The notes under the pieces were generated by a model. That model made no database searches, was not told where the DNA came from, and saw only the letters and a program-made list of their open reading frames with translations. A program made the position numbers and the translations under genes. Positions 1 to 64,000 of a DNA stretch of 64,000 bases are shown in pieces. Positions within the stretch are counted from its first letter, which is position 1. Each line of letters opens with the position of its first letter. Source of the stretch: Polyangium mundeleinium (GTDB lineage: Bacteria; Myxococcota_A; Polyangia; Polyangiales; Polyangiaceae); NCBI RefSeq assembly GCF_028369105.1, contig NZ_JAQNDO010000001.1, forward strand, positions 7,720,501 to 7,784,500, written 5' to 3'.

Positions 1-1226
1 GCGAGCGAGAGCAGGAAGAGCGAGAACGCGAAGCCCGCGGCCGGGTGCCGCTTGCCCACGCCCGCGAGATCCTCGTAGCTCACCGCCTCCGCGCCGCGGC
101 TGCCCATCAGGATGAGCGCGCCGAACGCGCCGACGGTCGAGACGGTGTACGTGAGCAGGTAGAACATCACGCTGCCCTGCGCATCGCCGCCCGCGCGCAT
201 CGTCGCGACGACACCCACGAGCACGTACCCCGCATGCGCGATGCTCGAGTACGCGAGCATGCGCTTCACCGACTCCTGCTGGCCCGCGACGAGGTTCGCC
301 ACCGTCATCGTGAGCACCGCGAGCAGCGCGACGACCGGAGGCCAGCCCGCCGCCCACGACTCGAGCCCGCCTTCGCCGAACCCGCCGATGAGCACGCGGA
401 GCATCGTGGCGAACGCCGCGCACTTCACGGCCACGGCCATGTACGTCGTGGTCGGCGTCGGCGCGCCCTCGTAGGCGTCCGGCGTCCACATGTGGAACGG
501 CACCGCGCTCACCTTGAACGCGAGACCTACGATGATGAGCACCGCCGCCGTGATCACGAGCGCGAAGTTCGGACCCTTGCCCGGCTGCGCGTTCGCGATC
601 GCCTCGCGGATGCCCGCGAGATCCGTGTGCCCCGTCGCGCCGTAAAGCAACGCCCCGCCGTAGAGCAGGAGCGCGGCCGCGAACGACCCGAGCAGGAAGT
701 ACTTCACCGCGGCCTCGGTGCTGCGCAGCGAGGCACGGCGGAAGCCGACCATCGCGTACACGCCGAGCGACATCGTCTCGAGCCCGAGGAAGAGCGAGAG
801 CAGATCCCCCGCCGCAGCGAGGATCATCGCGCCCACGGTCGAAAAGATGATGAGCGGGTAAAACTCGCCGCGATCGAGCCGATGCTCCGGCAGGTAGCCG
901 CCCGCGAGCAGCGCCGCGAGCGCGCCGCCGAGGCAAAGCACGAACTCGAAGAACAGAGTGAAGCGGTCGACGATCACCCAGGGCGCGACCAACGACGCGC
1001 CCTCGAGCTTCTCGGGACCCACAAACCAGATCGCCGCGGCGAACACCGCGCCCGCGAGCAGCGTCACGGCCGTGCCGAGCGAGAGCTCCGACGAGGGACC
1101 CGCGTCCCTGTCGTCCGACGTCTCGTCGACGCGGCGCTTCGAGAACGCCTCCGCCACCATCAGGAGCAGGCCGCCGAGGCTGACGATGAGCAGCGGCGAC
1201 AGACCGAGGAAGAGCCCCGTATTCAC
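1..1226 (-). CDS. nuoN: NADH-quinone oxidoreductase subunit N (partial, C-terminus beyond window)
   Basis: This is an antiporter-like membrane subunit of respiratory complex I that takes part in proton pumping. About 408 N-terminal residues are visible and the gene runs off the left edge. Reading the minus strand from GTG at 1226 gives a string of hydrophobic helices with the family landmarks: a polar segment PFHMWTPDAYEGAPTP in mid-protein and KRMLAYSSIAHAGY in the following helix. Both are typical of Mrp-type subunits and carry the charged residues of the proton path. The GTG start overlaps the nuoM stop codon (GTGA), so the two genes are translationally coupled. It is the last visible gene of the nuoE-F-J-K-L-M-N run. 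The family call is secure; only the missing end is unknown. Confidence 0.96.
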   Translation of the reverse strand, partial: MNTGLFLGLSPLLIVSLGGLLLMVAEAFSKRRVDETSDDRDAGPSSELSLGTAVTLLAGAVFAAAIWFVGPEKLEGASLVAPWVIVDRFTLFFEFVLCLGGALAALLAGGYLPEHRLDRGEFYPLIIFSTVGAMILAAAGDLLSLFLGLETMSLGVYAMVGFRRASLRSTEAAVKYFLLGSFAAALLLYGGALLYGATGHTDLAGIREAIANAQPGKGPNFALVITAAVLIIVGLAFKVSAVPFHMWTPDAYEGAPTPTTTYMAVAVKCAAFATMLRVLIGGFGEGGLESWAAGWPPVVALLAVLTMTVANLVAGQQESVKRMLAYSSIAHAGYVLVGVVATMRAGGDAQGSVMFYLLTYTVSTVGAFGALILMGSRGAEAVSYEDLAGVGKRHPAAGFAFSLFLLSL

Positions 1227-3081
1227 TGCGCCACCTTCCCTTCACCGCCGAGCGCCGCCTGCGAACCCTCGCCGCCCGCCGCCGGCTCCTCGGGCTGCAC
1301 CTTCTTCGGCATGCCCTTCAGGAACGCAGGCGAGAACGTGTCCTCGGGCAGGAGCTTCGCGTCACGCTCGTCCGCGAACAGGATCGCCTGGCCCGATACG
1401 ACCTTGTACTGGTTGTGGTGGAGCAGGATCGACTCCTTCATCCGATCGAGGAAGATCGAGGGGAAGAACCCGATGACGAAGATCATCAGCACGAGCGGCG
1501 CGAGCGCGAGCGACTCGCGCACCGTGAGATCGGGCAGGTGCTTGTTCTTCGGGTTCGTGAGCGGACCGAAGAACATCTTCTGGACCACGTAGAGCATGTA
1601 GACCGCCGCGAGGATCACGCCGGCCGCCGCGCCCACCGTGTGGATCCCGGCGAACTTGCCGAGCCGCTCGGAGAGGAACGTGCCCATGATGACGAGGAAC
1701 TCGCCGACGAACCCGTTCGTCCCCGGCACGCCGACCGACGCGAACGTCACGATCAGGAAGACGACCGTGTAGAGCGGCATCACCTTCGCGAGGCCGCCGA
1801 ACTCGTCCACCTCACGCGTGTGGCGCCGATCGTAGATGACGCCGACGAGGAGGAAGAGCGCGCCCGTCGACACGCCGTGGTTCACCATCTGGAGCACCGC
1901 GCCCTGCATGCCCATCGGCGTCGCGCTGAAGAGCCCCAGCATCACGAAGCCGAGGTGCGCGACCGACGAGTACGCGACGAGCCGCTTCACGTCCCGCTGC
2001 TTCCACGCGACCAGCGCGCCGTAGAGGATGCCGCCCAGGATCGCCACGCCCGCCAGGTTCGCCGACAGGTTCGAGGCCGGCCCCGGGAAGAGCCCCATCG
2101 AGAAGCGCATGTACGCGTAGGTGCCGAGCTTCAGCATCACGGCGGCCAGGATCACCGAGCCGCCCGTCGGCGCCTGCACGTGCGCGTCCGGCAGCCACGT
2201 GTGCACCGGCCACATCGGCACCTTGATGAAGAACGCCAGCGAGAAGGCCCAGAAGCAGATGAGCTGCGCGCTCTTCGGGAGCACCACGCGCGAGAGCGCG
2301 AGGTAGTCGAACGTGAAGTCACCCGTGAGCTTCTGGTGCGTCCACACGAGGTAGATGATCGCGGCCAGCATCAGCACCGAGCCGGCCATCGTGTAGAGGA
2401 AGAACTTGATCGCCGCCTTCACACGATCCGCGCCGCCCCAGATGCCGATCATGAGGAACATCGGCACGAGCATCAGCTCCCAGAACACGTAGAACAGGAA
2501 GAGATCGAGCGCGAGGAACGCGCCGATCATCCCGCCCTGCAGGAGCAGGAGCGCGAAGCAGAACTCCTTGATGCGCGTCTTGATCGAGCCGAACGACGCG
2601 TACGCCGCGATCGGCGTGACGAACGTCGTGAGGAGCACGAGCCACAGGCTGATGCCGTCGATCGCGACGTGGTAGCGGATGCCGAGCGTGGGCATCCAGT
2701 CCTTGATGTACTGGAAGTGCCAGCCCGCGGTCATCGGGACGGTGAGCAGCCAGAGGGACGCGACGAACCCGATGCCGAGCACCACGTACGTGAAGCCGCG
2801 GAGCAGCGAGAGCATCTGGCGCGGGATGAAGAGCACCGCCGCCGCGCCCACGATGGGCAGCACGATGAGCAGGTTGAGCAGGTGGGGCCACTCGCCCGGG
2901 ACCTTCGCCGCCTCCACCGCGCCTTCGGTCGGCCAGAGCCAGATCACGAAGAGCGTGGTGAGGGCCGTGATGAGACCCAGGCCGGCGCGCTGCTTCGTCG
3001 ACGCGTCGCCCCGCGGGACGAGCGCGCCGAGGATGCCCGCGCCGATCGCAGGCCAGTACTGAAACATGAGATCGAGCGGGC

Positions 3082-3085
<4 letters not shown>
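1223..3085 (-). CDS. nuoM: NADH-quinone oxidoreductase subunit M
   Basis: Second antiporter-like subunit of complex I, 620 residues, somewhat longer than the usual 500-550. It is a polytopic membrane protein with about 14 helices. The family signature near the middle (KVPMWPVHTWLPDAHVQAPT) and the helix with KRLVAYSSVAHLGFV identify NuoM rather than NuoL. The C-terminal 45 residues after the last helix are polar and end in a Gly/Ala/Glu-rich tail, which accounts for part of the extra length. The ATG at 3085 overlaps the nuoL stop (ATGA) and the stop overlaps the nuoN GTG (GTGA), so L, M and N form a coupled translation unit. Within the complex it sits between NuoL and NuoN in the distal membrane arm. 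Confidence 0.97.
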
Positions 3086-5694
<2,609 letters not shown>

Positions 5695-5695
5695 G

Positions 5696-6004
5696 CTAGT
5701 TCCTCAGGAGATCGGCGTCGTCCGAGCGCACCGTGCTGCGGAGCCGGAAGAACGCGAGGACGATGGCCAAGCCGACCGCGGCCTCCGCCGCGGCGATGGC
5801 GATGATGAAGAAGGTGAAGATCTGCCCGGTGTGACCCCCCACGTGCTGGCGGTTGAAGGCGACCAGCGTGAGGTTCACGGCGTTCAACATCAGCTCGATG
5901 CTCATCAGGAGCACGAGTAGGTTGCGTCGGATCAGGAAGCCCACCGCGCCCGTCATGAAGAGCACGGCGGCCACGATCACGAAGTACTCGAGCGGGACGG
6001 TCAC
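5696..6004 (-). CDS. nuoK: NADH-quinone oxidoreductase subunit K
   Basis: Small three-helix membrane subunit of complex I, 102 residues, the normal size. It contains the conserved helix with glutamate (LLVLLMSIELMLNAVNL), whose Glu belongs to the central proton channel at the junction with NuoJ, and a second conserved segment FIIAIAAAEAAVGLAI carrying another Glu. I chose the GTG at 6004 because it overlaps the nuoJ stop codon (GTGA), the same coupling seen at several junctions in this operon, and because it gives the expected N-terminus. The TAG stop lies one base before the nuoL start. Confidence 0.96.
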   Translation of the reverse strand: MTVPLEYFVIVAAVLFMTGAVGFLIRRNLLVLLMSIELMLNAVNLTLVAFNRQHVGGHTGQIFTFFIIAIAAAEAAVGLAIVLAFFRLRSTVRSDDADLLRN

Positions 6005-6609
6005 GACCTCGCCTCCTTGGTCTGGCCTGCGGTGCGTGCGTTGGGTGAGGGCGCCTGGCTCGGCTTCGCGTCCGCCGCGGGCAGCAGCGTGGGATCCACC
6101 TGCTTGCCACGCGCGACCGCGACCGCGCCGATGACGGCCACGAGGAGCAGCGCGCCCGAGAGCTCGAACGGCACGAGCGCTGTCGAGAAGAGCTCGTGCC
6201 CGATCGACTCGATCGTGCCGAACTGCGGCGGCGCGGCCGGGAGCGCCGTCGGCGTGCCCGACTGCGTGCGCATCACGAGCACCATCGCGCCGAGCCCGCT
6301 CACGAGCATCGCGGCCGCGCCCACGTAACGCGCCACCGCGCCCCGCGCGTCGCGCTTCGACTGCGCCGACGGGCCGAGGAGCATGATCACGAACAGGAAG
6401 AGGATCACGACCGCGCCCGCGTACACGAGGAGCTGGATCGCCGCGAGAAACTCGGCGGCCAGCATCAGGTAGAGACCCGCGATCCCGATGATCGTCGAGA
6501 GGAGGCCCATCGCCCCGCGGATCGGGTTCTTCGCGCCCACGGTCACGATCGCGCCGAGCAGCGCGATGACCGAGCAGAGGCCGAAGAACGCGAGTTCGAG
6601 TTTGTTCAC
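6001..6609 (-). CDS. nuoJ: NADH-quinone oxidoreductase subunit J
   Basis: Membrane subunit of complex I, 202 residues, five predicted helices. The conserved third helix (EFLAAIQLLVYAGAVVILFL) contains the Tyr/Gly-rich part that rearranges during turnover in the known structures. The last 30 residues after the final helix are polar (Lys, Pro, Ser), as in many NuoJ proteins. The chosen start is GTG at 6609, overlapping the nuoF stop (GTGA); an in-frame region further upstream lies wholly inside nuoF and is not credible. The direct F-to-J junction is unusual, because nuoG, nuoH and nuoI normally lie between. Confidence 0.95.
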   Translation of the reverse strand: MNKLELAFFGLCSVIALLGAIVTVGAKNPIRGAMGLLSTIIGIAGLYLMLAAEFLAAIQLLVYAGAVVILFLFVIMLLGPSAQSKRDARGAVARYVGAAAMLVSGLGAMVLVMRTQSGTPTALPAAPPQFGTIESIGHELFSTALVPFELSGALLLVAVIGAVAVARGKQVDPTLLPAADAKPSQAPSPNARTAGQTKEARS

Positions 6610-7958
6610 AGCGCGAGCCTCCCCGTCCCGGACTTGCCCTTCGTGCGCACGTGCTCCTCGAACTCCTTGCGGTACTTGCGCAAGAAGCCGAGCGCGGGCA
6701 TCGCCGTGCCCTCGCCGAACGCACAGATCGTGTTGCCCATGATGTTGTCGGCGATCTCGTGGAGCCGATCGAGCTCCTCCATCGTGGCCTCGCCGTGCAC
6801 CATCCGATCGAGGATGCGGAAGAGCCACGCGCTGCCCTCACGGCAAGGCGTGCACTGGCCGCAGGACTCGTGGCGGTAGAACCGCATCAGGTTGTGCATC
6901 GCGAGCACGATGTCCGTGTTCTTGTTCAGCACGATCGCGCAGCACGTGCCGAGCATCGTCCCGAGCGCGCGGTACGTCTCCACGCCCATCGGCACGTCGA
7001 GCACGTTCTTGCCGTGCCAGCGGTGCAGCGGCGACTTGGGATCCGGCGCGTTCACCGTCTCGTCGGGCCGCAGGATCGGGCAGGACGAACCGCCGGGGAT
7101 CACGCCGAGCAGCTCGCCGCCCTTCACGCCGCCGCCGAGGTCGTAGATGAGCTCGCGCAACGTGAGCCCCACGCACGCTTCGAAGACGCCGGGCGTGTTC
7201 ACGTGACCCGAGACGCCGTAAAGCCGGCAGCCGCCATCCTTCTGATCGTGCAGATCCGAGAGCTTGGAGAAGGCGTCGCCGCCCATCGCCAGCGCCACCG
7301 GCACCGCTGCGATCGTCTCGAGGTTGTTCACCGTCGTCGGCATGCCGAACGCGCCGGATTGCGCCGGGAACGGCGGCTTGAGCCGCGGCTCGCCGCGCTT
7401 GCCTTCGAGCGAGTTGAGGAGGCTCGTCTCCTCGCCACAGATGTACGCGCCGGCGCCCGTGTGCACATAGACCTCGACGGGGTAGTCGATCCCGAAGGGC
7501 TTCGCGCCGAGGTAGCCCTTGGCGCGCGCCTCCTTGATCGCGCCCCAGAGGCGCGCCTTCGACAGGTGCAGCTCGTCGCGGACGTAGATGTACGCCGCGT
7601 GCGCGCCGATGCCGAAGCAGCCGATGATGCAGCCCTCCACCACCGCGTGGGGATCGAGCTCCATGATCGTCCGGTCCTTGAAGGTCCCGGGCTCGCCCTC
7701 GTCGGCGTTGATGACGAGGTAGTGCGGCTTCTCCGGCTTCGGGGGCCACGGCATGAAGCTCCACTTCACGCCCATCGGGAAGCCGGCGCCGCCGCGGCCG
7801 CGGATGTTCGCGGCCTTCATCTCCTCGACGAGGGCCTCCCGCGGCATCGAGAGCGCGCGCCTGGCCTGTTCATAGCCCCCGTCACGCTCGTACACGGGGA
7901 GCGTCCACCCCTCGGGGACGCCATACCGCTTCGTCAGATACGTCGTTTGTCGCAGCAT
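6606..7958 (-). CDS. nuoF: NADH-quinone oxidoreductase subunit F (NADH/FMN-binding)
   Basis: Peripheral-arm subunit of complex I that oxidises NADH through FMN. Length 450, normal. The NADH/FMN glycine loop GRGGAGFPMGVKW lies at residues 54-66, followed by the INADEGEPGTFKDR and YICGEETSLLNSLEG motifs of the flavin pocket. The N3 [4Fe-4S] ligands are seen in ESCGQCTPC near residue 363 (C-x2-C-x2-C) with a fourth Cys about 40 residues later in NTICAF. The start is ATG at 7958, four bases after the nuoE stop. It is followed directly by nuoJ. The catalytic residues look intact, so this is a functional NADH-input module together with NuoE. Confidence 0.97.
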   Translation of the reverse strand: MLRQTTYLTKRYGVPEGWTLPVYERDGGYEQARRALSMPREALVEEMKAANIRGRGGAGFPMGVKWSFMPWPPKPEKPHYLVINADEGEPGTFKDRTIMELDPHAVVEGCIIGCFGIGAHAAYIYVRDELHLSKARLWGAIKEARAKGYLGAKPFGIDYPVEVYVHTGAGAYICGEETSLLNSLEGKRGEPRLKPPFPAQSGAFGMPTTVNNLETIAAVPVALAMGGDAFSKLSDLHDQKDGGCRLYGVSGHVNTPGVFEACVGLTLRELIYDLGGGVKGGELLGVIPGGSSCPILRPDETVNAPDPKSPLHRWHGKNVLDVPMGVETYRALGTMLGTCCAIVLNKNTDIVLAMHNLMRFYRHESCGQCTPCREGSAWLFRILDRMVHGEATMEELDRLHEIADNIMGNTICAFGEGTAMPALGFLRKYRKEFEEHVRTKGKSGTGRLAL

Positions 7959-7962
7959 GGGG

Positions 7963-8442
7963 TCACTTGATGAGGCGGTCGAGGATCCGATCGACCTCGG
8001 CCGTGGTGAGGTTCTCGTAGTAGTCCTTGTCGACCTGGATCATCGGCGCAGTACCGCACGAGGCGAGGCACTCCGCCGTCCGCAAGGTCACCTTCCCGTC
8101 CTTCGTCGTCTGCCCGACGTGGATGCCGAGGCGCTTCTCGCAGTGGTGGAGGATCTCGTCCGCCCCGCGGAGCGCGCAGCTCAAGGTCCGGCAGACCCAG
8201 ACCTGGTGCTTGCCCACGGGCTCCTTGTTGAAGAGCGTGTAGAACGTCACCACGCCCTTCACGTGCGCGGCCGACAGGTCGAGCCGAGCCGCCACCCACG
8301 CGACGACGTCGTCGGAGATCCACCCATTCTGCTCTTGGCAGAGATGGAGGACGGGGATGCACGCCGCCTGGCGGTTCGGGTAACGCGAGAGGATTTCTTC
8401 GACGTGCTTCTCGCGGTCGGGAGACAATGCGAACTTCGTCAT
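7963..8442 (-). CDS. nuoE: NADH-quinone oxidoreductase subunit E ([2Fe-2S])
   Basis: Thioredoxin-fold subunit of complex I that carries the N1a [2Fe-2S] cluster. Length 159, normal. The four ligands are Cys84, Cys89, Cys125 and Cys129 (CRTLSC and CLASC), matching the family pattern C-x4-C ... C-x3-C. It is the first gene of this nuo segment, and about 470 bases without a gene separate it from the divergent gene at 8919, so a promoter is expected there. It begins with ATG at 8442. The partner NuoG, which would accept the electrons, is not encoded in the window. Confidence 0.97.
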   Translation of the reverse strand: MTKFALSPDREKHVEEILSRYPNRQAACIPVLHLCQEQNGWISDDVVAWVAARLDLSAAHVKGVVTFYTLFNKEPVGKHQVWVCRTLSCALRGADEILHHCEKRLGIHVGQTTKDGKVTLRTAECLASCGTAPMIQVDKDYYENLTTAEVDRILDRLIK

Positions 8443-8487
8443 GTTCGTTCGCCAGCAGGGCTAGGGGTGGATCGAGGCGGCGGCAAG

Positions 8488-8510
8488 CGAGCACGTAATC
8501 TTCGTGCTCG
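8488..8510. promoter_or_regulatory. Inverted repeat upstream of nuoE
   Basis: A perfect 8-bp dyad CGAGCACG, 7 bases, CGTGCTCG lies about 45 bases upstream of the nuoE start codon. It is placed where an operator for the nuo segment could be. Nothing identifies the binding protein. The rest of 8443-8826 shows no gene-like reading frame and no other clear structure. Confidence 0.35.
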
Positions 8511-8826
8511 ACTTCGAGCCCCTCCGTCGGGCCACGAGCCAGACCGGAAGGAGAACGAGCCGCCCGAAGGGTTTTGCCCGCGTTTCGCTCGGGCCCCTTC
8601 TGCAGGCGCGCGCACGCTAGTGAGCGACCCCCGGTTGTGTCAAGGCGCGCCGCTCGCCATGCCGAATCTTTCTGCTTTTCCCACGCGCATCGGCGCGCCC
8701 GAGCACACCCGAGCGGGGCGTCGTTTCATGCGAGCGACGCGCCTTGCCCTCGCCGCGCGCGCGTTTGCTCGCTCGCAATCTCACGTGCGTCACGCGATCG
8801 ATCTCTGACGACCCCTTGCGTTGTGC

Positions 8827-8856
8827 TTGAGAAGTGGAGCGGACCTCCACTACGCT
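8827..8856 (+). promoter_or_regulatory. Possible promoter with a dyad filling the spacer
   Basis: TTGAGA at 8827-8832 resembles a -35 box and TACGCT at 8851-8856 a weak -10 box, 18 bases apart. The spacer is occupied by the inverted repeat AGTGGAG / CTCCACT (8833-8839 and 8845-8851, 5-base loop). This arrangement recalls operators of the MerR class, which lie inside a stretched spacer. It precedes the GTG at 8919 by about 60 bases. The -10 match is poor, so this is tentative. Confidence 0.3.
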
Positions 8857-8918
8857 GCCGGCCGCCGCGCGTCCTTCGCATTGGATCGAATGACGCACGG
8901 CGCCTCGGGAGGTGGTTC

Positions 8919-10124
8919 GTGTTCTGTCCGAATTGTGGGACACAAAACTCGGAGACGGCGACGACGTGCACGAAGTGCGGCTTCAACCTGAAAGGAGCCG
9001 CCGCGCCGAAGTTCAAGGGGACGATGCTGATGAGCCAGCAGCCCCCGACGCCGCCCGCGGGGGCCATGCCGCCGCTGGCGCCGCCGCCGCCGATGGCGCC
9101 GCTGCCGGCCGCTGCGCCGCCGCCGCCGCCAGGACTGCCGCCCGGCGGCCCGACGTTGGGGGATCAGGGCCTCGCGGGCACGGTGATCGGCGTGCCGCCC
9201 GCGGGCCTCGGCCCGACGGCAGCCCCGCCGCTGGCCGCGCCCCCGCCCCCGCCGGGATATCCTGGGGCCGGCGGATTCGAGCCGCAGGGCGGGCTCGGGA
9301 GCACGATCGCGATCGATCAGATCCCGAACTTCACGCCTCCCTCGCCGAACCCGCCCGGCGTGCCGCCGGGGCCGCCCTCGCCCGGCGCGTTCCCGCCCCC
9401 GGCGGGCCCGCCCCCCGGCGGTGGCTTCGGCGCACCTCCGCCCGGCGGACCCATGGGCGGCTACGGCGCTCCTCCGCCCCCTGCGGGCGGGTACGGCGCT
9501 CCTCCGCCCGCTGCAGGCGGGTACGGCGCTCCTCCTCCCCCTGCAGGCGCCGGGTACAGCGCTCCTCCGCCCCCTGCGGGCGGGTACGGCGCTCCTCCGC
9601 CCGCAGGCGCCTACGGCCCGCCGCCCGGTGATCCGAGCGCGATGGGCGCTCCCGGCGGCTACGGCGCGCCTCCGGGCGGCGCGTACGGCGCGCCTCCCGC
9701 GGGCGCCATGGTGGCCCCTGGCCAGTACCCCGGCGGCGCGATGGGCGCCCCGATGGGCATGGGCGGCCCGATGATGGGCGCGCCAGGCGGCGGCATGGGC
9801 GGCATGCGCGGAACGACGCGCAACCCGACGACCGCGCTCCTCGGCACGCTCTTCTGCTGCGGCATGTACCACCTCTTCGGCGGCTACGGCATGCTGAACG
9901 AGCTCAAGGCCTACACGAAGGACGAGTCGCTCCAGACGTGGCACCTCTTCGTCCCGATCCTGAACCTGCTCATGATCCTGAAGCTGCCGGAGCTCGTGGC
10001 GCGGGCGAAGCAGCAGGCCGGCTCGCGCAACCCGCAGTCGGAGAGCCTCGTGATGTACATCCTGCTCTTCCCCTACGCGCTGGCGAAGGACCTGAACCAG
10101 GTCTGGGATCCGAACGCGGGTTGA
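8919..10124 (+). CDS. Zinc-ribbon, Pro/Gly-rich protein with C-terminal membrane domain
   Basis: A 401-residue protein of three parts. Residues 1-25 form a zinc ribbon (FCPNCGTQN ... CTKCGF). Residues about 40-300 are low-complexity Pro/Gly/Ala, with repeated GGYGAPPPPA units encoded by imperfect repeats of about 30 bases at 9460-9610. The last 100 residues are a compact hydrophobic domain (TALLGTLFCCGMYHLFGGYG ... WDPNAG) that resembles the DUF4234-type membrane domain. I start at GTG 8919, which puts the zinc ribbon at residue 2 and has GGGAGGTGG just upstream at a good distance; the frame is open further upstream but without a ribosome site. The function is unknown. It is followed after two bases by a DUF2752-type gene, so they are probably co-transcribed. 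Confidence 0.8.
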   Translation: MFCPNCGTQNSETATTCTKCGFNLKGAAAPKFKGTMLMSQQPPTPPAGAMPPLAPPPPMAPLPAAAPPPPPGLPPGGPTLGDQGLAGTVIGVPPAGLGPTAAPPLAAPPPPPGYPGAGGFEPQGGLGSTIAIDQIPNFTPPSPNPPGVPPGPPSPGAFPPPAGPPPGGGFGAPPPGGPMGGYGAPPPPAGGYGAPPPAAGGYGAPPPPAGAGYSAPPPPAGGYGAPPPAGAYGPPPGDPSAMGAPGGYGAPPGGAYGAPPAGAMVAPGQYPGGAMGAPMGMGGPMMGAPGGGMGGMRGTTRNPTTALLGTLFCCGMYHLFGGYGMLNELKAYTKDESLQTWHLFVPILNLLMILKLPELVARAKQQAGSRNPQSESLVMYILLFPYALAKDLNQVWDPNAG

Positions 10125-10126
10125 TC

Positions 10127-10624
10127 GTGCAGGACGAACCGGGGCGACGCGCGGACGAACCCGTCGCCGCCCCGGTCCCTCTTCACGCCCCGTACCCCTC
10201 CCCCGTCCCTCGTCTTTCCCCACCACGACCGCAAGGATCCGCGCTCGGCCGCGCCGCGCGCCTCGCCCTCGTCGGCGCCGCGTTTGCCGTCGCGGTCGCC
10301 GTGCGTTTCCCGCTCTGCCCGTTCGCGCTGATCACGCGCCATCCTTGCCCCGGCTGCGGCCTCACGCGCGCGGCCCTCGCCCTCGCCACGGGAGATCTCC
10401 GCGAGGCGATCCACTTCCACCCGCTCGTGATCCCTGTCGTCCCCGTGGTCGCACTCCTCCTCCTGCAAGGAAGCTACAACTACGTGCGCCACGGCCGCTG
10501 GTACACGTTCGCGTTCCAGCAGACGCGCTTCGTCACCCTCGGCTCGATCGTCCTCGCCGTCGCCATGATCGCCGTCTGGTTCGCGCGCTTCTTCGGCGCC
10601 TTCGGCGGCCCGGTCGCCGTGTAG
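10127..10624 (+). CDS. DUF2752-type membrane protein
   Basis: A 165-residue protein with the DUF2752 hallmark CPFALITRHPCPGCGLTRAA, in which a Cys pair sits between two membrane helices. Two further hydrophobic segments follow (VIPVVPVVALLLL and LGSIVLAVAMIAVWFA). The first 40 residues before helix 1 are polar and may be partly untranslated. I chose GTG at 10127, two bases after the preceding stop, but later starts are possible. The biochemical function of the family is not known; the Cys motif suggests metal or thiol chemistry at the membrane (inference). It lies directly downstream of the zinc-ribbon protein. Confidence 0.75.
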   Translation: MQDEPGRRADEPVAAPVPLHAPYPSPVPRLSPPRPQGSALGRAARLALVGAAFAVAVAVRFPLCPFALITRHPCPGCGLTRAALALATGDLREAIHFHPLVIPVVPVVALLLLQGSYNYVRHGRWYTFAFQQTRFVTLGSIVLAVAMIAVWFARFFGAFGGPVAV

Positions 10625-10663
10625 CCGGGCTGCGTTCGTTGGTCCACCAAGGAACTCCGCGCC

Positions 10664-11209
10664 TCAGATCGCCCCGCGCGGCGCCGGTCCACGTATCCCT
10701 CGGCGCATGCGTGGCTCCGCCCTGGACGCGTCCTCCGACGGACGCGTCTTCAACGTGCGCGTCTCGTCCGCGCCCGCGAGCAGCCGGTTGTACGAGCGCT
10801 CGATCTCCTCGCCGAGCACGTCGAGCTCCTCGTCCGTGAGGCTGCGCTTGAGCTTCGGGAACACCACGTCCTCCTCGACGTCCGCGTGCTTTTCGAAGCG
10901 CTCGCGCAGCGCCGCGATCACCGCGGCGAACTGCGGCGCCGAGCGCGACATCGCGAGCGCGATACGCGCGGCGTCGAGGATCCGTGTGTGCTCTTCGCGC
11001 GCCTCGCGCACCCGCGTGTCGTCGCCGAGCCTGCTCGCGCACGCGATGTAGACGTACGCCTCCTCGACGCGGACGTGCGCCTCGACGGCGCGGAGCGCGG
11101 CGTAAAACGCCTCTTCGCTCCCCGCGCCGACCGGCGACGCCTCCACGAGCCGCGACAGCAGCGCGCAGACGTCGCGGTGCTGTTGCTCCAACAGATCGAG
11201 TGCATCCAT
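10664..11209 (-). CDS. Hemerythrin HHE-domain protein
   Basis: A soluble four-helix protein of 181 residues with the di-iron ligand pattern of hemerythrin-like HHE domains: His11 (QQHRD), His45 with Glu49 (VEAHVRVEE), His74 (EEHTR) and His108 with Glu112 (FEKHADVEE). Such proteins bind O2 or NO, or act in iron or nitrosative-stress handling; which applies here cannot be told. The C-terminal 45 residues are polar, Arg-rich and outside the domain. The start is ATG at 11209. It converges with the DUF2752 gene (39 bases between stop codons) and stands alone. Confidence 0.88.
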   Translation of the reverse strand: MDALDLLEQQHRDVCALLSRLVEASPVGAGSEEAFYAALRAVEAHVRVEEAYVYIACASRLGDDTRVREAREEHTRILDAARIALAMSRSAPQFAAVIAALRERFEKHADVEEDVVFPKLKRSLTDEELDVLGEEIERSYNRLLAGADETRTLKTRPSEDASRAEPRMRRGIRGPAPRGAI

Positions 11210-11381
11210 GAGCCCTCTCCTCCAAGCCGTCGCTACGGCGGCGATCTCCGCCTATGCGCCCCGCGGGCGGAACCGTGAGCGAAAGCCGCGCAGCGCGGGC
11301 GTCTATGGCAAGGAGCGGGCCCATGGCGGGCGCGCACGGCGTGCTCGATGCGCCGTCCGCTGCCGCGTGGCGGGTGATCTC

Positions 11382-12353
11382 CTACCCTGCGAGTGCCGCG
11401 GCCGCCCCGGCGGCCTTCGCGCGCGGGCGCCTCAATCCGGAGAGCGCGCGCCGCATCTCCGCCGCGCCCGAGAACCGCGCGTCCGGGTGCTTCGCCAGCG
11501 CGCGCGAGAGGAGCACGTCGAGCGCGCGCGGCACGTTCCGAAGCTCCGCGCGCAGCGGCACCGGCGCCTTGCGCACCGTCGCCACCGCCACGTCCAGGTC
11601 CCCCTCCCCCCGGAAGGGCAGCTTCCCCGACACCGCGTAGTAGAGCAGCAGCGCCGTCGCGAACAGATCACTCTGCGCTGTGATCGCGCGACCTCGTGTC
11701 ACTTGCTCCGGCGACATGAACCGGATCGTCCCTACGAGCGCGCCGCGGCTGTCCGCCGTCACCCCGTCCCCCGTGTCCACACCCGGCTCGTGGGCGAACC
11801 CGAAATCGAGCAGGAGCACCCGCGTTTCGCCGCTGGGCTCCTCGGTGAGCAGGACGTTCTCCGGCGTGAGATCCCGGTGCACGATCCCCGCCGCGTGCAC
11901 GGCTTCGAGCCCGGCCAGGATCCGGTCCGTGATCTCGAGCGCGCGCCCGATCGACAGCGGCCCGTCCTCGCGCACGACGGCCCCGAGCGTCCGGCCCCGA
12001 TAGAGCTCCATCAGGTAGTACGGCCGCCCGTCGCTCATGTGCCCGTGGCCGAGCACCGGCGCCACGTTCGGGTGAACGACCCGACGCGTGAAGGAGATCT
12101 CCCGCTCGAACCGTGCGTGCACCCCCTCGTCGTTCGCGAAGCAGGCTCGCAGCGTCTTCAGCGCCACGCGCCGGCCCGTCGAGATCTCGCGGGCCGCGTA
12201 CACGAGCCCCATCCCACCTTCGGCCACGACGCCCTCAAGCACCAGGCCCGGCACGTACGGAACTCCCTGATCCCCCTTAGGGCCGGGGAACGGGGCGTCG
12301 TTCGTCGGGAGGAGGTCCCGGGACAATCCTTGGGTGGAGTTCGGAGACGTCAT
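11382..12353 (-). CDS. Eukaryotic-like Ser/Thr protein kinase
   Basis: A soluble Hanks-type kinase, 323 residues, with little beyond the catalytic domain and no transmembrane helix. Visible motifs are the Gly-rich loop VAEGGMGLVY (43-52), Lys66 in VALK, the alphaC glutamate in the FEREI segment, the catalytic loop HRDLTPEN (159-166), DFG (183-185) and SPEQ (about 214). The catalytic loop has Thr in place of the usual Lys after HRD; the Asp and Asn are present, so activity is still plausible. A 30-residue Pro-rich N-terminus precedes the domain. It is transcribed alone, downstream of mutS on the same strand with a 209-base gap. Confidence 0.93.
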   Translation of the reverse strand: MTSPNSTQGLSRDLLPTNDAPFPGPKGDQGVPYVPGLVLEGVVAEGGMGLVYAAREISTGRRVALKTLRACFANDEGVHARFEREISFTRRVVHPNVAPVLGHGHMSDGRPYYLMELYRGRTLGAVVREDGPLSIGRALEITDRILAGLEAVHAAGIVHRDLTPENVLLTEEPSGETRVLLLDFGFAHEPGVDTGDGVTADSRGALVGTIRFMSPEQVTRGRAITAQSDLFATALLLYYAVSGKLPFRGEGDLDVAVATVRKAPVPLRAELRNVPRALDVLLSRALAKHPDARFSGAAEMRRALSGLRRPRAKAAGAAAALAG

Positions 12354-12562
12354 GATCGGGGCAGCAGGTCATTTCTGCACGCTCCCCGTCAGGAATCACC
12401 CGAAAAGTGCATCCGCACCTTGCCCGGCTCGGATCAGGACCGTCCTCAACGTTCCCCGGCGCAAGATGGACGGTCAGCACACGTCCCGGCTACAGGTCCA
12501 GGAGGCCCGTGCACCCGCAGAGCCGGATCGCTTGCTTTTTCCCGCGGCCGCTTTTGGCGTGT

Positions 12563-15205
12563 TCAGGAGGGCAGGAGCGACTTCAGGCGCGCGACGAACG
12601 TGAGCGCGTCGAGCGGCGTCAAACGCTCGACCTCCACGGCGCGCAGCGTTTCGAGGACGGGCGCGGCCGCATCCGTGTCGGGCTTCGCCTTCGCGAACAG
12701 GTCGAGCTGCACCGAGCCCTGACGGGTGCGTCCTCGCATCGTCGCGTGTTTGCCCGAGGGCAGCGGCGCGCCGGCTTCGAGCGTCGCGAGGATCGCCTTG
12801 GCCCGCGCGAGCACCGGCTCGGGCACGCCCGCGAGCCTGGCGACCGCGACCCCGTAGCTGCGGCTCGCCGGCCCTCGCACGAGCTTGTGCAGGAAGACCA
12901 CGTCGCCGCCGTGCTCGCGCGCCGAGACCGACCAGTTCGCCACGCCGGGCCCGTGCTGCGCGAGCTCCGTCAGCTCGTGGTAGTGCGTGGCGAACATCGC
13001 GCGGCAGCCGACCGCGTCATAGAGGTGCTCGGCCACGGCCCATGCGATCGCGAGCCCGTCGTACGTGCTCGTGCCACGACCGATCTCGTCGAGGATCACG
13101 AGCGATCGCCGCGTCGCGTCGCGCAGGATCGTCGCCGTCTCGCGCATCTCGACCATGAACGTGCTCTCGCCGCGCGCCACGTTGTCGCTCGCGCCCACGC
13201 GCGAGAGCACGCGATCCACGACGCCCACCCGCGCCGCCTGCGCTGGGACGAAACTCCCGGCCTGCGCGAGGATCGTGATGAGCGCGACCTGGCGCATCAG
13301 CGTCGACTTGCCCGCCATGTTCGGGCCCGTGAGCAGCCAGAGCCTGTCGCCACCGAGATCGAGCGTCGTGTCGTTCGGCACGAAGCGACCCGCCGCGGCG
13401 AGGCGCTCCACGACCGGATGCCGCCCGCCCTCGATCACGAGCGCCTCGCCCATGTCCACCGCCGGCCGCACGTAGTCCTGCCGATGCGCCACGTCCGCGA
13501 GCGCTGCCGCCACGTCCCACGACGCGAGCGTCCGCGCGAGCTTGCGGATCCGCTCCGCGTTCTCCGCCACGAGACGCACGAGCCCCTCGAAGATGTCCGT
13601 CTCCCGCGCGAGCGCGCGTGACTCGGCGTTCTCCAGACCGTCGGCCAGCTCGTCGAGACGATCACTCGTATAACGCTCGCCGCCGGCCACCGTCTGCTTG
13701 CGCCGGAAGTCCGGCGGCACCTTGCCGAGGTGTGTCTTCGTCACCTCGATGTACCAGCCGAACACCCGCGTGAAGCGGATGCGCAGCGAGCCCGCGCCCG
13801 TCTTCTCTCGCAGCTCCGCTTCGAGCTTCGTCATCTCCTCGGCGCCGCCGCGCGCGAGCCTGCGTTGCGTCGCGAGCTCCGCGTCGTACTCCTCCCGGAC
13901 GAACCCGCCTTCTCGCGCGAGCGCCGGCGGCCTGTCGACGAACGCCGCCGCGAGCTTCGCCGCGAGTTCGGGCAACGTGTCGACCTCCGCGCCGAAGAGC
14001 TCGCGCGCTTCTCCATCCGTGTCCACGATCGCCCGCGTCGCCGCCACCGCGGCCGGCGCCGCGAGCAGCCCGTCCCGGAGCGCGCCGAGATCCTTCGGCG
14101 TCGCCTCGCGCAGCACCGTACGCACGCTGAGCCGCTCCAGATCACCGACACGCGCGAGCGCCTCCCGCAGATCCCCCCGCGCCCGCGGGTTCTCCACGAA
14201 CGCCTGCACCTCGTCGAGCCGCCGCCGGATCGACGCCACGTCGAGCAGCGGCGAAAGCAGCCTTCGCCGCAGGAGCCGCGCCCCCGCCGGCGTCACCGTC
14301 GCGTCCACCGTCTCGAGCAACGTCCCCTTCCGCGACCCGTCCGCCCCTCGCACGAGCTCGAGGTGCACCTGCGCCGTCTCGTCGATCCGCATCGTGGCGG
14401 TCGGGTCGTACGGCGCGATCCTCCGCACGGGCAGCGGATTGCCCGGCGTGCACTTGTGCGCGAACCGGAGCGCCCGCGCCGCCGCCCGCCGCGCCGAGAG
14501 CGGCAGCGTCGATGCCGCCTCCGCCGCGATCGGCTCCGCCACCGCCCCGTCGATCGTGGCCACCACGTCTCCATCGTCGAGCGGCTCGTCGTCCCGCAGC
14601 ACCGCCCGAGGCGCCGCGAGCCCGGCGCCCTTCTTCACGTCCGGGTCGAGCCCCCCGCCCACGAGCACCTCCCGCGGATCGCACCGGGCGAGCTCCGCGA
14701 GCAAGGATGCGAGATCCGGAATGGTCCCGGCCGAGAGCTCTCCCGTCGAAAGATCGAGCAGCGCAATCCCGCGTTCCGCATTGCCGGACTCGCTGTCCAC
14801 GGCGACGAGGTAGTGGTTTGCCCGCGCGTCGAGCTGCTCCGTGTCGGTCACGAGCCCCGGCGTGATCACGCGGACCACCTGGCGTGGCACGATCCCCTTT
14901 ACCGTCGCGGGATCGGCCATCTGCTCGCAGATGGCCACTTTGTGCCCGAAGGCGAGCAGGCGGGCGACGTATCCGGCGGCCGCGTGGTGGGGCACACCGG
15001 CCATCGGTTCTTCGTCGGGATTCCCCTTGTTCCGGCTTGTGAGGGTGATGTCGAGGAGGCGCGCCGCAATGACGGCGTCCTCCCGGAACATCTCGTAGAA
15101 ATCCCCCATCCTGAAAAACAGGATTGCGTCGGGATGGGCAGCCTTCGCCTCCTCGTACTGCCGCATCACGGGGGTGATCTTCTTGCCGTTGCTCCGCGCT
15201 TGCAC
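12563..15205 (-). CDS. mutS: DNA mismatch repair protein MutS
   Basis: The ATPase that recognises mismatches and small loops in DNA. Length 880, normal for MutS1. The N-terminal mismatch-binding domain has the GDFYEMF motif (34-40), whose Phe and Glu contact the mispair. The C-terminal ABC-type ATPase has Walker A in TGPNMAGKST (near 623) and Walker B in LVILDEIGRGTSTYDG (near 701), followed by the conserved FATHYHEL switch. The start is GTG at 15205, giving an N-terminus with the usual TPVMRQYEEAK. No mutL is nearby, which is common. The 209 bases downstream, before the kinase start at 12353, hold no convincing gene. Confidence 0.97.
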   Translation of the reverse strand: MQARSNGKKITPVMRQYEEAKAAHPDAILFFRMGDFYEMFREDAVIAARLLDITLTSRNKGNPDEEPMAGVPHHAAAGYVARLLAFGHKVAICEQMADPATVKGIVPRQVVRVITPGLVTDTEQLDARANHYLVAVDSESGNAERGIALLDLSTGELSAGTIPDLASLLAELARCDPREVLVGGGLDPDVKKGAGLAAPRAVLRDDEPLDDGDVVATIDGAVAEPIAAEAASTLPLSARRAAARALRFAHKCTPGNPLPVRRIAPYDPTATMRIDETAQVHLELVRGADGSRKGTLLETVDATVTPAGARLLRRRLLSPLLDVASIRRRLDEVQAFVENPRARGDLREALARVGDLERLSVRTVLREATPKDLGALRDGLLAAPAAVAATRAIVDTDGEARELFGAEVDTLPELAAKLAAAFVDRPPALAREGGFVREEYDAELATQRRLARGGAEEMTKLEAELREKTGAGSLRIRFTRVFGWYIEVTKTHLGKVPPDFRRKQTVAGGERYTSDRLDELADGLENAESRALARETDIFEGLVRLVAENAERIRKLARTLASWDVAAALADVAHRQDYVRPAVDMGEALVIEGGRHPVVERLAAAGRFVPNDTTLDLGGDRLWLLTGPNMAGKSTLMRQVALITILAQAGSFVPAQAARVGVVDRVLSRVGASDNVARGESTFMVEMRETATILRDATRRSLVILDEIGRGTSTYDGLAIAWAVAEHLYDAVGCRAMFATHYHELTELAQHGPGVANWSVSAREHGGDVVFLHKLVRGPASRSYGVAVARLAGVPEPVLARAKAILATLEAGAPLPSGKHATMRGRTRQGSVQLDLFAKAKPDTDAAAPVLETLRAVEVERLTPLDALTFVARLKSLLPS

Positions 15206-15313
15206 GGCCCCCCCTTACCATGGTTTGCCCGGTGGGTCCGCTTCGTTTGTCCAGGGCGCCCCGGAAAAACCCTGCACCTCGACAGGCGTTCAGGGTCCGG
15301 GGACGAACCCCGG

Positions 15314-18300
15314 TCAATAATACTGGCGCGTGATGTCGAGGCGGCTGGCCGAGAGGAGGATCAGGCCTTCGAGGGAGCCGTCCGTGATGGCGAGCTCGCC
15401 CGTGGAGGGGACGAACGTGACGGCCTGGGGCTGGATCTCGGTCGTGGCCGAGGCGAGGTTCAGAATGAGCGGGCGGAATGAGCCCTGCGTCGCGAACTGG
15501 AAGAACGTATCGCGCGGCGGGGCGTTGATCGCCGCGGCGCGCGCGTCGTCGGCCATCGTGCTCTTGTCGTCCGGGACCGAGTCGAATTCGTTGTCGGGCG
15601 CCGGATCGTTGATGGCCATGCGGAAGAACGGATTGATGAAAGCGAGCGGGTCTCCGTCCTTCACCACCGTGCCGTGGGGCACGGCGCGCACGCGGCCGTT
15701 TTGCCGCGCGAGCGTCGGGTCACACGAATTGCGGCAAGCCCCGAGCGGCGTCGTGCCGACGCTCTCCGGCGTGGAGATCACATGGTGCAAAAAGCCCGAG
15801 GCGTTGCCCGTCACGGCCCATTGCCCGCCCACGCGAACATTGAACCCGACGAGCGTCGGGAAGCAGCATTCGATGAGCTCTGGCGCGGCCCCGCCGCGCG
15901 ACGCGCCGAGCTCCAGGCGATCCTGATAGGCCTCCACGATCGTGATGTCGCGCGCCTGCCGCGGCAGCTCCGCCGGCCCGAACGTCGCTTTGCATTGCTG
16001 GAACGTGCAGACCCCTTGGGTCTCCGGGCTCTTCCAGTGGATGTCGTCCTCCGCGGGGATGTTCGAGCCGATCTGCACGTAATCGGCGAAGGACTTCGCA
16101 TTCGCCGCGGCGTTCGCGTCGCCCTCGCTCGCGAGGATCTCCTCCCAGGCGCGCTGCCCTAGCACGCCCGAATCGCAGAAGCGGCTCGCGGCGTCGGAGA
16201 GCGACGCCACAGGCCCGCCCGTGAGATCGAGCCGGGCCGCTTTCCCGGCAAAACCCGGTAGCGCCCCCTCGTAGGTGATCGTGAACGTCTGGCTCGTCGA
16301 CTGGGCGCGCGGATCCTCGAGATTCATCGCGACCGTGTGCTCGAGATCCCCGGAGTTCGTCGTGAGCCCCGTCTTTTGATCGATCACCCGGAGCGTCCCG
16401 CCCACGGCGAGCGTGAAATGCACGGGCGGAATCGTCTCGCTCGCGTCCTTGGGCGCGGGCACCGTCGCCCGAAGGAGCGGCGCGTCGAGATCGAACGTCG
16501 CCTGGAGCGTCCCCTGGTTGTTGTAAAGCAAGGGGAAGCCCGAGAGGCCGGGCTGGTTCTGGCCCGTCCGCTCCGACGTCCGCATGTAGTTCGCGCTGCG
16601 CGGCGTGTGCGGCACGACGACGTTGCACGAGACCTCGCCCGTGCTCGCGAGCGCGTCCTCGTCGGCGAGGCCCGCCGGCGCGCCGGGAGGCGGGCAGCCG
16701 TAGAGATACGTGTACTTCGTCGGCGCGCGGCAAAACGCGTCGTAATCGTCGATGTCGACGATCGCGATCTGCCCCGTGCCGAGCACCACGTACGCGAACG
16801 CCCCGCGCATGCGCGTCGGCCCCGCGCCGCTCTCGTAGGTCCCGCTCGTCCGGTAAAGCGTCTCGGGATCACACGACGTCGCGGTCGACGTGCAGACCGT
16901 GAGATCCGGATCCGGATTGCAACGCACGCCCTCGGGCGCCACGCCCGTGCTCGGGATGGGCTGCGGGTTGTCGCGCTCGATGATCACGAGATCCTGCACG
17001 GGCACGCCGAACTCCACGCGATCGGGCGCCTGCCCCGGCGTCCACTCGGGGTGGGGCCGCGTGACGGGCCTGCGCGACGTCGCGTCCTCGGCGATGTCGA
17101 AGACCATCACGCTGCCGTCGAGATCGTCGACCGCGTAGAGGAACCGATCGAGCGAACCCGCGAGCGTCGGCGACGCGGCGATCTGGCTCGTCGTCACGAC
17201 CCGCGCGGGCTCGCGCAGCGACGTCGGCAAGAGCGGCTCGCGCTCGATCGGTTCGCACGGCGTCTTCATGTCGAGCACGTGGACGACCGGCGCGTCGATG
17301 TCGCCGACGAAGAGCCGCTCCTCCGAGAGCGTGATCCCCGCGGGGCGCGCATCGTAGGCCTGCGCCGGCGCGGGCGGAGTCACGGGGGGCGCGACGCACG
17401 CGGCGCCCGTCGGCGGGGACGCGGGCGGGCTCTGCACGGGCAGATCCACCGTGAGCGGCACCCAGCGATCGATGGGGCACTCCTTCCACGAACCCGGCGC
17501 GTGCACGTACACGAACGCGCCCGTCTCGGGATCTTTCTTCGGCGTGCCGTCGGCCTCGCGCTCCACGTCGAAGAGCGTCTGCGCGTCGATCACGGCGAGC
17601 GCGCCCTGATCGGGGATCGTCACGACGAGCTTGGGCCGTCCGAGGCCCTCCTGCGTGAGGTCGACGAGGTACCCGCCCGCCCCATCGGGCTCGGGATCAC
17701 GCGGCTTCGCGAACGTCGTGTCATCGCAGCGCGCGCGGACCTCGTCCGCGTCGTTCTTCGGATCGTAGACGACGAGCATCTCGCCCGGCGCGCCGGGCAG
17801 CGCGCAGGCAGGCCAGCTCGACAGCGACTTCGGCGCGCAGGTGTCGCACACGCGGATGTCCTTCGCGGCGAGGGCAAAAATCCCCGCACGGCCGGGCTCG
17901 GCCACGCCGACGAACGCCGCCATGCTGCCGTTCGTGCTCACGATGTCGACGGGCTGCGCGCCGATCGGCAGGAAGTTCGCGCCGGGCACGCGCGGATTCG
18001 AGTCGAGCACGGCGTCGACCTTCGTGCTCATGTCGACCACGGCCACCTCGCCGCGCGTCGTCTGCGTCACGAGCGCGTAGAGGTGCGGCTGCGTCGTCAC
18101 CCCGTTCGCCACGGCGTACGCGTCGGGCGTCGCGAACCGCGTGCCGCTGCATCGTTCGAAGGGCAGCGCCGGCGTGGTCCCGACGCCCGGAGCGCCGAGG
18201 CAGAGGAACGACACGCGCCCCGAGCGCTCGAGCGCGCGGACCGCCGTCGGCACCGTCTGCGTCTGGCATCCGCCGCTGGAGACGAGCGCGAGGGGCAAGC

Positions 18301-18355
18301 CGAGCGCGGCGAGCGCGAGACCGCCGAGGGGGGAATGGGAAATACGCCGCTTCAT
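15314..18355 (-). CDS. Large outer-surface lipoprotein, beta-propeller-like, unknown function
   Basis: A 1013-residue exported protein. The N-terminus has Arg residues, a hydrophobic stretch and a lipobox-like site ending at Cys30 (SSGGC), so it is probably a lipoprotein. The body contains repeated segments such as HLYALVTQTTRGEVAVVDM and RLFVGDIDAPVVHVLDM that look like YVTN/NHL-type propeller blades, and about 20 scattered Cys residues that could form disulfides (for example RVCDTCAPK and CRNSCDP). No catalytic motif is seen. The start overlaps the stop of the gene at 18352-20088 (ATGA), and the two proteins share the same general build, so they probably act together at the cell surface (inference). 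Confidence 0.8.
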   Translation of the reverse strand: MKRRISHSPLGGLALAALGLPLALVSSGGCQTQTVPTAVRALERSGRVSFLCLGAPGVGTTPALPFERCSGTRFATPDAYAVANGVTTQPHLYALVTQTTRGEVAVVDMSTKVDAVLDSNPRVPGANFLPIGAQPVDIVSTNGSMAAFVGVAEPGRAGIFALAAKDIRVCDTCAPKSLSSWPACALPGAPGEMLVVYDPKNDADEVRARCDDTTFAKPRDPEPDGAGGYLVDLTQEGLGRPKLVVTIPDQGALAVIDAQTLFDVEREADGTPKKDPETGAFVYVHAPGSWKECPIDRWVPLTVDLPVQSPPASPPTGAACVAPPVTPPAPAQAYDARPAGITLSEERLFVGDIDAPVVHVLDMKTPCEPIEREPLLPTSLREPARVVTTSQIAASPTLAGSLDRFLYAVDDLDGSVMVFDIAEDATSRRPVTRPHPEWTPGQAPDRVEFGVPVQDLVIIERDNPQPIPSTGVAPEGVRCNPDPDLTVCTSTATSCDPETLYRTSGTYESGAGPTRMRGAFAYVVLGTGQIAIVDIDDYDAFCRAPTKYTYLYGCPPPGAPAGLADEDALASTGEVSCNVVVPHTPRSANYMRTSERTGQNQPGLSGFPLLYNNQGTLQATFDLDAPLLRATVPAPKDASETIPPVHFTLAVGGTLRVIDQKTGLTTNSGDLEHTVAMNLEDPRAQSTSQTFTITYEGALPGFAGKAARLDLTGGPVASLSDAASRFCDSGVLGQRAWEEILASEGDANAAANAKSFADYVQIGSNIPAEDDIHWKSPETQGVCTFQQCKATFGPAELPRQARDITIVEAYQDRLELGASRGGAAPELIECCFPTLVGFNVRVGGQWAVTGNASGFLHHVISTPESVGTTPLGACRNSCDPTLARQNGRVRAVPHGTVVKDGDPLAFINPFFRMAINDPAPDNEFDSVPDDKSTMADDARAAAINAPPRDTFFQFATQGSFRPLILNLASATTEIQPQAVTFVPSTGELAITDGSLEGLILLSASRLDITRQYY

Positions 18356-20088
18356 TGTGACTCCTTGGGCGGCACCGGTTTGCCGAGCGTCATGTACAGG
18401 GCCCCGAACGTGGCTTGATTCCGCATGTCGAGGTCCACGACGCCGACGTACGAATCCGTGAACTGGGCGACGTACATCGTCGAGTACCAGATGGGCTTGC
18501 CCTCTGCGTCGAGAACCAGGTTCCCCGCCTCGTCCCGCATCCGCTCCGTGTCGAACGCGAGGGCGTGCGGGCCACGGCCCGTCTTGATGACGTTGTCCAC
18601 GCGCCGCGACGCCGGGTCATACGAGAAAACGAGGCCCGAATCGTACGTCACCGCAAAGACGCGCCACGCAGGAAGGCCATCCTTGCCGATCACCTGTCCC
18701 ATCTTCACGCGCGACGCGCCGAACGCGAGCGGCACCGAGTCGTGGAACGAGACCTCCTCGAACGCGCCCGTCACCTCCGGCCCGTTCGGCCCTTCGCGCT
18801 CCGTGAACCTCGTCTCGACCTGCCCGATCACGAGCGCCGCCGGAGCGCGGTTCGCCATGTAGATCCCGAGCGGGTTGTCCTCGGCACAAGCCCGCAGGCA
18901 GCCGTTTCGCGCCGCGCCCGTCGGGCACGTGTCCTCGCACGCCCGCCGCTTCGTCCCGTCGACCGCGACGCCGCGCGAGTCCGTCGAGCTCGCCGTCGCC
19001 CCGATCCGCACAGACGCGTTCCGCGTGACGAACGGCCGCGCCGGGCTCGATCCGCCGTCGTCGTTGTACCGCAACACGTCGAACACCGCCGTCGATCGAA
19101 AGCTCACCCCGAACGCGGGCGTGTAGTCGACCGTGGCCCGGTTCTCCTCGACGAACCGCGGGATCGGGAAGCTCGCCACGTCCGTCGGCCCCGGTGGCAG
19201 GTTCGTGAGGTAGTGCTCGAGCACAGGCTCGCTCTCCCACCGGTTCACGACGAGGCTCGCCGTCTGCTCGGTCTGGTGCACGACCACGATCGACTCGCTG
19301 CGATCGTCCACCGCGATGCCAAAAGGCTCGACAGGCAGCGTGAGCCCGCGCTGGCTGTCCGAGGGATCACGGCCGACGAGGAAGTCCCGCGAGCAACGCC
19401 CGCCCGACGACGTCGCGCCGCAGTCGAGGCAGATCGTGGCCCCGCAAGGCGACGAGGCGGGCAGCGGCGCGCCGTCGCACGAGATCTCGCGATCGTCGGT
19501 GATGTTGAAGTACGTCACGGAGGGATCGCCGCGCACCGGCACGAAGAGGCGGGCGCCGCGGCCGTCCTCGCAGGGGTTCGGCTTGACCGCGATCACCGCA
19601 TCCGAAGCAAAGGCGCCGATCGTCACGACTTTGCCGCCCTGCTGGTACGGAGCGAGCACGACGGGCGCGCAAGGCCCCGGGTAGAGCGTGGTGTTGTCGT
19701 TCCGCCCGACGCCCAGCGTGTTGCAAGCCGCGCGCATCGGCTCGTCGCCCCCCGCAGAGCTCGCAGCCGCGTCGACGATCGCCTGCCGCAGCTTGCTCGT
19801 GTCGGCCCGAAGCTTCACGAGGTCGAGCGCGAAGACCGTGCCGCCGTTGTATTGCAGGTCGACATCGGAGTTCGCCACGTAGAGCGCAGTGCGTCCGGGC
19901 GAAACCACGAGGCCCGTCGGGTAGTAGAACGCGTCGAGGGGCGGCGGCAGGCCGTCGGCGACCGCGAAGCAACCGGAGGCGCCGACGAGGCCCGAGGCAA
20001 CGAGGACCAGCGCGGCAGAGGCAAAGCGCGCCCGGCGTGGCAAGGAGCCCGCGGCGCTCGGGCGACGAAAGACAGGTTCGGGCGACAT
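18352..20088 (-). CDS. Lipoprotein, beta-propeller-like, paired with the downstream gene
   Basis: A 578-residue exported lipoprotein. I start at ATG 20088 because this places a signal peptide (SAALVLVASGLVGASGC) with lipobox Cys40 near the N-terminus; the frame extends upstream without a signal. Blade-like segments recur (YYPTGLVVSPGRTALYVANS; FGIAVDDRSESIVVVHQ). Cys-rich patches occur (CGATICLDCGATSSGGRC and CEDTCPTGAARNGC). No enzyme motif is visible. The stop overlaps the start of the 1013-residue lipoprotein, forming a two-gene operon. Confidence 0.8.
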   Translation of the reverse strand: MSPEPVFRRPSAAGSLPRRARFASAALVLVASGLVGASGCFAVADGLPPPLDAFYYPTGLVVSPGRTALYVANSDVDLQYNGGTVFALDLVKLRADTSKLRQAIVDAAASSAGGDEPMRAACNTLGVGRNDNTTLYPGPCAPVVLAPYQQGGKVVTIGAFASDAVIAVKPNPCEDGRGARLFVPVRGDPSVTYFNITDDREISCDGAPLPASSPCGATICLDCGATSSGGRCSRDFLVGRDPSDSQRGLTLPVEPFGIAVDDRSESIVVVHQTEQTASLVVNRWESEPVLEHYLTNLPPGPTDVASFPIPRFVEENRATVDYTPAFGVSFRSTAVFDVLRYNDDGGSSPARPFVTRNASVRIGATASSTDSRGVAVDGTKRRACEDTCPTGAARNGCLRACAEDNPLGIYMANRAPAALVIGQVETRFTEREGPNGPEVTGAFEEVSFHDSVPLAFGASRVKMGQVIGKDGLPAWRVFAVTYDSGLVFSYDPASRRVDNVIKTGRGPHALAFDTERMRDEAGNLVLDAEGKPIWYSTMYVAQFTDSYVGVVDLDMRNQATFGALYMTLGKPVPPKESQ

Positions 20089-20219
20089 GGCGCGGCGCAG
20101 CCTAGTTTGCCGGTCCCTGCAGAGCAAGGCGCCGGGCCTCTGCCTCGCACGTATCCCGCCCGGGACGCGCCCCACGCCGGGGCTTTGCGTCTCCACCGCC
20201 GTGGTCTATCGTTCCGGCC

Positions 20220-20663
20220 ATGGCCGCGCCGCCGACGAACCGCGAGATTGTCCTCTTCGTGTGCGACAGCCTCATGCAAGGCGAAGAGCTCCACACACGC
20301 CTCGCCGCCGCACGCCCCCTCGGCCCCGCAACGACCACCCCCACCTACGATCTCGTCGACCTCGGCCCCACAGGCGCCCTCGTCCCCGGCGGCATGGTCG
20401 CCGTCACAGGCGAACTCTACGCCCTCGACCCCCAAGCCCTCGCCGCGCTCGACGTGTTCCGCGGCCACCCCGTCCTGAACCAGCGCCTCCCGATCCGCCT
20501 CGCAGACGGTCGCGAAGCCCAAGCCTACACCGTCGCCCCCGAGCAATCCGCAGGCCGGCGCCGCATCCTCGCCGGCGACTGGCGCAAACGCCGAGGCGCC
20601 ACGAGCCTCGGCGGCGGCCGAGGCGCAGGCCCCGTCGTCCGCTGGGCCGGTCGTCGTTCGTAA
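20220..20663 (+). CDS. Gamma-glutamylcyclotransferase (AIG2/GGCT)-like protein
   Basis: A 147-residue soluble protein with the gamma-glutamylcyclotransferase-like beta barrel. The N-terminal strand reads LFVCDSLMQGEELH, where the family usually has VYGSL or YDSLM. It continues with PTYDLVDLGPTGALVPGG and VTGELYALDP, then LDVFRGHP. The family acts on gamma-glutamyl peptides or amines or, in many bacterial members, has no assigned substrate. The last 25 residues are Gly/Arg-rich. It is transcribed alone, divergent from the lipoprotein pair, and is followed within 12 bases by a four-hairpin repeat element. Confidence 0.75.
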   Translation: MAAPPTNREIVLFVCDSLMQGEELHTRLAAARPLGPATTTPTYDLVDLGPTGALVPGGMVAVTGELYALDPQALAALDVFRGHPVLNQRLPIRLADGREAQAYTVAPEQSAGRRRILAGDWRKRRGATSLGGGRGAGPVVRWAGRRS

Positions 20664-20777
20664 AGGAACGTCGCGCCGGGGTTTCCACCCCGGACCCCGA
20701 CCAGGGGTTGTCCACCCCTGGACCCGGACCAGGCACGGCCTGGACCGAAGGTACATCGACCGCGATGCGGTCGATGT
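20664..20777 (+). repeat. Four-hairpin dispersed repeat, copy 1 (sense)
   Basis: It starts right after the TAA of the preceding gene. Hairpin A: CCGGGGT / ACCCCGG (20676-20693). B: CCAGGGGT / ACCCCTGG around TGTCC (20701-20721). C: CCAGGC-ACG-GCCTGG (20729-20743). D: ACATCGACCGC / GCGGTCGATGT with a 3-base loop (20753-20777). Compared with the other copies, A, B and D have different bases on both arms of the stem but still pair. No run of T follows D. It separates two convergent genes. Confidence 0.8.
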
Positions 20778-20779
20778 GA

Positions 20780-21778
20780 TCAGGAATTTGAGCCGGGCAG
20801 TTGGCGTTCTCCTTTGCGCTTGCCGCCTTGCGCGTAGTGTTCGAGCAGCGAGTTCACCTCGGATCCGAGGAGGATCACGATTCCTGCGACGTAGAGCCAA
20901 AGAAGGAGCACGATCACCGCGCCGAGGCTCCCGTACGTCGCCTCGTACTTCCCGAAGTTTTCCACGTAAAACCGAAAACCGAGGGCGGCGAGGATGACCA
21001 CCCCGACCCCGAACACGGCGCCCGGCGAGATGAACCGGAACCGCTGCTCCACATTCGGCCCGAAATAATACACCGCCGCGAACGCCGTCAGCAAAAAGCC
21101 CAGGATCACCATCCAGCGGAACGCGGAGAAGAGCTTCAAGAGCACGCCGCTCCAGCCGATGAGCTCCGCCACCTCGCGCTGCAAGATCCCACCGAACACG
21201 ATCAGCCCGAACGCTGTCACGACGAGCGCGCCGAAGAGCAGGACGAGCAGCACGGACATCCCCCGCGTCTTCCAGAACGGCCGCGTCTCGCGCACGTCGT
21301 ACGTCACGTTGAGCTGCTGGATCACCGCGTTGAGCCCGTTCGACGCAGCCCATAACGTACCCAGGAGGCCCACCGAGAGCAGCCCGCCGCGCCGCTCGGA
21401 CAGCACCCGATCAATCGTGGTCGTGAAGAGCTCCGCCGCCTGCGTCGGCATCAGCTCCCCCAAGAGGTCCATGATCGCCGGCTCGAGGTCCGGAATCGGC
21501 AGATACGGCAGCAGGCTCAGGAGGAAAATGGCGGCAGGGAAAATCGACAGCATCAAGAAATACGCGAGCGCCGCCGCCCCCGTCGAGACCTGGTCCTCGC
21601 GAAACTCGTTATAGAGATCCTTGATGAAGCGCCGAACCCCTACGCCGGGCCGGATCAAGCGGCGGAAGGGCACGAGCGTCCGGCGCTCGTCTCCACGATC
21701 GGCACGGGAGGGCCTGCGCCAGCGCGCATGCGCGCGCCGCGACCGGCTTTGCACACCGAGCGGGAGATGCTTCCGCAT
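20780..21778 (-). CDS. YihY/BrkB-family inner-membrane protein
   Basis: A six-helix membrane protein of 332 residues of the YihY/virulence factor BrkB family, once annotated as ribonuclease BN. Landmarks are the amphipathic start FIKDLYNEFREDQVSTGAAALAYF, a proline-containing helix (FPAAIFLLSLLPYLPI), LGTLWAASNGLNAVIQQLN and the end GAVIVLLLWLYVAGIVILLGSEVN. The molecular role of the family is not settled; transport or membrane integrity has been proposed. The first about 45 residues from ATG 21778 are Arg-rich and a later start is possible. It is divergent from the lipoprotein at 21849 and ends three bases from a four-hairpin repeat. Confidence 0.88.
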   Translation of the reverse strand: MRKHLPLGVQSRSRRAHARWRRPSRADRGDERRTLVPFRRLIRPGVGVRRFIKDLYNEFREDQVSTGAAALAYFLMLSIFPAAIFLLSLLPYLPIPDLEPAIMDLLGELMPTQAAELFTTTIDRVLSERRGGLLSVGLLGTLWAASNGLNAVIQQLNVTYDVRETRPFWKTRGMSVLLVLLFGALVVTAFGLIVFGGILQREVAELIGWSGVLLKLFSAFRWMVILGFLLTAFAAVYYFGPNVEQRFRFISPGAVFGVGVVILAALGFRFYVENFGKYEATYGSLGAVIVLLLWLYVAGIVILLGSEVNSLLEHYAQGGKRKGERQLPGSNS

Positions 21779-21848
21779 GACCTCTCCCCGGGGCAAGCCG
21801 GATGCCGGACGGTTCCCAGCCCGACGGGCTTCCTGTATTCTTCGTGCC

Positions 21849-23387
21849 GTGCCCGCTCGATTCCCCCCATGGCTCGCAGGCCCCGCCCTTCTCACAGCCG
21901 CCTGCGCGTCCCATCCCCCGGACCCCGGCGGCCACACCCCCGCGCCCATCGCCTCCGCCGCGCCCCCCGTGACGCCCGCGGCCAGCACCGCGAAATCGAC
22001 GCCGAATCCAGCAGCCGCGCCGGCCCCCGAAGCGCCGCCGCCCGCAGGCACGATCACCGGCGACATCGAGGTCCGGCTGCGCGTCCCTGCATGGGATGCC
22101 TTGATCGCCAGGGATACCGCGATCCTCATCGAGCCCGATTTCGTCACGCTCGCCGGGTATGACACGAAAACCGGGGCGCTCCGATTTCGCCAAAAACTCC
22201 TGCCCGAAGCCGCGCGCGGCCGGCACACGCTCGGGCTGCGGGGGGACAAGGTCCTCTATTGGGCCGCGGATCAGTTCGTCACGGTCGATCCGACGACCGG
22301 CGCCCACGACACGCCCACGCGCGTGCCGCCGAATGGCAACTGCCCCCTCGTCACGCGCGGCGCCGCGTGCGCGTTCGCCTGCGAATGCACGCTCCAGATC
22401 GTCGATTGCAAGACCCTCGCTCCCATCGAAAAAGCCTCCTTCGAAAAAACCCACATCGAGGAGTGGGATCCCGACGGCACGCCGAGCTCTGGTTGTTTCG
22501 GCCGGGGCACCACGCTCGTCGGGGGCAATGGACGAACGAGCGTGGTCATCGTCGAGGACCAAACCAAGCCCACCGTCGGCCGCTTCTCGCACCCGCTCGT
22601 CTTGCTCGGCCTCGACGCGAAGACCGGCGCCGTCCGATATCGCACGCCGAGCCCGCCCGGCGAGCCCCCCCGCGACGACCCGAGCTTTTCCCCGGACGGC
22701 AAGCTCTTCTGGCTCGTGAGCTCGGCCGAAGAAGTCACGGTCTTCGACGCGGAGACCGGCGCCCGTCGCTGGGCCTCGCCGCCCGAGGCGAACATCGATC
22801 GTGTCCAGAAGAGCTTCCTCGCCTGGATCAACAACCCCCCCGGGCTCTTCCGGTTCGCGGAGGACGAGGCCTTCCTTCACGACATCCAGACCGGAAAACC
22901 CGTTTGGCGCGCCAAGGTCCGCCCGGGGGCGTTCGCCGTCCCGCGCGGCACCCACCTCCCCTTTTATGCGGTCGAGACGAACGGCGACCCACCCCTCGAC
23001 CTTCTCTTGCTCGACCCTGCAAACGGCGCCGTCACCACAACCGTGCACGTCCCCGCGGGCACGACGGTCCACGACGATCCGAGCGGCGGATTTTACCTCG
23101 AAAACACAAACCTCGTGGCGTACGACGCCGCCGGCAAGGAACGGGCGCGCGTCGTCGCGCCCCTGCCAAACCTGCACGTGTTCTCCGATTTCGTGACGGT
23201 CAGCGGCGGCGACCGATTCTCCGTGCTCGATCGCGACAAGCTCGCGCCCGTCCTCACGGCCCACGGAAGCCTCGCCGCGATGCCCGGCAGCACGCTCGCC
23301 GGGGGCCTCTTGCTCTACCGCTGGGTCAAGAAGGGCGCCGAGGTCGGCGAGGTGATGCTCGTGGCGCGGAAAGCCGCGGCGCCCTGA
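21849..23387 (+). CDS. PQQ-repeat (BamB-like) beta-propeller lipoprotein
   Basis: A 512-residue lipoprotein. GTG at 21849 gives a short signal peptide with lipobox LTAAC at Cys19; the frame is open further upstream but overlaps the divergent gene. A Pro/Ala-rich linker (20-70) precedes a propeller domain. The blades show paired strands of the PQQ type, for example TLAGYDTKTGALRFRQK, VTVFDAETGARRWASPP and FLHDIQTGKPVWRAKV. A Cys cluster (CAFACECTLQIVDC) may be disulfide bonded. Its role is unknown; such proteins often scaffold envelope assemblies. It stands alone, followed by a 42-bp tandem array. Confidence 0.8.
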   Translation: MPARFPPWLAGPALLTAACASHPPDPGGHTPAPIASAAPPVTPAASTAKSTPNPAAAPAPEAPPPAGTITGDIEVRLRVPAWDALIARDTAILIEPDFVTLAGYDTKTGALRFRQKLLPEAARGRHTLGLRGDKVLYWAADQFVTVDPTTGAHDTPTRVPPNGNCPLVTRGAACAFACECTLQIVDCKTLAPIEKASFEKTHIEEWDPDGTPSSGCFGRGTTLVGGNGRTSVVIVEDQTKPTVGRFSHPLVLLGLDAKTGAVRYRTPSPPGEPPRDDPSFSPDGKLFWLVSSAEEVTVFDAETGARRWASPPEANIDRVQKSFLAWINNPPGLFRFAEDEAFLHDIQTGKPVWRAKVRPGAFAVPRGTHLPFYAVETNGDPPLDLLLLDPANGAVTTTVHVPAGTTVHDDPSGGFYLENTNLVAYDAAGKERARVVAPLPNLHVFSDFVTVSGGDRFSVLDRDKLAPVLTAHGSLAAMPGSTLAGGLLLYRWVKKGAEVGEVMLVARKAAAP

Positions 23388-23436
23388 CGCCTCTTCGTCG
23401 GCTGCGCACGGCCCCCCGGCCCCTCCCGCGCCCGTC

Positions 23437-23730
23437 GACACGCAAGGACGCGATCCGAGTTCGTCGCGTCTCCTGGCCTTCTGACCACCCGACGAACCCG
23501 GCTCCTTCCGCCCCCTTGTCAACGCACCAGGGTGCGATCCGAGGTCCCCACGTGTGCTGGTACACTCTCCAGGACACGAACCGGGCTCCCTGCGCGGGCT
23601 TGTGAGCTGACAAGGACGCGATCGGACCTCCCTCCGCGTGCTCGTCGGTCAACCAGCGCAGGATCCCGACGCCCCTCGCGTCCTTGTCGACCCAGGAGGA
23701 CACGATCGGCGCTCGGTTCGTGTCCTCGTC
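23437..23730. repeat. 42-bp tandem array, seven units
   Basis: Seven contiguous units of exactly 42 bases without indels, diverged in sequence. Read on the minus strand each unit translates to 14 residues, for example DEDTNRAPIVSSWV, DKDARGVGILRWLT and HKPAQGARFVSWRV, giving a pattern with Ile/Phe at position 9 and often Trp at 12. The minus frame is open from 23799 to 23326 and has high G/C at third positions, but the differences between units fall mainly at first and second positions, so coding status is undecided. Degenerate further units seem to continue to about 23840. No other gene is seen in 23388-23909. Confidence 0.75.
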
Positions 23731-23909
23731 GACGCGCCACTCCCCGCTTGTCCTCGAACGGCACCCCCACGCGAATGCCGTCCTTGGAGCGATTGCCATA
23801 GCCGGTCGTGTCCTCCGGGCACCGCGGGCTTGTCAGGTGAATTCATCCGCCAGATGTTCCGAACCACCACCACTCGCACCTGTACACGGCCCCGTGATAG
23901 GTTCCGCGC

Positions 23910-24371
23910 ATGGCACTTCAGCTCCTCATCGCCGGCCGCCGCCCATTCCCTCCCGGCGAGGACCCATGGTCGATCTCCCTCTCCTACGACGGCAACAACA
24001 ACATCGACGAAGGATCGCTCGACGCATGGAACGACGATGATCCCGAGCTCATGCACTACGCGTCCACCATCGTCGGCTACCAGCCAGCCTCCCTCGTCGC
24101 CGTGCGCCCCGCCGGCTGGAGCCTCAGCGAGGTCGTCGCCCAGGCCATCGCCGAGGCCCTCGACGGCGTCGTCTTCTTCACCGGCTTTGACGGCAGGACG
24201 CACCTCGAGCCCGATGCTCGCGGCGAGACGCCCGAGATCGCGACGCGCAAAGAGCTCACCCGTCACGTCCGCCGCGCCTTCAAAAGCCACAAACCCTACC
24301 TCGCTCGCATCAAGCAAGCGATCCGCAAACGCTCGCCGCCGCCACGCGACAACGACGGATCCGACGAGTGA
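23910..24371 (+). CDS. Hypothetical protein
   Basis: A soluble, acidic 153-residue protein that I do not recognise. It starts with ATG at 23910 (ALQLLIAGRRPFPPG). There is an Asp/Asn-rich segment (YDGNNNIDEGSLDAWNDDD), a central hydrophobic helix (SEVVAQAIAEALDGVVFFTG) and a basic C-terminus (RIKQAIRKRSPPPRDNDG). No signal peptide, membrane helix or known catalytic motif. Codon use is typical of the window, which supports it being real. It stands between the 42-bp array and another unknown gene. The 253 bases after it (24372-24624) show nothing clear. Confidence 0.6.
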   Translation: MALQLLIAGRRPFPPGEDPWSISLSYDGNNNIDEGSLDAWNDDDPELMHYASTIVGYQPASLVAVRPAGWSLSEVVAQAIAEALDGVVFFTGFDGRTHLEPDARGETPEIATRKELTRHVRRAFKSHKPYLARIKQAIRKRSPPPRDNDGSDE

Positions 24372-24624
24372 TTGGCATCCACGACGCTCCCCGCGCCCCG
24401 CGAGATGCCGAGCGTCCAACCTCAACATGGCGCCCTCCATGCGGAACGGAATGGGCTTCCCCGCCGATCGGCCGGACCCCGGGGCGAGGCACCGCTGTGG
24501 CCTCACGGGCGCAAGGGAGGATCTCGCCCCCTGGTTCGCGCCCTCGTCCACGCGCACGTGTGCCGCCTCCTTGACGCCGCCCGCCCCTCTCGATATTCGT
24601 TCCCCCCCGAACGAGGAGCACGCG

Positions 24625-25485
24625 ATGGGCCGTTACATCAGCGGAACCGATGGCTTTTCCTACAAGTACGCCACGGGCGAGCAGGACAACAACCTGACGG
24701 ATCTCGCGGCGGCCGCGGGGGTCGGCAGCTCCTACGTAAAGCCCGAGTTCTGGGCGTGGATGCCCGAGACCGAGGAGAACCGCGTCTTCGACTGCATCGC
24801 GCTCGCCAAGGCCGTCGTGGCGGAGACCGGGGCGGCGGGCGAAGTCACGGCCGTCTCGCGGTATCCGGACGCGGGCATCTTCCTCGACGAGGGCTACGGC
24901 GGCTACGTGCTCGAGTTCGTGCAGTACGCGATGGCCGAGCAGATCCTCGAAGTCGCGCGCCGCGTGGATCGGGCCCTGCCGCATCCTGCGCGCCTGATGC
25001 CGCTCGTCGGGGTCGCGCGTTTCGTCATGAGCCGCGAGGACGCTCCGCGCATGCTCTCGTATGTGAACGGATTCTTGCCGGAGAACCTCTGCATCTCGGA
25101 GGTATCGATCCTCGCGGGCCGCGAAAAGGGACTCGACGGCGCATTCGGAAAGCAGCTCCGCGCGTTACGCGGCAAGGACGATTTCCTCCCTTTCATGGGC
25201 TTTCAGATCCTTTGCCATGCGATCTGGAAGGACCTACCGCGTGTCGAGGTGTGGGAGAAGGATCCCGCGATCACGGCCGCGGGATTCTGGGAGAACGCGC
25301 CCGAGTGGGGTCCTTCGTGGCTCGTCGGCAGCGGCGAGAGGACCGCCGAGCAGCGATGGGTATCGGGGATGGTGCGCCTGTTCCAGGGCGACGCGACCGG
25401 CGCGCGGACGGAATTCGTGGCGGCGCGCGAGCGCGGCGAGGCCCGCGCGACGCGCTGGGTCGAAATGGTCGACCGCCCGCTTTGA
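24625..25485 (+). CDS. Hypothetical protein, possibly a small paralogous myxobacterial family
   Basis: A soluble 286-residue protein with no motif I recognise. ATG at 24625 is preceded by GAGGAG at a suitable distance, which decides the start over the longer open frame. The N-terminus is GRYISGTDGFSYKYATGEQD; later segments include FIG-like aromatic patches (FWAWMPETEENRVFDCIALA, FWENAPEWGPSW). The C-terminal helical part (GMVRLFQGDATGARTEFVAA) resembles a single TPR-like hairpin. No export signal. It is followed 87 bases later by a TPR lipoprotein operon. Confidence 0.65.
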   Translation: MGRYISGTDGFSYKYATGEQDNNLTDLAAAAGVGSSYVKPEFWAWMPETEENRVFDCIALAKAVVAETGAAGEVTAVSRYPDAGIFLDEGYGGYVLEFVQYAMAEQILEVARRVDRALPHPARLMPLVGVARFVMSREDAPRMLSYVNGFLPENLCISEVSILAGREKGLDGAFGKQLRALRGKDDFLPFMGFQILCHAIWKDLPRVEVWEKDPAITAAGFWENAPEWGPSWLVGSGERTAEQRWVSGMVRLFQGDATGARTEFVAARERGEARATRWVEMVDRPL

Positions 25486-25572
25486 GGGATGTTTGCGAAA
25501 AACCTCTTGTGGGCGAGGCGCGTGAGGTGTAGCGAACGAGGTGGGGCTTTCGTTCGCCCTGAGGGGTCACGC

Positions 25573-26349
25573 ATGAAGATTCGTACCAAGATCCTGTGGT
25601 TCGTCGGGGCGCTCATGCTTGCCGGGGCTCCGGCGTGTGAAGACGGGCCGAAGGGGCCGGCCCAGGAGCACCTGAAGAAGGGGGACGAGTTCCTCGCCGC
25701 CAGCGATTTCACGAAGGCGGCCGAGGAGTACGGCAAGTCGCTCGAGGCCGATCCCAAGCAGGAGAAGGTTTGGGAGAAAAAGGCCTTCAGCCACAAGGAA
25801 GCCGGCGACATGGCCGCGGCCGAGCAGGCGATCTTGAAGACGCTCGACTTCAAGCCCGACGCGGCGAAGAAGGCCGAGGTCTACGCGAACCTCGCCGGCA
25901 TCTACATGTCCAAGAACGAGATGGACAAGGCCGAGAAGAACTTCGTCGAGGCCATCAAGCTGAACCCGAACGACCTCGGGTCCCTCAAGTGGATGGGCGA
26001 GCTCGCCGCGCGAAAAGGCGGCGCCCGCGACATGAAGGCCCCGCCCGTCGAGGAGCACCTCAAGAAGGCGGCGGAGTACTACGACAAGGTGATCGCGCTC
26101 GAGCCCGCCGACTCCGGCACGTACGTGAACAAGCGGATCGTGATCGGCAAGCTGATGGAGCACGAGCGGCTGCAAAAAGAGGCCGCGACGAAGGAGGGCG
26201 AGGAGGCGGTCACGGCCAAGGACAAGGCCAAGGAGGACGACGCCAAAGCCCGCGCCGACAAACACCAGGCGCAGATGGACGAGTACAAGAAGCAGCTCGA
26301 CGAGCTCGGCAAGAAGATCGGCGAGATCATGAAGGCCGCGAAGAAATGA
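25573..26349 (+). CDS. TPR-repeat lipoprotein
   Basis: A 258-residue lipoprotein. ATG at 25573 has GAGGGG upstream and gives a signal peptide ending at lipobox AGAPAC (Cys22). Three to four TPR units follow (residues about 30-195), recognisable by LKKGDEFLAASDFTKAAEEY, VYANLAGIYMSKNEMDKAEK and the A/G/Y pattern at helix contacts. The C-terminal 60 residues are a charged coiled coil rich in Lys/Glu/Ala. It probably acts as a periplasmic scaffold. The next gene starts 10 bases after the stop, so it is co-transcribed with an exported esterase. Confidence 0.85.
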   Translation: MKIRTKILWFVGALMLAGAPACEDGPKGPAQEHLKKGDEFLAASDFTKAAEEYGKSLEADPKQEKVWEKKAFSHKEAGDMAAAEQAILKTLDFKPDAAKKAEVYANLAGIYMSKNEMDKAEKNFVEAIKLNPNDLGSLKWMGELAARKGGARDMKAPPVEEHLKKAAEYYDKVIALEPADSGTYVNKRIVIGKLMEHERLQKEAATKEGEEAVTAKDKAKEDDAKARADKHQAQMDEYKKQLDELGKKIGEIMKAAKK

Positions 26350-26359
26350 GCCCCGCCCC

Positions 26360-27478
26360 GTGACCCCCCGCGCCGCCGTCCCCCTCGCCACCCTCGCGTG
26401 GCTGCTCGCCTGCACGCCCGCTTCAGATACGGAAAACCCCACGGCGAGCCACACCGCTTCGAGCGGTAGCGGTAGCGGTGGCGGAAGCGGTGGCGGTGGC
26501 GGTGGCAGCGGCGGAAGCGGCGGTGGCGGAAGCGGTGGCGGCGGCGGGAGTGGCGGTGGGGGCCCGATCGTCCCGCTACCGACAAAACCCTTCACGCTCG
26601 GTGGACAGAATGGCTGGGAGCACGACGAGGCCCAGCCTTCGGGGTATTTTCACACCTACGACGCGCTCACGATAGGCCCCGCGGGGTTTGCCCCGCGCAA
26701 GGTGCACGTCTACCTGCCCCGCGCGTACGCCGAGACCGACGCGCGATATCCCGTCGTGTACATGAACGACGGACACACGACGTTCTGGCCCGGCGGGCCC
26801 GGGAACATCACGTGGGACGTCGATCAGCGCCTCTCCGAGCTGTACGCCGAAAAAGCGATCCCCCCGGTGATCGTCGTCGCCCTCCACCCGATCGAGCGGG
26901 AGCGCGAGTACAGCCACCTCGACATGGGCGACGGCAAGCCCTGCTGCGATCTGCCCGAATACACGGCGTACGTCGCGGACGACGTAAAAAGCTGGATCGA
27001 CACCTCTTACCGCACGAAACCCGAGCCGGCGAACACGGCCATCCTCGGCTCCTCGCGAGGCGGACTCGCGTCGTTTTACATGGCGAACCGTCGCCCGGAT
27101 CGGTTCGGCAAGGCCGGCTGCCTCTCGCCTTCGTTCTGGGCGGGGCTCGACCCGGTCTTCGGCGGAAACTTCCCAGGCGGCCCGCTCGAAAGCTCGGTGC
27201 TCGTGACGACCCTCGCGAGCACGCTCGAAGACCCGGCGATCCGGCCGCGGCTCTGGATCGACTGGGGCCTCATCCGCACGGGCGGCTTCCACAACGAGGC
27301 GATCGAGGCGGCCGCGACGAAGCGCGGGATCGAAATGGTGGCGCTCCTGAAACAGTCCTATGGGTACGTCGAGGGCAAAGAGCTCTTCTGGTACGAGGAT
27401 CCGATCGGCGCCCACGACGAGATCTCCTGGAACCGCCGTTTCCCCGACGTCATGAAGGCGCTGTTCGGCGCGCCGTGA
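26360..27478 (+). CDS. Exported esterase (esterase D/PF00756-like) lipoprotein
   Basis: A 372-residue alpha/beta hydrolase anchored as a lipoprotein: lipobox LLAC at Cys18, then a Ser/Gly linker (residues 33-69) encoded by a hexanucleotide-like repeat at 26460-26565. The catalytic domain has YPVVYMNDG, IPPVIVVALHPIERERE, and the nucleophile elbow GSSRGG (near residue 232) followed by a PF00756-like core. The family includes feruloyl esterases, enterochelin esterases and S-formylglutathione hydrolase; the substrate cannot be told. A catalytic His is likely in the GAHDEISWNRR segment near the end. The start is GTG at 26360, ten bases after the TPR gene. Confidence 0.82.
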   Translation: MTPRAAVPLATLAWLLACTPASDTENPTASHTASSGSGSGGGSGGGGGGSGGSGGGGSGGGGGSGGGGPIVPLPTKPFTLGGQNGWEHDEAQPSGYFHTYDALTIGPAGFAPRKVHVYLPRAYAETDARYPVVYMNDGHTTFWPGGPGNITWDVDQRLSELYAEKAIPPVIVVALHPIEREREYSHLDMGDGKPCCDLPEYTAYVADDVKSWIDTSYRTKPEPANTAILGSSRGGLASFYMANRRPDRFGKAGCLSPSFWAGLDPVFGGNFPGGPLESSVLVTTLASTLEDPAIRPRLWIDWGLIRTGGFHNEAIEAAATKRGIEMVALLKQSYGYVEGKELFWYEDPIGAHDEISWNRRFPDVMKALFGAP

Positions 27479-27532
27479 CAGCGCGTCCCGCGCGTCCGGC
27501 GAGCATCCCCGCCAAACGAGCCGCCGCGCTCT

Positions 27533-27565
27533 GGAACGACCGAGGAACGACCGAAGAACACGCGG
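27533..27565. promoter_or_regulatory. Tandem 11-bp direct repeats
   Basis: GGAACGACCGA occurs twice in direct contact (27533-27543, 27544-27554) and is followed by a looser third unit AGAACACGCGG. An 11-base period is one helical turn and is typical of winged-helix response regulator sites. It lies about 110 bases upstream of the sensor kinase at 27674. GGAAC also resembles an ECF sigma -35 element, so the meaning is open. Confidence 0.3.
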
Positions 27566-27636
27566 ACGAGCAGGACGGAACCGTACGCACGTCCCCAGCG
27601 CTTCGCCGTATTCACACCCGAGACGCGGCGATTGCT

Positions 27637-27666
27637 CTGACATTCTGCGTTGATAGTTTGTAAATT
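27637..27666 (+). promoter_or_regulatory. Probable promoter of the sensor kinase gene
   Basis: CTGACA (27637-27642) and TAAATT (27661-27666) are separated by 18 bases in a locally AT-rich stretch that stands out in this sequence. If used, transcription would start at or next to the ATG at 27674, giving a leaderless or nearly leaderless message; no Shine-Dalgarno sequence is visible before that ATG. Confidence 0.4.
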
Positions 27667-27673
27667 GGGTTTT

Positions 27674-30250
27674 ATGTCATCCGAGCTCGACCGAGCTCCT
27701 CCAGCGGACCCGCGTGCCCCTCCGGAGGCCGTGTTGGATGGCGCCTCGATTTCCCGTTCAGCCGCTCGCCTCGCCTTGTTTCTCGGCGTCGCGGTCGTGA
27801 TCGTGGCCGTCTGCGCGCTCGCCGGATGGACGCTCGACGTCCCCAGGCTCCGCACCTGGTTGCCCCGCCATCAACCCATGATGCCGGTCACCGCCGTGGC
27901 GCTCATCCTCCAGGCGCTCGCCGTGCTCTCCGTGAGCGTGGCCCGGCAAAGGAAAAACGCTCCGAGCTCCCTCCCGGCCACCGCACTCGCGACCGCCTCT
28001 TTCGTCATCACGCTCTCGACGCTCCTCGAATATGCGACCGGCGTGGTCCTCTTCGACCGCCTCCTCTTCGAAGGCGCAGCGCACGCCATGCCCGCCCCCT
28101 TCCCCGGCCGGATGTCGCTGTACACGGCCGTCGTCGCGACCCTCACGGCGCTCGCGTGCCTCTCGTTGTCCAGGGGCTCGCGGCGCGCGCGGGCCATCAC
28201 GACCCCGTGCGCGGCGATCGGGGGATTGCTCGCGCTCCTTTCGCTCGTGGGGCAAGTGCACGGCGCACGGGTCCTCCTCGGCGTCACCCGCATGATCGGC
28301 ATGGCCGTTCCCAGCGCCCTCGCGGCGCTGCTCATCGGCCTCTCGTGCCTCGCGCTCACGCCCGAGCGGGGCATTCTGGCGGCCCTCTTGCGCGGCGGAT
28401 CGAGCGGCGTCCTCCTCCGCAGGCTCCTCCTCGTGGCCACGCTCTTGCCACTCGGGCTGGCCGTCCTCCTGCGCCTCGGGAACTACGCGGAGCTCTACAG
28501 CCTCACGTTTTCCTTTTCCGTCTTCGTGCTCCTCACGCTCGTCGCCTTCCACGTCCTTGCGTACCTCGCGGCCGGGGTCGTGGCGCGCATCGAGGAAGAT
28601 CGCGTGGAGCGCGCCGTCCTCGTGGCGGCGCGGGCGCAGGTGACCGCCGAGCGCGACCGGGCCCGGGCGTTCGCCGAGGCGCTCCGGCAGCACCAGGCGC
28701 AGCTCCAGGCCATCGCGGATCACGCGCCCGCTGCCATCTACATCAAGGACGCGGAGGGCCGATTGGTGCTCGTCAATCGGCACGTCGAGCTCGCTTATGG
28801 AAAATCCCGGGAAGAGCTGATCGGCACCTTCGAGCGCGACGTGATCCCGCAAGAAACGGCCGCCGTCTTCCACGTCCACGACGCGCTCGTGCGCGACCAC
28901 GGGATGCCCGTGGAGGTCGAAGAGAGCTTCGTCCTGGCCGACGGGCCCCATACGTACCTCTCCATCAAATTCCCTCTCCCCGGCCCCGACCGCGCGCCCT
29001 CCCTGGTGGCAGGCATCTCCACGGACATCACCGAGAAAAAACGATTCGAGGAGCGCCGGGAGTTCTTGCTCGCGCTTCAGTCCGAGCTTTTGCATTACGA
29101 GGATCCGGCGGGGCTCGTGGGGCTCGCGGTCACGCGCCTCGGCGAGCGGCTCGGCGCGCGTGGCGCGGGCCTCGTGCTCGTGGATCATGCCGCGCGGGAG
29201 GTCGTGCACGTCCGCGAATACGAGGTTGGGAACAAGCCCCACGACGCGGAGCGGTTTCCCCTCGACGTCTGGGGCGGGACACTCGCCGAGATGCGCGAGG
29301 GGCACGTCATCGTCGTCCACGACACGCGCACCGACCCGCGGATGTGCGCCGAGTACGAGCGTATTCATGGCAGGTACGGCGTCGCTTCGATCCTCATGGC
29401 GCCGCTCTTCCGGAATGGAGAGTGGGTCGCGTACCTCTCCGCCTACACGAAGGCGCCGCGTCGATGGACGGACGACGAGGTCAAGCTCTTCCGGGAGGTC
29501 GCGGACATCACCTGGCCGCTTTACGAAAATACCCGCCTCGTCGCCCTTTTGCGGGACGCGGTGCGCGCCCGCGACGATTTCCTCTCGATCGCCTCCCACG
29601 AACTCAAGACGCCCCTCACCCCGCTGCTCCTGCGGCTCGAATCCCTCGAGCGCGCGACCGCGGCGCAGCCCGACACGCCCTACGTGCGCACGGTCAAGAG
29701 CGTGCTCGACGTGGCCAAGCGGCAAATGCGGCGCCTCACGGATCTCACGACGGACCTGCTCGACGCGACGCGCATCCAGGCGGGCAAACTCTCCGTGGAG
29801 CGGGAGGAGGTGGATCTCGTCGAGGTCGTGCGCGACGTGTGCCAGCGCCTCGCGCCCGACGCCTCGCGGGTGCACGCGCCGCTCCTCGTCGACGCCCCGC
29901 CCGCGGTGATCGGCCTCTGGGACAGGCTCCGCATCGAGCAGGTCGTGGACAACCTCCTCTCGAATGCGCTGAAATATGGCCCTGGAAAGCCCATTCGTAT
30001 CGAGATCGGCGTCGCCTCCGCGACCGCCAGCCTCACCGTGCGGGACCAGGGCATCGGCATCCGCGCCGAGGATCACGAGCGTATCTTCGGTCGCTTCGAG
30101 CGGGCCGTCTCGGAGCGCAGTTATGGCGGCCTCGGGCTCGGCCTTCATATCGTCCGCACGATCGTGCAGGCGTTTGGCGGGACGATCTGCGTCCACAGCG
30201 CGCCGGGCGAGGGCGCCGCGTTCACGGTAACGTTGCCGCTCGGGCGATAG
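27674..30250 (+). CDS. Membrane sensor histidine kinase with PAS and GAF domains
   Basis: A hybrid-free sensor kinase of 858 residues. Residues about 30-310 form an N-terminal membrane sensor of seven or eight helices. A short coiled coil leads to a PAS domain (about 342-460; AIADHAPAAIYIKD and ITEKKRFEERREF), a GAF domain (about 465-620), then HisKA with SHELKTPLTP (phospho-accepting His near 642) and HATPase_c with N box NLLSNALKYG and G boxes DQGIGI and GGLGLGLHI. ATG at 27674 is preferred to a TTG eight codons earlier. No receiver domain or cognate response regulator lies next to it, so it is an orphan kinase, a frequent situation in myxobacteria. Confidence 0.93.
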   Translation: MSSELDRAPPADPRAPPEAVLDGASISRSAARLALFLGVAVVIVAVCALAGWTLDVPRLRTWLPRHQPMMPVTAVALILQALAVLSVSVARQRKNAPSSLPATALATASFVITLSTLLEYATGVVLFDRLLFEGAAHAMPAPFPGRMSLYTAVVATLTALACLSLSRGSRRARAITTPCAAIGGLLALLSLVGQVHGARVLLGVTRMIGMAVPSALAALLIGLSCLALTPERGILAALLRGGSSGVLLRRLLLVATLLPLGLAVLLRLGNYAELYSLTFSFSVFVLLTLVAFHVLAYLAAGVVARIEEDRVERAVLVAARAQVTAERDRARAFAEALRQHQAQLQAIADHAPAAIYIKDAEGRLVLVNRHVELAYGKSREELIGTFERDVIPQETAAVFHVHDALVRDHGMPVEVEESFVLADGPHTYLSIKFPLPGPDRAPSLVAGISTDITEKKRFEERREFLLALQSELLHYEDPAGLVGLAVTRLGERLGARGAGLVLVDHAAREVVHVREYEVGNKPHDAERFPLDVWGGTLAEMREGHVIVVHDTRTDPRMCAEYERIHGRYGVASILMAPLFRNGEWVAYLSAYTKAPRRWTDDEVKLFREVADITWPLYENTRLVALLRDAVRARDDFLSIASHELKTPLTPLLLRLESLERATAAQPDTPYVRTVKSVLDVAKRQMRRLTDLTTDLLDATRIQAGKLSVEREEVDLVEVVRDVCQRLAPDASRVHAPLLVDAPPAVIGLWDRLRIEQVVDNLLSNALKYGPGKPIRIEIGVASATASLTVRDQGIGIRAEDHERIFGRFERAVSERSYGGLGLGLHIVRTIVQAFGGTICVHSAPGEGAAFTVTLPLGR

Positions 30251-30274
30251 ACGGATCGAGCGACCGGCGGGGGC

Positions 30275-31165
30275 TCAGGCGCCCTTGTGCCGAAGAAATG
30301 CGGCGACCTCGGACGTCACGAGCTCGGGGCGCTCGTGGTGAATCCAGTGCGTCGCGCCGGGGACGTGCACGATGCGCACGTCCGGCGCGAGATCGGCCCC
30401 CGGATCGGCGAGCTCGCGGCCGAGGTGGCGGTCCTCGTCGCCCCATAACACGAGCACCGGCGCATCGACGCGATGCGTGCGGACCTGGCTCTTCCGTCGA
30501 ATGGCAGCGCGATAATAGTTGATCATGGCCGTGAGCGCGCCGGGCGCGGCGAACGCCTCGCGATACTGCTCGAGCTCCTCGGCGCCGAGCGCGTTCGGCC
30601 CGCGCACCTCCTCGCGGAGCGCCTGCAGCAGCAGGGCGTGGTTGTCCCGGCTCATGAGGCGCTCGGGGAGCCCGGGGAGCTGGAACATGAACATGTACCA
30701 GCTTCGCGCGAGCTGCCGTGGCGAGCGCAACCCGTCGCGCAGCATCCGCTCGGGGTGCGGGCCATTGATCACGACGAGCCGCTCCAAAAGCTCCGGATGC
30801 GCCATGGCGAAGCACCACGCGACGGCGGCGCCCCAATCGTGCCCCACGACCGAGGCCCGCGGCGCGCCGAGCGCGCGTATGAGCCCCGCGATATCGGCGG
30901 CGAGGTGCTGGGTGCCGTACGGCTCGATCCCCTCCGGCTTGTCGGACGATCCATACCCGCGCATGTCCGGGACGACCACGTGAAACCCCTCGCGCGCGAG
31001 CGCCGGGAGGATACGCCGCCACGCATACCAGAACTCGGGAAACCCATGCAGGAGGAGGACGAGCGGGCCGCTGCCGGCCTCGGCGATGTGCAGGCGCACT
31101 TCGCCTACGTCGACGGTGCGGTGGCGGATCTCGAGACCTTCGTCATGGCGCTGGGAGGTGCTCAT
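30275..31165 (-). CDS. Alpha/beta hydrolase, epoxide hydrolase-like
   Basis: A soluble alpha/beta hydrolase of 296 residues. The oxyanion motif HGFPEFWYAWR (40-50) and the nucleophile elbow GHDWGAAVAW, with Asp110 as nucleophile, are those of soluble epoxide hydrolases and related dehalogenases. A lid Tyr is present in INYYRAAIR, and the catalytic His is in GATHWIHHE near residue 276. It would open epoxides through an alkyl-enzyme ester. ATG at 31165 is chosen because the region upstream has no homology-like content. It converges with the sensor kinase and lies downstream of the ABM/SRPBCC gene on the same strand with a 103-base gap. Confidence 0.88.
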   Translation of the reverse strand: MSTSQRHDEGLEIRHRTVDVGEVRLHIAEAGSGPLVLLLHGFPEFWYAWRRILPALAREGFHVVVPDMRGYGSSDKPEGIEPYGTQHLAADIAGLIRALGAPRASVVGHDWGAAVAWCFAMAHPELLERLVVINGPHPERMLRDGLRSPRQLARSWYMFMFQLPGLPERLMSRDNHALLLQALREEVRGPNALGAEELEQYREAFAAPGALTAMINYYRAAIRRKSQVRTHRVDAPVLVLWGDEDRHLGRELADPGADLAPDVRIVHVPGATHWIHHERPELVTSEVAAFLRHKGA

Positions 31166-31268
31166 GCGCGGAGTATACGCGATTTCTCCCGGGCTGCCCT
31201 CGCTGTTGACCGCCGCGCGAAAAACGTGTTGGAGGACGGCGAGGGACCAAGGAACCAGCAAGCCGCAG

Positions 31269-31946
31269 CTAAGGCGCCTCGACCAGCTCCCGCAACTGAC
31301 CGAGCTCTTGATCCACCCATTCGATCTGCTCGCGGAAGGCGGCCTCGGAGCACCCGGCTGGCTGCTGGATGGTGAACAGAAGCAAGCTCCCGGGGCCGTG
31401 CGGCAACACGCGCATGGGCATGCGCAGCTCTCCGCTGCCCGTGTCTGCGCAATGCCAGATCACGCGTGCAGCGGCGTCTGCTTCGTAGCGGAAGCGCACG
31501 TCACCTTGCGAAGAGCGCACGACGAACGTTTCTCCCTCCTCGCGGAGTTCCTGGCAGAAGCGCGTGGCCCAGCGGGGCATCAGGCGAATCTCCGCGGCCA
31601 AACGGAAAGCCTTCTCCCACGGCGCGCGCGTCAGTTCCACCGCGGTGTACTGCGTATCGCCTGGCTCATGACCCGGAAAATAACGCACGTCGATTCGCTC
31701 CAGCAATGCGCGGACCCGCGGAAACGAGATGGCTCCGTAAGGTGATCCGTTGTGGGCGGCCAGGGCGTCGCCGTCTCGATACCGGTCGAGGACCACGTAA
31801 CGCCCGGGGGCGCCATCTCGAAACAGGTCGAAGCTGAGCGTGCCCGGCTCATGGGCTCGAACCAGCGCCGTGAATTCTCGGAGCTCCGCCTCGAATTCGC
31901 CCTCCGAACCCGCCCTCACCTGCACACGCTTGATGCCACCAATCAT
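31269..31946 (-). CDS. ABM-domain/SRPBCC-like fusion protein
   Basis: A soluble 225-residue protein. The N-terminal 95 residues look like an antibiotic biosynthesis monooxygenase (ABM) dimeric alpha-beta barrel: RVQVRAGSEGEFEAELREF, then LSFDLFRDGAPGRYVVLDRY and IDVRYFPGH. The C-terminal 125 residues (AVELTRAPWEKAFRLAAEIR ... DQELGQLRELVEAP) have the look of an SRPBCC/polyketide-cyclase-like fold. The pair suggests action on an aromatic or polyketide-like small molecule, but no substrate can be named. ATG at 31946 has AGGAGG at ideal distance (plus-strand 31951-31956). It starts 26 bases after the AraC-type regulator gene ends, so it is probably its target or operon partner. Confidence 0.68.
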   Translation of the reverse strand: MIGGIKRVQVRAGSEGEFEAELREFTALVRAHEPGTLSFDLFRDGAPGRYVVLDRYRDGDALAAHNGSPYGAISFPRVRALLERIDVRYFPGHEPGDTQYTAVELTRAPWEKAFRLAAEIRLMPRWATRFCQELREEGETFVVRSSQGDVRFRYEADAAARVIWHCADTGSGELRMPMRVLPHGPGSLLLFTIQQPAGCSEAAFREQIEWVDQELGQLRELVEAP

Positions 31947-31972
31947 GGATCCTCCTCTCGACGCCGAAGACT

Positions 31973-32887
31973 CTAGCTCCCCGCCGGCGTGCGGACTTGC
32001 AGGATCTTGCGCGCCGACGTGGGCCAAGGGAGGCGTCGCACGGCGGAGGGGCTACACCCGAATTCGCGGCGAAAGGCGTTCGTGAAGTGGCTGTGGTCGG
32101 AGAAGCCGAGATCCAGGGCCAGCGCCGTCAGATCCCGCGCCCCGCCGACCAGGCGCTCCAGCGCCGTGCGCAGGCGCAGGCTCAGCAAGTATCGGTGCAT
32201 CGGCAGGCCCGTGCTCGCCCGAAAGACCCGGTGCAGGTGGAAGGGCGAGCTGTCCAGCGCCTGGCCCATCTGTTCCAGGTCCGGAGGATCCGAGAGGTTA
32301 CGCGAGAGCAGCTCCGCCGCGCCTTGCGCGAGGTCGCGATGGCGGCGCTGCGTGGCTGCGTCGCGAGGACGCGGGCGGAGCGCGCTGCCTCGGGCCGCGC
32401 ATAACGCCGCGTCGAGCAAATCCAGCGTCCGCTCCTGAATACGCAGCGGCTCGCCGGGGCCCTGCTCGAGCTCCGCCACGAGCAGATGGTGGAGCAGATA
32501 GGTTCGGCTGTCGGCGGGCGCATCCGGCAGAGCGAAAGGACGCGTGATCCGATCGGCGCCAGCGGCGTCGTGCAACGCGACCACCTCACGCGTCAGCTCC
32601 TCCGAAAGGCGAAAGATGGTGCAGCGATCGCCCCCGTCGACGAGGTGCCGCACCCGGCCCACCTCGCCGGTGTTGTGGAAGAGCACCCGGTGCGGATCGA
32701 CCCAAATGCTCCGGCCTTCGCTCTCCTTGAGAAAGCTGCCCCGACGAACGAAAGCGAAGTCCGTGCTCGCGGAGGCCTCCTCCGGGGCCGCATGGCGTGG
32801 ACCGCAACCACACGTGAAATCCACGACGGTGAGCGCCGGCGAGGTATGGAGCACGTGGAGCGTCTGCGGGAGGTCCACCGCCGGCAA
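31973..32887 (-). CDS. AraC-family transcriptional regulator
   Basis: A 304-residue regulator with a C-terminal AraC/XylS double helix-turn-helix. The second HTH is clear: ALDLGFSDHSHFTNAFRREFGCSPSAVRR. The first is in LEQMGQALDSSPFHLHRVFR with the linker TGLPMHRYLLSLRL. The N-terminal 200 residues form a cupin-like sensing region with no ligand-defining motif. The start is uncertain: TTG at 32887 or GTG at 32878, neither with a clear ribosome site. It is in line with the ABM gene downstream and the cytochrome gene upstream (54-base gap). Confidence 0.88.
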   Translation of the reverse strand: MPAVDLPQTLHVLHTSPALTVVDFTCGCGPRHAAPEEASASTDFAFVRRGSFLKESEGRSIWVDPHRVLFHNTGEVGRVRHLVDGGDRCTIFRLSEELTREVVALHDAAGADRITRPFALPDAPADSRTYLLHHLLVAELEQGPGEPLRIQERTLDLLDAALCAARGSALRPRPRDAATQRRHRDLAQGAAELLSRNLSDPPDLEQMGQALDSSPFHLHRVFRASTGLPMHRYLLSLRLRTALERLVGGARDLTALALDLGFSDHSHFTNAFRREFGCSPSAVRRLPWPTSARKILQVRTPAGS

Positions 32888-32941
32888 GGTATCGCAAGCG
32901 CCGGAGAAGCGGTACCCTTTTGCATGGGGCTCGCCGAGGTC

Positions 32942-34609
32942 CTACCTCGAGCTCGTGGCTGTCGCCCCCCAATCGAGCCGCAATCGGCCGTCCCTGTATA
33001 CCCGATTCGCCTCTTCGAGCCCCGTCGACCCGTTCGTGATGGTGGCATGCACGTTCGCGGCGGGCGTGGGCAGCGCATCACGGCCGAGATCGAAGCGCTG
33101 CCCGCGCACCAACACGCGATAGGCCTTGTCGAGCGCGAGCGCCCGCGCGCGGGACGGGAGCAGGAGGAAGGCGAGATCCCGATCGCCGCCGGGGGCCGCG
33201 CGTCGCACCTCGGCCTCGGCGAGCGTGCCGCCCGGGAAGAATCGCCCCGTCATTTCGTCGTTTGCCCGGAGCTCGTCCCCGCCGCCGACGCGCCGGAGGT
33301 ACACGAGCACCTCGGGATCCGCTTGGCCGAGCTGCGGGACGTCGGGCATGCCTCGAATGTCCTGCACGCGCCACCCCGCTTCCCCGGGCACCTTGCGGGC
33401 GAACGAGAACGTTTGATCGACGGTCACACCCAGGCTCGAATGGCAGCCCATGCAAAAGCGATGCTCCTCGTCCGTCGAGAGCCGCAGCCGCCCGGCTTCG
33501 TCCTCGATGAACCCCTGGAGCTGCCAGCCAAAGGCATTCCGCAGCCCGCTCATCGCCGATCCCGTATACACCGGCAGGAGCCCCTCGTCCTTTTCGTCCA
33601 GCTCTTTCTCCTGCGCCCGCAGGAGCGCCCATCGATCGGGGGAGAGCACCTTCCGCGCGTATCGCAGCTCTTTCATTCGCCGCGCAGCGAACCCGGGCGC
33701 GTCGGGATCCAGGTAACGGACCGAATGCAAGAACTCGACGCCGCGTGGATAAAGCCCCCGTTCGAGGGGGACGCTCGACGCGCCCCCGGCATAGGTCTTC
33801 GGCAAACGCCGCACGCGCGTGACGCCCGGCGCGAGGGCCCCGTCGCCGTCGAGATCAAACCCGAGGAGGCGCTCGTCGACTGGCTCGATCCTGCGATCGA
33901 TCCGATCCGGCGGAGCATCGGGATCGGAGGCAATCGCGGCTTCCAGCAGCGACAGGTTGAGCATGTAGATCGCGCGGGACGTGGCGCCCTGCATGTCCTT
34001 GCGGAAAAGCTCGGGCAAGCGGAGGAAGACGTCGTCCGTGCTTCCATTCGTCGGCCAGAATGCGCCGGGGAAGGGCTTGTACCGCACGGCGCGATAGCCG
34101 CTCCCGTCCTTCGCAAACCCCTGCTCGTCGAAGCCACGTTCGAGGTCGAGGTCCGGCACGTAACCCTCGAACCCTGGCGCCCCGAGGAGCGCGCGCCGGA
34201 GCGGTCCATAATTGTCCTCGCGGACGTACCGGAGAATCTCCTCGTCCGAGAGGGCCACCATGTCGGCCCTTCGGTCGACGAACAGATTTTCGTAATGGTT
34301 CTTCAGAGCCGTCTCGGAGAACGAATACTCCACCTGGAGATCCCCGTCCGAACGCGTGTTCGGGCCGTGGGCGCTCGTGTGGCAGACCCAGCAGGGATTC
34401 GAGGTGCCGTGGGTCTTGGTATAACAAAGCGGTGGCACCGAGGCCTCGGGGTTCCGCACGCGCCCCGCGGCCTCGCGGGCGCGCGCGAGCGGGTCGTATC
34501 CGGCCTCGGCACCCCGCTCCTCGCGGCGGCCGCACGAAGCCGCCACGAGGGACAACAAAAGCCCGACGGCGAGCCACGATCCCGGGCGAACTTCGTGCGT
34601 CCTCTTCAT
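32942..34609 (-). CDS. Diheme c-type cytochrome lipoprotein, unknown function
   Basis: A 555-residue exported protein. The signal peptide ends in lipobox VAASC (Cys26). Two c-type heme sites are visible: CWVCH at 73-77 and CMGCH near 383-387, the second followed by SSLGVTVDQTFSFARK. The protein is large for two hemes and shows no known enzyme motif; it may be a peroxidase-like or terminal electron-transfer lipoprotein. It starts four bases after the stop of the PhoX-like gene, so the two are co-transcribed and the cytochrome may serve in the same envelope process (inference). Confidence 0.83.
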   Translation of the reverse strand: MKRTHEVRPGSWLAVGLLLSLVAASCGRREERGAEAGYDPLARAREAAGRVRNPEASVPPLCYTKTHGTSNPCWVCHTSAHGPNTRSDGDLQVEYSFSETALKNHYENLFVDRRADMVALSDEEILRYVREDNYGPLRRALLGAPGFEGYVPDLDLERGFDEQGFAKDGSGYRAVRYKPFPGAFWPTNGSTDDVFLRLPELFRKDMQGATSRAIYMLNLSLLEAAIASDPDAPPDRIDRRIEPVDERLLGFDLDGDGALAPGVTRVRRLPKTYAGGASSVPLERGLYPRGVEFLHSVRYLDPDAPGFAARRMKELRYARKVLSPDRWALLRAQEKELDEKDEGLLPVYTGSAMSGLRNAFGWQLQGFIEDEAGRLRLSTDEEHRFCMGCHSSLGVTVDQTFSFARKVPGEAGWRVQDIRGMPDVPQLGQADPEVLVYLRRVGGGDELRANDEMTGRFFPGGTLAEAEVRRAAPGGDRDLAFLLLPSRARALALDKAYRVLVRGQRFDLGRDALPTPAANVHATITNGSTGLEEANRVYRDGRLRLDWGATATSSR

Positions 34610-34613
34610 GGGT

Positions 34614-37010
34614 TCAACCTCCGTTCGGCCAGACGCTCCACACGCTCTCGCCGGGATGCTGCACGCTCACGAAAAGCGTACGCATGTCCGGCCCGAGCGC
34701 CGGACCGGTGGCCTCCGCGTCGCTCGGCACGGCGAGGACGCGGAACGCCTTGCCAAACGTCGCCGAGACGATCCCTGGTTGCCCCGCCGCGTGCGCCGGA
34801 TCGAGGTCGAGAAAATAGACGGCGTCCGAGGTCTTGTTCGTGCCGAAGTTTCCATCCGTGCCGAACCAGACGCCGCCCTCCCGATCGATGACGAGGTTGT
34901 CGGGGTTTGCCGCGTCGTACGGCCCCGCGGCTTTCGTTCCTGCCCACGCACGGAAAAACGTGAAGGACATCGACGCGCCCGGATCGGCCGCATTTGCTTC
35001 CTGGAACGCGAAGATGTTTCCGACCGCGTCGGGGCGCTTCAGCGAGGTCACGTCGTGCTCCGCGGGAGCAATGAGCTTGCCTTGTTGATCGAGCTGCGTC
35101 TTGCGGCCGTGGTTCGTGAAAGCCACGTATAGCCGGGGCGTGCCGCTCGGATCCTTCGGGTTGTACTCCACGTCCTCGGGGCGGTTCAGCTCCATGATGC
35201 CGACCTTCGCGCAGGCCGTGAAGAGCGCGCGGCGCACGTCGTCGTCGCTCAGGAAGCCACCGAGGCCATTGAAGTCCATATCCATCAGGGCCGCGCCCAC
35301 CGTCTTGCCGGGCTCGCCGAGCGCGGCCGCGTTCGGCGCGACCATCGTGCTCGTGGTGCTGAGGTGGATCCATTGCCCCGTCCCCGGCTGCGCCTCCGTC
35401 GGCGCCTGCCCCGTGGCGAGCATCGTGACGCCGGTCGTGTTGTCGAGGCCCGCGAAATGCGCGACGTAAAGCGACCCCTCGTCGAGCAACGCGCGTGTGT
35501 CCGCCTTCGTCATCCCGGCCGTGTACGGGTTCTTCGAGACCCACTTGAAAATGCGGCCGCTCCGCCGATCGTCCCCGGCGTAGACGACAACGCGCTGGTT
35601 CGGCACGAGCTTCCACTGCGCGTCGACCGCGAACGTCGCGTTTTCCCATCGCGCGCGGCCCATCGCGCCGATCTTCTTGTGCCCCACGCCTTTCGTGGTC
35701 TTTCCTTCGTATTCGCCTTCCGGCTGCCCCGGATCGATCTCCACGAGGTACCCATACAGATCCCGCGCGTGGTGCGTCAGCGGATCCGGGGACATGCCAT
35801 ATTCGCTCGTGGGGCTCACCTTCGTGTCGAACGTGATCGGCCCGCCGGGATCGGCGCCGGCCCCGAGGACGAGCTTCTGCTCGCTGGTCCAGAAGGATTC
35901 GAGGTCGCCATAATAGTCCTGAACGTTCTCCTCCGCCGTGATCACCGTGCCCCAGGGCGTTTGTCCTCCGGAGCAATCCCCCATGATGCCGCTGACGACG
36001 CCGGGCGGCAGGGCATTGCCCTGATCGTCGTGATCCTCCGCCACCGTCTTGATGCCCGTGAGGTGCAGGAGCGTGCGGCTCGTCGAGTCGTACCGCACGG
36101 CCTTCGCCCCGCGATCGACCTCCCATTCGCCGGACGCCGGATCCTGCACCACGTGAAACCACGATCCGCCGTTCTGCCGCTTCGACTCCTGCACGTACGT
36201 CGCGCGGCTCGCCTCGGACCATTCGTTCGAGGTGACGTCGTTCACGAGCACATCCATCGACCGGAGGTACGTCGCGAGCGTCAGGTGTTGCCCCACCGGC
36301 GCCGTCGTCGCCGTCGGAGCGTTGTTCGAGATGTATTCGTGGTTGACCCACATCCAGCCGGAGGCCCCGCTGCCGTTCCATTGCGGCGCGGCGCCGGAGA
36401 TGTCGCTCCAGCCGTCCCCGAAGAACGCGACGTAATCGTTGTTCGCGCCGAACCGCGGCGCTGCGTGGCTCTGATCGAAGGTGAGCGGATCGAGCCAGGC
36501 CACGACCACGTTTCCCGAGAGGCCTGCGATCGCACGCACGCTGTCGGTCGCCGCATTGGCCAGCGGGAACTGCACGCCGGGCGGCAAGGAGCCCTTCGCG
36601 ACCTGATCCACCCGCGTCCGCACGTACTGGCCGAGATCCGCCGCGCCCGTACCGAGATCATCCAGGAACGTGAACGCGACCATTCCGGAGAGCGGCCGTG
36701 AAGGATCGGGCCACTTGATGCCCGCCTCCCCGGTAGGCCCTTGGGACCCCGGCTCCCCGGGCGCGCCGGGATCTCCTTGCGGGCCTTGCGACCCCGGCTC
36801 CCCGGGCGCGCCGGGCTCTCCTTGCGGGCCTTGCGACCCCGGCTCTCCTTGCGGCCCTTGCGTGCCGTCCTGCCCGTCGATGCCGTCTCGACCCTTCGCG
36901 CCGTCTTTCCCATCGCTCCCACAAGCCCCGAGCGCTGCGGCGAGCAGCGCACCGGCGCCCGCGAGCGTGAGGAGATGACGCGGCCCGGCTCCAGCGATCT
37001 TTCGTTTCAT
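34614..37010 (-). CDS. PhoX-like (DUF839) phosphatase on a collagen-like lipoprotein stalk
   Basis: A 798-residue lipoprotein. ATG at 37010 gives a signal peptide with lipobox ALGAC (Cys30). Residues 31-97 are about 22 Gly-X-Y triplets (for example [16 protein letters not shown]), a bacterial collagen-like stalk. The rest is a PhoX/DUF839 beta-propeller with the metal-site motif [18 protein letters not shown] near residue 345 and [14 protein letters not shown]. PhoX enzymes are Fe/Ca-dependent alkaline phosphatases; several DUF839 members have no measured activity, so phosphatase action is inferred. The combination would present the enzyme on a trimeric rod above the outer membrane. First gene of the unit with the diheme cytochrome; divergent from the kinase at 37252. 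Confidence 0.88.
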
Positions 37011-37060
37011 TCGCAAGCACCTCGCTTGGTTCGTCCCGCTCGGAACGATCGCGCGCGAGG

Positions 37061-37159
37061 GTGACGCGTCTCCGTTTCGGCGTGACGTGGAGCCTGTCAC
37101 GATTGCGTGACGCATACGCACGTTTCACGTTGCCGACGATCACGTTACGATTGTGTGAC
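37061..37159. promoter_or_regulatory. Cluster of GTGAC half-sites between divergent genes
   Basis: GTCACGATTGCGTGAC (37096-37111) is a perfect 6-bp dyad around ATTG. GTTACGATTGTGTGAC (37144-37159) is a close second copy 48 bases further on. Single GTGAC sites lie at 37061 and 37082. They occupy the shared promoter region of the PhoX-like operon (minus) and the kinase (plus) and may bind a dimeric regulator controlling either or both. No binding protein can be named. Confidence 0.5.
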
Positions 37160-37251
37160 ACGCGAGATCCATTACCGTTGTCGATGAACGAACGCGGAGA
37201 AAAACGCGCGCCACGGAATCGTACTTGCTTCGTCACGGGAAGGAGCGGATC

Positions 37252-39132
37252 ATGTCGTCCGTGTCTGCTGCCCCGCCCCTGTCCCATCACGACGGCGATT
37301 CGAGCATAGGCAAGTACAGGTTCATCGCGAGCCTCGGTCACGGGGGAATGGCGGACGTGTACCTCGCGGTCGTCCCCGGCCCGGCTGGATTCAACAAGCT
37401 GCAGGTCGTGAAGCGGCTCCGGCGCGATTACGTCGAGGATCCCGATCACGTCGAGATGTTCCTCGACGAGGCGCGGCTCGCGGCGCGGCTGAGCCACCCG
37501 AATGTCGTCCAGACGTACGAGGTGAGCGAGTCCGACGGGGAATACTTCATGGCCATGGAGTACCTCGAAGGCCAGCCGTTCAACCGCATCATCAGCCGCG
37601 CGAAAAAAGACCCGCCGCCGCCCGGCCTGCTCTTCCGTATCGTGGCGGACGCGCTCGCGGGGTTGCATTACGCGCACGAGCTCACCGACTACGACGGCAC
37701 ACCCCTCCACATCGTCCACCGCGACGCGAGCCCGCACAACGTCCTCGTCACGTACGATGGGCACACGAAGATCCTCGACTTCGGCATTGCGAAATCCGAG
37801 GTGCGCTCGGGCGAGACACGCACCGGCATCGTCAAGGGCAAGGTCGCGTACATGGCGCCCGAGCAGGCGCGGTGCAAGCCGCTCGATCGGCGCGCCGACG
37901 TCTTCGTGCTCGGCATCGTGCTTTGGGAAATCGCCACGGGCCGCAAGCTCTGGGACAAGGCCTCGGACATCGAGGTGCTCCACAGGCTCGCGACGGGCGA
38001 GTACCCCCGCGTCCACGACGTGAATCCGAACGCGCCCGAGGAGATCGATCGGATTTGCGCCAAAGCGATGGCCCGGGATCCGGCCGAGCGGTACGCAACA
38101 GCCGCCGAGATGCGCGCGGACATCCTCGCTTATCTGGATCAGGCTCGCCTCCGCACTTCGAGCGAAGACGTGGGCCGCTACGTGACGACCGCGTTCGGGG
38201 ACAAGCGGGCCGACATCCGAAAGGTGATCGACCAGCAGATCAGCAAGCTGAAGGCGCAACAATCGGGGGAGCGGATGGCGATCCCCGACGTCGCGGGCCC
38301 CCCCGACGCGGCCCCCGATTCGCTGAGCATCCCGAACCTCGGAGGCTCCGGGCGTCACAGCTTGAACGGCTCGGGCTCGAATCCGAAGAGCCTGACAGGA
38401 TCCAACGCGCGAATCCCAGGCACGAACAGCTTGCCCCCCGCGGCACTGCCCTCGCAGGGGCAAGAAGCGACGATGCAGGTCGCGGCGGCCCCGGCGTCGA
38501 ACCGAGGGAGCATGATCCTTGGCGCCGCGATCGTCCTGGCCGCGGCGATGGGCGCCTTCGTTTTCATGAAGTCAAGGGCGCCCGGCCCGAATGCGGCGCC
38601 CTCGTCGGCCGAGGCCACGCAAACCGAGGCGGCCCCGCAGCCGGCGCCGTCGGCCGCGCCCGTCGCAACGGCTGCCGTTGCTCCGACCAACACGCCCGAA
38701 GGGACGGCGATGGTGGAGATCAAAGTGCGCGCGATCCCGGCGCAAGCGGAGATCTTTCTCGACGGCGCGCACCTGCCGACCAACCCCTTCACCGGCAAAT
38801 TCCCCGCGGATGGAGCCAGCCACCGTGTCCACGCGGAGGCGCGGGATCATCGATCGGCCGCGCAGATCGTCACCTTCGACAAGGACGCGAAGCTCGAGCT
38901 CGTGCTGGAGCCGAAGAGCGGCGCGGCGCAAGCAACCCCTACGACGACGAGCGACGATCCGCCCGAAGAGCCGGCGGCGACCCCCACACCACCGCCCTCG
39001 CCCGCCCCCGCCGCGACGAGCACCCGCGCCAAGCGAAAGCTCGGCGATGCGGATCCGTTCAATACGGCCGCGCCCGCGGCCACGACGACGGGGAAAAAGC
39101 GCTCGCTCGGCGACGGCCAGAATCCCTGGTGA
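37252..39132 (+). CDS. Transmembrane Ser/Thr protein kinase with PEGA domain
   Basis: A 626-residue receptor-type kinase. The cytoplasmic kinase domain (about 20-290) has LGHGGMADVY, Lys54, the catalytic loop HRDASPHN (156-163), DFG (176-178) and APEQ. As in the kinase at 11382, the catalytic-loop Lys is replaced, here by Ser. A low-complexity juxtamembrane segment (300-420) leads to one helix (about 424-440), then an Ala/Pro/Thr-rich part, a PEGA domain (about 485-550; VRAIPAQAEIFLDGAHLPTN) and a disordered tail. ATG at 37252 has GGGAAGGAG upstream. It faces the PEGA-containing operon at 39152-41854. Confidence 0.93.
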   Translation: MSSVSAAPPLSHHDGDSSIGKYRFIASLGHGGMADVYLAVVPGPAGFNKLQVVKRLRRDYVEDPDHVEMFLDEARLAARLSHPNVVQTYEVSESDGEYFMAMEYLEGQPFNRIISRAKKDPPPPGLLFRIVADALAGLHYAHELTDYDGTPLHIVHRDASPHNVLVTYDGHTKILDFGIAKSEVRSGETRTGIVKGKVAYMAPEQARCKPLDRRADVFVLGIVLWEIATGRKLWDKASDIEVLHRLATGEYPRVHDVNPNAPEEIDRICAKAMARDPAERYATAAEMRADILAYLDQARLRTSSEDVGRYVTTAFGDKRADIRKVIDQQISKLKAQQSGERMAIPDVAGPPDAAPDSLSIPNLGGSGRHSLNGSGSNPKSLTGSNARIPGTNSLPPAALPSQGQEATMQVAAAPASNRGSMILGAAIVLAAAMGAFVFMKSRAPGPNAAPSSAEATQTEAAPQPAPSAAPVATAAVAPTNTPEGTAMVEIKVRAIPAQAEIFLDGAHLPTNPFTGKFPADGASHRVHAEARDHRSAAQIVTFDKDAKLELVLEPKSGAAQATPTTTSDDPPEEPAATPTPPPSPAPAATSTRAKRKLGDADPFNTAAPAATTTGKKRSLGDGQNPW

Positions 39133-39151
39133 CCGCGCCGAGCGCGAACGA

Positions 39152-40420
39152 TCACGGCGCTTCGCAATACCCGTAGCTGCAGGCGGGCGCGCTCGAAGGG
39201 CACTCCGAGGACTGCGTGCAGGCCTGGCAGCTCGTTTTCCCGTTGACGATCTCCTCGAAGAAACAATCGCAGCGCGAGTCGGTCGTGTACGTCTTCAGCG
39301 GGCCCATCTCCGTGGAGCGGTCGACGCGCATCGCGCACTTGGGGACGAGGTGCTTCTTCGTGATCGCCTCGACGAGCGCGTTCGAGAGCTTGGGCGCGGC
39401 GAAGCGGGTCACAAGCACGCCCGCCTGCTCCGTCGGGATGCCTGCGCTGACGCGGGTGTAGAAATGAAGAGGCCCCCAGATCGGGTAATGGCCGTCGCGC
39501 ACGTTCCGTTTGTCGAAGAGGAATGGCGTGGAATCGGGATAGTACCCGCAGCTCTGCCCGAACGCCTTGAACGCGAGGACACGAAGATCGGAGCGGACAT
39601 CGTCCGCGACGTCCGTCGAGAGGATGCCGATCGCCTGCTCGGCGAGGGATGCGTCGAGCAGGATCTTCAGCCCATCGCGGACGGCGCTCGATCCGCCGCG
39701 ATCCTTGCCCCACCATTTGTCGGCAGGCACATTGATGGCGCGCGCGATCATCTGCTGCGTGCCGGAGCTCTCATTCCGCACGAAATAATAGGTGGGGTCC
39801 GTCCACGGCGCGGCGGCGCCCATGTGGCCGCCCGTGCCGAAGATCATATACGCCGCCTCCGCGCTGATGGCTTTTTGCGTCGAGAGCGCCGGGACCACGA
39901 AGGTCATCGGCTGGATGGGGCCTTGATAGTCGGCGATCTGCACGCCGGCCGGCGCCATGGCGAAATCGCACGTGCCGGCGTACACGTCGGAGACGCCGAC
40001 GTCGACGGGATTGCCGGCCGGATCGAGGAAACACTCCTCGGTCGTGCCGTCGGCGTTGTAGAACCTGGCATAGTTCGCCGGTTTGCCGCCGGCGGCCGGG
40101 ATGTCCTTGATGACCCGCGAGACGGGGTCCTCGGAATAGACGGCCGAGACGCCCGTGCAGGAGCCTTGCGACTGATACACGATGGTATAGGGCGAGGCCT
40201 CGGCCGCGAGAATCCCCTGGATGACGCCGAGGAAGCCGCTCACGGCGCTCGACCCGGCGACGTAGACGACCTTGGGCCGCTCGACGGAGTCGAAACAGTT
40301 TTTCGTGGGAACGGCGGACGCGCCTTCCGCGACGAGTGTGGCCGCGAGGCCGAGGGCGAGCGCGGCCGCGCGAGGACGCATGGCCTTCGTGCTGGGGAAT
40401 CGAATCTCGTTCATGACCAT
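39152..40420 (-). CDS. PstS-like periplasmic substrate-binding protein with Cys-rich tail
   Basis: A 422-residue secreted protein: signal peptide (ALALGLAATLVAEGASA), then a type II periplasmic binding fold like PstS or PBP-like-2, with VVYVAGSSAVSGFLGVIQ, SQGSCTGVSAV, CDFAMAPAG and QPMTFVVP at the places where PstS lines its anion pocket. The C-terminal about 45 residues form a Cys-rich module (DCFFEEIVNGKTSCQACTQS ... CSYGYC). No ABC permease or ATPase is nearby, so it may be a sensor or scavenging protein rather than part of a transporter. The ATG at 40420 is chosen; 40414 is equally possible. It lies 13 bases after the Cys-rich lipoprotein gene. Confidence 0.75.
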   Translation of the reverse strand: MVMNEIRFPSTKAMRPRAAALALGLAATLVAEGASAVPTKNCFDSVERPKVVYVAGSSAVSGFLGVIQGILAAEASPYTIVYQSQGSCTGVSAVYSEDPVSRVIKDIPAAGGKPANYARFYNADGTTEECFLDPAGNPVDVGVSDVYAGTCDFAMAPAGVQIADYQGPIQPMTFVVPALSTQKAISAEAAYMIFGTGGHMGAAAPWTDPTYYFVRNESSGTQQMIARAINVPADKWWGKDRGGSSAVRDGLKILLDASLAEQAIGILSTDVADDVRSDLRVLAFKAFGQSCGYYPDSTPFLFDKRNVRDGHYPIWGPLHFYTRVSAGIPTEQAGVLVTRFAAPKLSNALVEAITKKHLVPKCAMRVDRSTEMGPLKTYTTDSRCDCFFEEIVNGKTSCQACTQSSECPSSAPACSYGYCEAP

Positions 40421-40433
40421 GCCTCGGGACGAC

Positions 40434-40835
40434 TCAAGGAACGGGGGTGGGCTCGACGAGAGGGGGCAACGCGGCGCCGTCGCAGAGCCCGAGACGGGCG
40501 CAATTGTCGAACTCGACGCACGTGGCGTCCGTGCATTGGTTGAGGTACTGCTCGTCGTTCGAGGGCTCGCCGGAGAAACACGCCTCCCCGCCGCCCGAGC
40601 CGCTGCTCGAGCTCGATCCCCCCGCGAGGACGCACACGCCCTGCTGGCACACCGAACCGTTCCCGAATTTGTTGCAATCGGCGTCCGTGGTGCATTGATC
40701 CGTCGCGCCTTCGACGATGAGATTGCAGGCGCCCGCAAGCCCCGCCATCGCCAACAACACGAAGGCCACGAGGAGCCAGCCAAAGGCGGGAGGGTGACCG
40801 CGACGATGCGGCGAGAGGGCCTTGTTCTCTTGCAT
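40434..40835 (-). CDS. Small Cys-rich lipoprotein
   Basis: A 133-residue lipoprotein: basic N-terminus, hydrophobic segment LLVAFVLLAMAGLAGAC with lipobox Cys37, then about 95 exported residues with ten Cys. The segment CTTDADCNKFGNGSVCQQGV is a disulfide module seen often in myxobacterial surface proteins. A Ser/Gly stretch separates it from a second Cys-containing part. Function unknown. It is the middle gene of a three-gene operon with the TPR-PEGA protein upstream and the PstS-like protein downstream. Confidence 0.75.
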   Translation of the reverse strand: MQENKALSPHRRGHPPAFGWLLVAFVLLAMAGLAGACNLIVEGATDQCTTDADCNKFGNGSVCQQGVCVLAGGSSSSSGSGGGEACFSGEPSNDEQYLNQCTDATCVEFDNCARLGLCDGAALPPLVEPTPVP

Positions 40836-40858
40836 GTTCGTTCCCGTACGAGCTTCGT

Positions 40859-41854
40859 TCAGAAGGTGCCCTTGATCCACACGCTGCCCGGGCCGACGCC
40901 GGCATGCACGGGGGCGAGCGCGGCTTTCGCGGGACCCTTCGGTCCGGCCGTGAGCGTGAGGATCAACGAAGTCACGCCCGCGACCGCCGTGGCGCCGAGC
41001 AAGACGTCCGTCGCAATGGCGAGGTTTTTCATGCTGCCATACGACTCGTCGAGCGTCGGGCGGGTCGTGCCAAACGTATCGAGCTGGCTCCGGTAATTGG
41101 AGCTGGCGCGGAACGCGAGCCCCCCAACGATACCCGTGCCGACGGCGAGCGCGCCCGTGATGACCCAGGGCACGACCGGCACGTTGCGCCCCGCGCCCTT
41201 GTCCTCCCCCGGCGGCCCCGAGCCCGGCACGGACGTCCCATCGCCTGAGGAAGGCGGAATCGCCGTGCTCCCGGCGCCCACGTCGAGCGCGACGTCGACG
41301 ACATCGGTGCCTGCCACCTCGATCACGCGGGTCACCGGTTCGGCGCCCTGCACGCGCGCCGTCACCTTGCGTTTGCCTGCGCCGACGAGGACGGGCACGT
41401 CGAGCGGGGTTTTGCCGACGACCACGTCATCCACGAGGATGTCAGCGCCGGGCCGGCTCGTGGTGATTTTGAGCGTCGCGACGCGCCCTTCGAGCTTCCG
41501 GACGTCATTCTCGACCTCCGCGCGGCGCTGCGGGTTGATCTCGCTAGCGCCCTCGTCGAGGTATTGCTTGAAGCTACGAAGCGCGCAGGGGTAATCCGGG
41601 AGCTGATAACAGATCTGGCCGATGTCGAACAGGAGCTTGTAGCTCGGCGCGAGCTCGTAGGCGCGGCGGATCTCGACGAGCGCCGCCGTGAAGTCATTGT
41701 CCTCGTAAAGCTCCCGACCCCGCTGGTAGCGGCGCTGCGCTTCCTGCATCTCCTCCTTGGTGGGCTGCTTTTTCGGGCCAGCGGCGAGCGCGGCCGGGGC
41801 CACGAGCGCGAGGCTCAGAGCGCAGGGGACGGCAATGAGAATCGAGGATCGCAT
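40859..41854 (-). CDS. Exported TPR/PEGA-domain protein
   Basis: A 331-residue envelope protein. Signal peptide (IAVPCALSLALVAPAALA), a TPR-like region (about 35-115; RRYQRGRELYEDNDFTAALV, then SYKLLFDIGQICYQ), a PEGA domain (about 128-195; ATLKITTSRPGADILVDDVV), a Pro/Gly linker and two hydrophobic segments (VPWVITGALAVGTGIVGGLA and LGATAVAGVTSLILTL). This architecture is common in myxobacteria and probably serves protein or peptidoglycan contacts. First gene of the operon ending with the PstS-like protein. The PEGA domain is also present in the kinase at 37252, which converges on this operon. Confidence 0.82.
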   Translation of the reverse strand: MRSSILIAVPCALSLALVAPAALAAGPKKQPTKEEMQEAQRRYQRGRELYEDNDFTAALVEIRRAYELAPSYKLLFDIGQICYQLPDYPCALRSFKQYLDEGASEINPQRRAEVENDVRKLEGRVATLKITTSRPGADILVDDVVVGKTPLDVPVLVGAGKRKVTARVQGAEPVTRVIEVAGTDVVDVALDVGAGSTAIPPSSGDGTSVPGSGPPGEDKGAGRNVPVVPWVITGALAVGTGIVGGLAFRASSNYRSQLDTFGTTRPTLDESYGSMKNLAIATDVLLGATAVAGVTSLILTLTAGPKGPAKAALAPVHAGVGPGSVWIKGTF

Positions 41855-42036
41855 CGATCTCCAGAGGCTTCCGGGGTGGTTCGTTCAGGGTAGATGAACG
41901 ATCGCGGAAACTTCAAGACCGGCCCGACCCGTATCCGTGTCCTCACACGAATGTCACAAATTCGTTGCACGCCCGTTTCATTCGAGGCGCGTCGGGTTTC
42001 GCGCCCACGGCAGGCTCCGTACAAAGCCGGCGCGGC

Positions 42037-43236
42037 TCACGCGGCCCATCGGCGATCGACCATCGGAGCGACCTCCGCTGGCGCGTTCACCTTCGCGTTC
42101 CCCTCCATCGGCTCGAGCCGCGTGCCCTCCCCGATCCGCATCCGATTGCCCCGCCAATCCACCGTGCGCCGGACGCCCCCGACGACCCACGTCCAGGTCG
42201 CCAGCACATCCTTGAAAGGCACGAGGCAGGCACACCGCCACGACATCCGCGCGCCACGCATGCGTGACCAGAGCGCCGCGTCGAGGGCCATCTTCAGCGC
42301 CACGCCGAGCAGCGCTGCCCCTCCGAGCACGCCGCCGGCCACGACCGAAAGCAAGAGGAGCAGCGGGACGGGATTGAAGAGCGGCTCGATCAAGTACGAT
42401 CCGACGTGCACACGCCGCCGCATTTGCGTCCAGCGTACATGCCGACTGACGAACCGATCGAGGCGCCAGCGCTCGTTCACGGTGCGCACCGGCTCCGTCG
42501 ACAAGGCGACACGAAAGCCGGCCTCCTGAAACGCCTTCCCGAGCAGGTAATCCTCGGCCAGCACATCCCGCACCGAGGCGAAGCCGCCCACCGCGGCGAG
42601 ATCCCCGCGCCGCAGCAGCATCGATTTCCCGATCACGCACGCGTGCCCCAGGAAAACCTTCGCCGAGAGCGTCGAGCGCACGATGAACGAATTGAGATGC
42701 AAGTTCTCCAGCGCAGCCCCGAAGGTCCGTTCCCCCGCGCCCACGATGACACTCGTCACGAGCCCCACGCGTGGATCCGCGAGCTCGGCCGCCATCGCCC
42801 GCAGATACCCCGGCCCCACACGCACGTTCGAGTCCGAGATGAGGACATGTTCATGGCGCGCGCGGACCGCGAGCGCTTCGAGGATGCTGACCTTGGGGTT
42901 CAGGCCCGTCCGGCGCGGGCAATGGATGATCAAAAACGGCGCGCGCGGACAACGCGCCATCACCTCGCGCGCCACGACGAGCGCCGGGTCGTCCGCGTCT
43001 TCCGTGCCGAGGAGGACTTCGTAAGTCGGGTAGTCCTGGGACGCGAAGGAAAGCAGGTTTTCCCGTAACCCATCGTCCACGCCCTTGAGCGGCTTCAGGA
43101 TCGTGATGGGCGGCGTGGGACGCTCCTTCTCGGGAGCCCGACGCAGAATGCGCAGCGCGGCCCATTGCGAGGCCACGGTCATCACGATCGACGAGAGGGC
43201 TCCCCCCGCGAGGAGAGCCACCAGCGTGCTCTTCAT
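42037..43236 (-). CDS. Ceramide glucosyltransferase-like (GT21) membrane glycosyltransferase
   Basis: A 399-residue membrane-bound GT-A glycosyltransferase of family GT21, close to ceramide glucosyltransferase and HpnI. Motifs are ITILKPLKGVDDGLRENL, LLGTEDADDPAL, the metal-binding ISDSNVRVGPGYL, AEDYLLGKAF and the RHVRW motif of the (Q/R)xxRW type. One helix precedes the catalytic domain and two follow. It would transfer a sugar from a nucleotide sugar to a lipid; sphingolipids are known from Sorangiineae, so ceramide is a fair guess. ATG at 43236 has GAGGTG upstream. It is divergent from the phosphoesterase. The 182 bases after the upstream operon (41855-42036) hold its promoter region but no gene. 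Confidence 0.85.
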   Translation of the reverse strand: MKSTLVALLAGGALSSIVMTVASQWAALRILRRAPEKERPTPPITILKPLKGVDDGLRENLLSFASQDYPTYEVLLGTEDADDPALVVAREVMARCPRAPFLIIHCPRRTGLNPKVSILEALAVRARHEHVLISDSNVRVGPGYLRAMAAELADPRVGLVTSVIVGAGERTFGAALENLHLNSFIVRSTLSAKVFLGHACVIGKSMLLRRGDLAAVGGFASVRDVLAEDYLLGKAFQEAGFRVALSTEPVRTVNERWRLDRFVSRHVRWTQMRRRVHVGSYLIEPLFNPVPLLLLLSVVAGGVLGGAALLGVALKMALDAALWSRMRGARMSWRCACLVPFKDVLATWTWVVGGVRRTVDWRGNRMRIGEGTRLEPMEGNAKVNAPAEVAPMVDRRWAA

Positions 43237-43377
43237 CGTTTCACCTCGGGAGGCCACGCTAGCGGTCGTTCGTCACATTCTGGTGTCTACTCGTGTGAAG
43301 ATTGGCGACGGAGGTTTCGCGGAGGTTTTTCGCGGCCGTCGCAGGATCGTCAACTTGCCCGTGCATGCTCGGGCGCC

Positions 43378-44193
43378 ATGACGCGGATTGCGCAGGTGAC
43401 GGATCTACATTTGCTGGAAGATCGCCACGACAGCCGCAGCGGAATGGAGCGGTGGAGGCTTCGTTATTTGACGTTCGGTCGATCGCCGTGCGCGCGCCGC
43501 CGGCGTGAACGCGCGCTCGACGCGCTCGTACGCGCGCGCATGACGGACGCGGACCACGTCATCATCACCGGCGACCTGACGGAGGACGGCGTGTCCGCGC
43601 AGTTCGAGGCCCTGGCGGAGGTGCTCTCCGAGAGCAAGCTCTCGCCGGAGCGCGTGACGCTCGTCCCCGGCAATCACGATCTCTACGACGACGGACGGGC
43701 GTTCACGCGTGCCCTCGAAGGCCCCCTCCGCGCCTATGCAAGGACGAGCCGCCCCGGCGCCACGACCGAGCTCCGAGATGTGCTGATCGTCCCCATCTCG
43801 ACGGCCGTGCCCTTGCCCGTGACCCGATCGAGCGGCCTCATCGAGCAAGGCGCCGTCGAGCGGCTCGGCAAGCTCGCGGAGGATCCTCATTTCGCGTGGA
43901 AGGTGGTCCTCTCGGCGCAACATCACCCGCCGGGGAAACACGTGATCGCGGCGTGGCACTGGATCGACGGATTGCAAGCGCCCGAGGCCATGGACGCACT
44001 GCTCGCGCGCTGCGAGCGGCTCCACGTGGCGCATGGGCACGCGCATCGATCGGAGAATCGATCCATCCGGGCAGGCGCATCGCCGCGCGTGTTTGGTGCC
44101 GAAGCCGTGGTAGATGGAGAGACGACGGTGCGTCTGTACCGGGCGACGCACGGGCGGCTCGTGCCCGAGACCGACGTGGCGCTGGCAGCTTGA
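43378..44193 (+). CDS. Metallophosphoesterase
   Basis: A soluble calcineurin-like phosphoesterase of 271 residues. The five metal motifs are present: TDLHLLED near the start (Asp9, His11), ITGDLTEDG, PGNHDLYDD, SAQHH and VAHGHAHRS. The substrate could be cyclic nucleotides, nucleotide sugars or lipid-linked phosphates; the divergent GT21 gene makes lipid metabolism a possibility only. ATG at 43378 begins directly with the first strand MTRIAQVTDLH. The stop at 44193 is followed 15 bases later by a four-hairpin repeat. Confidence 0.9.
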   Translation: MTRIAQVTDLHLLEDRHDSRSGMERWRLRYLTFGRSPCARRRRERALDALVRARMTDADHVIITGDLTEDGVSAQFEALAEVLSESKLSPERVTLVPGNHDLYDDGRAFTRALEGPLRAYARTSRPGATTELRDVLIVPISTAVPLPVTRSSGLIEQGAVERLGKLAEDPHFAWKVVLSAQHHPPGKHVIAAWHWIDGLQAPEAMDALLARCERLHVAHGHAHRSENRSIRAGASPRVFGAEAVVDGETTVRLYRATHGRLVPETDVALAA

Positions 44194-44199
44194 TACGGG

Positions 44200-44340
44200 G
44201 CCGCCGCGCCGGGGCGCCGCCCCGGTCCCCGCGGGGGGCTGTCCGCCCCCTCGACCCCGGACCAGGCACGGCCTGGACCGAAGGTGGAAAAACTGCGCAA
44301 TGCGCAGTTCTTCCGAGCGGGCCCGTGGCAAGACCAAGGG
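44200..44340 (+). repeat. Four-hairpin dispersed repeat, copy 2 (sense)
   Basis: Hairpin A CCGGGGC / GCCCCGG (44209-44225), B GGGGGC / GCCCCC around TGTCC (44234-44250), C CCAGGC-ACG-GCCTGG (44262-44276), D GGAAAAACTGCGC / GCGCAGTTCTTCC (44286-44314, one mismatch). After D comes a tail, GGGCCCGTGGCAAGACCAAG, shared with copies 3 and 6. It begins within 16 bases of the metallophosphoesterase stop codon. It is the left arm of an inverted pair with copy 3. Confidence 0.82.
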
Positions 44341-44383
44341 AACAGTTCACGCCGTCGCCGTCGTGGTTGCAGGGTCAAGACCC

Positions 44384-44770
44384 GTCGCGCCCCTTCCAAC
44401 GCGACCTCCCCACGCGCCGACCTGGCGTCGCGCCCCTTCCAACGCGACCTCCCCACGCGCCGACCTGGCGTCGCGCCCCTTCCAACGCGACCTCCCCACG
44501 CGCCGACCTGGCGTCGCGCCCCTTCCAACGCGACCTCCCCACGCGCCGACCTGGCGTCGCGCCTCTTCCAACGCGACCTCCCCGCTCGCGGACTCCTCGT
44601 CGCGCCTCTTCCAACGCGATCTTCCCGCGCGCCGACCTGGCGTCGCGCCTCTTCCGCCGCGACCTCCCCGCTCGCGGACTCCTCGTCGCGCCTCTTCCAA
44701 CGCGATCTTCCCGCTCGCGGACCCCTCGTCGCTCCCTTTCCGAGGCGATCCCCCTGCTTGCCGACCTGTC
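44384..44770. repeat. 43-bp tandem array, nine units
   Basis: Nine units of exactly 43 bases. Each starts GTCGCG, has ten bases, then CGCGAC (or the wobble form CGCGAT), so each unit can make a 6-bp hairpin. Two unit types alternate in the second half: one with ACGCGCCGACCTGG and one with GCTCGCGGACTCCT. The array is most regular on the left and decays on the right. Because 43 is not a multiple of three it is open in several frames; those long frames are not genes. It lies between inverted repeat copies 2 and 3. No spacers like those of CRISPR. Confidence 0.85.
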
Positions 44771-44823
44771 TGCGTCCCCTCCGCGGGCGGCGTCTCCCTC
44801 CCCTGTCGAGAGCCTCCTCCCTG

Positions 44824-44955
44824 GTCTTGCCACCGGCTCGTGGGAAGAACTGCGCATCGCGCAGTTCTTCCCTCACCGGTCCAGGCCGTGCCTGGTCCGG
44901 GGTCGAGGGGGCGGACAGCCCCCCGCGGGGTCCGGGGCAGCGCCCCGGCGCGACG
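44824..44955 (-). repeat. Four-hairpin dispersed repeat, copy 3 (antisense orientation)
   Basis: In minus orientation: A at 44932-44948, B at 44907-44923, C at 44881-44895 and D at 44842-44872, where D is a perfect 14-bp stem with a 3-base loop (arms GGGAAGAACTGCGC and GCGCAGTTCTTCCC). The tail GGTCTTGCCAC (plus strand, 44824 on) matches that of copy 2. Hairpin A lies 21 bases after the stop of the sensor kinase gene that ends at 44970, again in sense with the gene. Confidence 0.82.
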
Positions 44956-44969
44956 GCTCCATGCGCAGC

Positions 44970-46340
44970 TCACCCCTGCCGAGGCATTTCCAGAACGAAC
45001 CGCGCCCCGCGCCCCTCCTTCGGCGCGAGATACACCCTTCCCCCGTGCCGCCGCGCGATCTCCCGCACGATCGAAAGCCCGAGCCCCGCCCCCTGCCCCT
45101 GCTTTGCTTTGGCTCCCCGGTAAAATGGCTCGAAGATGTGCTCCGCTTCCTCGGCGCGGATCCCCTCCCCCTCGTCCTCCACCGAGATCTGCCACGCCTC
45201 TCCCGCCGCCTCGATTCCCACCGTGATCGTCGTCCCTCGCGGCGCATGGGCCATTGCGTTCGACAGCAAATTGTCGACCGCCTGCCGTGCCGTCTGCGCC
45301 TCGAACGCGGCCGGCGCCTCCTCCGGCAGCGAGGACGCGATCGTCACCCCGCGCGCCTCGGCCTCCCCTTCACATGCCTCCGCCGCTTCCCGCACCACGG
45401 CCGAGAGATCCCCTGCCTTCGCCTCCCACGTCACCTTCCCGAGCGCTGCGAGATCGAGCAGCCGCGCGGCCAGGTTCGACAAGCGCGTCACCTCGCCCCG
45501 CGCCCCGGCGAGCGCCTCCCTCAGCTCCTCTGTGCTCCGCTCCTTGCGCAAGGCGAGGTCCATCTCCGTGCGCATCAATCCGAGCGGCGTGCGTAACTCG
45601 TGTGCCGCATTCGCGATCAGCCGCTCCTGCGCGTCGCGCGCGGCCCGCAGCCGCTCCATCGCCTCTGCCAGCGCGACGCGCAGATCCGCGATCTCGTCGC
45701 CCGTCGGATCCGGGGGCAGGCGCCATGCGAGCGCGCCGCCGCGCAGCTCCGGGAGCTGCGCCGTCATGTCGCCGATGCGCCGGCTCATCCGGCCTGCTTG
45801 CACCCCTTGCAAGAAGAACAGGAGCGCCGCCGCCGCGGCCACGAGCCCCAGCGTCGCTTGCCAGTAAAGCCGCATCGTCGCGTCGAGCTCCGCGAGCGAG
45901 CTCTCCAGCGTGAGCACGTACGGCTCGCCCCACGGCGCGCGCACCGCCACCACGAGCGAGCGCATCCATCGCCCGTCGGAGGCCTGGTGCGTGAAGAGAC
46001 GTGGCCCCTCCGAACCCACGTTCGCGGAAGGCCGATCGGGGATCCAGCCATGCTCGGGGAAATGCGCGACGAGCTTCCCCGTCCCGTCGTAGAGCCCCGC
46101 CGTCGGCACGAACGAGCGCACGTCGTCCGCGAGCGGCGATTTGCCGAGGTGCACGTGCGGCGCGCCCGTCGGACCGTCGAAGAGGCTCACGCTCTCCACC
46201 GCTGCCTGCGCGAGCAGCGCCCGATCCAGCGCGCCGAGCAAGCTCCCGCGGAACACCACGCCCGCCACGCCCACCGCGAGCACCAGCACGAACGACGGCA
46301 GCGCCGCACCGAAAAGAACGAGCCGCGCCCGGACCCTCAC
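44970..46340 (-). CDS. Heavy-metal sensor histidine kinase of the efflux operon
   Basis: A 456-residue sensor kinase: helix 1 (LVLFGAALPSFVLVLAVGVA), a periplasmic domain of about 130 residues, helix 2 (ATLGLVAAAAALLFFLQ), a HAMP-like linker, HisKA with NAAHELRTPLGLMRTE (phospho-accepting His near 249) and HATPase_c with NLLSNAMAHA, EDEGEGI and GAGLGLSIVREIARRHGG. It pairs with the response regulator whose stop overlaps its GTG start (GTGA). The periplasmic loop probably senses metal excess; no obvious Cys or His cluster is visible there. Last gene of the operon. Confidence 0.92.
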   Translation of the reverse strand: MRVRARLVLFGAALPSFVLVLAVGVAGVVFRGSLLGALDRALLAQAAVESVSLFDGPTGAPHVHLGKSPLADDVRSFVPTAGLYDGTGKLVAHFPEHGWIPDRPSANVGSEGPRLFTHQASDGRWMRSLVVAVRAPWGEPYVLTLESSLAELDATMRLYWQATLGLVAAAAALLFFLQGVQAGRMSRRIGDMTAQLPELRGGALAWRLPPDPTGDEIADLRVALAEAMERLRAARDAQERLIANAAHELRTPLGLMRTEMDLALRKERSTEELREALAGARGEVTRLSNLAARLLDLAALGKVTWEAKAGDLSAVVREAAEACEGEAEARGVTIASSLPEEAPAAFEAQTARQAVDNLLSNAMAHAPRGTTITVGIEAAGEAWQISVEDEGEGIRAEEAEHIFEPFYRGAKAKQGQGAGLGLSIVREIARRHGGRVYLAPKEGRGARFVLEMPRQG

Positions 46341-47029
46341 GCTTCGCCTCGCGGCGGCTTCGCCACGGCCAGCCGATACCCCACGCCTCGCACGGCCTGG
46401 ATCGTCACCGCATCCCCGCAAACGCTCCGGAGCTTGCTCCGCAAATACCCCACGTACACGTCGACCACGTTCGGCGCGCCGTCGAACCCTGTCCCCCACA
46501 CCGTGCCGAGCAGCTCCGTCCGCGTCAGCGCCTCTCCCACGTGGCCCGCGAGCTCCGCCAAGAGCGCATACTCCCGCGCCGTCAGGCTCTCCTCGGCGCC
46601 GTCCCGCCCGATCACCCGGCGCCGCGCGTCCAGCGTGATCGGCCCGAGCCGCGTCAGCGCCTCGTGCCCCGCTCCGCGCCGATGCAGCGCCTCCAGGCGC
46701 GCCACGAGCTCTTCGAAGTCGAAAGGTTTGACGAGGTAGTCGTCCGCGCCGGCCCGCAGACCCGTCACGCGCTCGCCCACTGTCCCGCGCGCTGTCAGCA
46801 AGAGGACCGGCGTCTTGAGCCCGCGCTCCCGCCATCGCCGGAGCAGGGAAACGCCGTCCATCCCGGGCAGCGACCAGTCGAGGAGGATGACGTCGTAGAC
46901 GACCCCGAGGCCTTGTTCGAGCGCCTCCGTGCCGCTCGCCGCGAGGTCCACCTGATGGCCCTCCTCGCGGAGGCCTCGTTCGAGCAGGCGGGCCATCTTG
47001 GCCTCGTCCTCCACCACGAAGAGCTTCAC
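46337..47029 (-). CDS. OmpR-family response regulator of the efflux operon
   Basis: A 230-residue two-domain response regulator. The receiver has the acidic pair (VVEDEA), phospho-acceptor Asp51 (VILLDWSLPG), Thr79 and Lys101 (LVKPFDF). The C-terminal winged helix ends VDVYVGYLRSKL ... IQAVRGVGYRLA, typical of OmpR/CusR. GTG at 47029 overlaps the stop of the RND pump gene (GTGA) and the stop overlaps the kinase start. It is the likely binder of the 11-bp direct repeats at 52512-52544, which would make the operon self-regulating (inference). Confidence 0.94.
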   Translation of the reverse strand: MKLFVVEDEAKMARLLERGLREEGHQVDLAASGTEALEQGLGVVYDVILLDWSLPGMDGVSLLRRWRERGLKTPVLLLTARGTVGERVTGLRAGADDYLVKPFDFEELVARLEALHRRGAGHEALTRLGPITLDARRRVIGRDGAEESLTAREYALLAELAGHVGEALTRTELLGTVWGTGFDGAPNVVDVYVGYLRSKLRSVCGDAVTIQAVRGVGYRLAVAKPPRGEA

Positions 47030-50000
47030 GCCGCCATCGTAGCGCCGGACGAGCCCTCCGGCGGGGAAGGTGCTGGCGCCGGCGTGCCGCGGCGGCCTCG
47101 GCCGATCCAGCCGTACAAGCTCGGCACGATCAGCAAGGTGAGCAACGTCGAGGTCACGAGCCCGCCCACGACCACGGTCGCGAGCGGCCGCTGCACCTCG
47201 GAGCCGGCGCCGCGCGCGAGCATCATCGGCACGAACCCGAGCGCCGCGACGAGCGCCGTCATGAGCACCGGCCGCGCCCGCGCCCGCGCTGCGCTCTCCG
47301 CTGCCGCCGCGGGATCCTGCCCTGCGGCCTCGTTCGCGAGCACGCGCGAGAGCAGCACCACGCCGTTCAGCACGGCCACGCCCGAGAGCGCGATGAACCC
47401 CACGGCCGCGGAGATCGACACCGGCATGCCGCGGATCGTGAGCGCCACCATCCCGCCCACGCACGCGAACGGCACGTTCGTGAAGATGACGAGCATCGGC
47501 TTCACCTTGCGAAACGCGGCGAAGAGCGCCGCGAGGATGAGCGCCACCGCGGCCGGCACCACGACGAGCAGCCGGCGCGAGGCCTCCTGGAACGTCTCGT
47601 ATTGCCCGCCCCAGACGAGCCTGTAGCCGCGCGGCGCGGCGACGGCCTTGTCCACACGCGCCCGCGCCCGCGCCACGAGATCCCCGAGATCTGCGCCGCG
47701 CACGTTGAAGCCCACCACGATGCGCCGCTCGCCATCCTTGCGGCTCACGAGGCCCGGCGTCGGCAACGTCTCGACCTTCGCCACACGCGCGAGCGGCACG
47801 AGCCCGCCCGACGCCGTCGGCAAGCTCAGGTTCGGCAGATCAAACGCGCCCGCGACGCCCCCGATCCGCAAGACCACCGGGATCCGGAGGGGCCCGTCGT
47901 ACGTCGCGCCGACCTCGATGCCGCTGCGCACCGCCTGCACCGCGTCGAGCACCTCGCCGACGCCGAGGCCCACGAGCGACGCATCGAGCGCCTTCGGCTC
48001 GACTTCGAGGAGCGACACGTCCGGCGGCGCCAGCACCTTCACGTCCGCCGCGCCCTTCTCGGCGGCGATCTCGGCCGCGATCTTCTCCGCGAGCTCTCGC
48101 AGCACCACGAGATCCGCGCCGTAGACGCTCACGGCCACGTCCGAGACCGCTCCGCCGAGCAGCTCGTTGAACCGCATCTGGATCGGCTGCGTGAACGAGG
48201 GATCCGCGCCCGGCGAGCCCGCGTCCACCGCGCGCCGGATCTCCTCGATCAGCGCCTCGCGCTCGAGCCCCGGCCGCCACTTGTCCCGCGGCGCGAGCGT
48301 GATGAACACGTCCGCTTGTTCGAGGCCCATGATGTCCGTCGCGACCGCGGGGCTGCCCACGCGCGAGACGACCTGCTGCACCTCGGGCACCCTCCGCACC
48401 GCGGCTTCGAGCTTGCCCGCCTCGACGATCGCCGTCTCCAGGCTGATGTCGGGGGCGCGTGTCGTCTGCACGACGAGATCCCCCTCGTCGAGCTGCGGCG
48501 CGAGCTCGCTGCCCGCGCGCGCGTAGAGCACGACGCCGGCCGCGAAGAGCACGAGCGCGCTCGCGGCCACGAGGACAGGCCGCTTGACCACGAACGAAAG
48601 CGTGGGCCCGTAGATCCGCTCCACCATCCGCACGAGCCATGGATCCCGCGCCGGCACGTCCTTCTGCCGGAGCACGAGGCTCATCGCGGCGGGCACGTAC
48701 GTGAGCGACAGGACGAGCGACGTGAAGAGCGCGAACACCACGGTGAGCGCCATCGGCCGGAACATCTTCCCGTCCACGCCCGTCATCGTGAGCACCGGCA
48801 GGTACACGATCAGGATGATCAGCACCGAGAAGAACACGGGGCTCGCGACCTCGGCGCTGACGCCGCTCACCCACGATGTGCGTTCGGGCCCTCCCGCGGG
48901 AGCATTCCCCTTCTGCGACGCGTGGAAGACGTGTTCGACCATCACGACCGCGCCGTCGACGACGAGGCCAAAATCGATGGCGCCGAGGCTCATCAGGTTG
49001 CCCGGGATCCCGAGCGCCACCATGCCCGAGAGCGCCCCCAGCATCGAGAGCGGGATCGCCGAGGCCACGAGCAGCCCCGCGCGCAGGCTCCCGAGCATCG
49101 CGAAGAGCACCACACCGACGAGCAGGCCGCCTTCGAGCAGGCTCTTGCCCACCGTGCGGAGCGTGCTGCCGACGAGGTGGCTCCGGTCGTACACGAGCCG
49201 GATCGAGACGTCCTCGGGGAGCGCCGCGCGCACCGCGGGCATCTGCGCGTGGAGCCGATCCATCACGTCGAGCGCGTTGTCGCCCCGGAGCATCTGCACC
49301 ATCAGGTAGATGACCTCGCCGCGGCCGTCGGCCGTCGCCGCGCCAATCCGCGGCAGCCCGCCCACGCGCAGCTCCGCCACGTCGGAGACACGCACCGCGC
49401 GCCCTTCCTGATCGAGCGGCGACACGATCGCGTGCCCCAGCTCGGAAGGATCCTTCGGCCGCGCGACGGCACGGAGAAGCGCCTGTCCACGGCCGAGCGG
49501 CAAGCTCGCCCCGGGCGCGCTGCCGGTCGATCGTTCGAGCGCCTCGCGTAGCGAGCCGAGCGTCATGTGCCGCTGCGCGAGCCGCGCCGGATCGGCCACG
49601 ACCTCGATCGTACGCCGCTCGCCGCCCCAGGGGTTCACCTCCACGACGCCGGGCACCGCGCGGAGCAGCGGCGCCACGCGTGTCGACGAGAGCTCGTAGA
49701 GCTCCGCGAGCGAGCGCGACGGCGAGCTCAACGTGAAGTGAAAGATCTCGCCGAGCCCGCCCGTCACGGGCCCCAGCTCGGGCGCGCTCACGCCCGGCGG
49801 CAGCGCGCCCGCGACCGCCCCGATGCGCTCCGAGACCATCTGCCGCGCGCGCCACGGATCCACGGCGTCGTCGAAGACGATCGTCACCGACGAGATCCCG
49901 TACCGCGACAAGCTGCGGTGCTCTTCGAGGCCCGGAAGCCCGCCGAGCGCGAGCTCGATCGGCCGCGTCACCTGCCGCTCGACCTCCTCGGGCGTGAGGC

Positions 50001-50163
50001 CGGGCGCGCTCGTCAGCACGAGGACCTGGTTGTTCGTGATGTCCGGCAGCGCGTCGAGCTCGAGCCGCCGCCCGAGGAAGGCCCCCACGACGGCGAGGAC
50101 GAGCGTCACCGCCACGACGAGGCCCCGATGCCGGATCGAGAGCTTGACCAGCGCGGGGATCAA
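47026..50163 (-). CDS. Heavy-metal efflux RND pump (CusA/CzcA family)
   Basis: The inner-membrane proton-driven pump of a tripartite metal exporter, 1045 residues, normal length. The N-terminus IPALVKLSIRHRGLVV is typical. The HME-RND signature DFGLVVDGAVVMVEH lies in helix 4 (near residues 393-407) and carries the proton-relay acids; the second half ends TSTLLTLLIVPSLYGWIGR. Met triads of the CusA copper type are not evident, so divalent metal (Zn, Co, Cd, Ni) is somewhat more likely than copper, but this is uncertain. The start is best at TTG 50163, overlapping the stop of the fusion protein gene (TTGA). The downstream junction with the regulator also overlaps. Confidence 0.95.
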   Translation of the reverse strand: MIPALVKLSIRHRGLVVAVTLVLAVVGAFLGRRLELDALPDITNNQVLVLTSAPGLTPEEVERQVTRPIELALGGLPGLEEHRSLSRYGISSVTIVFDDAVDPWRARQMVSERIGAVAGALPPGVSAPELGPVTGGLGEIFHFTLSSPSRSLAELYELSSTRVAPLLRAVPGVVEVNPWGGERRTIEVVADPARLAQRHMTLGSLREALERSTGSAPGASLPLGRGQALLRAVARPKDPSELGHAIVSPLDQEGRAVRVSDVAELRVGGLPRIGAATADGRGEVIYLMVQMLRGDNALDVMDRLHAQMPAVRAALPEDVSIRLVYDRSHLVGSTLRTVGKSLLEGGLLVGVVLFAMLGSLRAGLLVASAIPLSMLGALSGMVALGIPGNLMSLGAIDFGLVVDGAVVMVEHVFHASQKGNAPAGGPERTSWVSGVSAEVASPVFFSVLIILIVYLPVLTMTGVDGKMFRPMALTVVFALFTSLVLSLTYVPAAMSLVLRQKDVPARDPWLVRMVERIYGPTLSFVVKRPVLVAASALVLFAAGVVLYARAGSELAPQLDEGDLVVQTTRAPDISLETAIVEAGKLEAAVRRVPEVQQVVSRVGSPAVATDIMGLEQADVFITLAPRDKWRPGLEREALIEEIRRAVDAGSPGADPSFTQPIQMRFNELLGGAVSDVAVSVYGADLVVLRELAEKIAAEIAAEKGAADVKVLAPPDVSLLEVEPKALDASLVGLGVGEVLDAVQAVRSGIEVGATYDGPLRIPVVLRIGGVAGAFDLPNLSLPTASGGLVPLARVAKVETLPTPGLVSRKDGERRIVVGFNVRGADLGDLVARARARVDKAVAAPRGYRLVWGGQYETFQEASRRLLVVVPAAVALILAALFAAFRKVKPMLVIFTNVPFACVGGMVALTIRGMPVSISAAVGFIALSGVAVLNGVVLLSRVLANEAAGQDPAAAAESAARARARPVLMTALVAALGFVPMMLARGAGSEVQRPLATVVVGGLVTSTLLTLLIVPSLYGWIGRGRRGTPAPAPSPPEGSSGATMAA

Positions 50164-51239
50164 TCGACGTCTCCGCCGGGCGTGGGAAGCGCGCGCGACG
50201 CATCCGCGGCCACCTCGTCCCCAGGGCGCAAATCCCCCTCGACGAGCGCATCCGCCCCGGAGCTCGACAGCACCTTCACCGGCAGCGGCGCGCCGGTCTT
50301 TCGCGAGAGCACCACGGCCGCGCCGTCTTTCAGCGTCACCGCCGCCGCGGGGATGGCCACCGCCATGCCGCCCGGATCGGGCGAGACGCGTACCTTCCCC
50401 AGCGTTCCATGCGGCAAGGCGATCACCTCCGCGGGCTTGAACCACGCGGCCACCGTCCCATCCCGCCCGCTCGTGCTCGGCGCTTCGCTCAGGAGCGTGA
50501 GCGCCGTGGTGTGCCCGAGCGGCCCCACGAAGACGAAGCGCGCGCCCGGCGGCGGCCGCTGCGAGAACCGCGCCTCGATCCGCGCCACGCCCGCGCCCTC
50601 GATCTGCGCAATCGGCGCGCCCGTGGGCTCACGCGACGCGCCGAGCGCCGCGTCGAGCTCGGTCACCACACCCGCGACCGGGCTCCTGAGTGTCACGAGC
50701 CCGCCCGAGCTCACGAGCGCGGCCACGTTCTTCGGCCCCAGCCCTGCGATCTTCAGCGTCGCGAGCGCCATCTGCTGCGCGGCCGACGCGTCCGCGAGCG
50801 TGCCCTCGACCTCGGCGATGTCCGCGAGCTTCGCGAGCCCGTCCTTCCGGAGCTCTTCGAGCTGCGCCTTGCGCTTGCCATGCGCCCCGATCCGCGTGCC
50901 CGCCGCCGCGAACGCGCCCGCCGCGCGCGCGAGCTCCGGCATCACCACGTCCGCGATCGGCGCGCCCTCGTCCACACGCTCGCCGTGCTCCACATGCACC
51001 TTCGTGATCCGCGCCGAGAACGGCGGCACCACCGCGCCCTTCGCCCCCGCAGGCGGCACGAGCTCAGCCGGCGCTTCGAGGAGCGAGAGCCCGCCCGGCG
51101 CGCGCGCCGCGACCCACGGCGTCTCCGCGCTCTTCGGGCCCACGCCCACGTCCGCAGCCGGCTCGGGCGCCGCCTCGGGGCGCGCGCACGCGGCGACGAA
51201 AAGCGCCGCCACGAAAGCCCCCATCCCTCGCGCCTTCAT
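50160..51239 (-). CDS. Efflux periplasmic adaptor (membrane fusion protein), CusB/CzcB-like
   Basis: A 359-residue lipoprotein adaptor that links pump and outer-membrane channel. Lipobox FVAAC at Cys18. The barrel-sandwich halves are seen as FSARITKVHVEHGERVDEGAPI and VTLRSPVAGVVTELDAAL, separated by a short alpha-hairpin (RKAQLEELRKDGLAKLADI). A beta-barrel and membrane-proximal domain follow (TLGKVRVSPDPGGMAVAIPA). The ATG overlaps the stop of the outer-membrane factor gene (ATGA) and the stop overlaps the pump start, giving strict order and coupling. Confidence 0.92.
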   Translation of the reverse strand: MKARGMGAFVAALFVAACARPEAAPEPAADVGVGPKSAETPWVAARAPGGLSLLEAPAELVPPAGAKGAVVPPFSARITKVHVEHGERVDEGAPIADVVMPELARAAGAFAAAGTRIGAHGKRKAQLEELRKDGLAKLADIAEVEGTLADASAAQQMALATLKIAGLGPKNVAALVSSGGLVTLRSPVAGVVTELDAALGASREPTGAPIAQIEGAGVARIEARFSQRPPPGARFVFVGPLGHTTALTLLSEAPSTSGRDGTVAAWFKPAEVIALPHGTLGKVRVSPDPGGMAVAIPAAAVTLKDGAAVVLSRKTGAPLPVKVLSSSGADALVEGDLRPGDEVAADASRALPTPGGDVD

Positions 51240-52483
51240 CGCGTCTTCTCCTGCTTCTTCCCGTCATCCATCGCCGAGAGCCAGAGCCAAAGTTTCACGC
51301 GCGCCCACGCATTCGCCGCCCGCGCGCGCTCGAGCCGAGCCTGCGCAGCCGCGACGTTCCTGCGCGCCGTGAGGACCTCCAGCATCGTCCCCTCGCCCGC
51401 CTCGAAGAGCCGCACCCGCGCCGCGAGCCCCTCCGTGAGCGCCGGCAAGATCGCGCCAGCGAGCGTGTCCACGATGTCCTGCGTGTGCTCGACCTCGTGG
51501 ATCCCCATGGCCACATCGGCCGACGCATTCGCCGCCTCGCGCTTCGTCTCGCCTTCGAGCTGCGCCGCCCGCGCGGCCATCACGCTGCGCTCGCGCTCGC
51601 CGCGATCAAAGACCGGGAGCGTGAGCCCAACCGCGCCATACCCCACGAGCCCGCCAGGCGAATCCCGCTGGACGTACACGCCAACCGAGAGCGAAGTCCC
51701 GCGCGCAGCCCGCTCCTCGGCCTCCCGCGCGCGCTCGACGCGGGCCGCGATCGCCTTCTGCTGCACGGTCGGCAGCATCGCCGCGCGCCTCTGCGCCTCC
51801 CGCAGGCCCGCCCCGGAAGGCAACACGGGCGCCGGCAAATCCCCACGCGCGCCCAGCGGATCCACGCCCGCAGCAATCACCCGCGAGAGCCCGAGCCCAC
51901 GTTCGAACACCTCGCCCTCCGCCCCAATCACCCCAAGCCGCGCCTCCGCGTGGTAAGCACGCGCATCCGCCGCATCCGCCTTCGTCACCGCCGAGGCCTG
52001 CGCCGCCTTCTCCACGAGCCGCGCAAACTCCCCCGCAAGCGCCGCCTCCCGCGCTGCAACATCGAGCACACGCTCAGCCGCCCAAAGATCGATCCACGCC
52101 CGCGCCGCATCGAGCCTTTGCGTCAGCGCGAGCACGCGCGCGCCCGCCGAGAGCTCCTCCTCCTCGACCCGCGCCGCGTCCTTGCGAGCCGAAGCCAACC
52201 CCGCAAGGTTCCACGATTGCGTCACGCTCGCCTGAATCTCGAAGCCCTGGTTCGGCGTGGGCAACACGCGGAACCCCGGCTGCACATAGATCTGCGGGTT
52301 CTCCGTCATCCCCGAAATCCGCGCACCAAGCGCATGTTTCGTGGTCACAGCGCGCTCAGCGCCGCGCACATCAGGCGTCGCGACGGACAAGCCGATGGCC
52401 TCGTCAAACGAGAGTGTTTTCGCAGGCGTCGTGGCCGCGAGCGCGACATTCGCAGCGATCGGAAGCGCGAGCCAGAAGCTCAT
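51236..52483 (-). CDS. TolC/CzcC-type outer-membrane efflux factor
   Basis: The outer-membrane channel of the metal exporter, 415 residues. The signal peptide (FWLALPIAANVALAA) is followed by two OEP repeats, each with the start motif of TolC-like proteins (TLSFDEAIGLSVATPDVRGA) and long amphipathic helices (ARVEEEELSAGARVLALTQR; LEGETKREAANASADVAMG). The end has a basic tail. First gene of the operon; ATG at 52483 lies 29 bases from the nearest 11-bp direct repeat. Together with the adaptor and pump it completes a CzcCBA-like system. Confidence 0.92.
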   Translation of the reverse strand: MSFWLALPIAANVALAATTPAKTLSFDEAIGLSVATPDVRGAERAVTTKHALGARISGMTENPQIYVQPGFRVLPTPNQGFEIQASVTQSWNLAGLASARKDAARVEEEELSAGARVLALTQRLDAARAWIDLWAAERVLDVAAREAALAGEFARLVEKAAQASAVTKADAADARAYHAEARLGVIGAEGEVFERGLGLSRVIAAGVDPLGARGDLPAPVLPSGAGLREAQRRAAMLPTVQQKAIAARVERAREAEERAARGTSLSVGVYVQRDSPGGLVGYGAVGLTLPVFDRGERERSVMAARAAQLEGETKREAANASADVAMGIHEVEHTQDIVDTLAGAILPALTEGLAARVRLFEAGEGTMLEVLTARRNVAAAQARLERARAANAWARVKLWLWLSAMDDGKKQEKTR

Positions 52484-52511
52484 GCGCGGACCCTAGCGCC
52501 ACCCCCCACGA

Positions 52512-52544
52512 GAGATCCTGAGGGGATCCTGAGAGAATTCTCAG
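52512..52544 (-). promoter_or_regulatory. Three tandem 11-bp direct repeats upstream of the efflux operon
   Basis: On the plus strand, GAGATCCTGAG (52512-52522), GGGATCCTGAG (52523-52533) and AGAATTCTCAG (52534-52544) follow each other without gap. The first two agree at ten of eleven positions. A period of 11 bases puts the half-sites on one face of the helix, as for OmpR/PhoB-type winged-helix regulators. They lie 29-61 bases upstream of the start of the outer-membrane factor gene, where the promoter must be, and the operon itself encodes such a regulator. Confidence 0.65.
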
Positions 52545-52557
52545 AAAGCTGGCAGGC

Positions 52558-52668
52558 CGTCGCGCCGGGGCGCTGCCCCGGACCCCGCGGGGGCTGTCCG
52601 CCCCTCGACCCGGACCAGCGAGGCGCTGGACCCAGGGTTGAAAAACTGCGCTCCGCGCAGTTTTTCAA
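52558..52668 (+). repeat. Four-hairpin dispersed repeat, copy 4
   Basis: Hairpin A CCGGGGC / GCCCCGG (52565-52581), B GGGGC / GCCCC around TGTCC (52590-52604), C CCAGCG-AGG-CGCTGG (52615-52629) and D TTGAAAAACTGCGC / GCGCAGTTTTTCAA (52638-52668, perfect 14-bp stem). C and the outer part of D differ from copies 2, 3 and 6 on both arms, keeping the pairing. This is the only copy not placed after a stop codon; it is upstream of the efflux operon and forms an inverted pair with copy 5. Confidence 0.8.
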
Positions 52669-52759
52669 ACAGGCCGACGAAGAACCCGGGTTGCCAGCAG
52701 AAGCAGCAGCGCGGCTGTCTTCGGCGGCAGGGTCGTTGCCGGTCTTGACCGGGCCTGTT

Positions 52760-52863
52760 CGATGAGCTGCGCGGAGCGCAGTTCATCGAGCTTGGGTCCA
52801 GCCCCTGGCTGGTCCGGGTCCCGGGGCGGACAGCCCCGGGTGGGGCCTGGGGCAAAGCCCCAG
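52760..52863 (-). repeat. Four-hairpin dispersed repeat, copy 5 (antisense orientation)
   Basis: In minus orientation: A CTGGGGC / GCCCCAG (52847-52863), B CCCGGGGC / GCCCCGGG (52820-52840), C CCAGCC / GGCTGG (52798-52812), D stem at 52760-52788 with arms CGATGAGCTGCGC and GCGCAGTTCATCG (one mismatch). It begins nine bases after the stop of the oxidoreductase gene at 52873, in sense with it. The 91 bases between copies 4 and 5 (52669-52759) contain no gene. Confidence 0.8.
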
Positions 52864-52872
52864 CTCCGCGGC

Positions 52873-54408
52873 TCACTTCGGCGCGAGCTTTGCCATGAAC
52901 GACGCTGCGAGCCCTGACAGAAGGCATGGCGCCACGCCGCCGCCGAAGACCCCTGAGCCTGCGAGGTACAGGCCTGTCACGGGTGTGCGCGTGCGGAAGC
53001 CTTTGGGTCCCCATTGCGAGAGCGTCATTGCTGGGCCGAAGGGCGCGCCGGCGGTTGCGCGGGTTTGATCTGCCGCTGTGAGGGGCGTGCCGTAGGCCTG
53101 CACGACCACGTCGCCCACGAGCCCTGGGTACCGCGCGTCGAGCTCCTTCAGCATCCACTGCGCGATCTCGTCGCGATAGGCTGCGTAGGCGGGCCCTCGC
53201 TCGGCCTCGGGCAGCGATTGCCATTTTCGGAAGCGCGCATGTGGCACGTAGGTCAGCACCACGAGCGACGAGCTGCCCTCCGGTGCGAGCGCGCCGCTTG
53301 GGTCCTTGATCGACGTCGGCGAAAGGAACAGCATCGGCCGCGGTGGCAGTTTTCCTGTGAATCGCGCGGAAAAACCTTCTTCGACGTCGTACGACGGATA
53401 CAGCCAGACGTTTTGCGCGCCGAGCCCGTATGTGCGCAGGTCCCGACGCATGCCGAGCCATATCTGGAACGTCGCCATCGATGGCTCGATCACGGCTGCT
53501 TTGCGCCGGAGCGAGGTTGGCAGATCCGAAGCGGAGACGAGCCGGCCCAGCGTGATCGTGGGATCCACCGCGGAGACCACGATGTCCGCCTCGATCCGCT
53601 CGCCTCCTGCGAGCACGACGCCGGTCACGCGGCCGCGCTCGGTCTCGATACGCTCGACGAGGGCGCGCGTGCGGAATTGCGCTCCTTTTGCTTCGGCTGC
53701 GTGGACGAGCGCGTCGCGCAGGCCCCCGCCGCCGCCGCGCGGGAAGAACGCGCCGTCGCTGAAATGGGCCATGTAGAGCAGCGCTGCGAGCCCGACCACG
53801 CGCGAGGGTGGCAAGGCCCACGCGCCGGATTGGCCGGCGAGCACGGCGCGCAGGCGCTCGTCGGAGGTGCTTTGCTCGATGAGCTCGCGCAGCGGCCGCT
53901 GGCTCCATTGCAAGAGCGCTGGCACGCCCGTCAGCGCCACGAGATCCGTCAGGACGGGACGGCCGAGGATGCCCCGGGCGAGCGCGTCGTGCATCCGCGC
54001 CGCCCCGTCGAGCAAACCGAAGAAATGGCGGAGACCCTTCGTTTCCTCCGGAAACAGGGCGGTCAGGCGCTCGCGGTAAGCCGCGAGGGGCCGGCAAACC
54101 TGGACATCGAGGTCGGGAAATCGGTAAAGGTCGAATCCGTCGGGATCGAGCTCGCGGAAGAGCTCGCCTGCATCGACGCCGAGGGACTGGAAGAGCTCGT
54201 GCACGAGCTGGCCCGGACGGCAGGCGCCCACGTAGTGCAGACCCTGGTCGAAGACGAATCCGTCCTGCGAAAACGGCGCGAGGTAACCGCCGATCTCGGC
54301 GCCAGCGTCGAGGGCGAGCACGTCGAACCCGTCCTTGGCGAGGAAGGCGGCGGACGCGAGGCCGCCCGTACCAGTTCCGATCACGAGGGCGCGCCGCGTC
54401 GAGGCCAT
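52873..54408 (-). CDS. FAD-dependent oxidoreductase, phytoene desaturase/carotenoid isomerase-like
   Basis: A 511-residue flavoprotein of the CrtI/CrtISO-retinol saturase superfamily. The dinucleotide-binding motif VIGTGTGGLASAAFLAKDG is near the N-terminus, then FDQGLHYVG, FFPRGGGGGLRDALVHAAE in mid-protein and the C-terminal GLYLAGSGVFGGGVAPCLLS that closes the FAD site. The substrate may be a carotenoid, a retinoid or another polyene; no other carotenoid gene is present here. ATG at 54408 starts two residues before the Rossmann strand. It stands alone, divergent from the PAS-STAS gene, and ends nine bases before a four-hairpin repeat. Confidence 0.87.
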   Translation of the reverse strand: MASTRRALVIGTGTGGLASAAFLAKDGFDVLALDAGAEIGGYLAPFSQDGFVFDQGLHYVGACRPGQLVHELFQSLGVDAGELFRELDPDGFDLYRFPDLDVQVCRPLAAYRERLTALFPEETKGLRHFFGLLDGAARMHDALARGILGRPVLTDLVALTGVPALLQWSQRPLRELIEQSTSDERLRAVLAGQSGAWALPPSRVVGLAALLYMAHFSDGAFFPRGGGGGLRDALVHAAEAKGAQFRTRALVERIETERGRVTGVVLAGGERIEADIVVSAVDPTITLGRLVSASDLPTSLRRKAAVIEPSMATFQIWLGMRRDLRTYGLGAQNVWLYPSYDVEEGFSARFTGKLPPRPMLFLSPTSIKDPSGALAPEGSSSLVVLTYVPHARFRKWQSLPEAERGPAYAAYRDEIAQWMLKELDARYPGLVGDVVVQAYGTPLTAADQTRATAGAPFGPAMTLSQWGPKGFRTRTPVTGLYLAGSGVFGGGVAPCLLSGLAASFMAKLAPK

Positions 54409-54554
54409 GATGCTGCGCGGAAGGGTACACCCGGCCGCCGGTCGAGGCGAGGAAAACGAATCATGCGCACGTATCGAGTCCACGGACATGCCATGGTCTC
54501 CCAGTATGCGGACGTACCCCGCTCGCGCGCAGGCTTCTCGCCGCGCGAGGCTGC

Positions 54555-54584
54555 TTGACAGGAATTCTCGCGGCGGCCTAACAT
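54555..54584 (+). promoter_or_regulatory. Sigma-70-like promoter of the PAS-STAS gene
   Basis: A perfect -35 box TTGACA (54555-54560) and TAACAT (54579-54584) as -10 are 18 bases apart. Transcription would start near 54591, just before the G-rich leader. The match is better than for any other promoter I noticed in this window. Confidence 0.55.
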
Positions 54585-54593
54585 CCGGGATTT

Positions 54594-54628
54594 GGGGGGA
54601 TTCGGGGGAGACCGGGGGAGACCGGGGG
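54594..54628 (+). promoter_or_regulatory. G-quadruplex-type motif in the leader and ribosome site
   Basis: Four runs of five or six G (54594-54599, 54604-54608, 54614-54618, 54624-54628) are separated by 4-5 bases (ATTC or AGACC) and end three bases before the ATG at 54631. The last runs also serve as the only possible Shine-Dalgarno region. Such a motif in RNA can fold into a quadruplex and block ribosomes. Two of the spacers are identical, suggesting local duplication. Confidence 0.5.
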
Positions 54629-54630
54629 CG

Positions 54631-55518
54631 ATGGTGGAAGAGAAACGACACGAAGTCGCGGCCGAATCCCAGAAAAACGAACCGAGGCAGGACACCTACC
54701 GGCTCCTCTTCGAGCTGGCGGCCGACCTCCTGGGTATTGCCACGATGGAGGGCTATTTCGTGGAGCTCTCTCCCTCGTGGGAGGGCCGCCTCGGCTACAC
54801 GCGCGACGAGCTGCGCATGCATCCCTTCCTCTCGTTCGTGCATCCGGACGACCAAGCGCCGACGCTTGGCGAGGTGAGCAGGATGGCCCAGGGGGCCGTC
54901 GTACTGACCTTCAAGAATCGATATCGATGCAAGGACGGCGCGTACCGGTGGATCGAGTGGACGAGCGTGCCGAAGGACGGGCTCATTTATTTCGTGGCGC
55001 GCGACATCACCGAGCAGCAGCAGCTCGAAGAGGAGCTGCGCGCTTCGCGACGCGAGGTCGAGGCGAGGTATCGGGAGCTCGAGCAGGAGATGGCCGAGCG
55101 CCGCCAGGCCGAGGCCGCGCTGTATGCGCAAAATGAGGCGGTCCGGGCGCTCTCGACGCCGATCCTGCAAGTCGCCGAGGGGGTGCTCCTCCTGCCGGTC
55201 ATCGGCCAGATCGACGCCGGGCGCGCGGGCATGATGATGAGCAAGCTCCTCGACGCCATCGTGCACGCGCAGGCGCGCGTGACCATCCTGGATCTGACGG
55301 GGGTGGCCGAGATCGACACGAATACGGCGTCCCACGTCTTCTCGCTCGTCCACGCGGCGAGGCTGCTCGGGAGCGATTGCCTCGTGTCCGGCATCCGGCC
55401 TGCGATCGCGTCGACCATGGTCGACCTCGGGATCGACACGACCAACCTGCGCACGTTCGGGACCCTCGCCGCGGCGCTGTCCCACGCGCTCGGACTACGA
55501 GCGCATCGCCAGAAGTAA
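54631..55518 (+). CDS. PAS-STAS protein (RsbR-like stressosome component)
   Basis: A soluble 295-residue signalling protein. A PAS domain (about 22-135; RLLFELAADLLGIATMEG, then SFVHPDDQAPT and YFVARDITEQQQLEEEL) is joined by a coiled coil (140-185) to a C-terminal STAS domain (about 190-290; STPILQVAEGVLLLPVIGQI and ARVTILDLTGVAEIDTNTA). This is the layout of RsbR-type proteins; the STAS Thr in DTNTA is the place where RsbT-like kinases phosphorylate. No rsbS, rsbT or phosphatase gene is next to it. The start ATG 54631 is preferred over one 39 bases earlier inside the G-runs. Confidence 0.87.
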   Translation: MVEEKRHEVAAESQKNEPRQDTYRLLFELAADLLGIATMEGYFVELSPSWEGRLGYTRDELRMHPFLSFVHPDDQAPTLGEVSRMAQGAVVLTFKNRYRCKDGAYRWIEWTSVPKDGLIYFVARDITEQQQLEEELRASRREVEARYRELEQEMAERRQAEAALYAQNEAVRALSTPILQVAEGVLLLPVIGQIDAGRAGMMMSKLLDAIVHAQARVTILDLTGVAEIDTNTASHVFSLVHAARLLGSDCLVSGIRPAIASTMVDLGIDTTNLRTFGTLAAALSHALGLRAHRQK

Positions 55519-55571
55519 CGACTTCGCGATCTTCCGAGCATCAAGCCGGTCGATGCTGCTAGGCTCGCGCC

Positions 55572-56546
55572 ATGCGTGCCATTCGATTTCATGCCCTCGG
55601 CGGCCCCGACGTCCTCCGCGTCGAGGACGCACCCGAGCCCACGCCGAAGCCGGGCCAGGTCCTCCTCGCCGTCCGCGCCGTGGGCCTCAATTACGCCGAT
55701 ACGATGTTCACGAAGGGGCAATACTTCATCCGCCCCACATTCCCGGCAATCCCCGGCATGGAAGCCGCCGGCGAGGTGCTCGCCGTCGGCGAAGGCGTGA
55801 CGGACCTCCGCGTCGGCGACCGGGTGATGGCGCTCGGCGACGGAGCCTATGCCGAGCGAATGGTCGCGCCAGCGTACAGCGTCTATCCCATCCCGAAGGG
55901 GTTGTCCTTCGAGCAGGCCGCGGCATTGCCGGTGCAAGGCCTGACGGCGCACCACGTGCTCACGCTCTCGGGCAGGCTCGCGCCCGGGGAGAAGGTGCTC
56001 GTGCACGCGGCGGCGGGCGGCGTAGGCACGCTCGCGGTGCAAATCGCGCGGCGGCTCGGGGCCTCGTTCGTCGCAGGCACGGTAGGCTCGCCGGCGAAGG
56101 CGGATCTCGTGCGATCGCTCGGCGCGGATCTCGTGGTGAACTACCGGGAAGACGATTTCGCCACGCAGATTCGCTCGGCCGTGAAGGAAGGGGTGGACGT
56201 GGTGCTCGAAATGCTGGGCGGCACCGACGTGTACAAGCGCAGCCTCGCTTGCCTCGCGCCGATGGGCCGGATGGTCGTGTTCGGCGCCGCGACCGCGGAC
56301 GTGCGCGGCACCGTGGAGCCGATCGGGCTCATGCACAAGAACCTGTCCATCACCGGCTATTACATGACGCCGCTGATCAAGCGCCGCGAGCTCTGCGCTC
56401 CGCCCCTCGCCGAGCTCGCCGCCGCAGCCGCGGAGGGCGCGCTGCGCGTGATCGTGGGCAAGACGTATCCGCTCGCAGACGCGGCAGAGGCGCACCGGGA
56501 CCTCGCCGGCCGCGCCAGCACCGGGAAGCTCGTGCTCGTGGTTTGA
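55572..56546 (+). CDS. NADPH:quinone reductase, zinc-free MDR family
   Basis: A 324-residue medium-chain reductase of the quinone oxidoreductase type. The N-terminal GroES-like domain (MRAIRFHALGGPDVLRVED; GLNYADTMFTKGQYF; IPGMEAAGEVLAVG) lacks the zinc-binding Cys residues of alcohol dehydrogenases. The Rossmann motif is VLVHAAAGGVGTLAVQIARR, with NYRED at the position that sets NADPH preference. It would reduce quinones or enones. It follows the PAS-STAS gene by 53 bases on the same strand and could be in the same transcript. Confidence 0.92.
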   Translation: MRAIRFHALGGPDVLRVEDAPEPTPKPGQVLLAVRAVGLNYADTMFTKGQYFIRPTFPAIPGMEAAGEVLAVGEGVTDLRVGDRVMALGDGAYAERMVAPAYSVYPIPKGLSFEQAAALPVQGLTAHHVLTLSGRLAPGEKVLVHAAAGGVGTLAVQIARRLGASFVAGTVGSPAKADLVRSLGADLVVNYREDDFATQIRSAVKEGVDVVLEMLGGTDVYKRSLACLAPMGRMVVFGAATADVRGTVEPIGLMHKNLSITGYYMTPLIKRRELCAPPLAELAAAAAEGALRVIVGKTYPLADAAEAHRDLAGRASTGKLVLVV

Positions 56547-56593
56547 CGGGTCGGACGTGCGGGGGAGCGCCGCCTGCTCGACACCCACCTCCA

Positions 56594-56731
56594 TGGTCTT
56601 GCCACGGGCCCGTGGGAAGAACTGCGCACCGCGCAGTTCTTCCAACCTCGGTCCAGGCCGTGCCTGGTTCGGGTCGAGGGGCGAACAGCCCCCGCGGGGT
56701 CCGGGGCAGCGCCCCGGCGCCACGGCCCCCT
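56594..56731 (-). repeat. Four-hairpin dispersed repeat, copy 6 (antisense orientation)
   Basis: In minus orientation: A at 56701-56717, B at 56678-56692 (loop one base different, GAACA on plus), C at 56653-56667, D at 56615-56643 (perfect 13-bp stem GGAAGAACTGCGC / GCGCAGTTCTTCC). The tail ATGGTCTTGCCAC (plus strand, 56594 on) matches copies 2 and 3. It starts 27 bases after the stop of the small gene at 56745 and separates two convergent genes. Confidence 0.82.
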
Positions 56732-56744
56732 GTGGAATCCCCTC

Positions 56745-56990
56745 TCAGCGCGGCGCGGCGCTCCCTGCGGGTGCTCCTGCGGAGGGCGCGCCCGAGGCCG
56801 CGGCGCTCGCGGAGGCGGCGGCGGCGTTCATCTTCGCGCGGACGGAGAGCCGCATCCCCACGATGGTGCCGGCGATCGCGGTCGTCGTGACGACGATGAA
56901 CAGGACCAGGATCTTTCCCGAGTTCCCGCCGGCCGGCCTCGACGCGGGCGTGGACGGCGAGGTGCGGGGCGAGGGCGAGGCGCTTTCCAT
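56745..56990 (-). CDS. Small single-pass membrane protein
   Basis: An 81-residue protein with a Ser/Pro/Ala-rich N-terminus (about 24 residues), one hydrophobic helix ILVLFIVVTTTAIAGTIVGM and an Ala/Ser/Gly/Pro-rich tail. No family is recognised. It follows the photolyase gene on the same strand with a 57-base gap and may be co-transcribed with it. Composition is typical of small myxobacterial membrane proteins; the presence of a repeat copy directly after its stop, as at other genes, supports it being real. Confidence 0.55.
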   Translation of the reverse strand: MESASPSPRTSPSTPASRPAGGNSGKILVLFIVVTTTAIAGTIVGMRLSVRAKMNAAAASASAAASGAPSAGAPAGSAAPR

Positions 56991-57047
56991 GCGGGGCCTT
57001 GTATATCGTCCGATCCGGGCCCTGGCAACGCTCGCGGGCCTCTTGGT

Positions 57048-58670
57048 TCACTGCGTCGGCGGGAGGATTTCGGGGGTGAGCGGCTCGCCGCGCGCGAGCG
57101 TCGAAAGGACGGCCTCGCGCACGCGGGCATCCGCCTCCCGGCGCGGGCTCGGCCGCCGGGCGAGCGCCTGGAGTGGGACCAGCATGCACGGGTTTTTCTG
57201 GAGGATCGGCTCGTTCCGCGCGAGGAAATCCCAGTACAGCGCGGTGAGCGGGCACGTCTTTTTGGGATCGAACGGGCAGCCGTCGCAATAATCGCTCATG
57301 CGATCGACATAGGCCGCGCCCGAGACGTAGGGCTTCGTGGTCATGATGTCGCCGGCGGCGAACGTCCCCATCCCGAACACGTTCGACTCGACGACCCAGT
57401 CGTAGGCGTCGGTGTATGCGATCCAGAACCAATCCGTGAGCGCGCGCGGCGAGAGGCCGAGCAGCGTGCCGATGTTCGAGAGGATCATCAGCCGCGTGAT
57501 GTGGTGGCTGTAGCCCTCGCGCCAGACGTCGCCGAGCACGCGATCGAGACAGGCGAGCCCCGAGCGCGGGCCTCCCTCCCAGAAACACGCGGGCAAGGGC
57601 TCGGTCGCGCCGAGCATGTCCGGCAGGGCGGGCGCGTTGGGGTCGCTCAGGCCGCGTGCCATTCCTTCGGGCAGATCGGGCAGGATCCGGAACCCGTCCG
57701 TCTCGCGGTGCACGTGCCGCACGAATTCTCGCCAGCCGAGGATCTGCCGGACGAAGACCTCCTTGCTGGCGATCGGAATGGGCAGCGCCGCGGCCTCGTG
57801 CACGATCCGCGCGGGCAGCAGGCGATGGAGGTGCAGGAGCGGGGCGAGGCGCGTGTGGAAGAGGTTCGTGGACGCGCAAGACATCGCGTCCTCGAAGGGG
57901 CCGAAATGCGGCAATGCAGCGTCTTTGCCCCAGGCCCAGAGCGCCTCGGCGTCGGCCTGCGTGGAAGGGAGCGCGCTGGGATCGAGGTGGCCCGGGTGAT
58001 CGGCATATCGACGGAGAATGAGCGCGCAGACCTCCTCCGTGATGGGATCCGGCTTGAACGAGGGCGGCGTGGGCGCGGGAGGTTCGCCGCGGAACGGGAG
58101 ACGGTTGTCCGTGTCGAAGCTCCACCGCCCGCCCTCGGGCTGGCCGTCGTGCACGAGGAGGCCGGTCCGGCTCCGTACGTACCGGTAAAACGATTCCATT
58201 CGATAGGGCGGACGCCCGCCCGTGGCCTGGAGAAAATCGTCGTGTGTCGTGAGCCATCCGTCGTGGGGAACGAACCGGAGCGTGCCCGACGCCACGGCGG
58301 GCGCGAGATCCACGCGGAGCTCGCGCTCGGCGGGCTCCATGCAGAGGAGCGGTCCGACCTCGGCGGCGGCGCGCGTGACGGCCCCGGCATACCCGGAGTC
58401 CGCGACCACGTACCGGACCGCGACGCCGCGCCGCGCTTGCTCCAGCGCGAAATGGCGCATGTTCGCGAGCACGAGGGCGAGCTTTTGCTTGTGGTACGGG
58501 CGGCGCGCGGCCTTCGCCGGATCCTCGACGAGCAGGACGCCCGCTCGCTCGGGGGGAAGATCCCGCAGGGGGCCGATCGCGTCCGAGAGCTGGTCGTAGG
58601 GGACGAAGACGAAGGTGCGCCCCCGCTCGTCCCGCGCGGCGGCGCGGAGCTCGGCGAGGAAACGCTTCAT
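57048..58670 (-). CDS. Cryptochrome/photolyase-related protein, iron-sulfur (PhrB/FeS-BCP) class
   Basis: A 540-residue light-dependent DNA repair flavoprotein of the FeS bacterial cryptochrome/photolyase class. The N-terminal domain starts FVFVPYDQLSDAIGPL, as in this class (formerly DUF523-like or Phr-related annotations). The FAD-binding helical part has FVRQILGWREFVRHVH and ALTDWFWIAYTDAYDWVVESN. The [4Fe-4S] ligands are visible in CDGCPFDPKKTC near residues 459-470 (C-x2-C-x7-C) with a further Cys upstream in PACFWEGG. Characterised members repair (6-4) photoproducts. ATG at 58670 is chosen; an in-frame ATG 14 codons earlier is less likely. Confidence 0.92.
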   Translation of the reverse strand: MKRFLAELRAAARDERGRTFVFVPYDQLSDAIGPLRDLPPERAGVLLVEDPAKAARRPYHKQKLALVLANMRHFALEQARRGVAVRYVVADSGYAGAVTRAAAEVGPLLCMEPAERELRVDLAPAVASGTLRFVPHDGWLTTHDDFLQATGGRPPYRMESFYRYVRSRTGLLVHDGQPEGGRWSFDTDNRLPFRGEPPAPTPPSFKPDPITEEVCALILRRYADHPGHLDPSALPSTQADAEALWAWGKDAALPHFGPFEDAMSCASTNLFHTRLAPLLHLHRLLPARIVHEAAALPIPIASKEVFVRQILGWREFVRHVHRETDGFRILPDLPEGMARGLSDPNAPALPDMLGATEPLPACFWEGGPRSGLACLDRVLGDVWREGYSHHITRLMILSNIGTLLGLSPRALTDWFWIAYTDAYDWVVESNVFGMGTFAAGDIMTTKPYVSGAAYVDRMSDYCDGCPFDPKKTCPLTALYWDFLARNEPILQKNPCMLVPLQALARRPSPRREADARVREAVLSTLARGEPLTPEILPPTQ

Positions 58671-58789
58671 GTCATGAGAGCCCGCGTCTGCGCCATGGGG
58701 GTGCGGCGGCACGTAGGGTTCTGCGAAGGCCCGGTCAAGCTGCCCGGCGACATCTTCCTTTTCAGGAAGAAACCGATTAGTTTGCCCGC

Positions 58790-60121
58790 ATGCGTGGCCT
58801 CGTTGCCTTGCTCGCGTGCGCGCTCGTTCCTTCGGCTCTCCTCGGCTGCGGCAACAACACCGACAAGGGCCCCGCGCCGACCCCTTCGGCGACGACCACG
58901 GCGACGACGCCCGCCCCGGAGGTGCCCAAGGGCCCGCTCTCGGTGGTGCTGGAGGCGAAGGAGCCCCTCACGTTCTCGGGCGTCGCCGAGGGCATTGTGA
59001 TCGCGGACGCGGGGCGCACGCGGATGGCGACGGCGGCCGTCGAGGGCGAGCTCGTCGAAAAGCCCATGCCGTCCGGCCTGCCCGCAGAGGGGCACATCCT
59101 GCGGTTTTCGGGCCGGCTGCCGGGCTCGGTCTGGGTGCTCTTCGAGACGCCGAAGATCGAGAAGGAGCCCGTGAAGAATCCGTTCTTCCGCCTGGAGCAG
59201 GCGAAAGGCAGCTTCAAGGCATTCGCCGACGACTGGAAGCCTCACCTCGCCGCGTGGTCGAAACGGAGGGTCCTCTCCATGTCGACGTCCTCGGGCAAAC
59301 TCAAGGTCAAGGTCGTGGATCCTTACCAGGAGGAACCTTCGCCCGACCTGCCGAGCGCGCGGCTCGACGACGAAGCGTGCGCGAAATCGCTGCGTATCGA
59401 GGAGATCGCGGCGCTCGCCACCGGGGAGGTGTTCGCCGCGGGGCATTGCAGGACGGGGGACTCCGGCAAGCACCACGTCGTCGTGCGCTGGGCCGAGGAG
59501 GCCACGAGCGCGCCATCACCCAAGGCGAGCGCGAGCGTCGCGCCCGCCGTCGCGAGCGCGGCGGCCGCGCCCGCGGCGAACGAGGCAAAGGGCGTGGATC
59601 TCGACGGCGGCGTGGCGGAGGGCGGCGCGGCGGACGCCGGGGCGGACGGCGGCGAGGCGGAGGAGGCGCCCGTGGGGGTGCCGGGCCAGGTGTACGTGCT
59701 GCCGGGCGTGCCGGCGTCGATGCACCACGTCGCCCTCGTGGCGCAGGGGCCGAGCGACGTATGGGTGCTCGGCGCCGAAGACAATGGGAGCGCCCACCTG
59801 CTTCGGCTCGAAGGGGGCGTGTTCAAGGCGCAGACCTTGCCGAAGCTCGGCGCGCCCGCGCGATCGCTCGCGGGGGCAGGCGACGGGACGTTGTGGCTCG
59901 TCACGGCGGACGCGATCTGGAAGCGATATCCGCCCGGAGAATGGGAGGAGGTCCCGCCGCCCGCGCACGCCTCCGTCCCGGAGCCCGATTCTCGCTGGGA
60001 AATGCGCGAGGTGTGGGCCTCCGGGAGCGACGTGTGGATCGCGGCGAAACACACCACGGCCAAGGGCGAGCGCCACGTCGTGCTGCGGGCGCGGCCGGCG
60101 AAGGACGTCGTGCGCTTTTGA
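58790..60121 (+). CDS. Lipoprotein with WD/propeller-like C-terminal part
   Basis: A 443-residue lipoprotein: signal peptide with lipobox LLGC (Cys20), a Thr/Pro/Ala linker, an N-terminal globular region (about 45-230), a Ala/Gly/Asp-rich spacer (235-295) and a C-terminal region with blade-like repeats (HHVALVAQGPSDVWVLGAED; SLAGAGDGTLWLVTADAIW; MREVWASGSDVWIAAKH). The SDVW and GTLW boxes are typical of bacterial propellers in secreted myxobacterial proteins. No catalytic motif. It stands alone, divergent from the photolyase gene. Confidence 0.78.
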   Translation: MRGLVALLACALVPSALLGCGNNTDKGPAPTPSATTTATTPAPEVPKGPLSVVLEAKEPLTFSGVAEGIVIADAGRTRMATAAVEGELVEKPMPSGLPAEGHILRFSGRLPGSVWVLFETPKIEKEPVKNPFFRLEQAKGSFKAFADDWKPHLAAWSKRRVLSMSTSSGKLKVKVVDPYQEEPSPDLPSARLDDEACAKSLRIEEIAALATGEVFAAGHCRTGDSGKHHVVVRWAEEATSAPSPKASASVAPAVASAAAAPAANEAKGVDLDGGVAEGGAADAGADGGEAEEAPVGVPGQVYVLPGVPASMHHVALVAQGPSDVWVLGAEDNGSAHLLRLEGGVFKAQTLPKLGAPARSLAGAGDGTLWLVTADAIWKRYPPGEWEEVPPPAHASVPEPDSRWEMREVWASGSDVWIAAKHTTAKGERHVVLRARPAKDVVRF

Positions 60122-60175
60122 CCCTGATGCTGCCCCCGGCTTGACGACGCCGGCGCGCGGGCGTCTCATGCCTGC

Positions 60176-61057
60176 ATGTCTACCCCGGGTCTCGCCGAGC
60201 TCATTACGTTTTTCCGATCGAATCCCCCCAAGAGCACCCTGCCGGCCGACTTGCGCGCCTGGTTCGCGGCGCTCATGCAAGCCACGCCCGTGCCCAGCGA
60301 GGCGCGGCTCGAGCGCACCACGTGCGATGTGCCCGCGTACTGGATCACGCCGCCCGGCGCCGATCCGAGCCGCGTGATCCTCTACCTGCACGGCGGCGCT
60401 TACATGCTGGGTTCACCCGAGACCCACCTGGAGACGGTCTACCGCCTGGCGAAACACGCCGGGACGCGCGCGCTCTCCGTGGATTATCGCCTGGCGCCCG
60501 AGGACGCCTGGCCCGCGTGCCGCGAGGACGCGGTCGCGGCGTATCGCTGGCTGCTCGCGCAGGGCGTCGCGCCTTCGCACATCGCGATCGCCGGGGATTC
60601 GGCCGGCGGAGGCCTCACGCTCTCCACGCTGCTCGCGCTGCGCGACGCGGGCCTGCCCCTGCCGAGCTGCGCGGCGTTTTTCTCCCCCTGGGTCGATTTC
60701 ACGGGTTCGGGCGATTCCGCGAAGACGAACGGCGAGGGCGATCCGCTCGTCGATCCGCGCGGATTGGCCATGATGGTCGGCGCCATTCTCCAGGGGAAGG
60801 ATCCCGCCGCGAGCTCACCGCTCTTCGCCGATCTCGGCGGGCTGCCCCCGCTCTTCGTGCAGGTGGGCACGGCCGAGGTGCTGCTCGACGATGCACGCAG
60901 GCTCGTCGACAAGGTGAACGCCGCGGGCGGCGAGGCGGTGCTCGACGCGTGGGAGGACATGATTCACGGGTTCCACGGGTTCCCGACGTACCTACGCGAG
61001 AGCATCGCGGCCATCGAGCGCGCCGGGGAGTTCCTCCGGGCGCGGCTCGCGCGGTAG
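60176..61057 (+). CDS. HSL-family esterase/lipase (alpha/beta hydrolase fold-3)
   Basis: A soluble esterase of 293 residues in the hormone-sensitive lipase family. The oxyanion motif LHGGAYMLGS has HGG at 72-74; the nucleophile elbow GDSAGG (140-145) puts Ser142 in place; YRLAPED (104-110) is a family hallmark; catalytic Asp and His are likely in the GTAEVLLDD and MIHGFHGF segments. It would hydrolyse short-chain esters. ATG at 60176. It is transcribed towards the frameshifted P450 gene, 89 bases downstream. Confidence 0.92.
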   Translation: MSTPGLAELITFFRSNPPKSTLPADLRAWFAALMQATPVPSEARLERTTCDVPAYWITPPGADPSRVILYLHGGAYMLGSPETHLETVYRLAKHAGTRALSVDYRLAPEDAWPACREDAVAAYRWLLAQGVAPSHIAIAGDSAGGGLTLSTLLALRDAGLPLPSCAAFFSPWVDFTGSGDSAKTNGEGDPLVDPRGLAMMVGAILQGKDPAASSPLFADLGGLPPLFVQVGTAEVLLDDARRLVDKVNAAGGEAVLDAWEDMIHGFHGFPTYLRESIAAIERAGEFLRARLAR

Positions 61058-61146
61058 GGGGAGCGGAAGCGGCAAGCGGCAACCGGGATCTGACGATGCC
61101 AATTTAGAGAGCCTGAGCCGGCAGTACCATCGAAGGAACGCGCCCC

Positions 61147-62458
61147 ATGACCCCTTTGCCCAAAGGCCCCACCAACAACATCCTGGTGAACATACAGGGG
61201 CTCATGGACCCGATCGGCTACACGCTGCGCATGCGGGAGCGCTACGGCGATCCGATGTCGCTCCCGAAGATGGACGGCAAACCGGTGCTGGCCACCGGCA
61301 GCGTGGAGGGCCTGCGCTCCGTGTTCGGCGGTGCCGCCGGTGGCCCTTGACCAGATGCTGTCCGAGAGCTTTACCGCGGCGTTAGGAGAGTCGTCGCTGT
61401 TCGTGCTCTCGGGCGCGCGGCACACGGCCATGCGCAAGCTGCTCATGCCGCCGTTTCACGGGCAGCGCATGCGCCTGTACGGAAAGCAGATCCGCGACCT
61501 GACTTTGCAGCAATCCCAGGACTTCAAGCCGGGCATGCAGCTCGTGGCACAGGACCTCATGCATGCCATCTCGCTACAGGCGATCATCCACGTCGTGTTT
61601 GGAGTCACTGCACCGGCGGAGGTGGCGCGCCTCGAGAAGCTGCTCGAGGCATTGCGCAAAAGCTTTTCCTTAGGCCTGACCGTCACCCTCATGATTCCCT
61701 GGCTGCGCCGGGAGTTCGGGGGCTTCGGCCCGTGGGCGCACAGGCTGCGCGCGACTCAGGACCTGCGCAACTTCCTCGATCCGGAGCTCGCCCGCCGCCG
61801 CGCCGAGCCTGCCGAGCGCACCGATATCCTGAGTCTGCTCCTGGAAGCCCGCCAGGAAGACGGGACGGCGCTCAACGACCAGCAGATCTTCGAACAGCTA
61901 CACACGCTGCTCTTCGCGGGGCACAGCACGACCGCGGGCGCGCTCACCTGGGCGCTCTCTTTTCTCGGACACGCGCCAGCCGTATTGCGCCGGCTGCAGG
62001 ACGAGCTGACGGCGCTGGGCGCGGATCCGGAGCCCGAGGCGCTGGCCAAGGCGCCGTATCTGGAAGCGGTGTGTAACGAGACGCTGCGCCTGCGCCCGCC
62101 CAGCCCGGGGGTGGGACGCAAGCTGAATGCGCCGATGCAGATCGCGGGCTGCGCGTTGCCGGCCGGAGCAGGCGTGTTCGCGCAAATCATCTGGGCCCAC
62201 CACGATCCCACGGTATTTCCGGAGCCGGAGGTATTTCGTCCCGAGCGATTCCTGGAGCGAACCTATTCCCCCTTCGAATTCCTGCCGTTTGGCGGCGAGC
62301 ATCGGCGCTGCATCGGGGCCGCCTTTGCGCTGTACGAGATGAAGCTCGTCCTGGGCACGCTGCTGCGGCGCTACAGCTTCGAGCTCGTGTCCAAGAAGCC
62401 GGTGCGGGTGGGGCTGCAGGGTCTGCCCGGCTCTCCGGTGCGCGTGATCGTCCGTTGA
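61147..62458 (+). pseudogene. Cytochrome P450, frameshifted near codon 60
   Basis: Two frames together encode one bacterial P450 of about 435 residues. Frame 1 (61147-61350) gives the N-terminus (ERYGDPMSLPKMDGKPVLAT) and then runs into a stop; frame 2 from about 61322 gives the rest: VALDQMLSESFTAALGESSL, LSGARHTAMRKLLMPPFHG, the I-helix oxygen motif FAGHSTTAG, the ExxR motif ETLRLRPPSP and the heme loop FGGEHRRCIGAAF. Removing one base in the G/C-rich stretch 61321-61340 restores a continuous protein. All catalytic motifs are intact, so a recent mutation, a sequencing error or, less likely, programmed shifting are all possible. It lies between an esterase and a reductase gene. Confidence 0.85.
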
Positions 62459-62638
62459 TTCCTGCCGCAGCGGGAGCTCGGAAGCCTTGGCGGAAAAGCG
62501 GAACAGCTTGCCCATCGAGCCGATGCTGATGAGGGCTGGAGTCGCTCACGCCGGCACCCGCAGATGAGGCTGGCGTGCGGCCCCCGCACGTGCCGCTCCT
62601 CGCTTCCCATCCAACCTCGATCGTGGCACGCTGACCCG

Positions 62639-63199
62639 ATGCGACCCCTTCGGTATTCCATCAACGTCACGTTGGACGGGTGCTGCGATCATCGAGCGGG
62701 GGTCCCGGACGAAGAGTTGCATCGTCACGCGGCCGAAATCCTCGCGCAGGCCGATGCCCTCATCTTTGGCCGCACAACCTACGAAATGATGGAGGCCGGG
62801 TGGCGGTCGATGGCGCAGACGGGTCAGAGGCCTGACGGGATGCCCCCATGGACGGAGCCGTTCGCCCGGACGATCGACGCGGCAAAGAAGTACGTCGTGT
62901 CGAGCACCCTGGACCGGGTGGATTGGAACGCGGAGCTCCTGCGCGGGGATCTGGCCACGGCCGTTCAAGAGCTAAAGCAGCAGCCGGGCAAGGGCCTCTA
63001 CGTGGGAGGCGTGACGCTCCCGCTGGCCCTGGCGGAGCTGGGCTTGATCGACGAGTACGAGTTCGTGGTGCAGCCCAGGCTAGCCGGCCACGGTCCGACG
63101 CTCTTCGCGGGCCTATCGAAGTACATCGATCTGAAACTCGTGGGCCGGCAGGAGTTCAGCTCTGGGGCCGTGGCGATGCGGTATGTGCCGAGAAGGTAG
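62639..63199 (+). CDS. RibD/dihydrofolate-reductase-like protein
   Basis: A soluble 186-residue protein of the RibD C-terminal/DHFR-like family. It starts LRYSINVTLDGCCDH, the usual first strand of this group (SxxVTLDGxxDH), followed by ADALIFGRTTYEMM, KKYVVSSTL, GLYVGGVTLPLALAELGLID and YEFVVQPRLAGHGPTLF. These residues form the NADPH site. Most stand-alone members have no proven substrate. ATG at 62639; the 180 bases before it contain no gene. It may share a transcript with the P450, but the spacing is wide. Confidence 0.85.
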   Translation: MRPLRYSINVTLDGCCDHRAGVPDEELHRHAAEILAQADALIFGRTTYEMMEAGWRSMAQTGQRPDGMPPWTEPFARTIDAAKKYVVSSTLDRVDWNAELLRGDLATAVQELKQQPGKGLYVGGVTLPLALAELGLIDEYEFVVQPRLAGHGPTLFAGLSKYIDLKLVGRQEFSSGAVAMRYVPRR

Positions 63200-63403
63200 C
63201 CTCCTGTTCGGACGCCGGCCCCAGTTCGTCGGCCTTGGGCTCGACGTGGGCCTCGTGCTCGCCGGCCTCGGGCATCGAGGCGGACGGCGCGGCACCTTTG
63301 CAGTTGCCTCTGTTCGGTGAGCTTTTCAATATGGATGACGCCACTCCGGCGAAAGCGCGACGCAAGCCGTGTGATCTTCCTGTGGAACTGGTAGGTTTCC
63401 GCA

Positions 63404-64000
63404 ATGCGTCGCAGGTCTCTCTCCTCCGCCCTCCCCTGGCTCGCCTCCGCGCTCCTTGCGGCGTGCACCGGCAGTGCGCCTCCGGCGCGCGAGGCCTCAC
63501 CTGCGTCGACCCCGAACTCGCCGCCTCCGCCCGCGGCTCCTACGCTCCCGCCGGGCGTGCTCGCAGAGGGGGCCGGCGCGCAGGGAGTCGTACGCGTCGA
63601 GGAGCGCGATGGACTGCGGCTGCTGACCATTGACGGCGTCGTACAAGCAGCCGTGCCGGCGGGCAGGCGGGATATCGTCGCGTCCCCAGATCCCCTGGTC
63701 ACGCTGGTGCGCGCGGCCCGGCCAAACGCGAGGACCGTGTTGGTCATTGGGCTCGGGAGCGGGCGGACCGCCGCCGCGCTCGCGACCGAGGGGCTCGAGG
63801 TCGAGGTCGCGGAGCTGGAGCCCGCCGTCATCGATTTCGCGCGCCGGTTTTTCGGCTATCAAGGGCACGCCGCCGCGTCCGATGGACTCGACTATCTCGC
63901 GCGTGCCCGCAAGATGTACGATATCGTCGTCGTCGACGCATTCAACGGGAAAGAGCCGCCGCGGCGCTTTCTCACGCGCGATGCGCTCCTGAAGATGGGC
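63404..64000 (+). CDS. Lipoprotein with spermidine-synthase-like SAM-binding domain (partial)
   Basis: Only the first 199 residues are in the window. The N-terminus is a signal peptide with lipobox LLAAC (Cys21), followed by a Pro/Ala/Ser linker (22-52). Then comes a fold like spermidine synthase: a beta-strand domain (GVVRVEERDGLRLLTIDGVV) and a Rossmann part with VLVIGLGSGRTAAALATEG, VEVAELEPAVIDFARRFF and YDIVVVDAFNGKEPPRRFLT. These match the nucleotide-binding core of SpeE-like methyltransferase folds. An exported SAM-type enzyme is odd, since SAM is cytoplasmic. The 204 bases before it contain no gene. Confidence 0.8.
   Translation, partial: MRRRSLSSALPWLASALLAACTGSAPPAREASPASTPNSPPPPAAPTLPPGVLAEGAGAQGVVRVEERDGLRLLTIDGVVQAAVPAGRRDIVASPDPLVTLVRAARPNARTVLVIGLGSGRTAAALATEGLEVEVAELEPAVIDFARRFFGYQGHAAASDGLDYLARARKMYDIVVVDAFNGKEPPRRFLTRDALLKMG

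Follow-up and report, generated by a model that had tools for sequence, protein, structure and literature searches.

A dispersed four-hairpin repeat of Polyangium mundeleinium looks like an oversized relative of mobile palindromic repeats

A block of four adjacent hairpins, A-B-C-D, is dispersed in the genome of Polyangium mundeleinium and is one arm of an inverted (head-to-head) doublet of ~300 or ~330 bp. The family is genus-wide and present in high copy number, its units are present at a place in one species and absent from it in another, and they lie close to stop codons. These features suggest that the block probably belongs, as one arm, to a dispersed palindromic DNA element that is non-autonomous and of the REPIN/BIME kind, with the doublet as the replicating unit. 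Its likely relatives are the known, smaller mobile palindromic repeats; it does not look like a new RNA gene, and on the best reading its four-hairpin form is new to the REPIN/BIME kind.

The window is the whole stretch of DNA that was analyzed, 64,000 nt long, and corresponds to positions 7,720,501-7,784,500 of a 13.24-Mb contig. The original prediction placed six A-B-C-D copies in it, and all six were found where it had put them, with the hairpin order and the stem variants that it had quoted. A covariance model, whose alignment itself includes the six window copies, recovers each of them at full length and 0-1 bases from the predicted ends, at 20676-20778 (+), 44209-44315 (+), 44842-44948 (-), 52565-52668 (+), 52759-52863 (-) and 56614-56717 (-). 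The features of the window are:

20676-20777, + strand: single arm (copy 1), 12 bases past the stop of the gene ending at 20663
44200-44957, no strand: doublet unit 1, made of a + arm, a spacer and a - arm, with terminal GCCGCCGCG ... CGCGACGGC
44209-44314, + strand: arm (copy 2), hairpins A-B-C-D, coordinates checked with the covariance model
44209-44225, + strand: hairpin A of copy 2, CCGGGGC/GCCCCGG
44233-44250, + strand: hairpin B of copy 2, whose loop at 44242-44244 (TCC) can pair with 44259-44261 (GGA)
44262-44276, + strand: hairpin C of copy 2, CCAGGC/GCCTGG, an IS target in other copies
44286-44314, + strand: hairpin D of copy 2, a long palindrome with one mismatch here
44315-44841, no strand: spacer of unit 1, with inner inverted repeats at 44318-44339 and 44819-44840
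44383-44748, no strand: 43-bp tandem array of 8.5 copies, which enlarges the spacer of unit 1
44842-44948, - strand: arm (copy 3), coordinates checked with the covariance model
52556-52872, no strand: doublet unit 2, flanked by two - strand genes
52565-52668, + strand: arm (copy 4), with a D hairpin of TTGAAAAACTGCGC type
52760-52863, - strand: arm (copy 5), with a D hairpin of CGATGA type
56615-56717, - strand: single arm (copy 6), with the GTTC/GAAC variant of the B loop and linker

The block had been taken for the element itself. It is indeed dispersed and keeps its pairing, but it is half of the real unit: copies 2 and 3 pair up as an inverted doublet around a semi-conserved spacer, and so do copies 4 and 5, a relationship that had been missed. 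Also missed was that the conserved block extends ~9 bases outside hairpin A, as a GGCGYCGCG-like sequence, and then fades; the outer boundary of unit 1 was set by this extent. The arms of unit 1 are 118 nt long and 92% complementary. Copy 5 and the stop codon of the gene ending at 52873 are 9 bases apart. The P. fumosum interval that matches copy 1 has a doublet and apparently lacks the gene ending at 20663 (by eye), and copy 6 is without a counterpart in the corresponding interval of that species.

A whole-locus alignment of overlapping loci gave 38 arm pairs and 10 unpaired arms. The 126 arms found in 1.82 Mb of this genome form 48 doublets and 30 single arms (78 units). Two length classes, 298-307 and 327-334 bp, account for 45 of the 48 doublets, and the other three measure 283, 740 and 970 bp; the 740-bp doublet is the one at 44209-44948 of the window, whose spacer holds the 43-bp tandem array. 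One strand of a whole unit (52556-52872 was used) is predicted to fold into one long end-to-end hairpin, and a lone arm into four local hairpins. Mean arm-to-arm identity is 0.828 for paired and 0.743 for single arms, and nearest-neighbour identity is 0.981 and 0.943, respectively (p 2e-6; 96 and 30 arms in both comparisons); by the argument made for REPINs (PMC3116915), the greater likeness of paired arms points to the doublet as the replicating unit. D types are alike within none of the 48 pairs here (4 with an untyped arm) and within one of 64 pairs from other Polyangium (5 with an untyped arm), with about one third expected. The C hairpins are alike in 9 of the 48 pairs, so the unlikeness within doublets is a matter of D.

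A core pattern, with at most one mismatch, occurs at 171 sites in the genome and at none in a reversed control, and the family is thus far beyond chance. Since the 1.82 Mb holding the 126 arms contain 84 of the 171 core sites, ~257 arms (about 260) are estimated genome-wide, on the assumption of the same proportion of arms to core sites elsewhere. The best 150 arms of a covariance search of this genome were taken, and the weakest of these still scores 108 bits. The original prediction had suggested such a search in relatives and a comparison with Rfam. Under stricter filters, the model finds the family in all six Polyangium genomes, with at least 67 arms in each, and in none of 53 other genomes of the family and order. 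An exact 45-base core, searched in one genome per species in a collection that may leave out records of the window's own genome, gave 52 stretches, all in Polyangium records. The covariance model, with the stricter filters, did not confirm a weak 39-base plain-DNA match outside the genus (genome G034), and carriage on plasmids or phages was set aside when one unit gave no match in 72,556 plasmid and 50,697 phage records. No Rfam 15 family reaches its gathering score within the window; one unit gave three chance-level matches (E 1-2.4, with a limit of E up to 5), far under threshold.

An arm could instead be a structured RNA, consisting of hairpin A, a pseudoknot at B, and hairpins C and D; it would terminate or protect the mRNA of the preceding gene and be selected as a 3'-end element; the doublet would then be a two-way terminator, spread by recombination between gaps. 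We consider this unlikely, although the placement of the units favours it. With genes called by a home-made codon model, which makes the context counts approximate, 36 of the 78 units are found between convergent genes, 37 between tandem and 5 between divergent genes, and none inside a called gene; units are held by 33 of 226 convergent, 34 of 682 tandem and 5 of 227 divergent gaps. In a mixed-species set that overlaps this one the counts are 55, 49 and 6 for the 110 of 142 units that have a context, the 32 at locus edges being left out. The median distance from stop codon to arm for mixed-species doublets is 25 nt in convergent (n=88) as well as tandem gaps (n=37), compared with 167 nt on the start side (n=37). 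Unit-free convergent gaps have a median of only 19 bp, so nearness to both stops is expected there as an effect of size, and it is the tandem gaps that provide the test. Among the doublets in tandem gaps of this genome, 17 of 22 are closer to the stop and 16 of 22 lie within 41 nt of it; the median residual gap is 475 nt.

Other observations on the gene ends tell against a 3'-end element. Most gene ends have no unit, and the presence and absence of units change between species, as described below. The 70 nt after a stop have a mean folding energy of -37.7 with a unit and of about -27 in unit-free convergent gaps, as such an element would predict, but against shuffles of equal composition the folding is only slightly better (mean z -1.10 with a unit, -0.85 in unit-free convergent gaps). 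The GC hairpin plus T-run of an intrinsic terminator is absent from the five arms at 43000-58000 of the window. The nine T-tailed sites in that stretch (6.1 expected) all fall outside the five arms.

The units are also unevenly placed on the chromosome. Of the 150 best-scoring arms, 135 are in the half opposite dnaA, and none is within 2.1 Mb of dnaA; this would be the terminus half, on the assumption that the origin is near dnaA. All 150 were seen to fall within ~2.6-9.5 Mb of contig C1, centred opposite dnaA. A few core sites occur outside this range; one exact core is at 13,215,142, ~1.6 Mb from dnaA.

The claim that pairing is maintained through changes on both arms of the stems was borne out against shuffles. 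Across 2,479 stem cells, taken from 73 distinct arms of this genome, the paired share is 97.3%, compared with 88.7% in shuffles; two-sided changes number 198, compared with 61.5; and slid versions of the structure reach at most 46.6% pairing. Of 142 distinct arms from other Polyangium loci, which were read by pattern and not from a fitted alignment, 137 have a D hairpin with a perfect stem of 13 bp or more and a 3-nt loop, and 26 different best D stems occur among the 142, short failures included. The B loop and the linker before C had been described as fixed. They are complementary and co-vary as UCC/GGA or UUC/GAA: among 236 distinct arms of all species (226 parsed, 10 unparsed) there are 207 UCC/GGA, 18 UUC/GAA and one UCC/CGA, with no mixed forms, and 18 of 18 variants change on both sides. 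This covariation argues for a 3'-end element. The pairing, which rests on one varying pair, would close a possible compact (H-type) pseudoknot; alternatively, it would form a second hairpin competing with B.

Under selection on one RNA strand, a C-to-U change leaves a tolerated G-U pair, and an A-C mismatch is not tolerated. No excess of G-U was found: there are 7 G-U and 19 A-C among 2,479 stem cells (73 arms, this genome) and 3 and 8 among 4,566 (135 arms, other species), or 10 and 27 among 7,045 combined, counts that are small and in which a few degenerate arms among the 73 raise A-C. Both strands thus seem held to Watson-Crick pairing; to judge from the sequences, the pairing looks strand-symmetric, like that of a DNA palindrome, which speaks against the 3'-end element. 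The original prediction had read paired changes as the classic sign of selection on structure, and with no G-U excess such changes cannot safely be taken to show selection on RNA.

The number of independent double changes is also smaller than the number of sequences, since subtypes are inherited or exchanged as blocks. P. fumosum and this genome share one place at which the C hairpin differs along with the bases that follow it; at another place, species carry the unit in opposite orientations or as a different subtype. Template switching can yield double changes in one step (PMC8794818). Switching that inverts the loop was considered as the main process and judged unlikely, since D loops mostly hold their orientation (GAT 86 and ATC 3, TCC 51 and GGA 4, but GAA 4 and TTC 4).

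Filled and empty places were compared between this genome and P. fumosum, whose flanks are mostly 91-96% alike. Where the window has unit 1 (44194-44969), P. fumosum has just 9 bases between the two stop codons. Nine P. fumosum places were mapped here: four are occupied, one of them by a single arm, and five are unoccupied, three with short gaps and two with 1.2 and 2.8 kb of other sequence. At the eight filled/empty places read by eye, whose flanks have diverged, no target duplication of the units was seen. A Y1 transposase (RAYT/IS200 domain, PF01797) gave no match in this genome, and its control gave matches in 5 of 14. The domain is present in three of five relatives, one or two each (four matches in all), and no arm lies on the loci concerned, of ~3.3 kb.

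The empty sites, together with the long terminal inverted repeats (as in unit 1), the fixed unit lengths and the high copy number, are also what would be expected of a classic MITE, a deletion derivative of a DDE or HUH transposon with the arms as its terminal inverted repeats. Two gene-enclosing arm pairs are among those listed in a 1.6-Mb stretch, and one of them surrounds a transposase gene, which would suit this origin. That pair (5449333-5451178) was rejected as an autonomous carrier: the transposase belongs to a separate 1,504-bp IS that has its own ends and is inserted in hairpin C with a 9-bp duplication. The gene in the second pair has no Pfam match. With the lack of visible target duplications at the eight places, these findings make a MITE origin improbable. 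A trans-acting small RNA or riboswitch-like family, for which the covariation and the possible H-type pseudoknot might speak, is most improbable, given very many copies behind different genes, the absence of an Rfam match, the strand-symmetric pairing and no promoter pattern of the sigma-70 type beyond chance (one such site in 15 kb, 0.7 expected, off the arms).

If the units are REPIN/BIME-like palindromes, the replicating unit would be the doublet, two four-hairpin arms head to head with D subtypes that nearly always differ. Copying and spread might pass through a single-stranded state with folded hairpins, and insertions would persist chiefly behind stop codons, where promoters and genes are spared. 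The hairpins may then cap the 3' ends of flanking transcripts and separate convergent transcripts. The paired changes would come from a DNA-level process plus selection for foldability and not from RNA selection alone; repair of palindromes, template switching without loop inversion and exchange of whole hairpins between copies are candidates. With D hairpins that differ, the doublet would not form a longer perfect palindrome of the sort that can stall replication, an argument already made for REP dimers (PMC3733652). Several points weigh against the REPIN/BIME-like reading. No mover was found, in that this genome has no Y1 transposase; no target duplication was seen by eye at the eight places; the C hairpins of some doublets do not differ; the G-U and A-C counts are small; the covariation of B loop and linker exceeds what a plain palindrome needs; and the 3'-end effect, a possible one, rests on position. 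In a bolder and only tentative version, the units are giant palindromes orphaned of a transposase that occupy the slot behind stops in the terminus half, with stems and pseudoknot kept by a strand-symmetric DNA process. Were this true, DNA mechanics alone would produce what covariation tests call RNA structure.

The original prediction knew of no described family with such a layout. No Rfam match was found in the window, but the layout is close to the inverted doublets of BIMEs and REPINs (PMC2817692, PMC3116915). As in REPINs and BIME-1, inverted palindromes form intergenic, high-copy doublets around a spacer and single units are more diverged (PMC3116915, PMC2817692), and the units are IS targets (PMC1525189). 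The differences are in size and tip: the arms here are ~105 bp with four hairpins, and REPs are 20-40 bp (PMC3733652). The GTAG kind of REP has a RAYT. GTAG is absent from the 20 commonest tips of the 236 arms, and this genome, with no Y1 transposase, lacks a cognate RAYT. The RIME of rhizobia is an intergenic mosaic element with large palindromes; here the likeness is one of layout. CGTC-tagged REPs are likewise without a dedicated transposase, lie mainly between unidirectional or convergent genes and, in most families, favour unlike partners (PMC3733652). Their stems are 8-9 bp, with loops of 4-5 nt and CCA-like tails (PMC3733652), compared with four hairpins per arm, D stems of at least 13 bp and 3-nt loops here, and CGTC is at the tip in only a minority of the 236 arms. 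Correia/NEMIS, ERIC, the Yersinia palindromic sequence, RUP and RPE (PMC2229807) and Bcr1 (PMC2267715) are likewise small, ~100-170 bp; several of these MITE-like repeats are stem-loops, and NEMIS, ERIC and the Yersinia sequence have been tied to mRNA stability (PMC2229807). They are set apart by description, not by sequence: an ordered row of four hairpins per arm is not described for them in the passages considered (PMC2229807, PMC2267715).

No description of the family was found in the literature searched, which does not prove its absence from print, and Polyangium is a genus for which that literature describes no such repeats. The family would extend the REPIN/BIME kind to large and complex repeats, and no trace was found of the transposase that moves the classic form. 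It also serves as a warning that covariation passing shuffle and slide controls can come from a DNA palindrome, and the count of G-U against A-C is a cheap test usable in screens for structured RNA. With at least 67 arms in each of six genomes, spread, loss and 3'-end effects are open to comparison and bench tests.

Several minor observations concern sequences within or near the units. The 1,504-bp IS is Tn5/IS4-like (Pfam DDE_Tnp_1 and Dimer_Tnp_Tn5, one copy scanned) and has four full copies in this genome, at 5449725, 6280201, 8042336 and 5332757 (L231-L234). In three of the four, a border lies within the C hairpin of an arm, and two of those three show a clean 9-bp duplication at that point; the fourth copy is outside arms; REPs are known as IS targets (PMC1525189). 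At 7681482 and 5445670 of this genome a CCCCTC...GAGGGG-type palindrome is found where P. fumosum has a unit, and such palindromes are possibly a separate short repeat family. That other palindromes take the same slot at empty sites was striking by eye at some places but was dropped against controls, with a stem score of at least 8 at 3 of 8 empty sites, in 15% of 150 post-stop windows and in 19% of 103 mid-gene windows. The translations between the two arms of locus L033 are, by eye, similarly repetitive to the 43-bp array of the window. A tandem repeat of period 28 runs through hairpins A and B of copy 1 and their linkers, so the arm may have been built up by duplicating a module of one hairpin plus linker. 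At locus L136 of a relative (G002), around 13318 and 17234, hairpins of GCATCGACTGCGC type recur in short repeated runs that also contain pieces of B and C, and these runs look as if hairpins undergo duplication.
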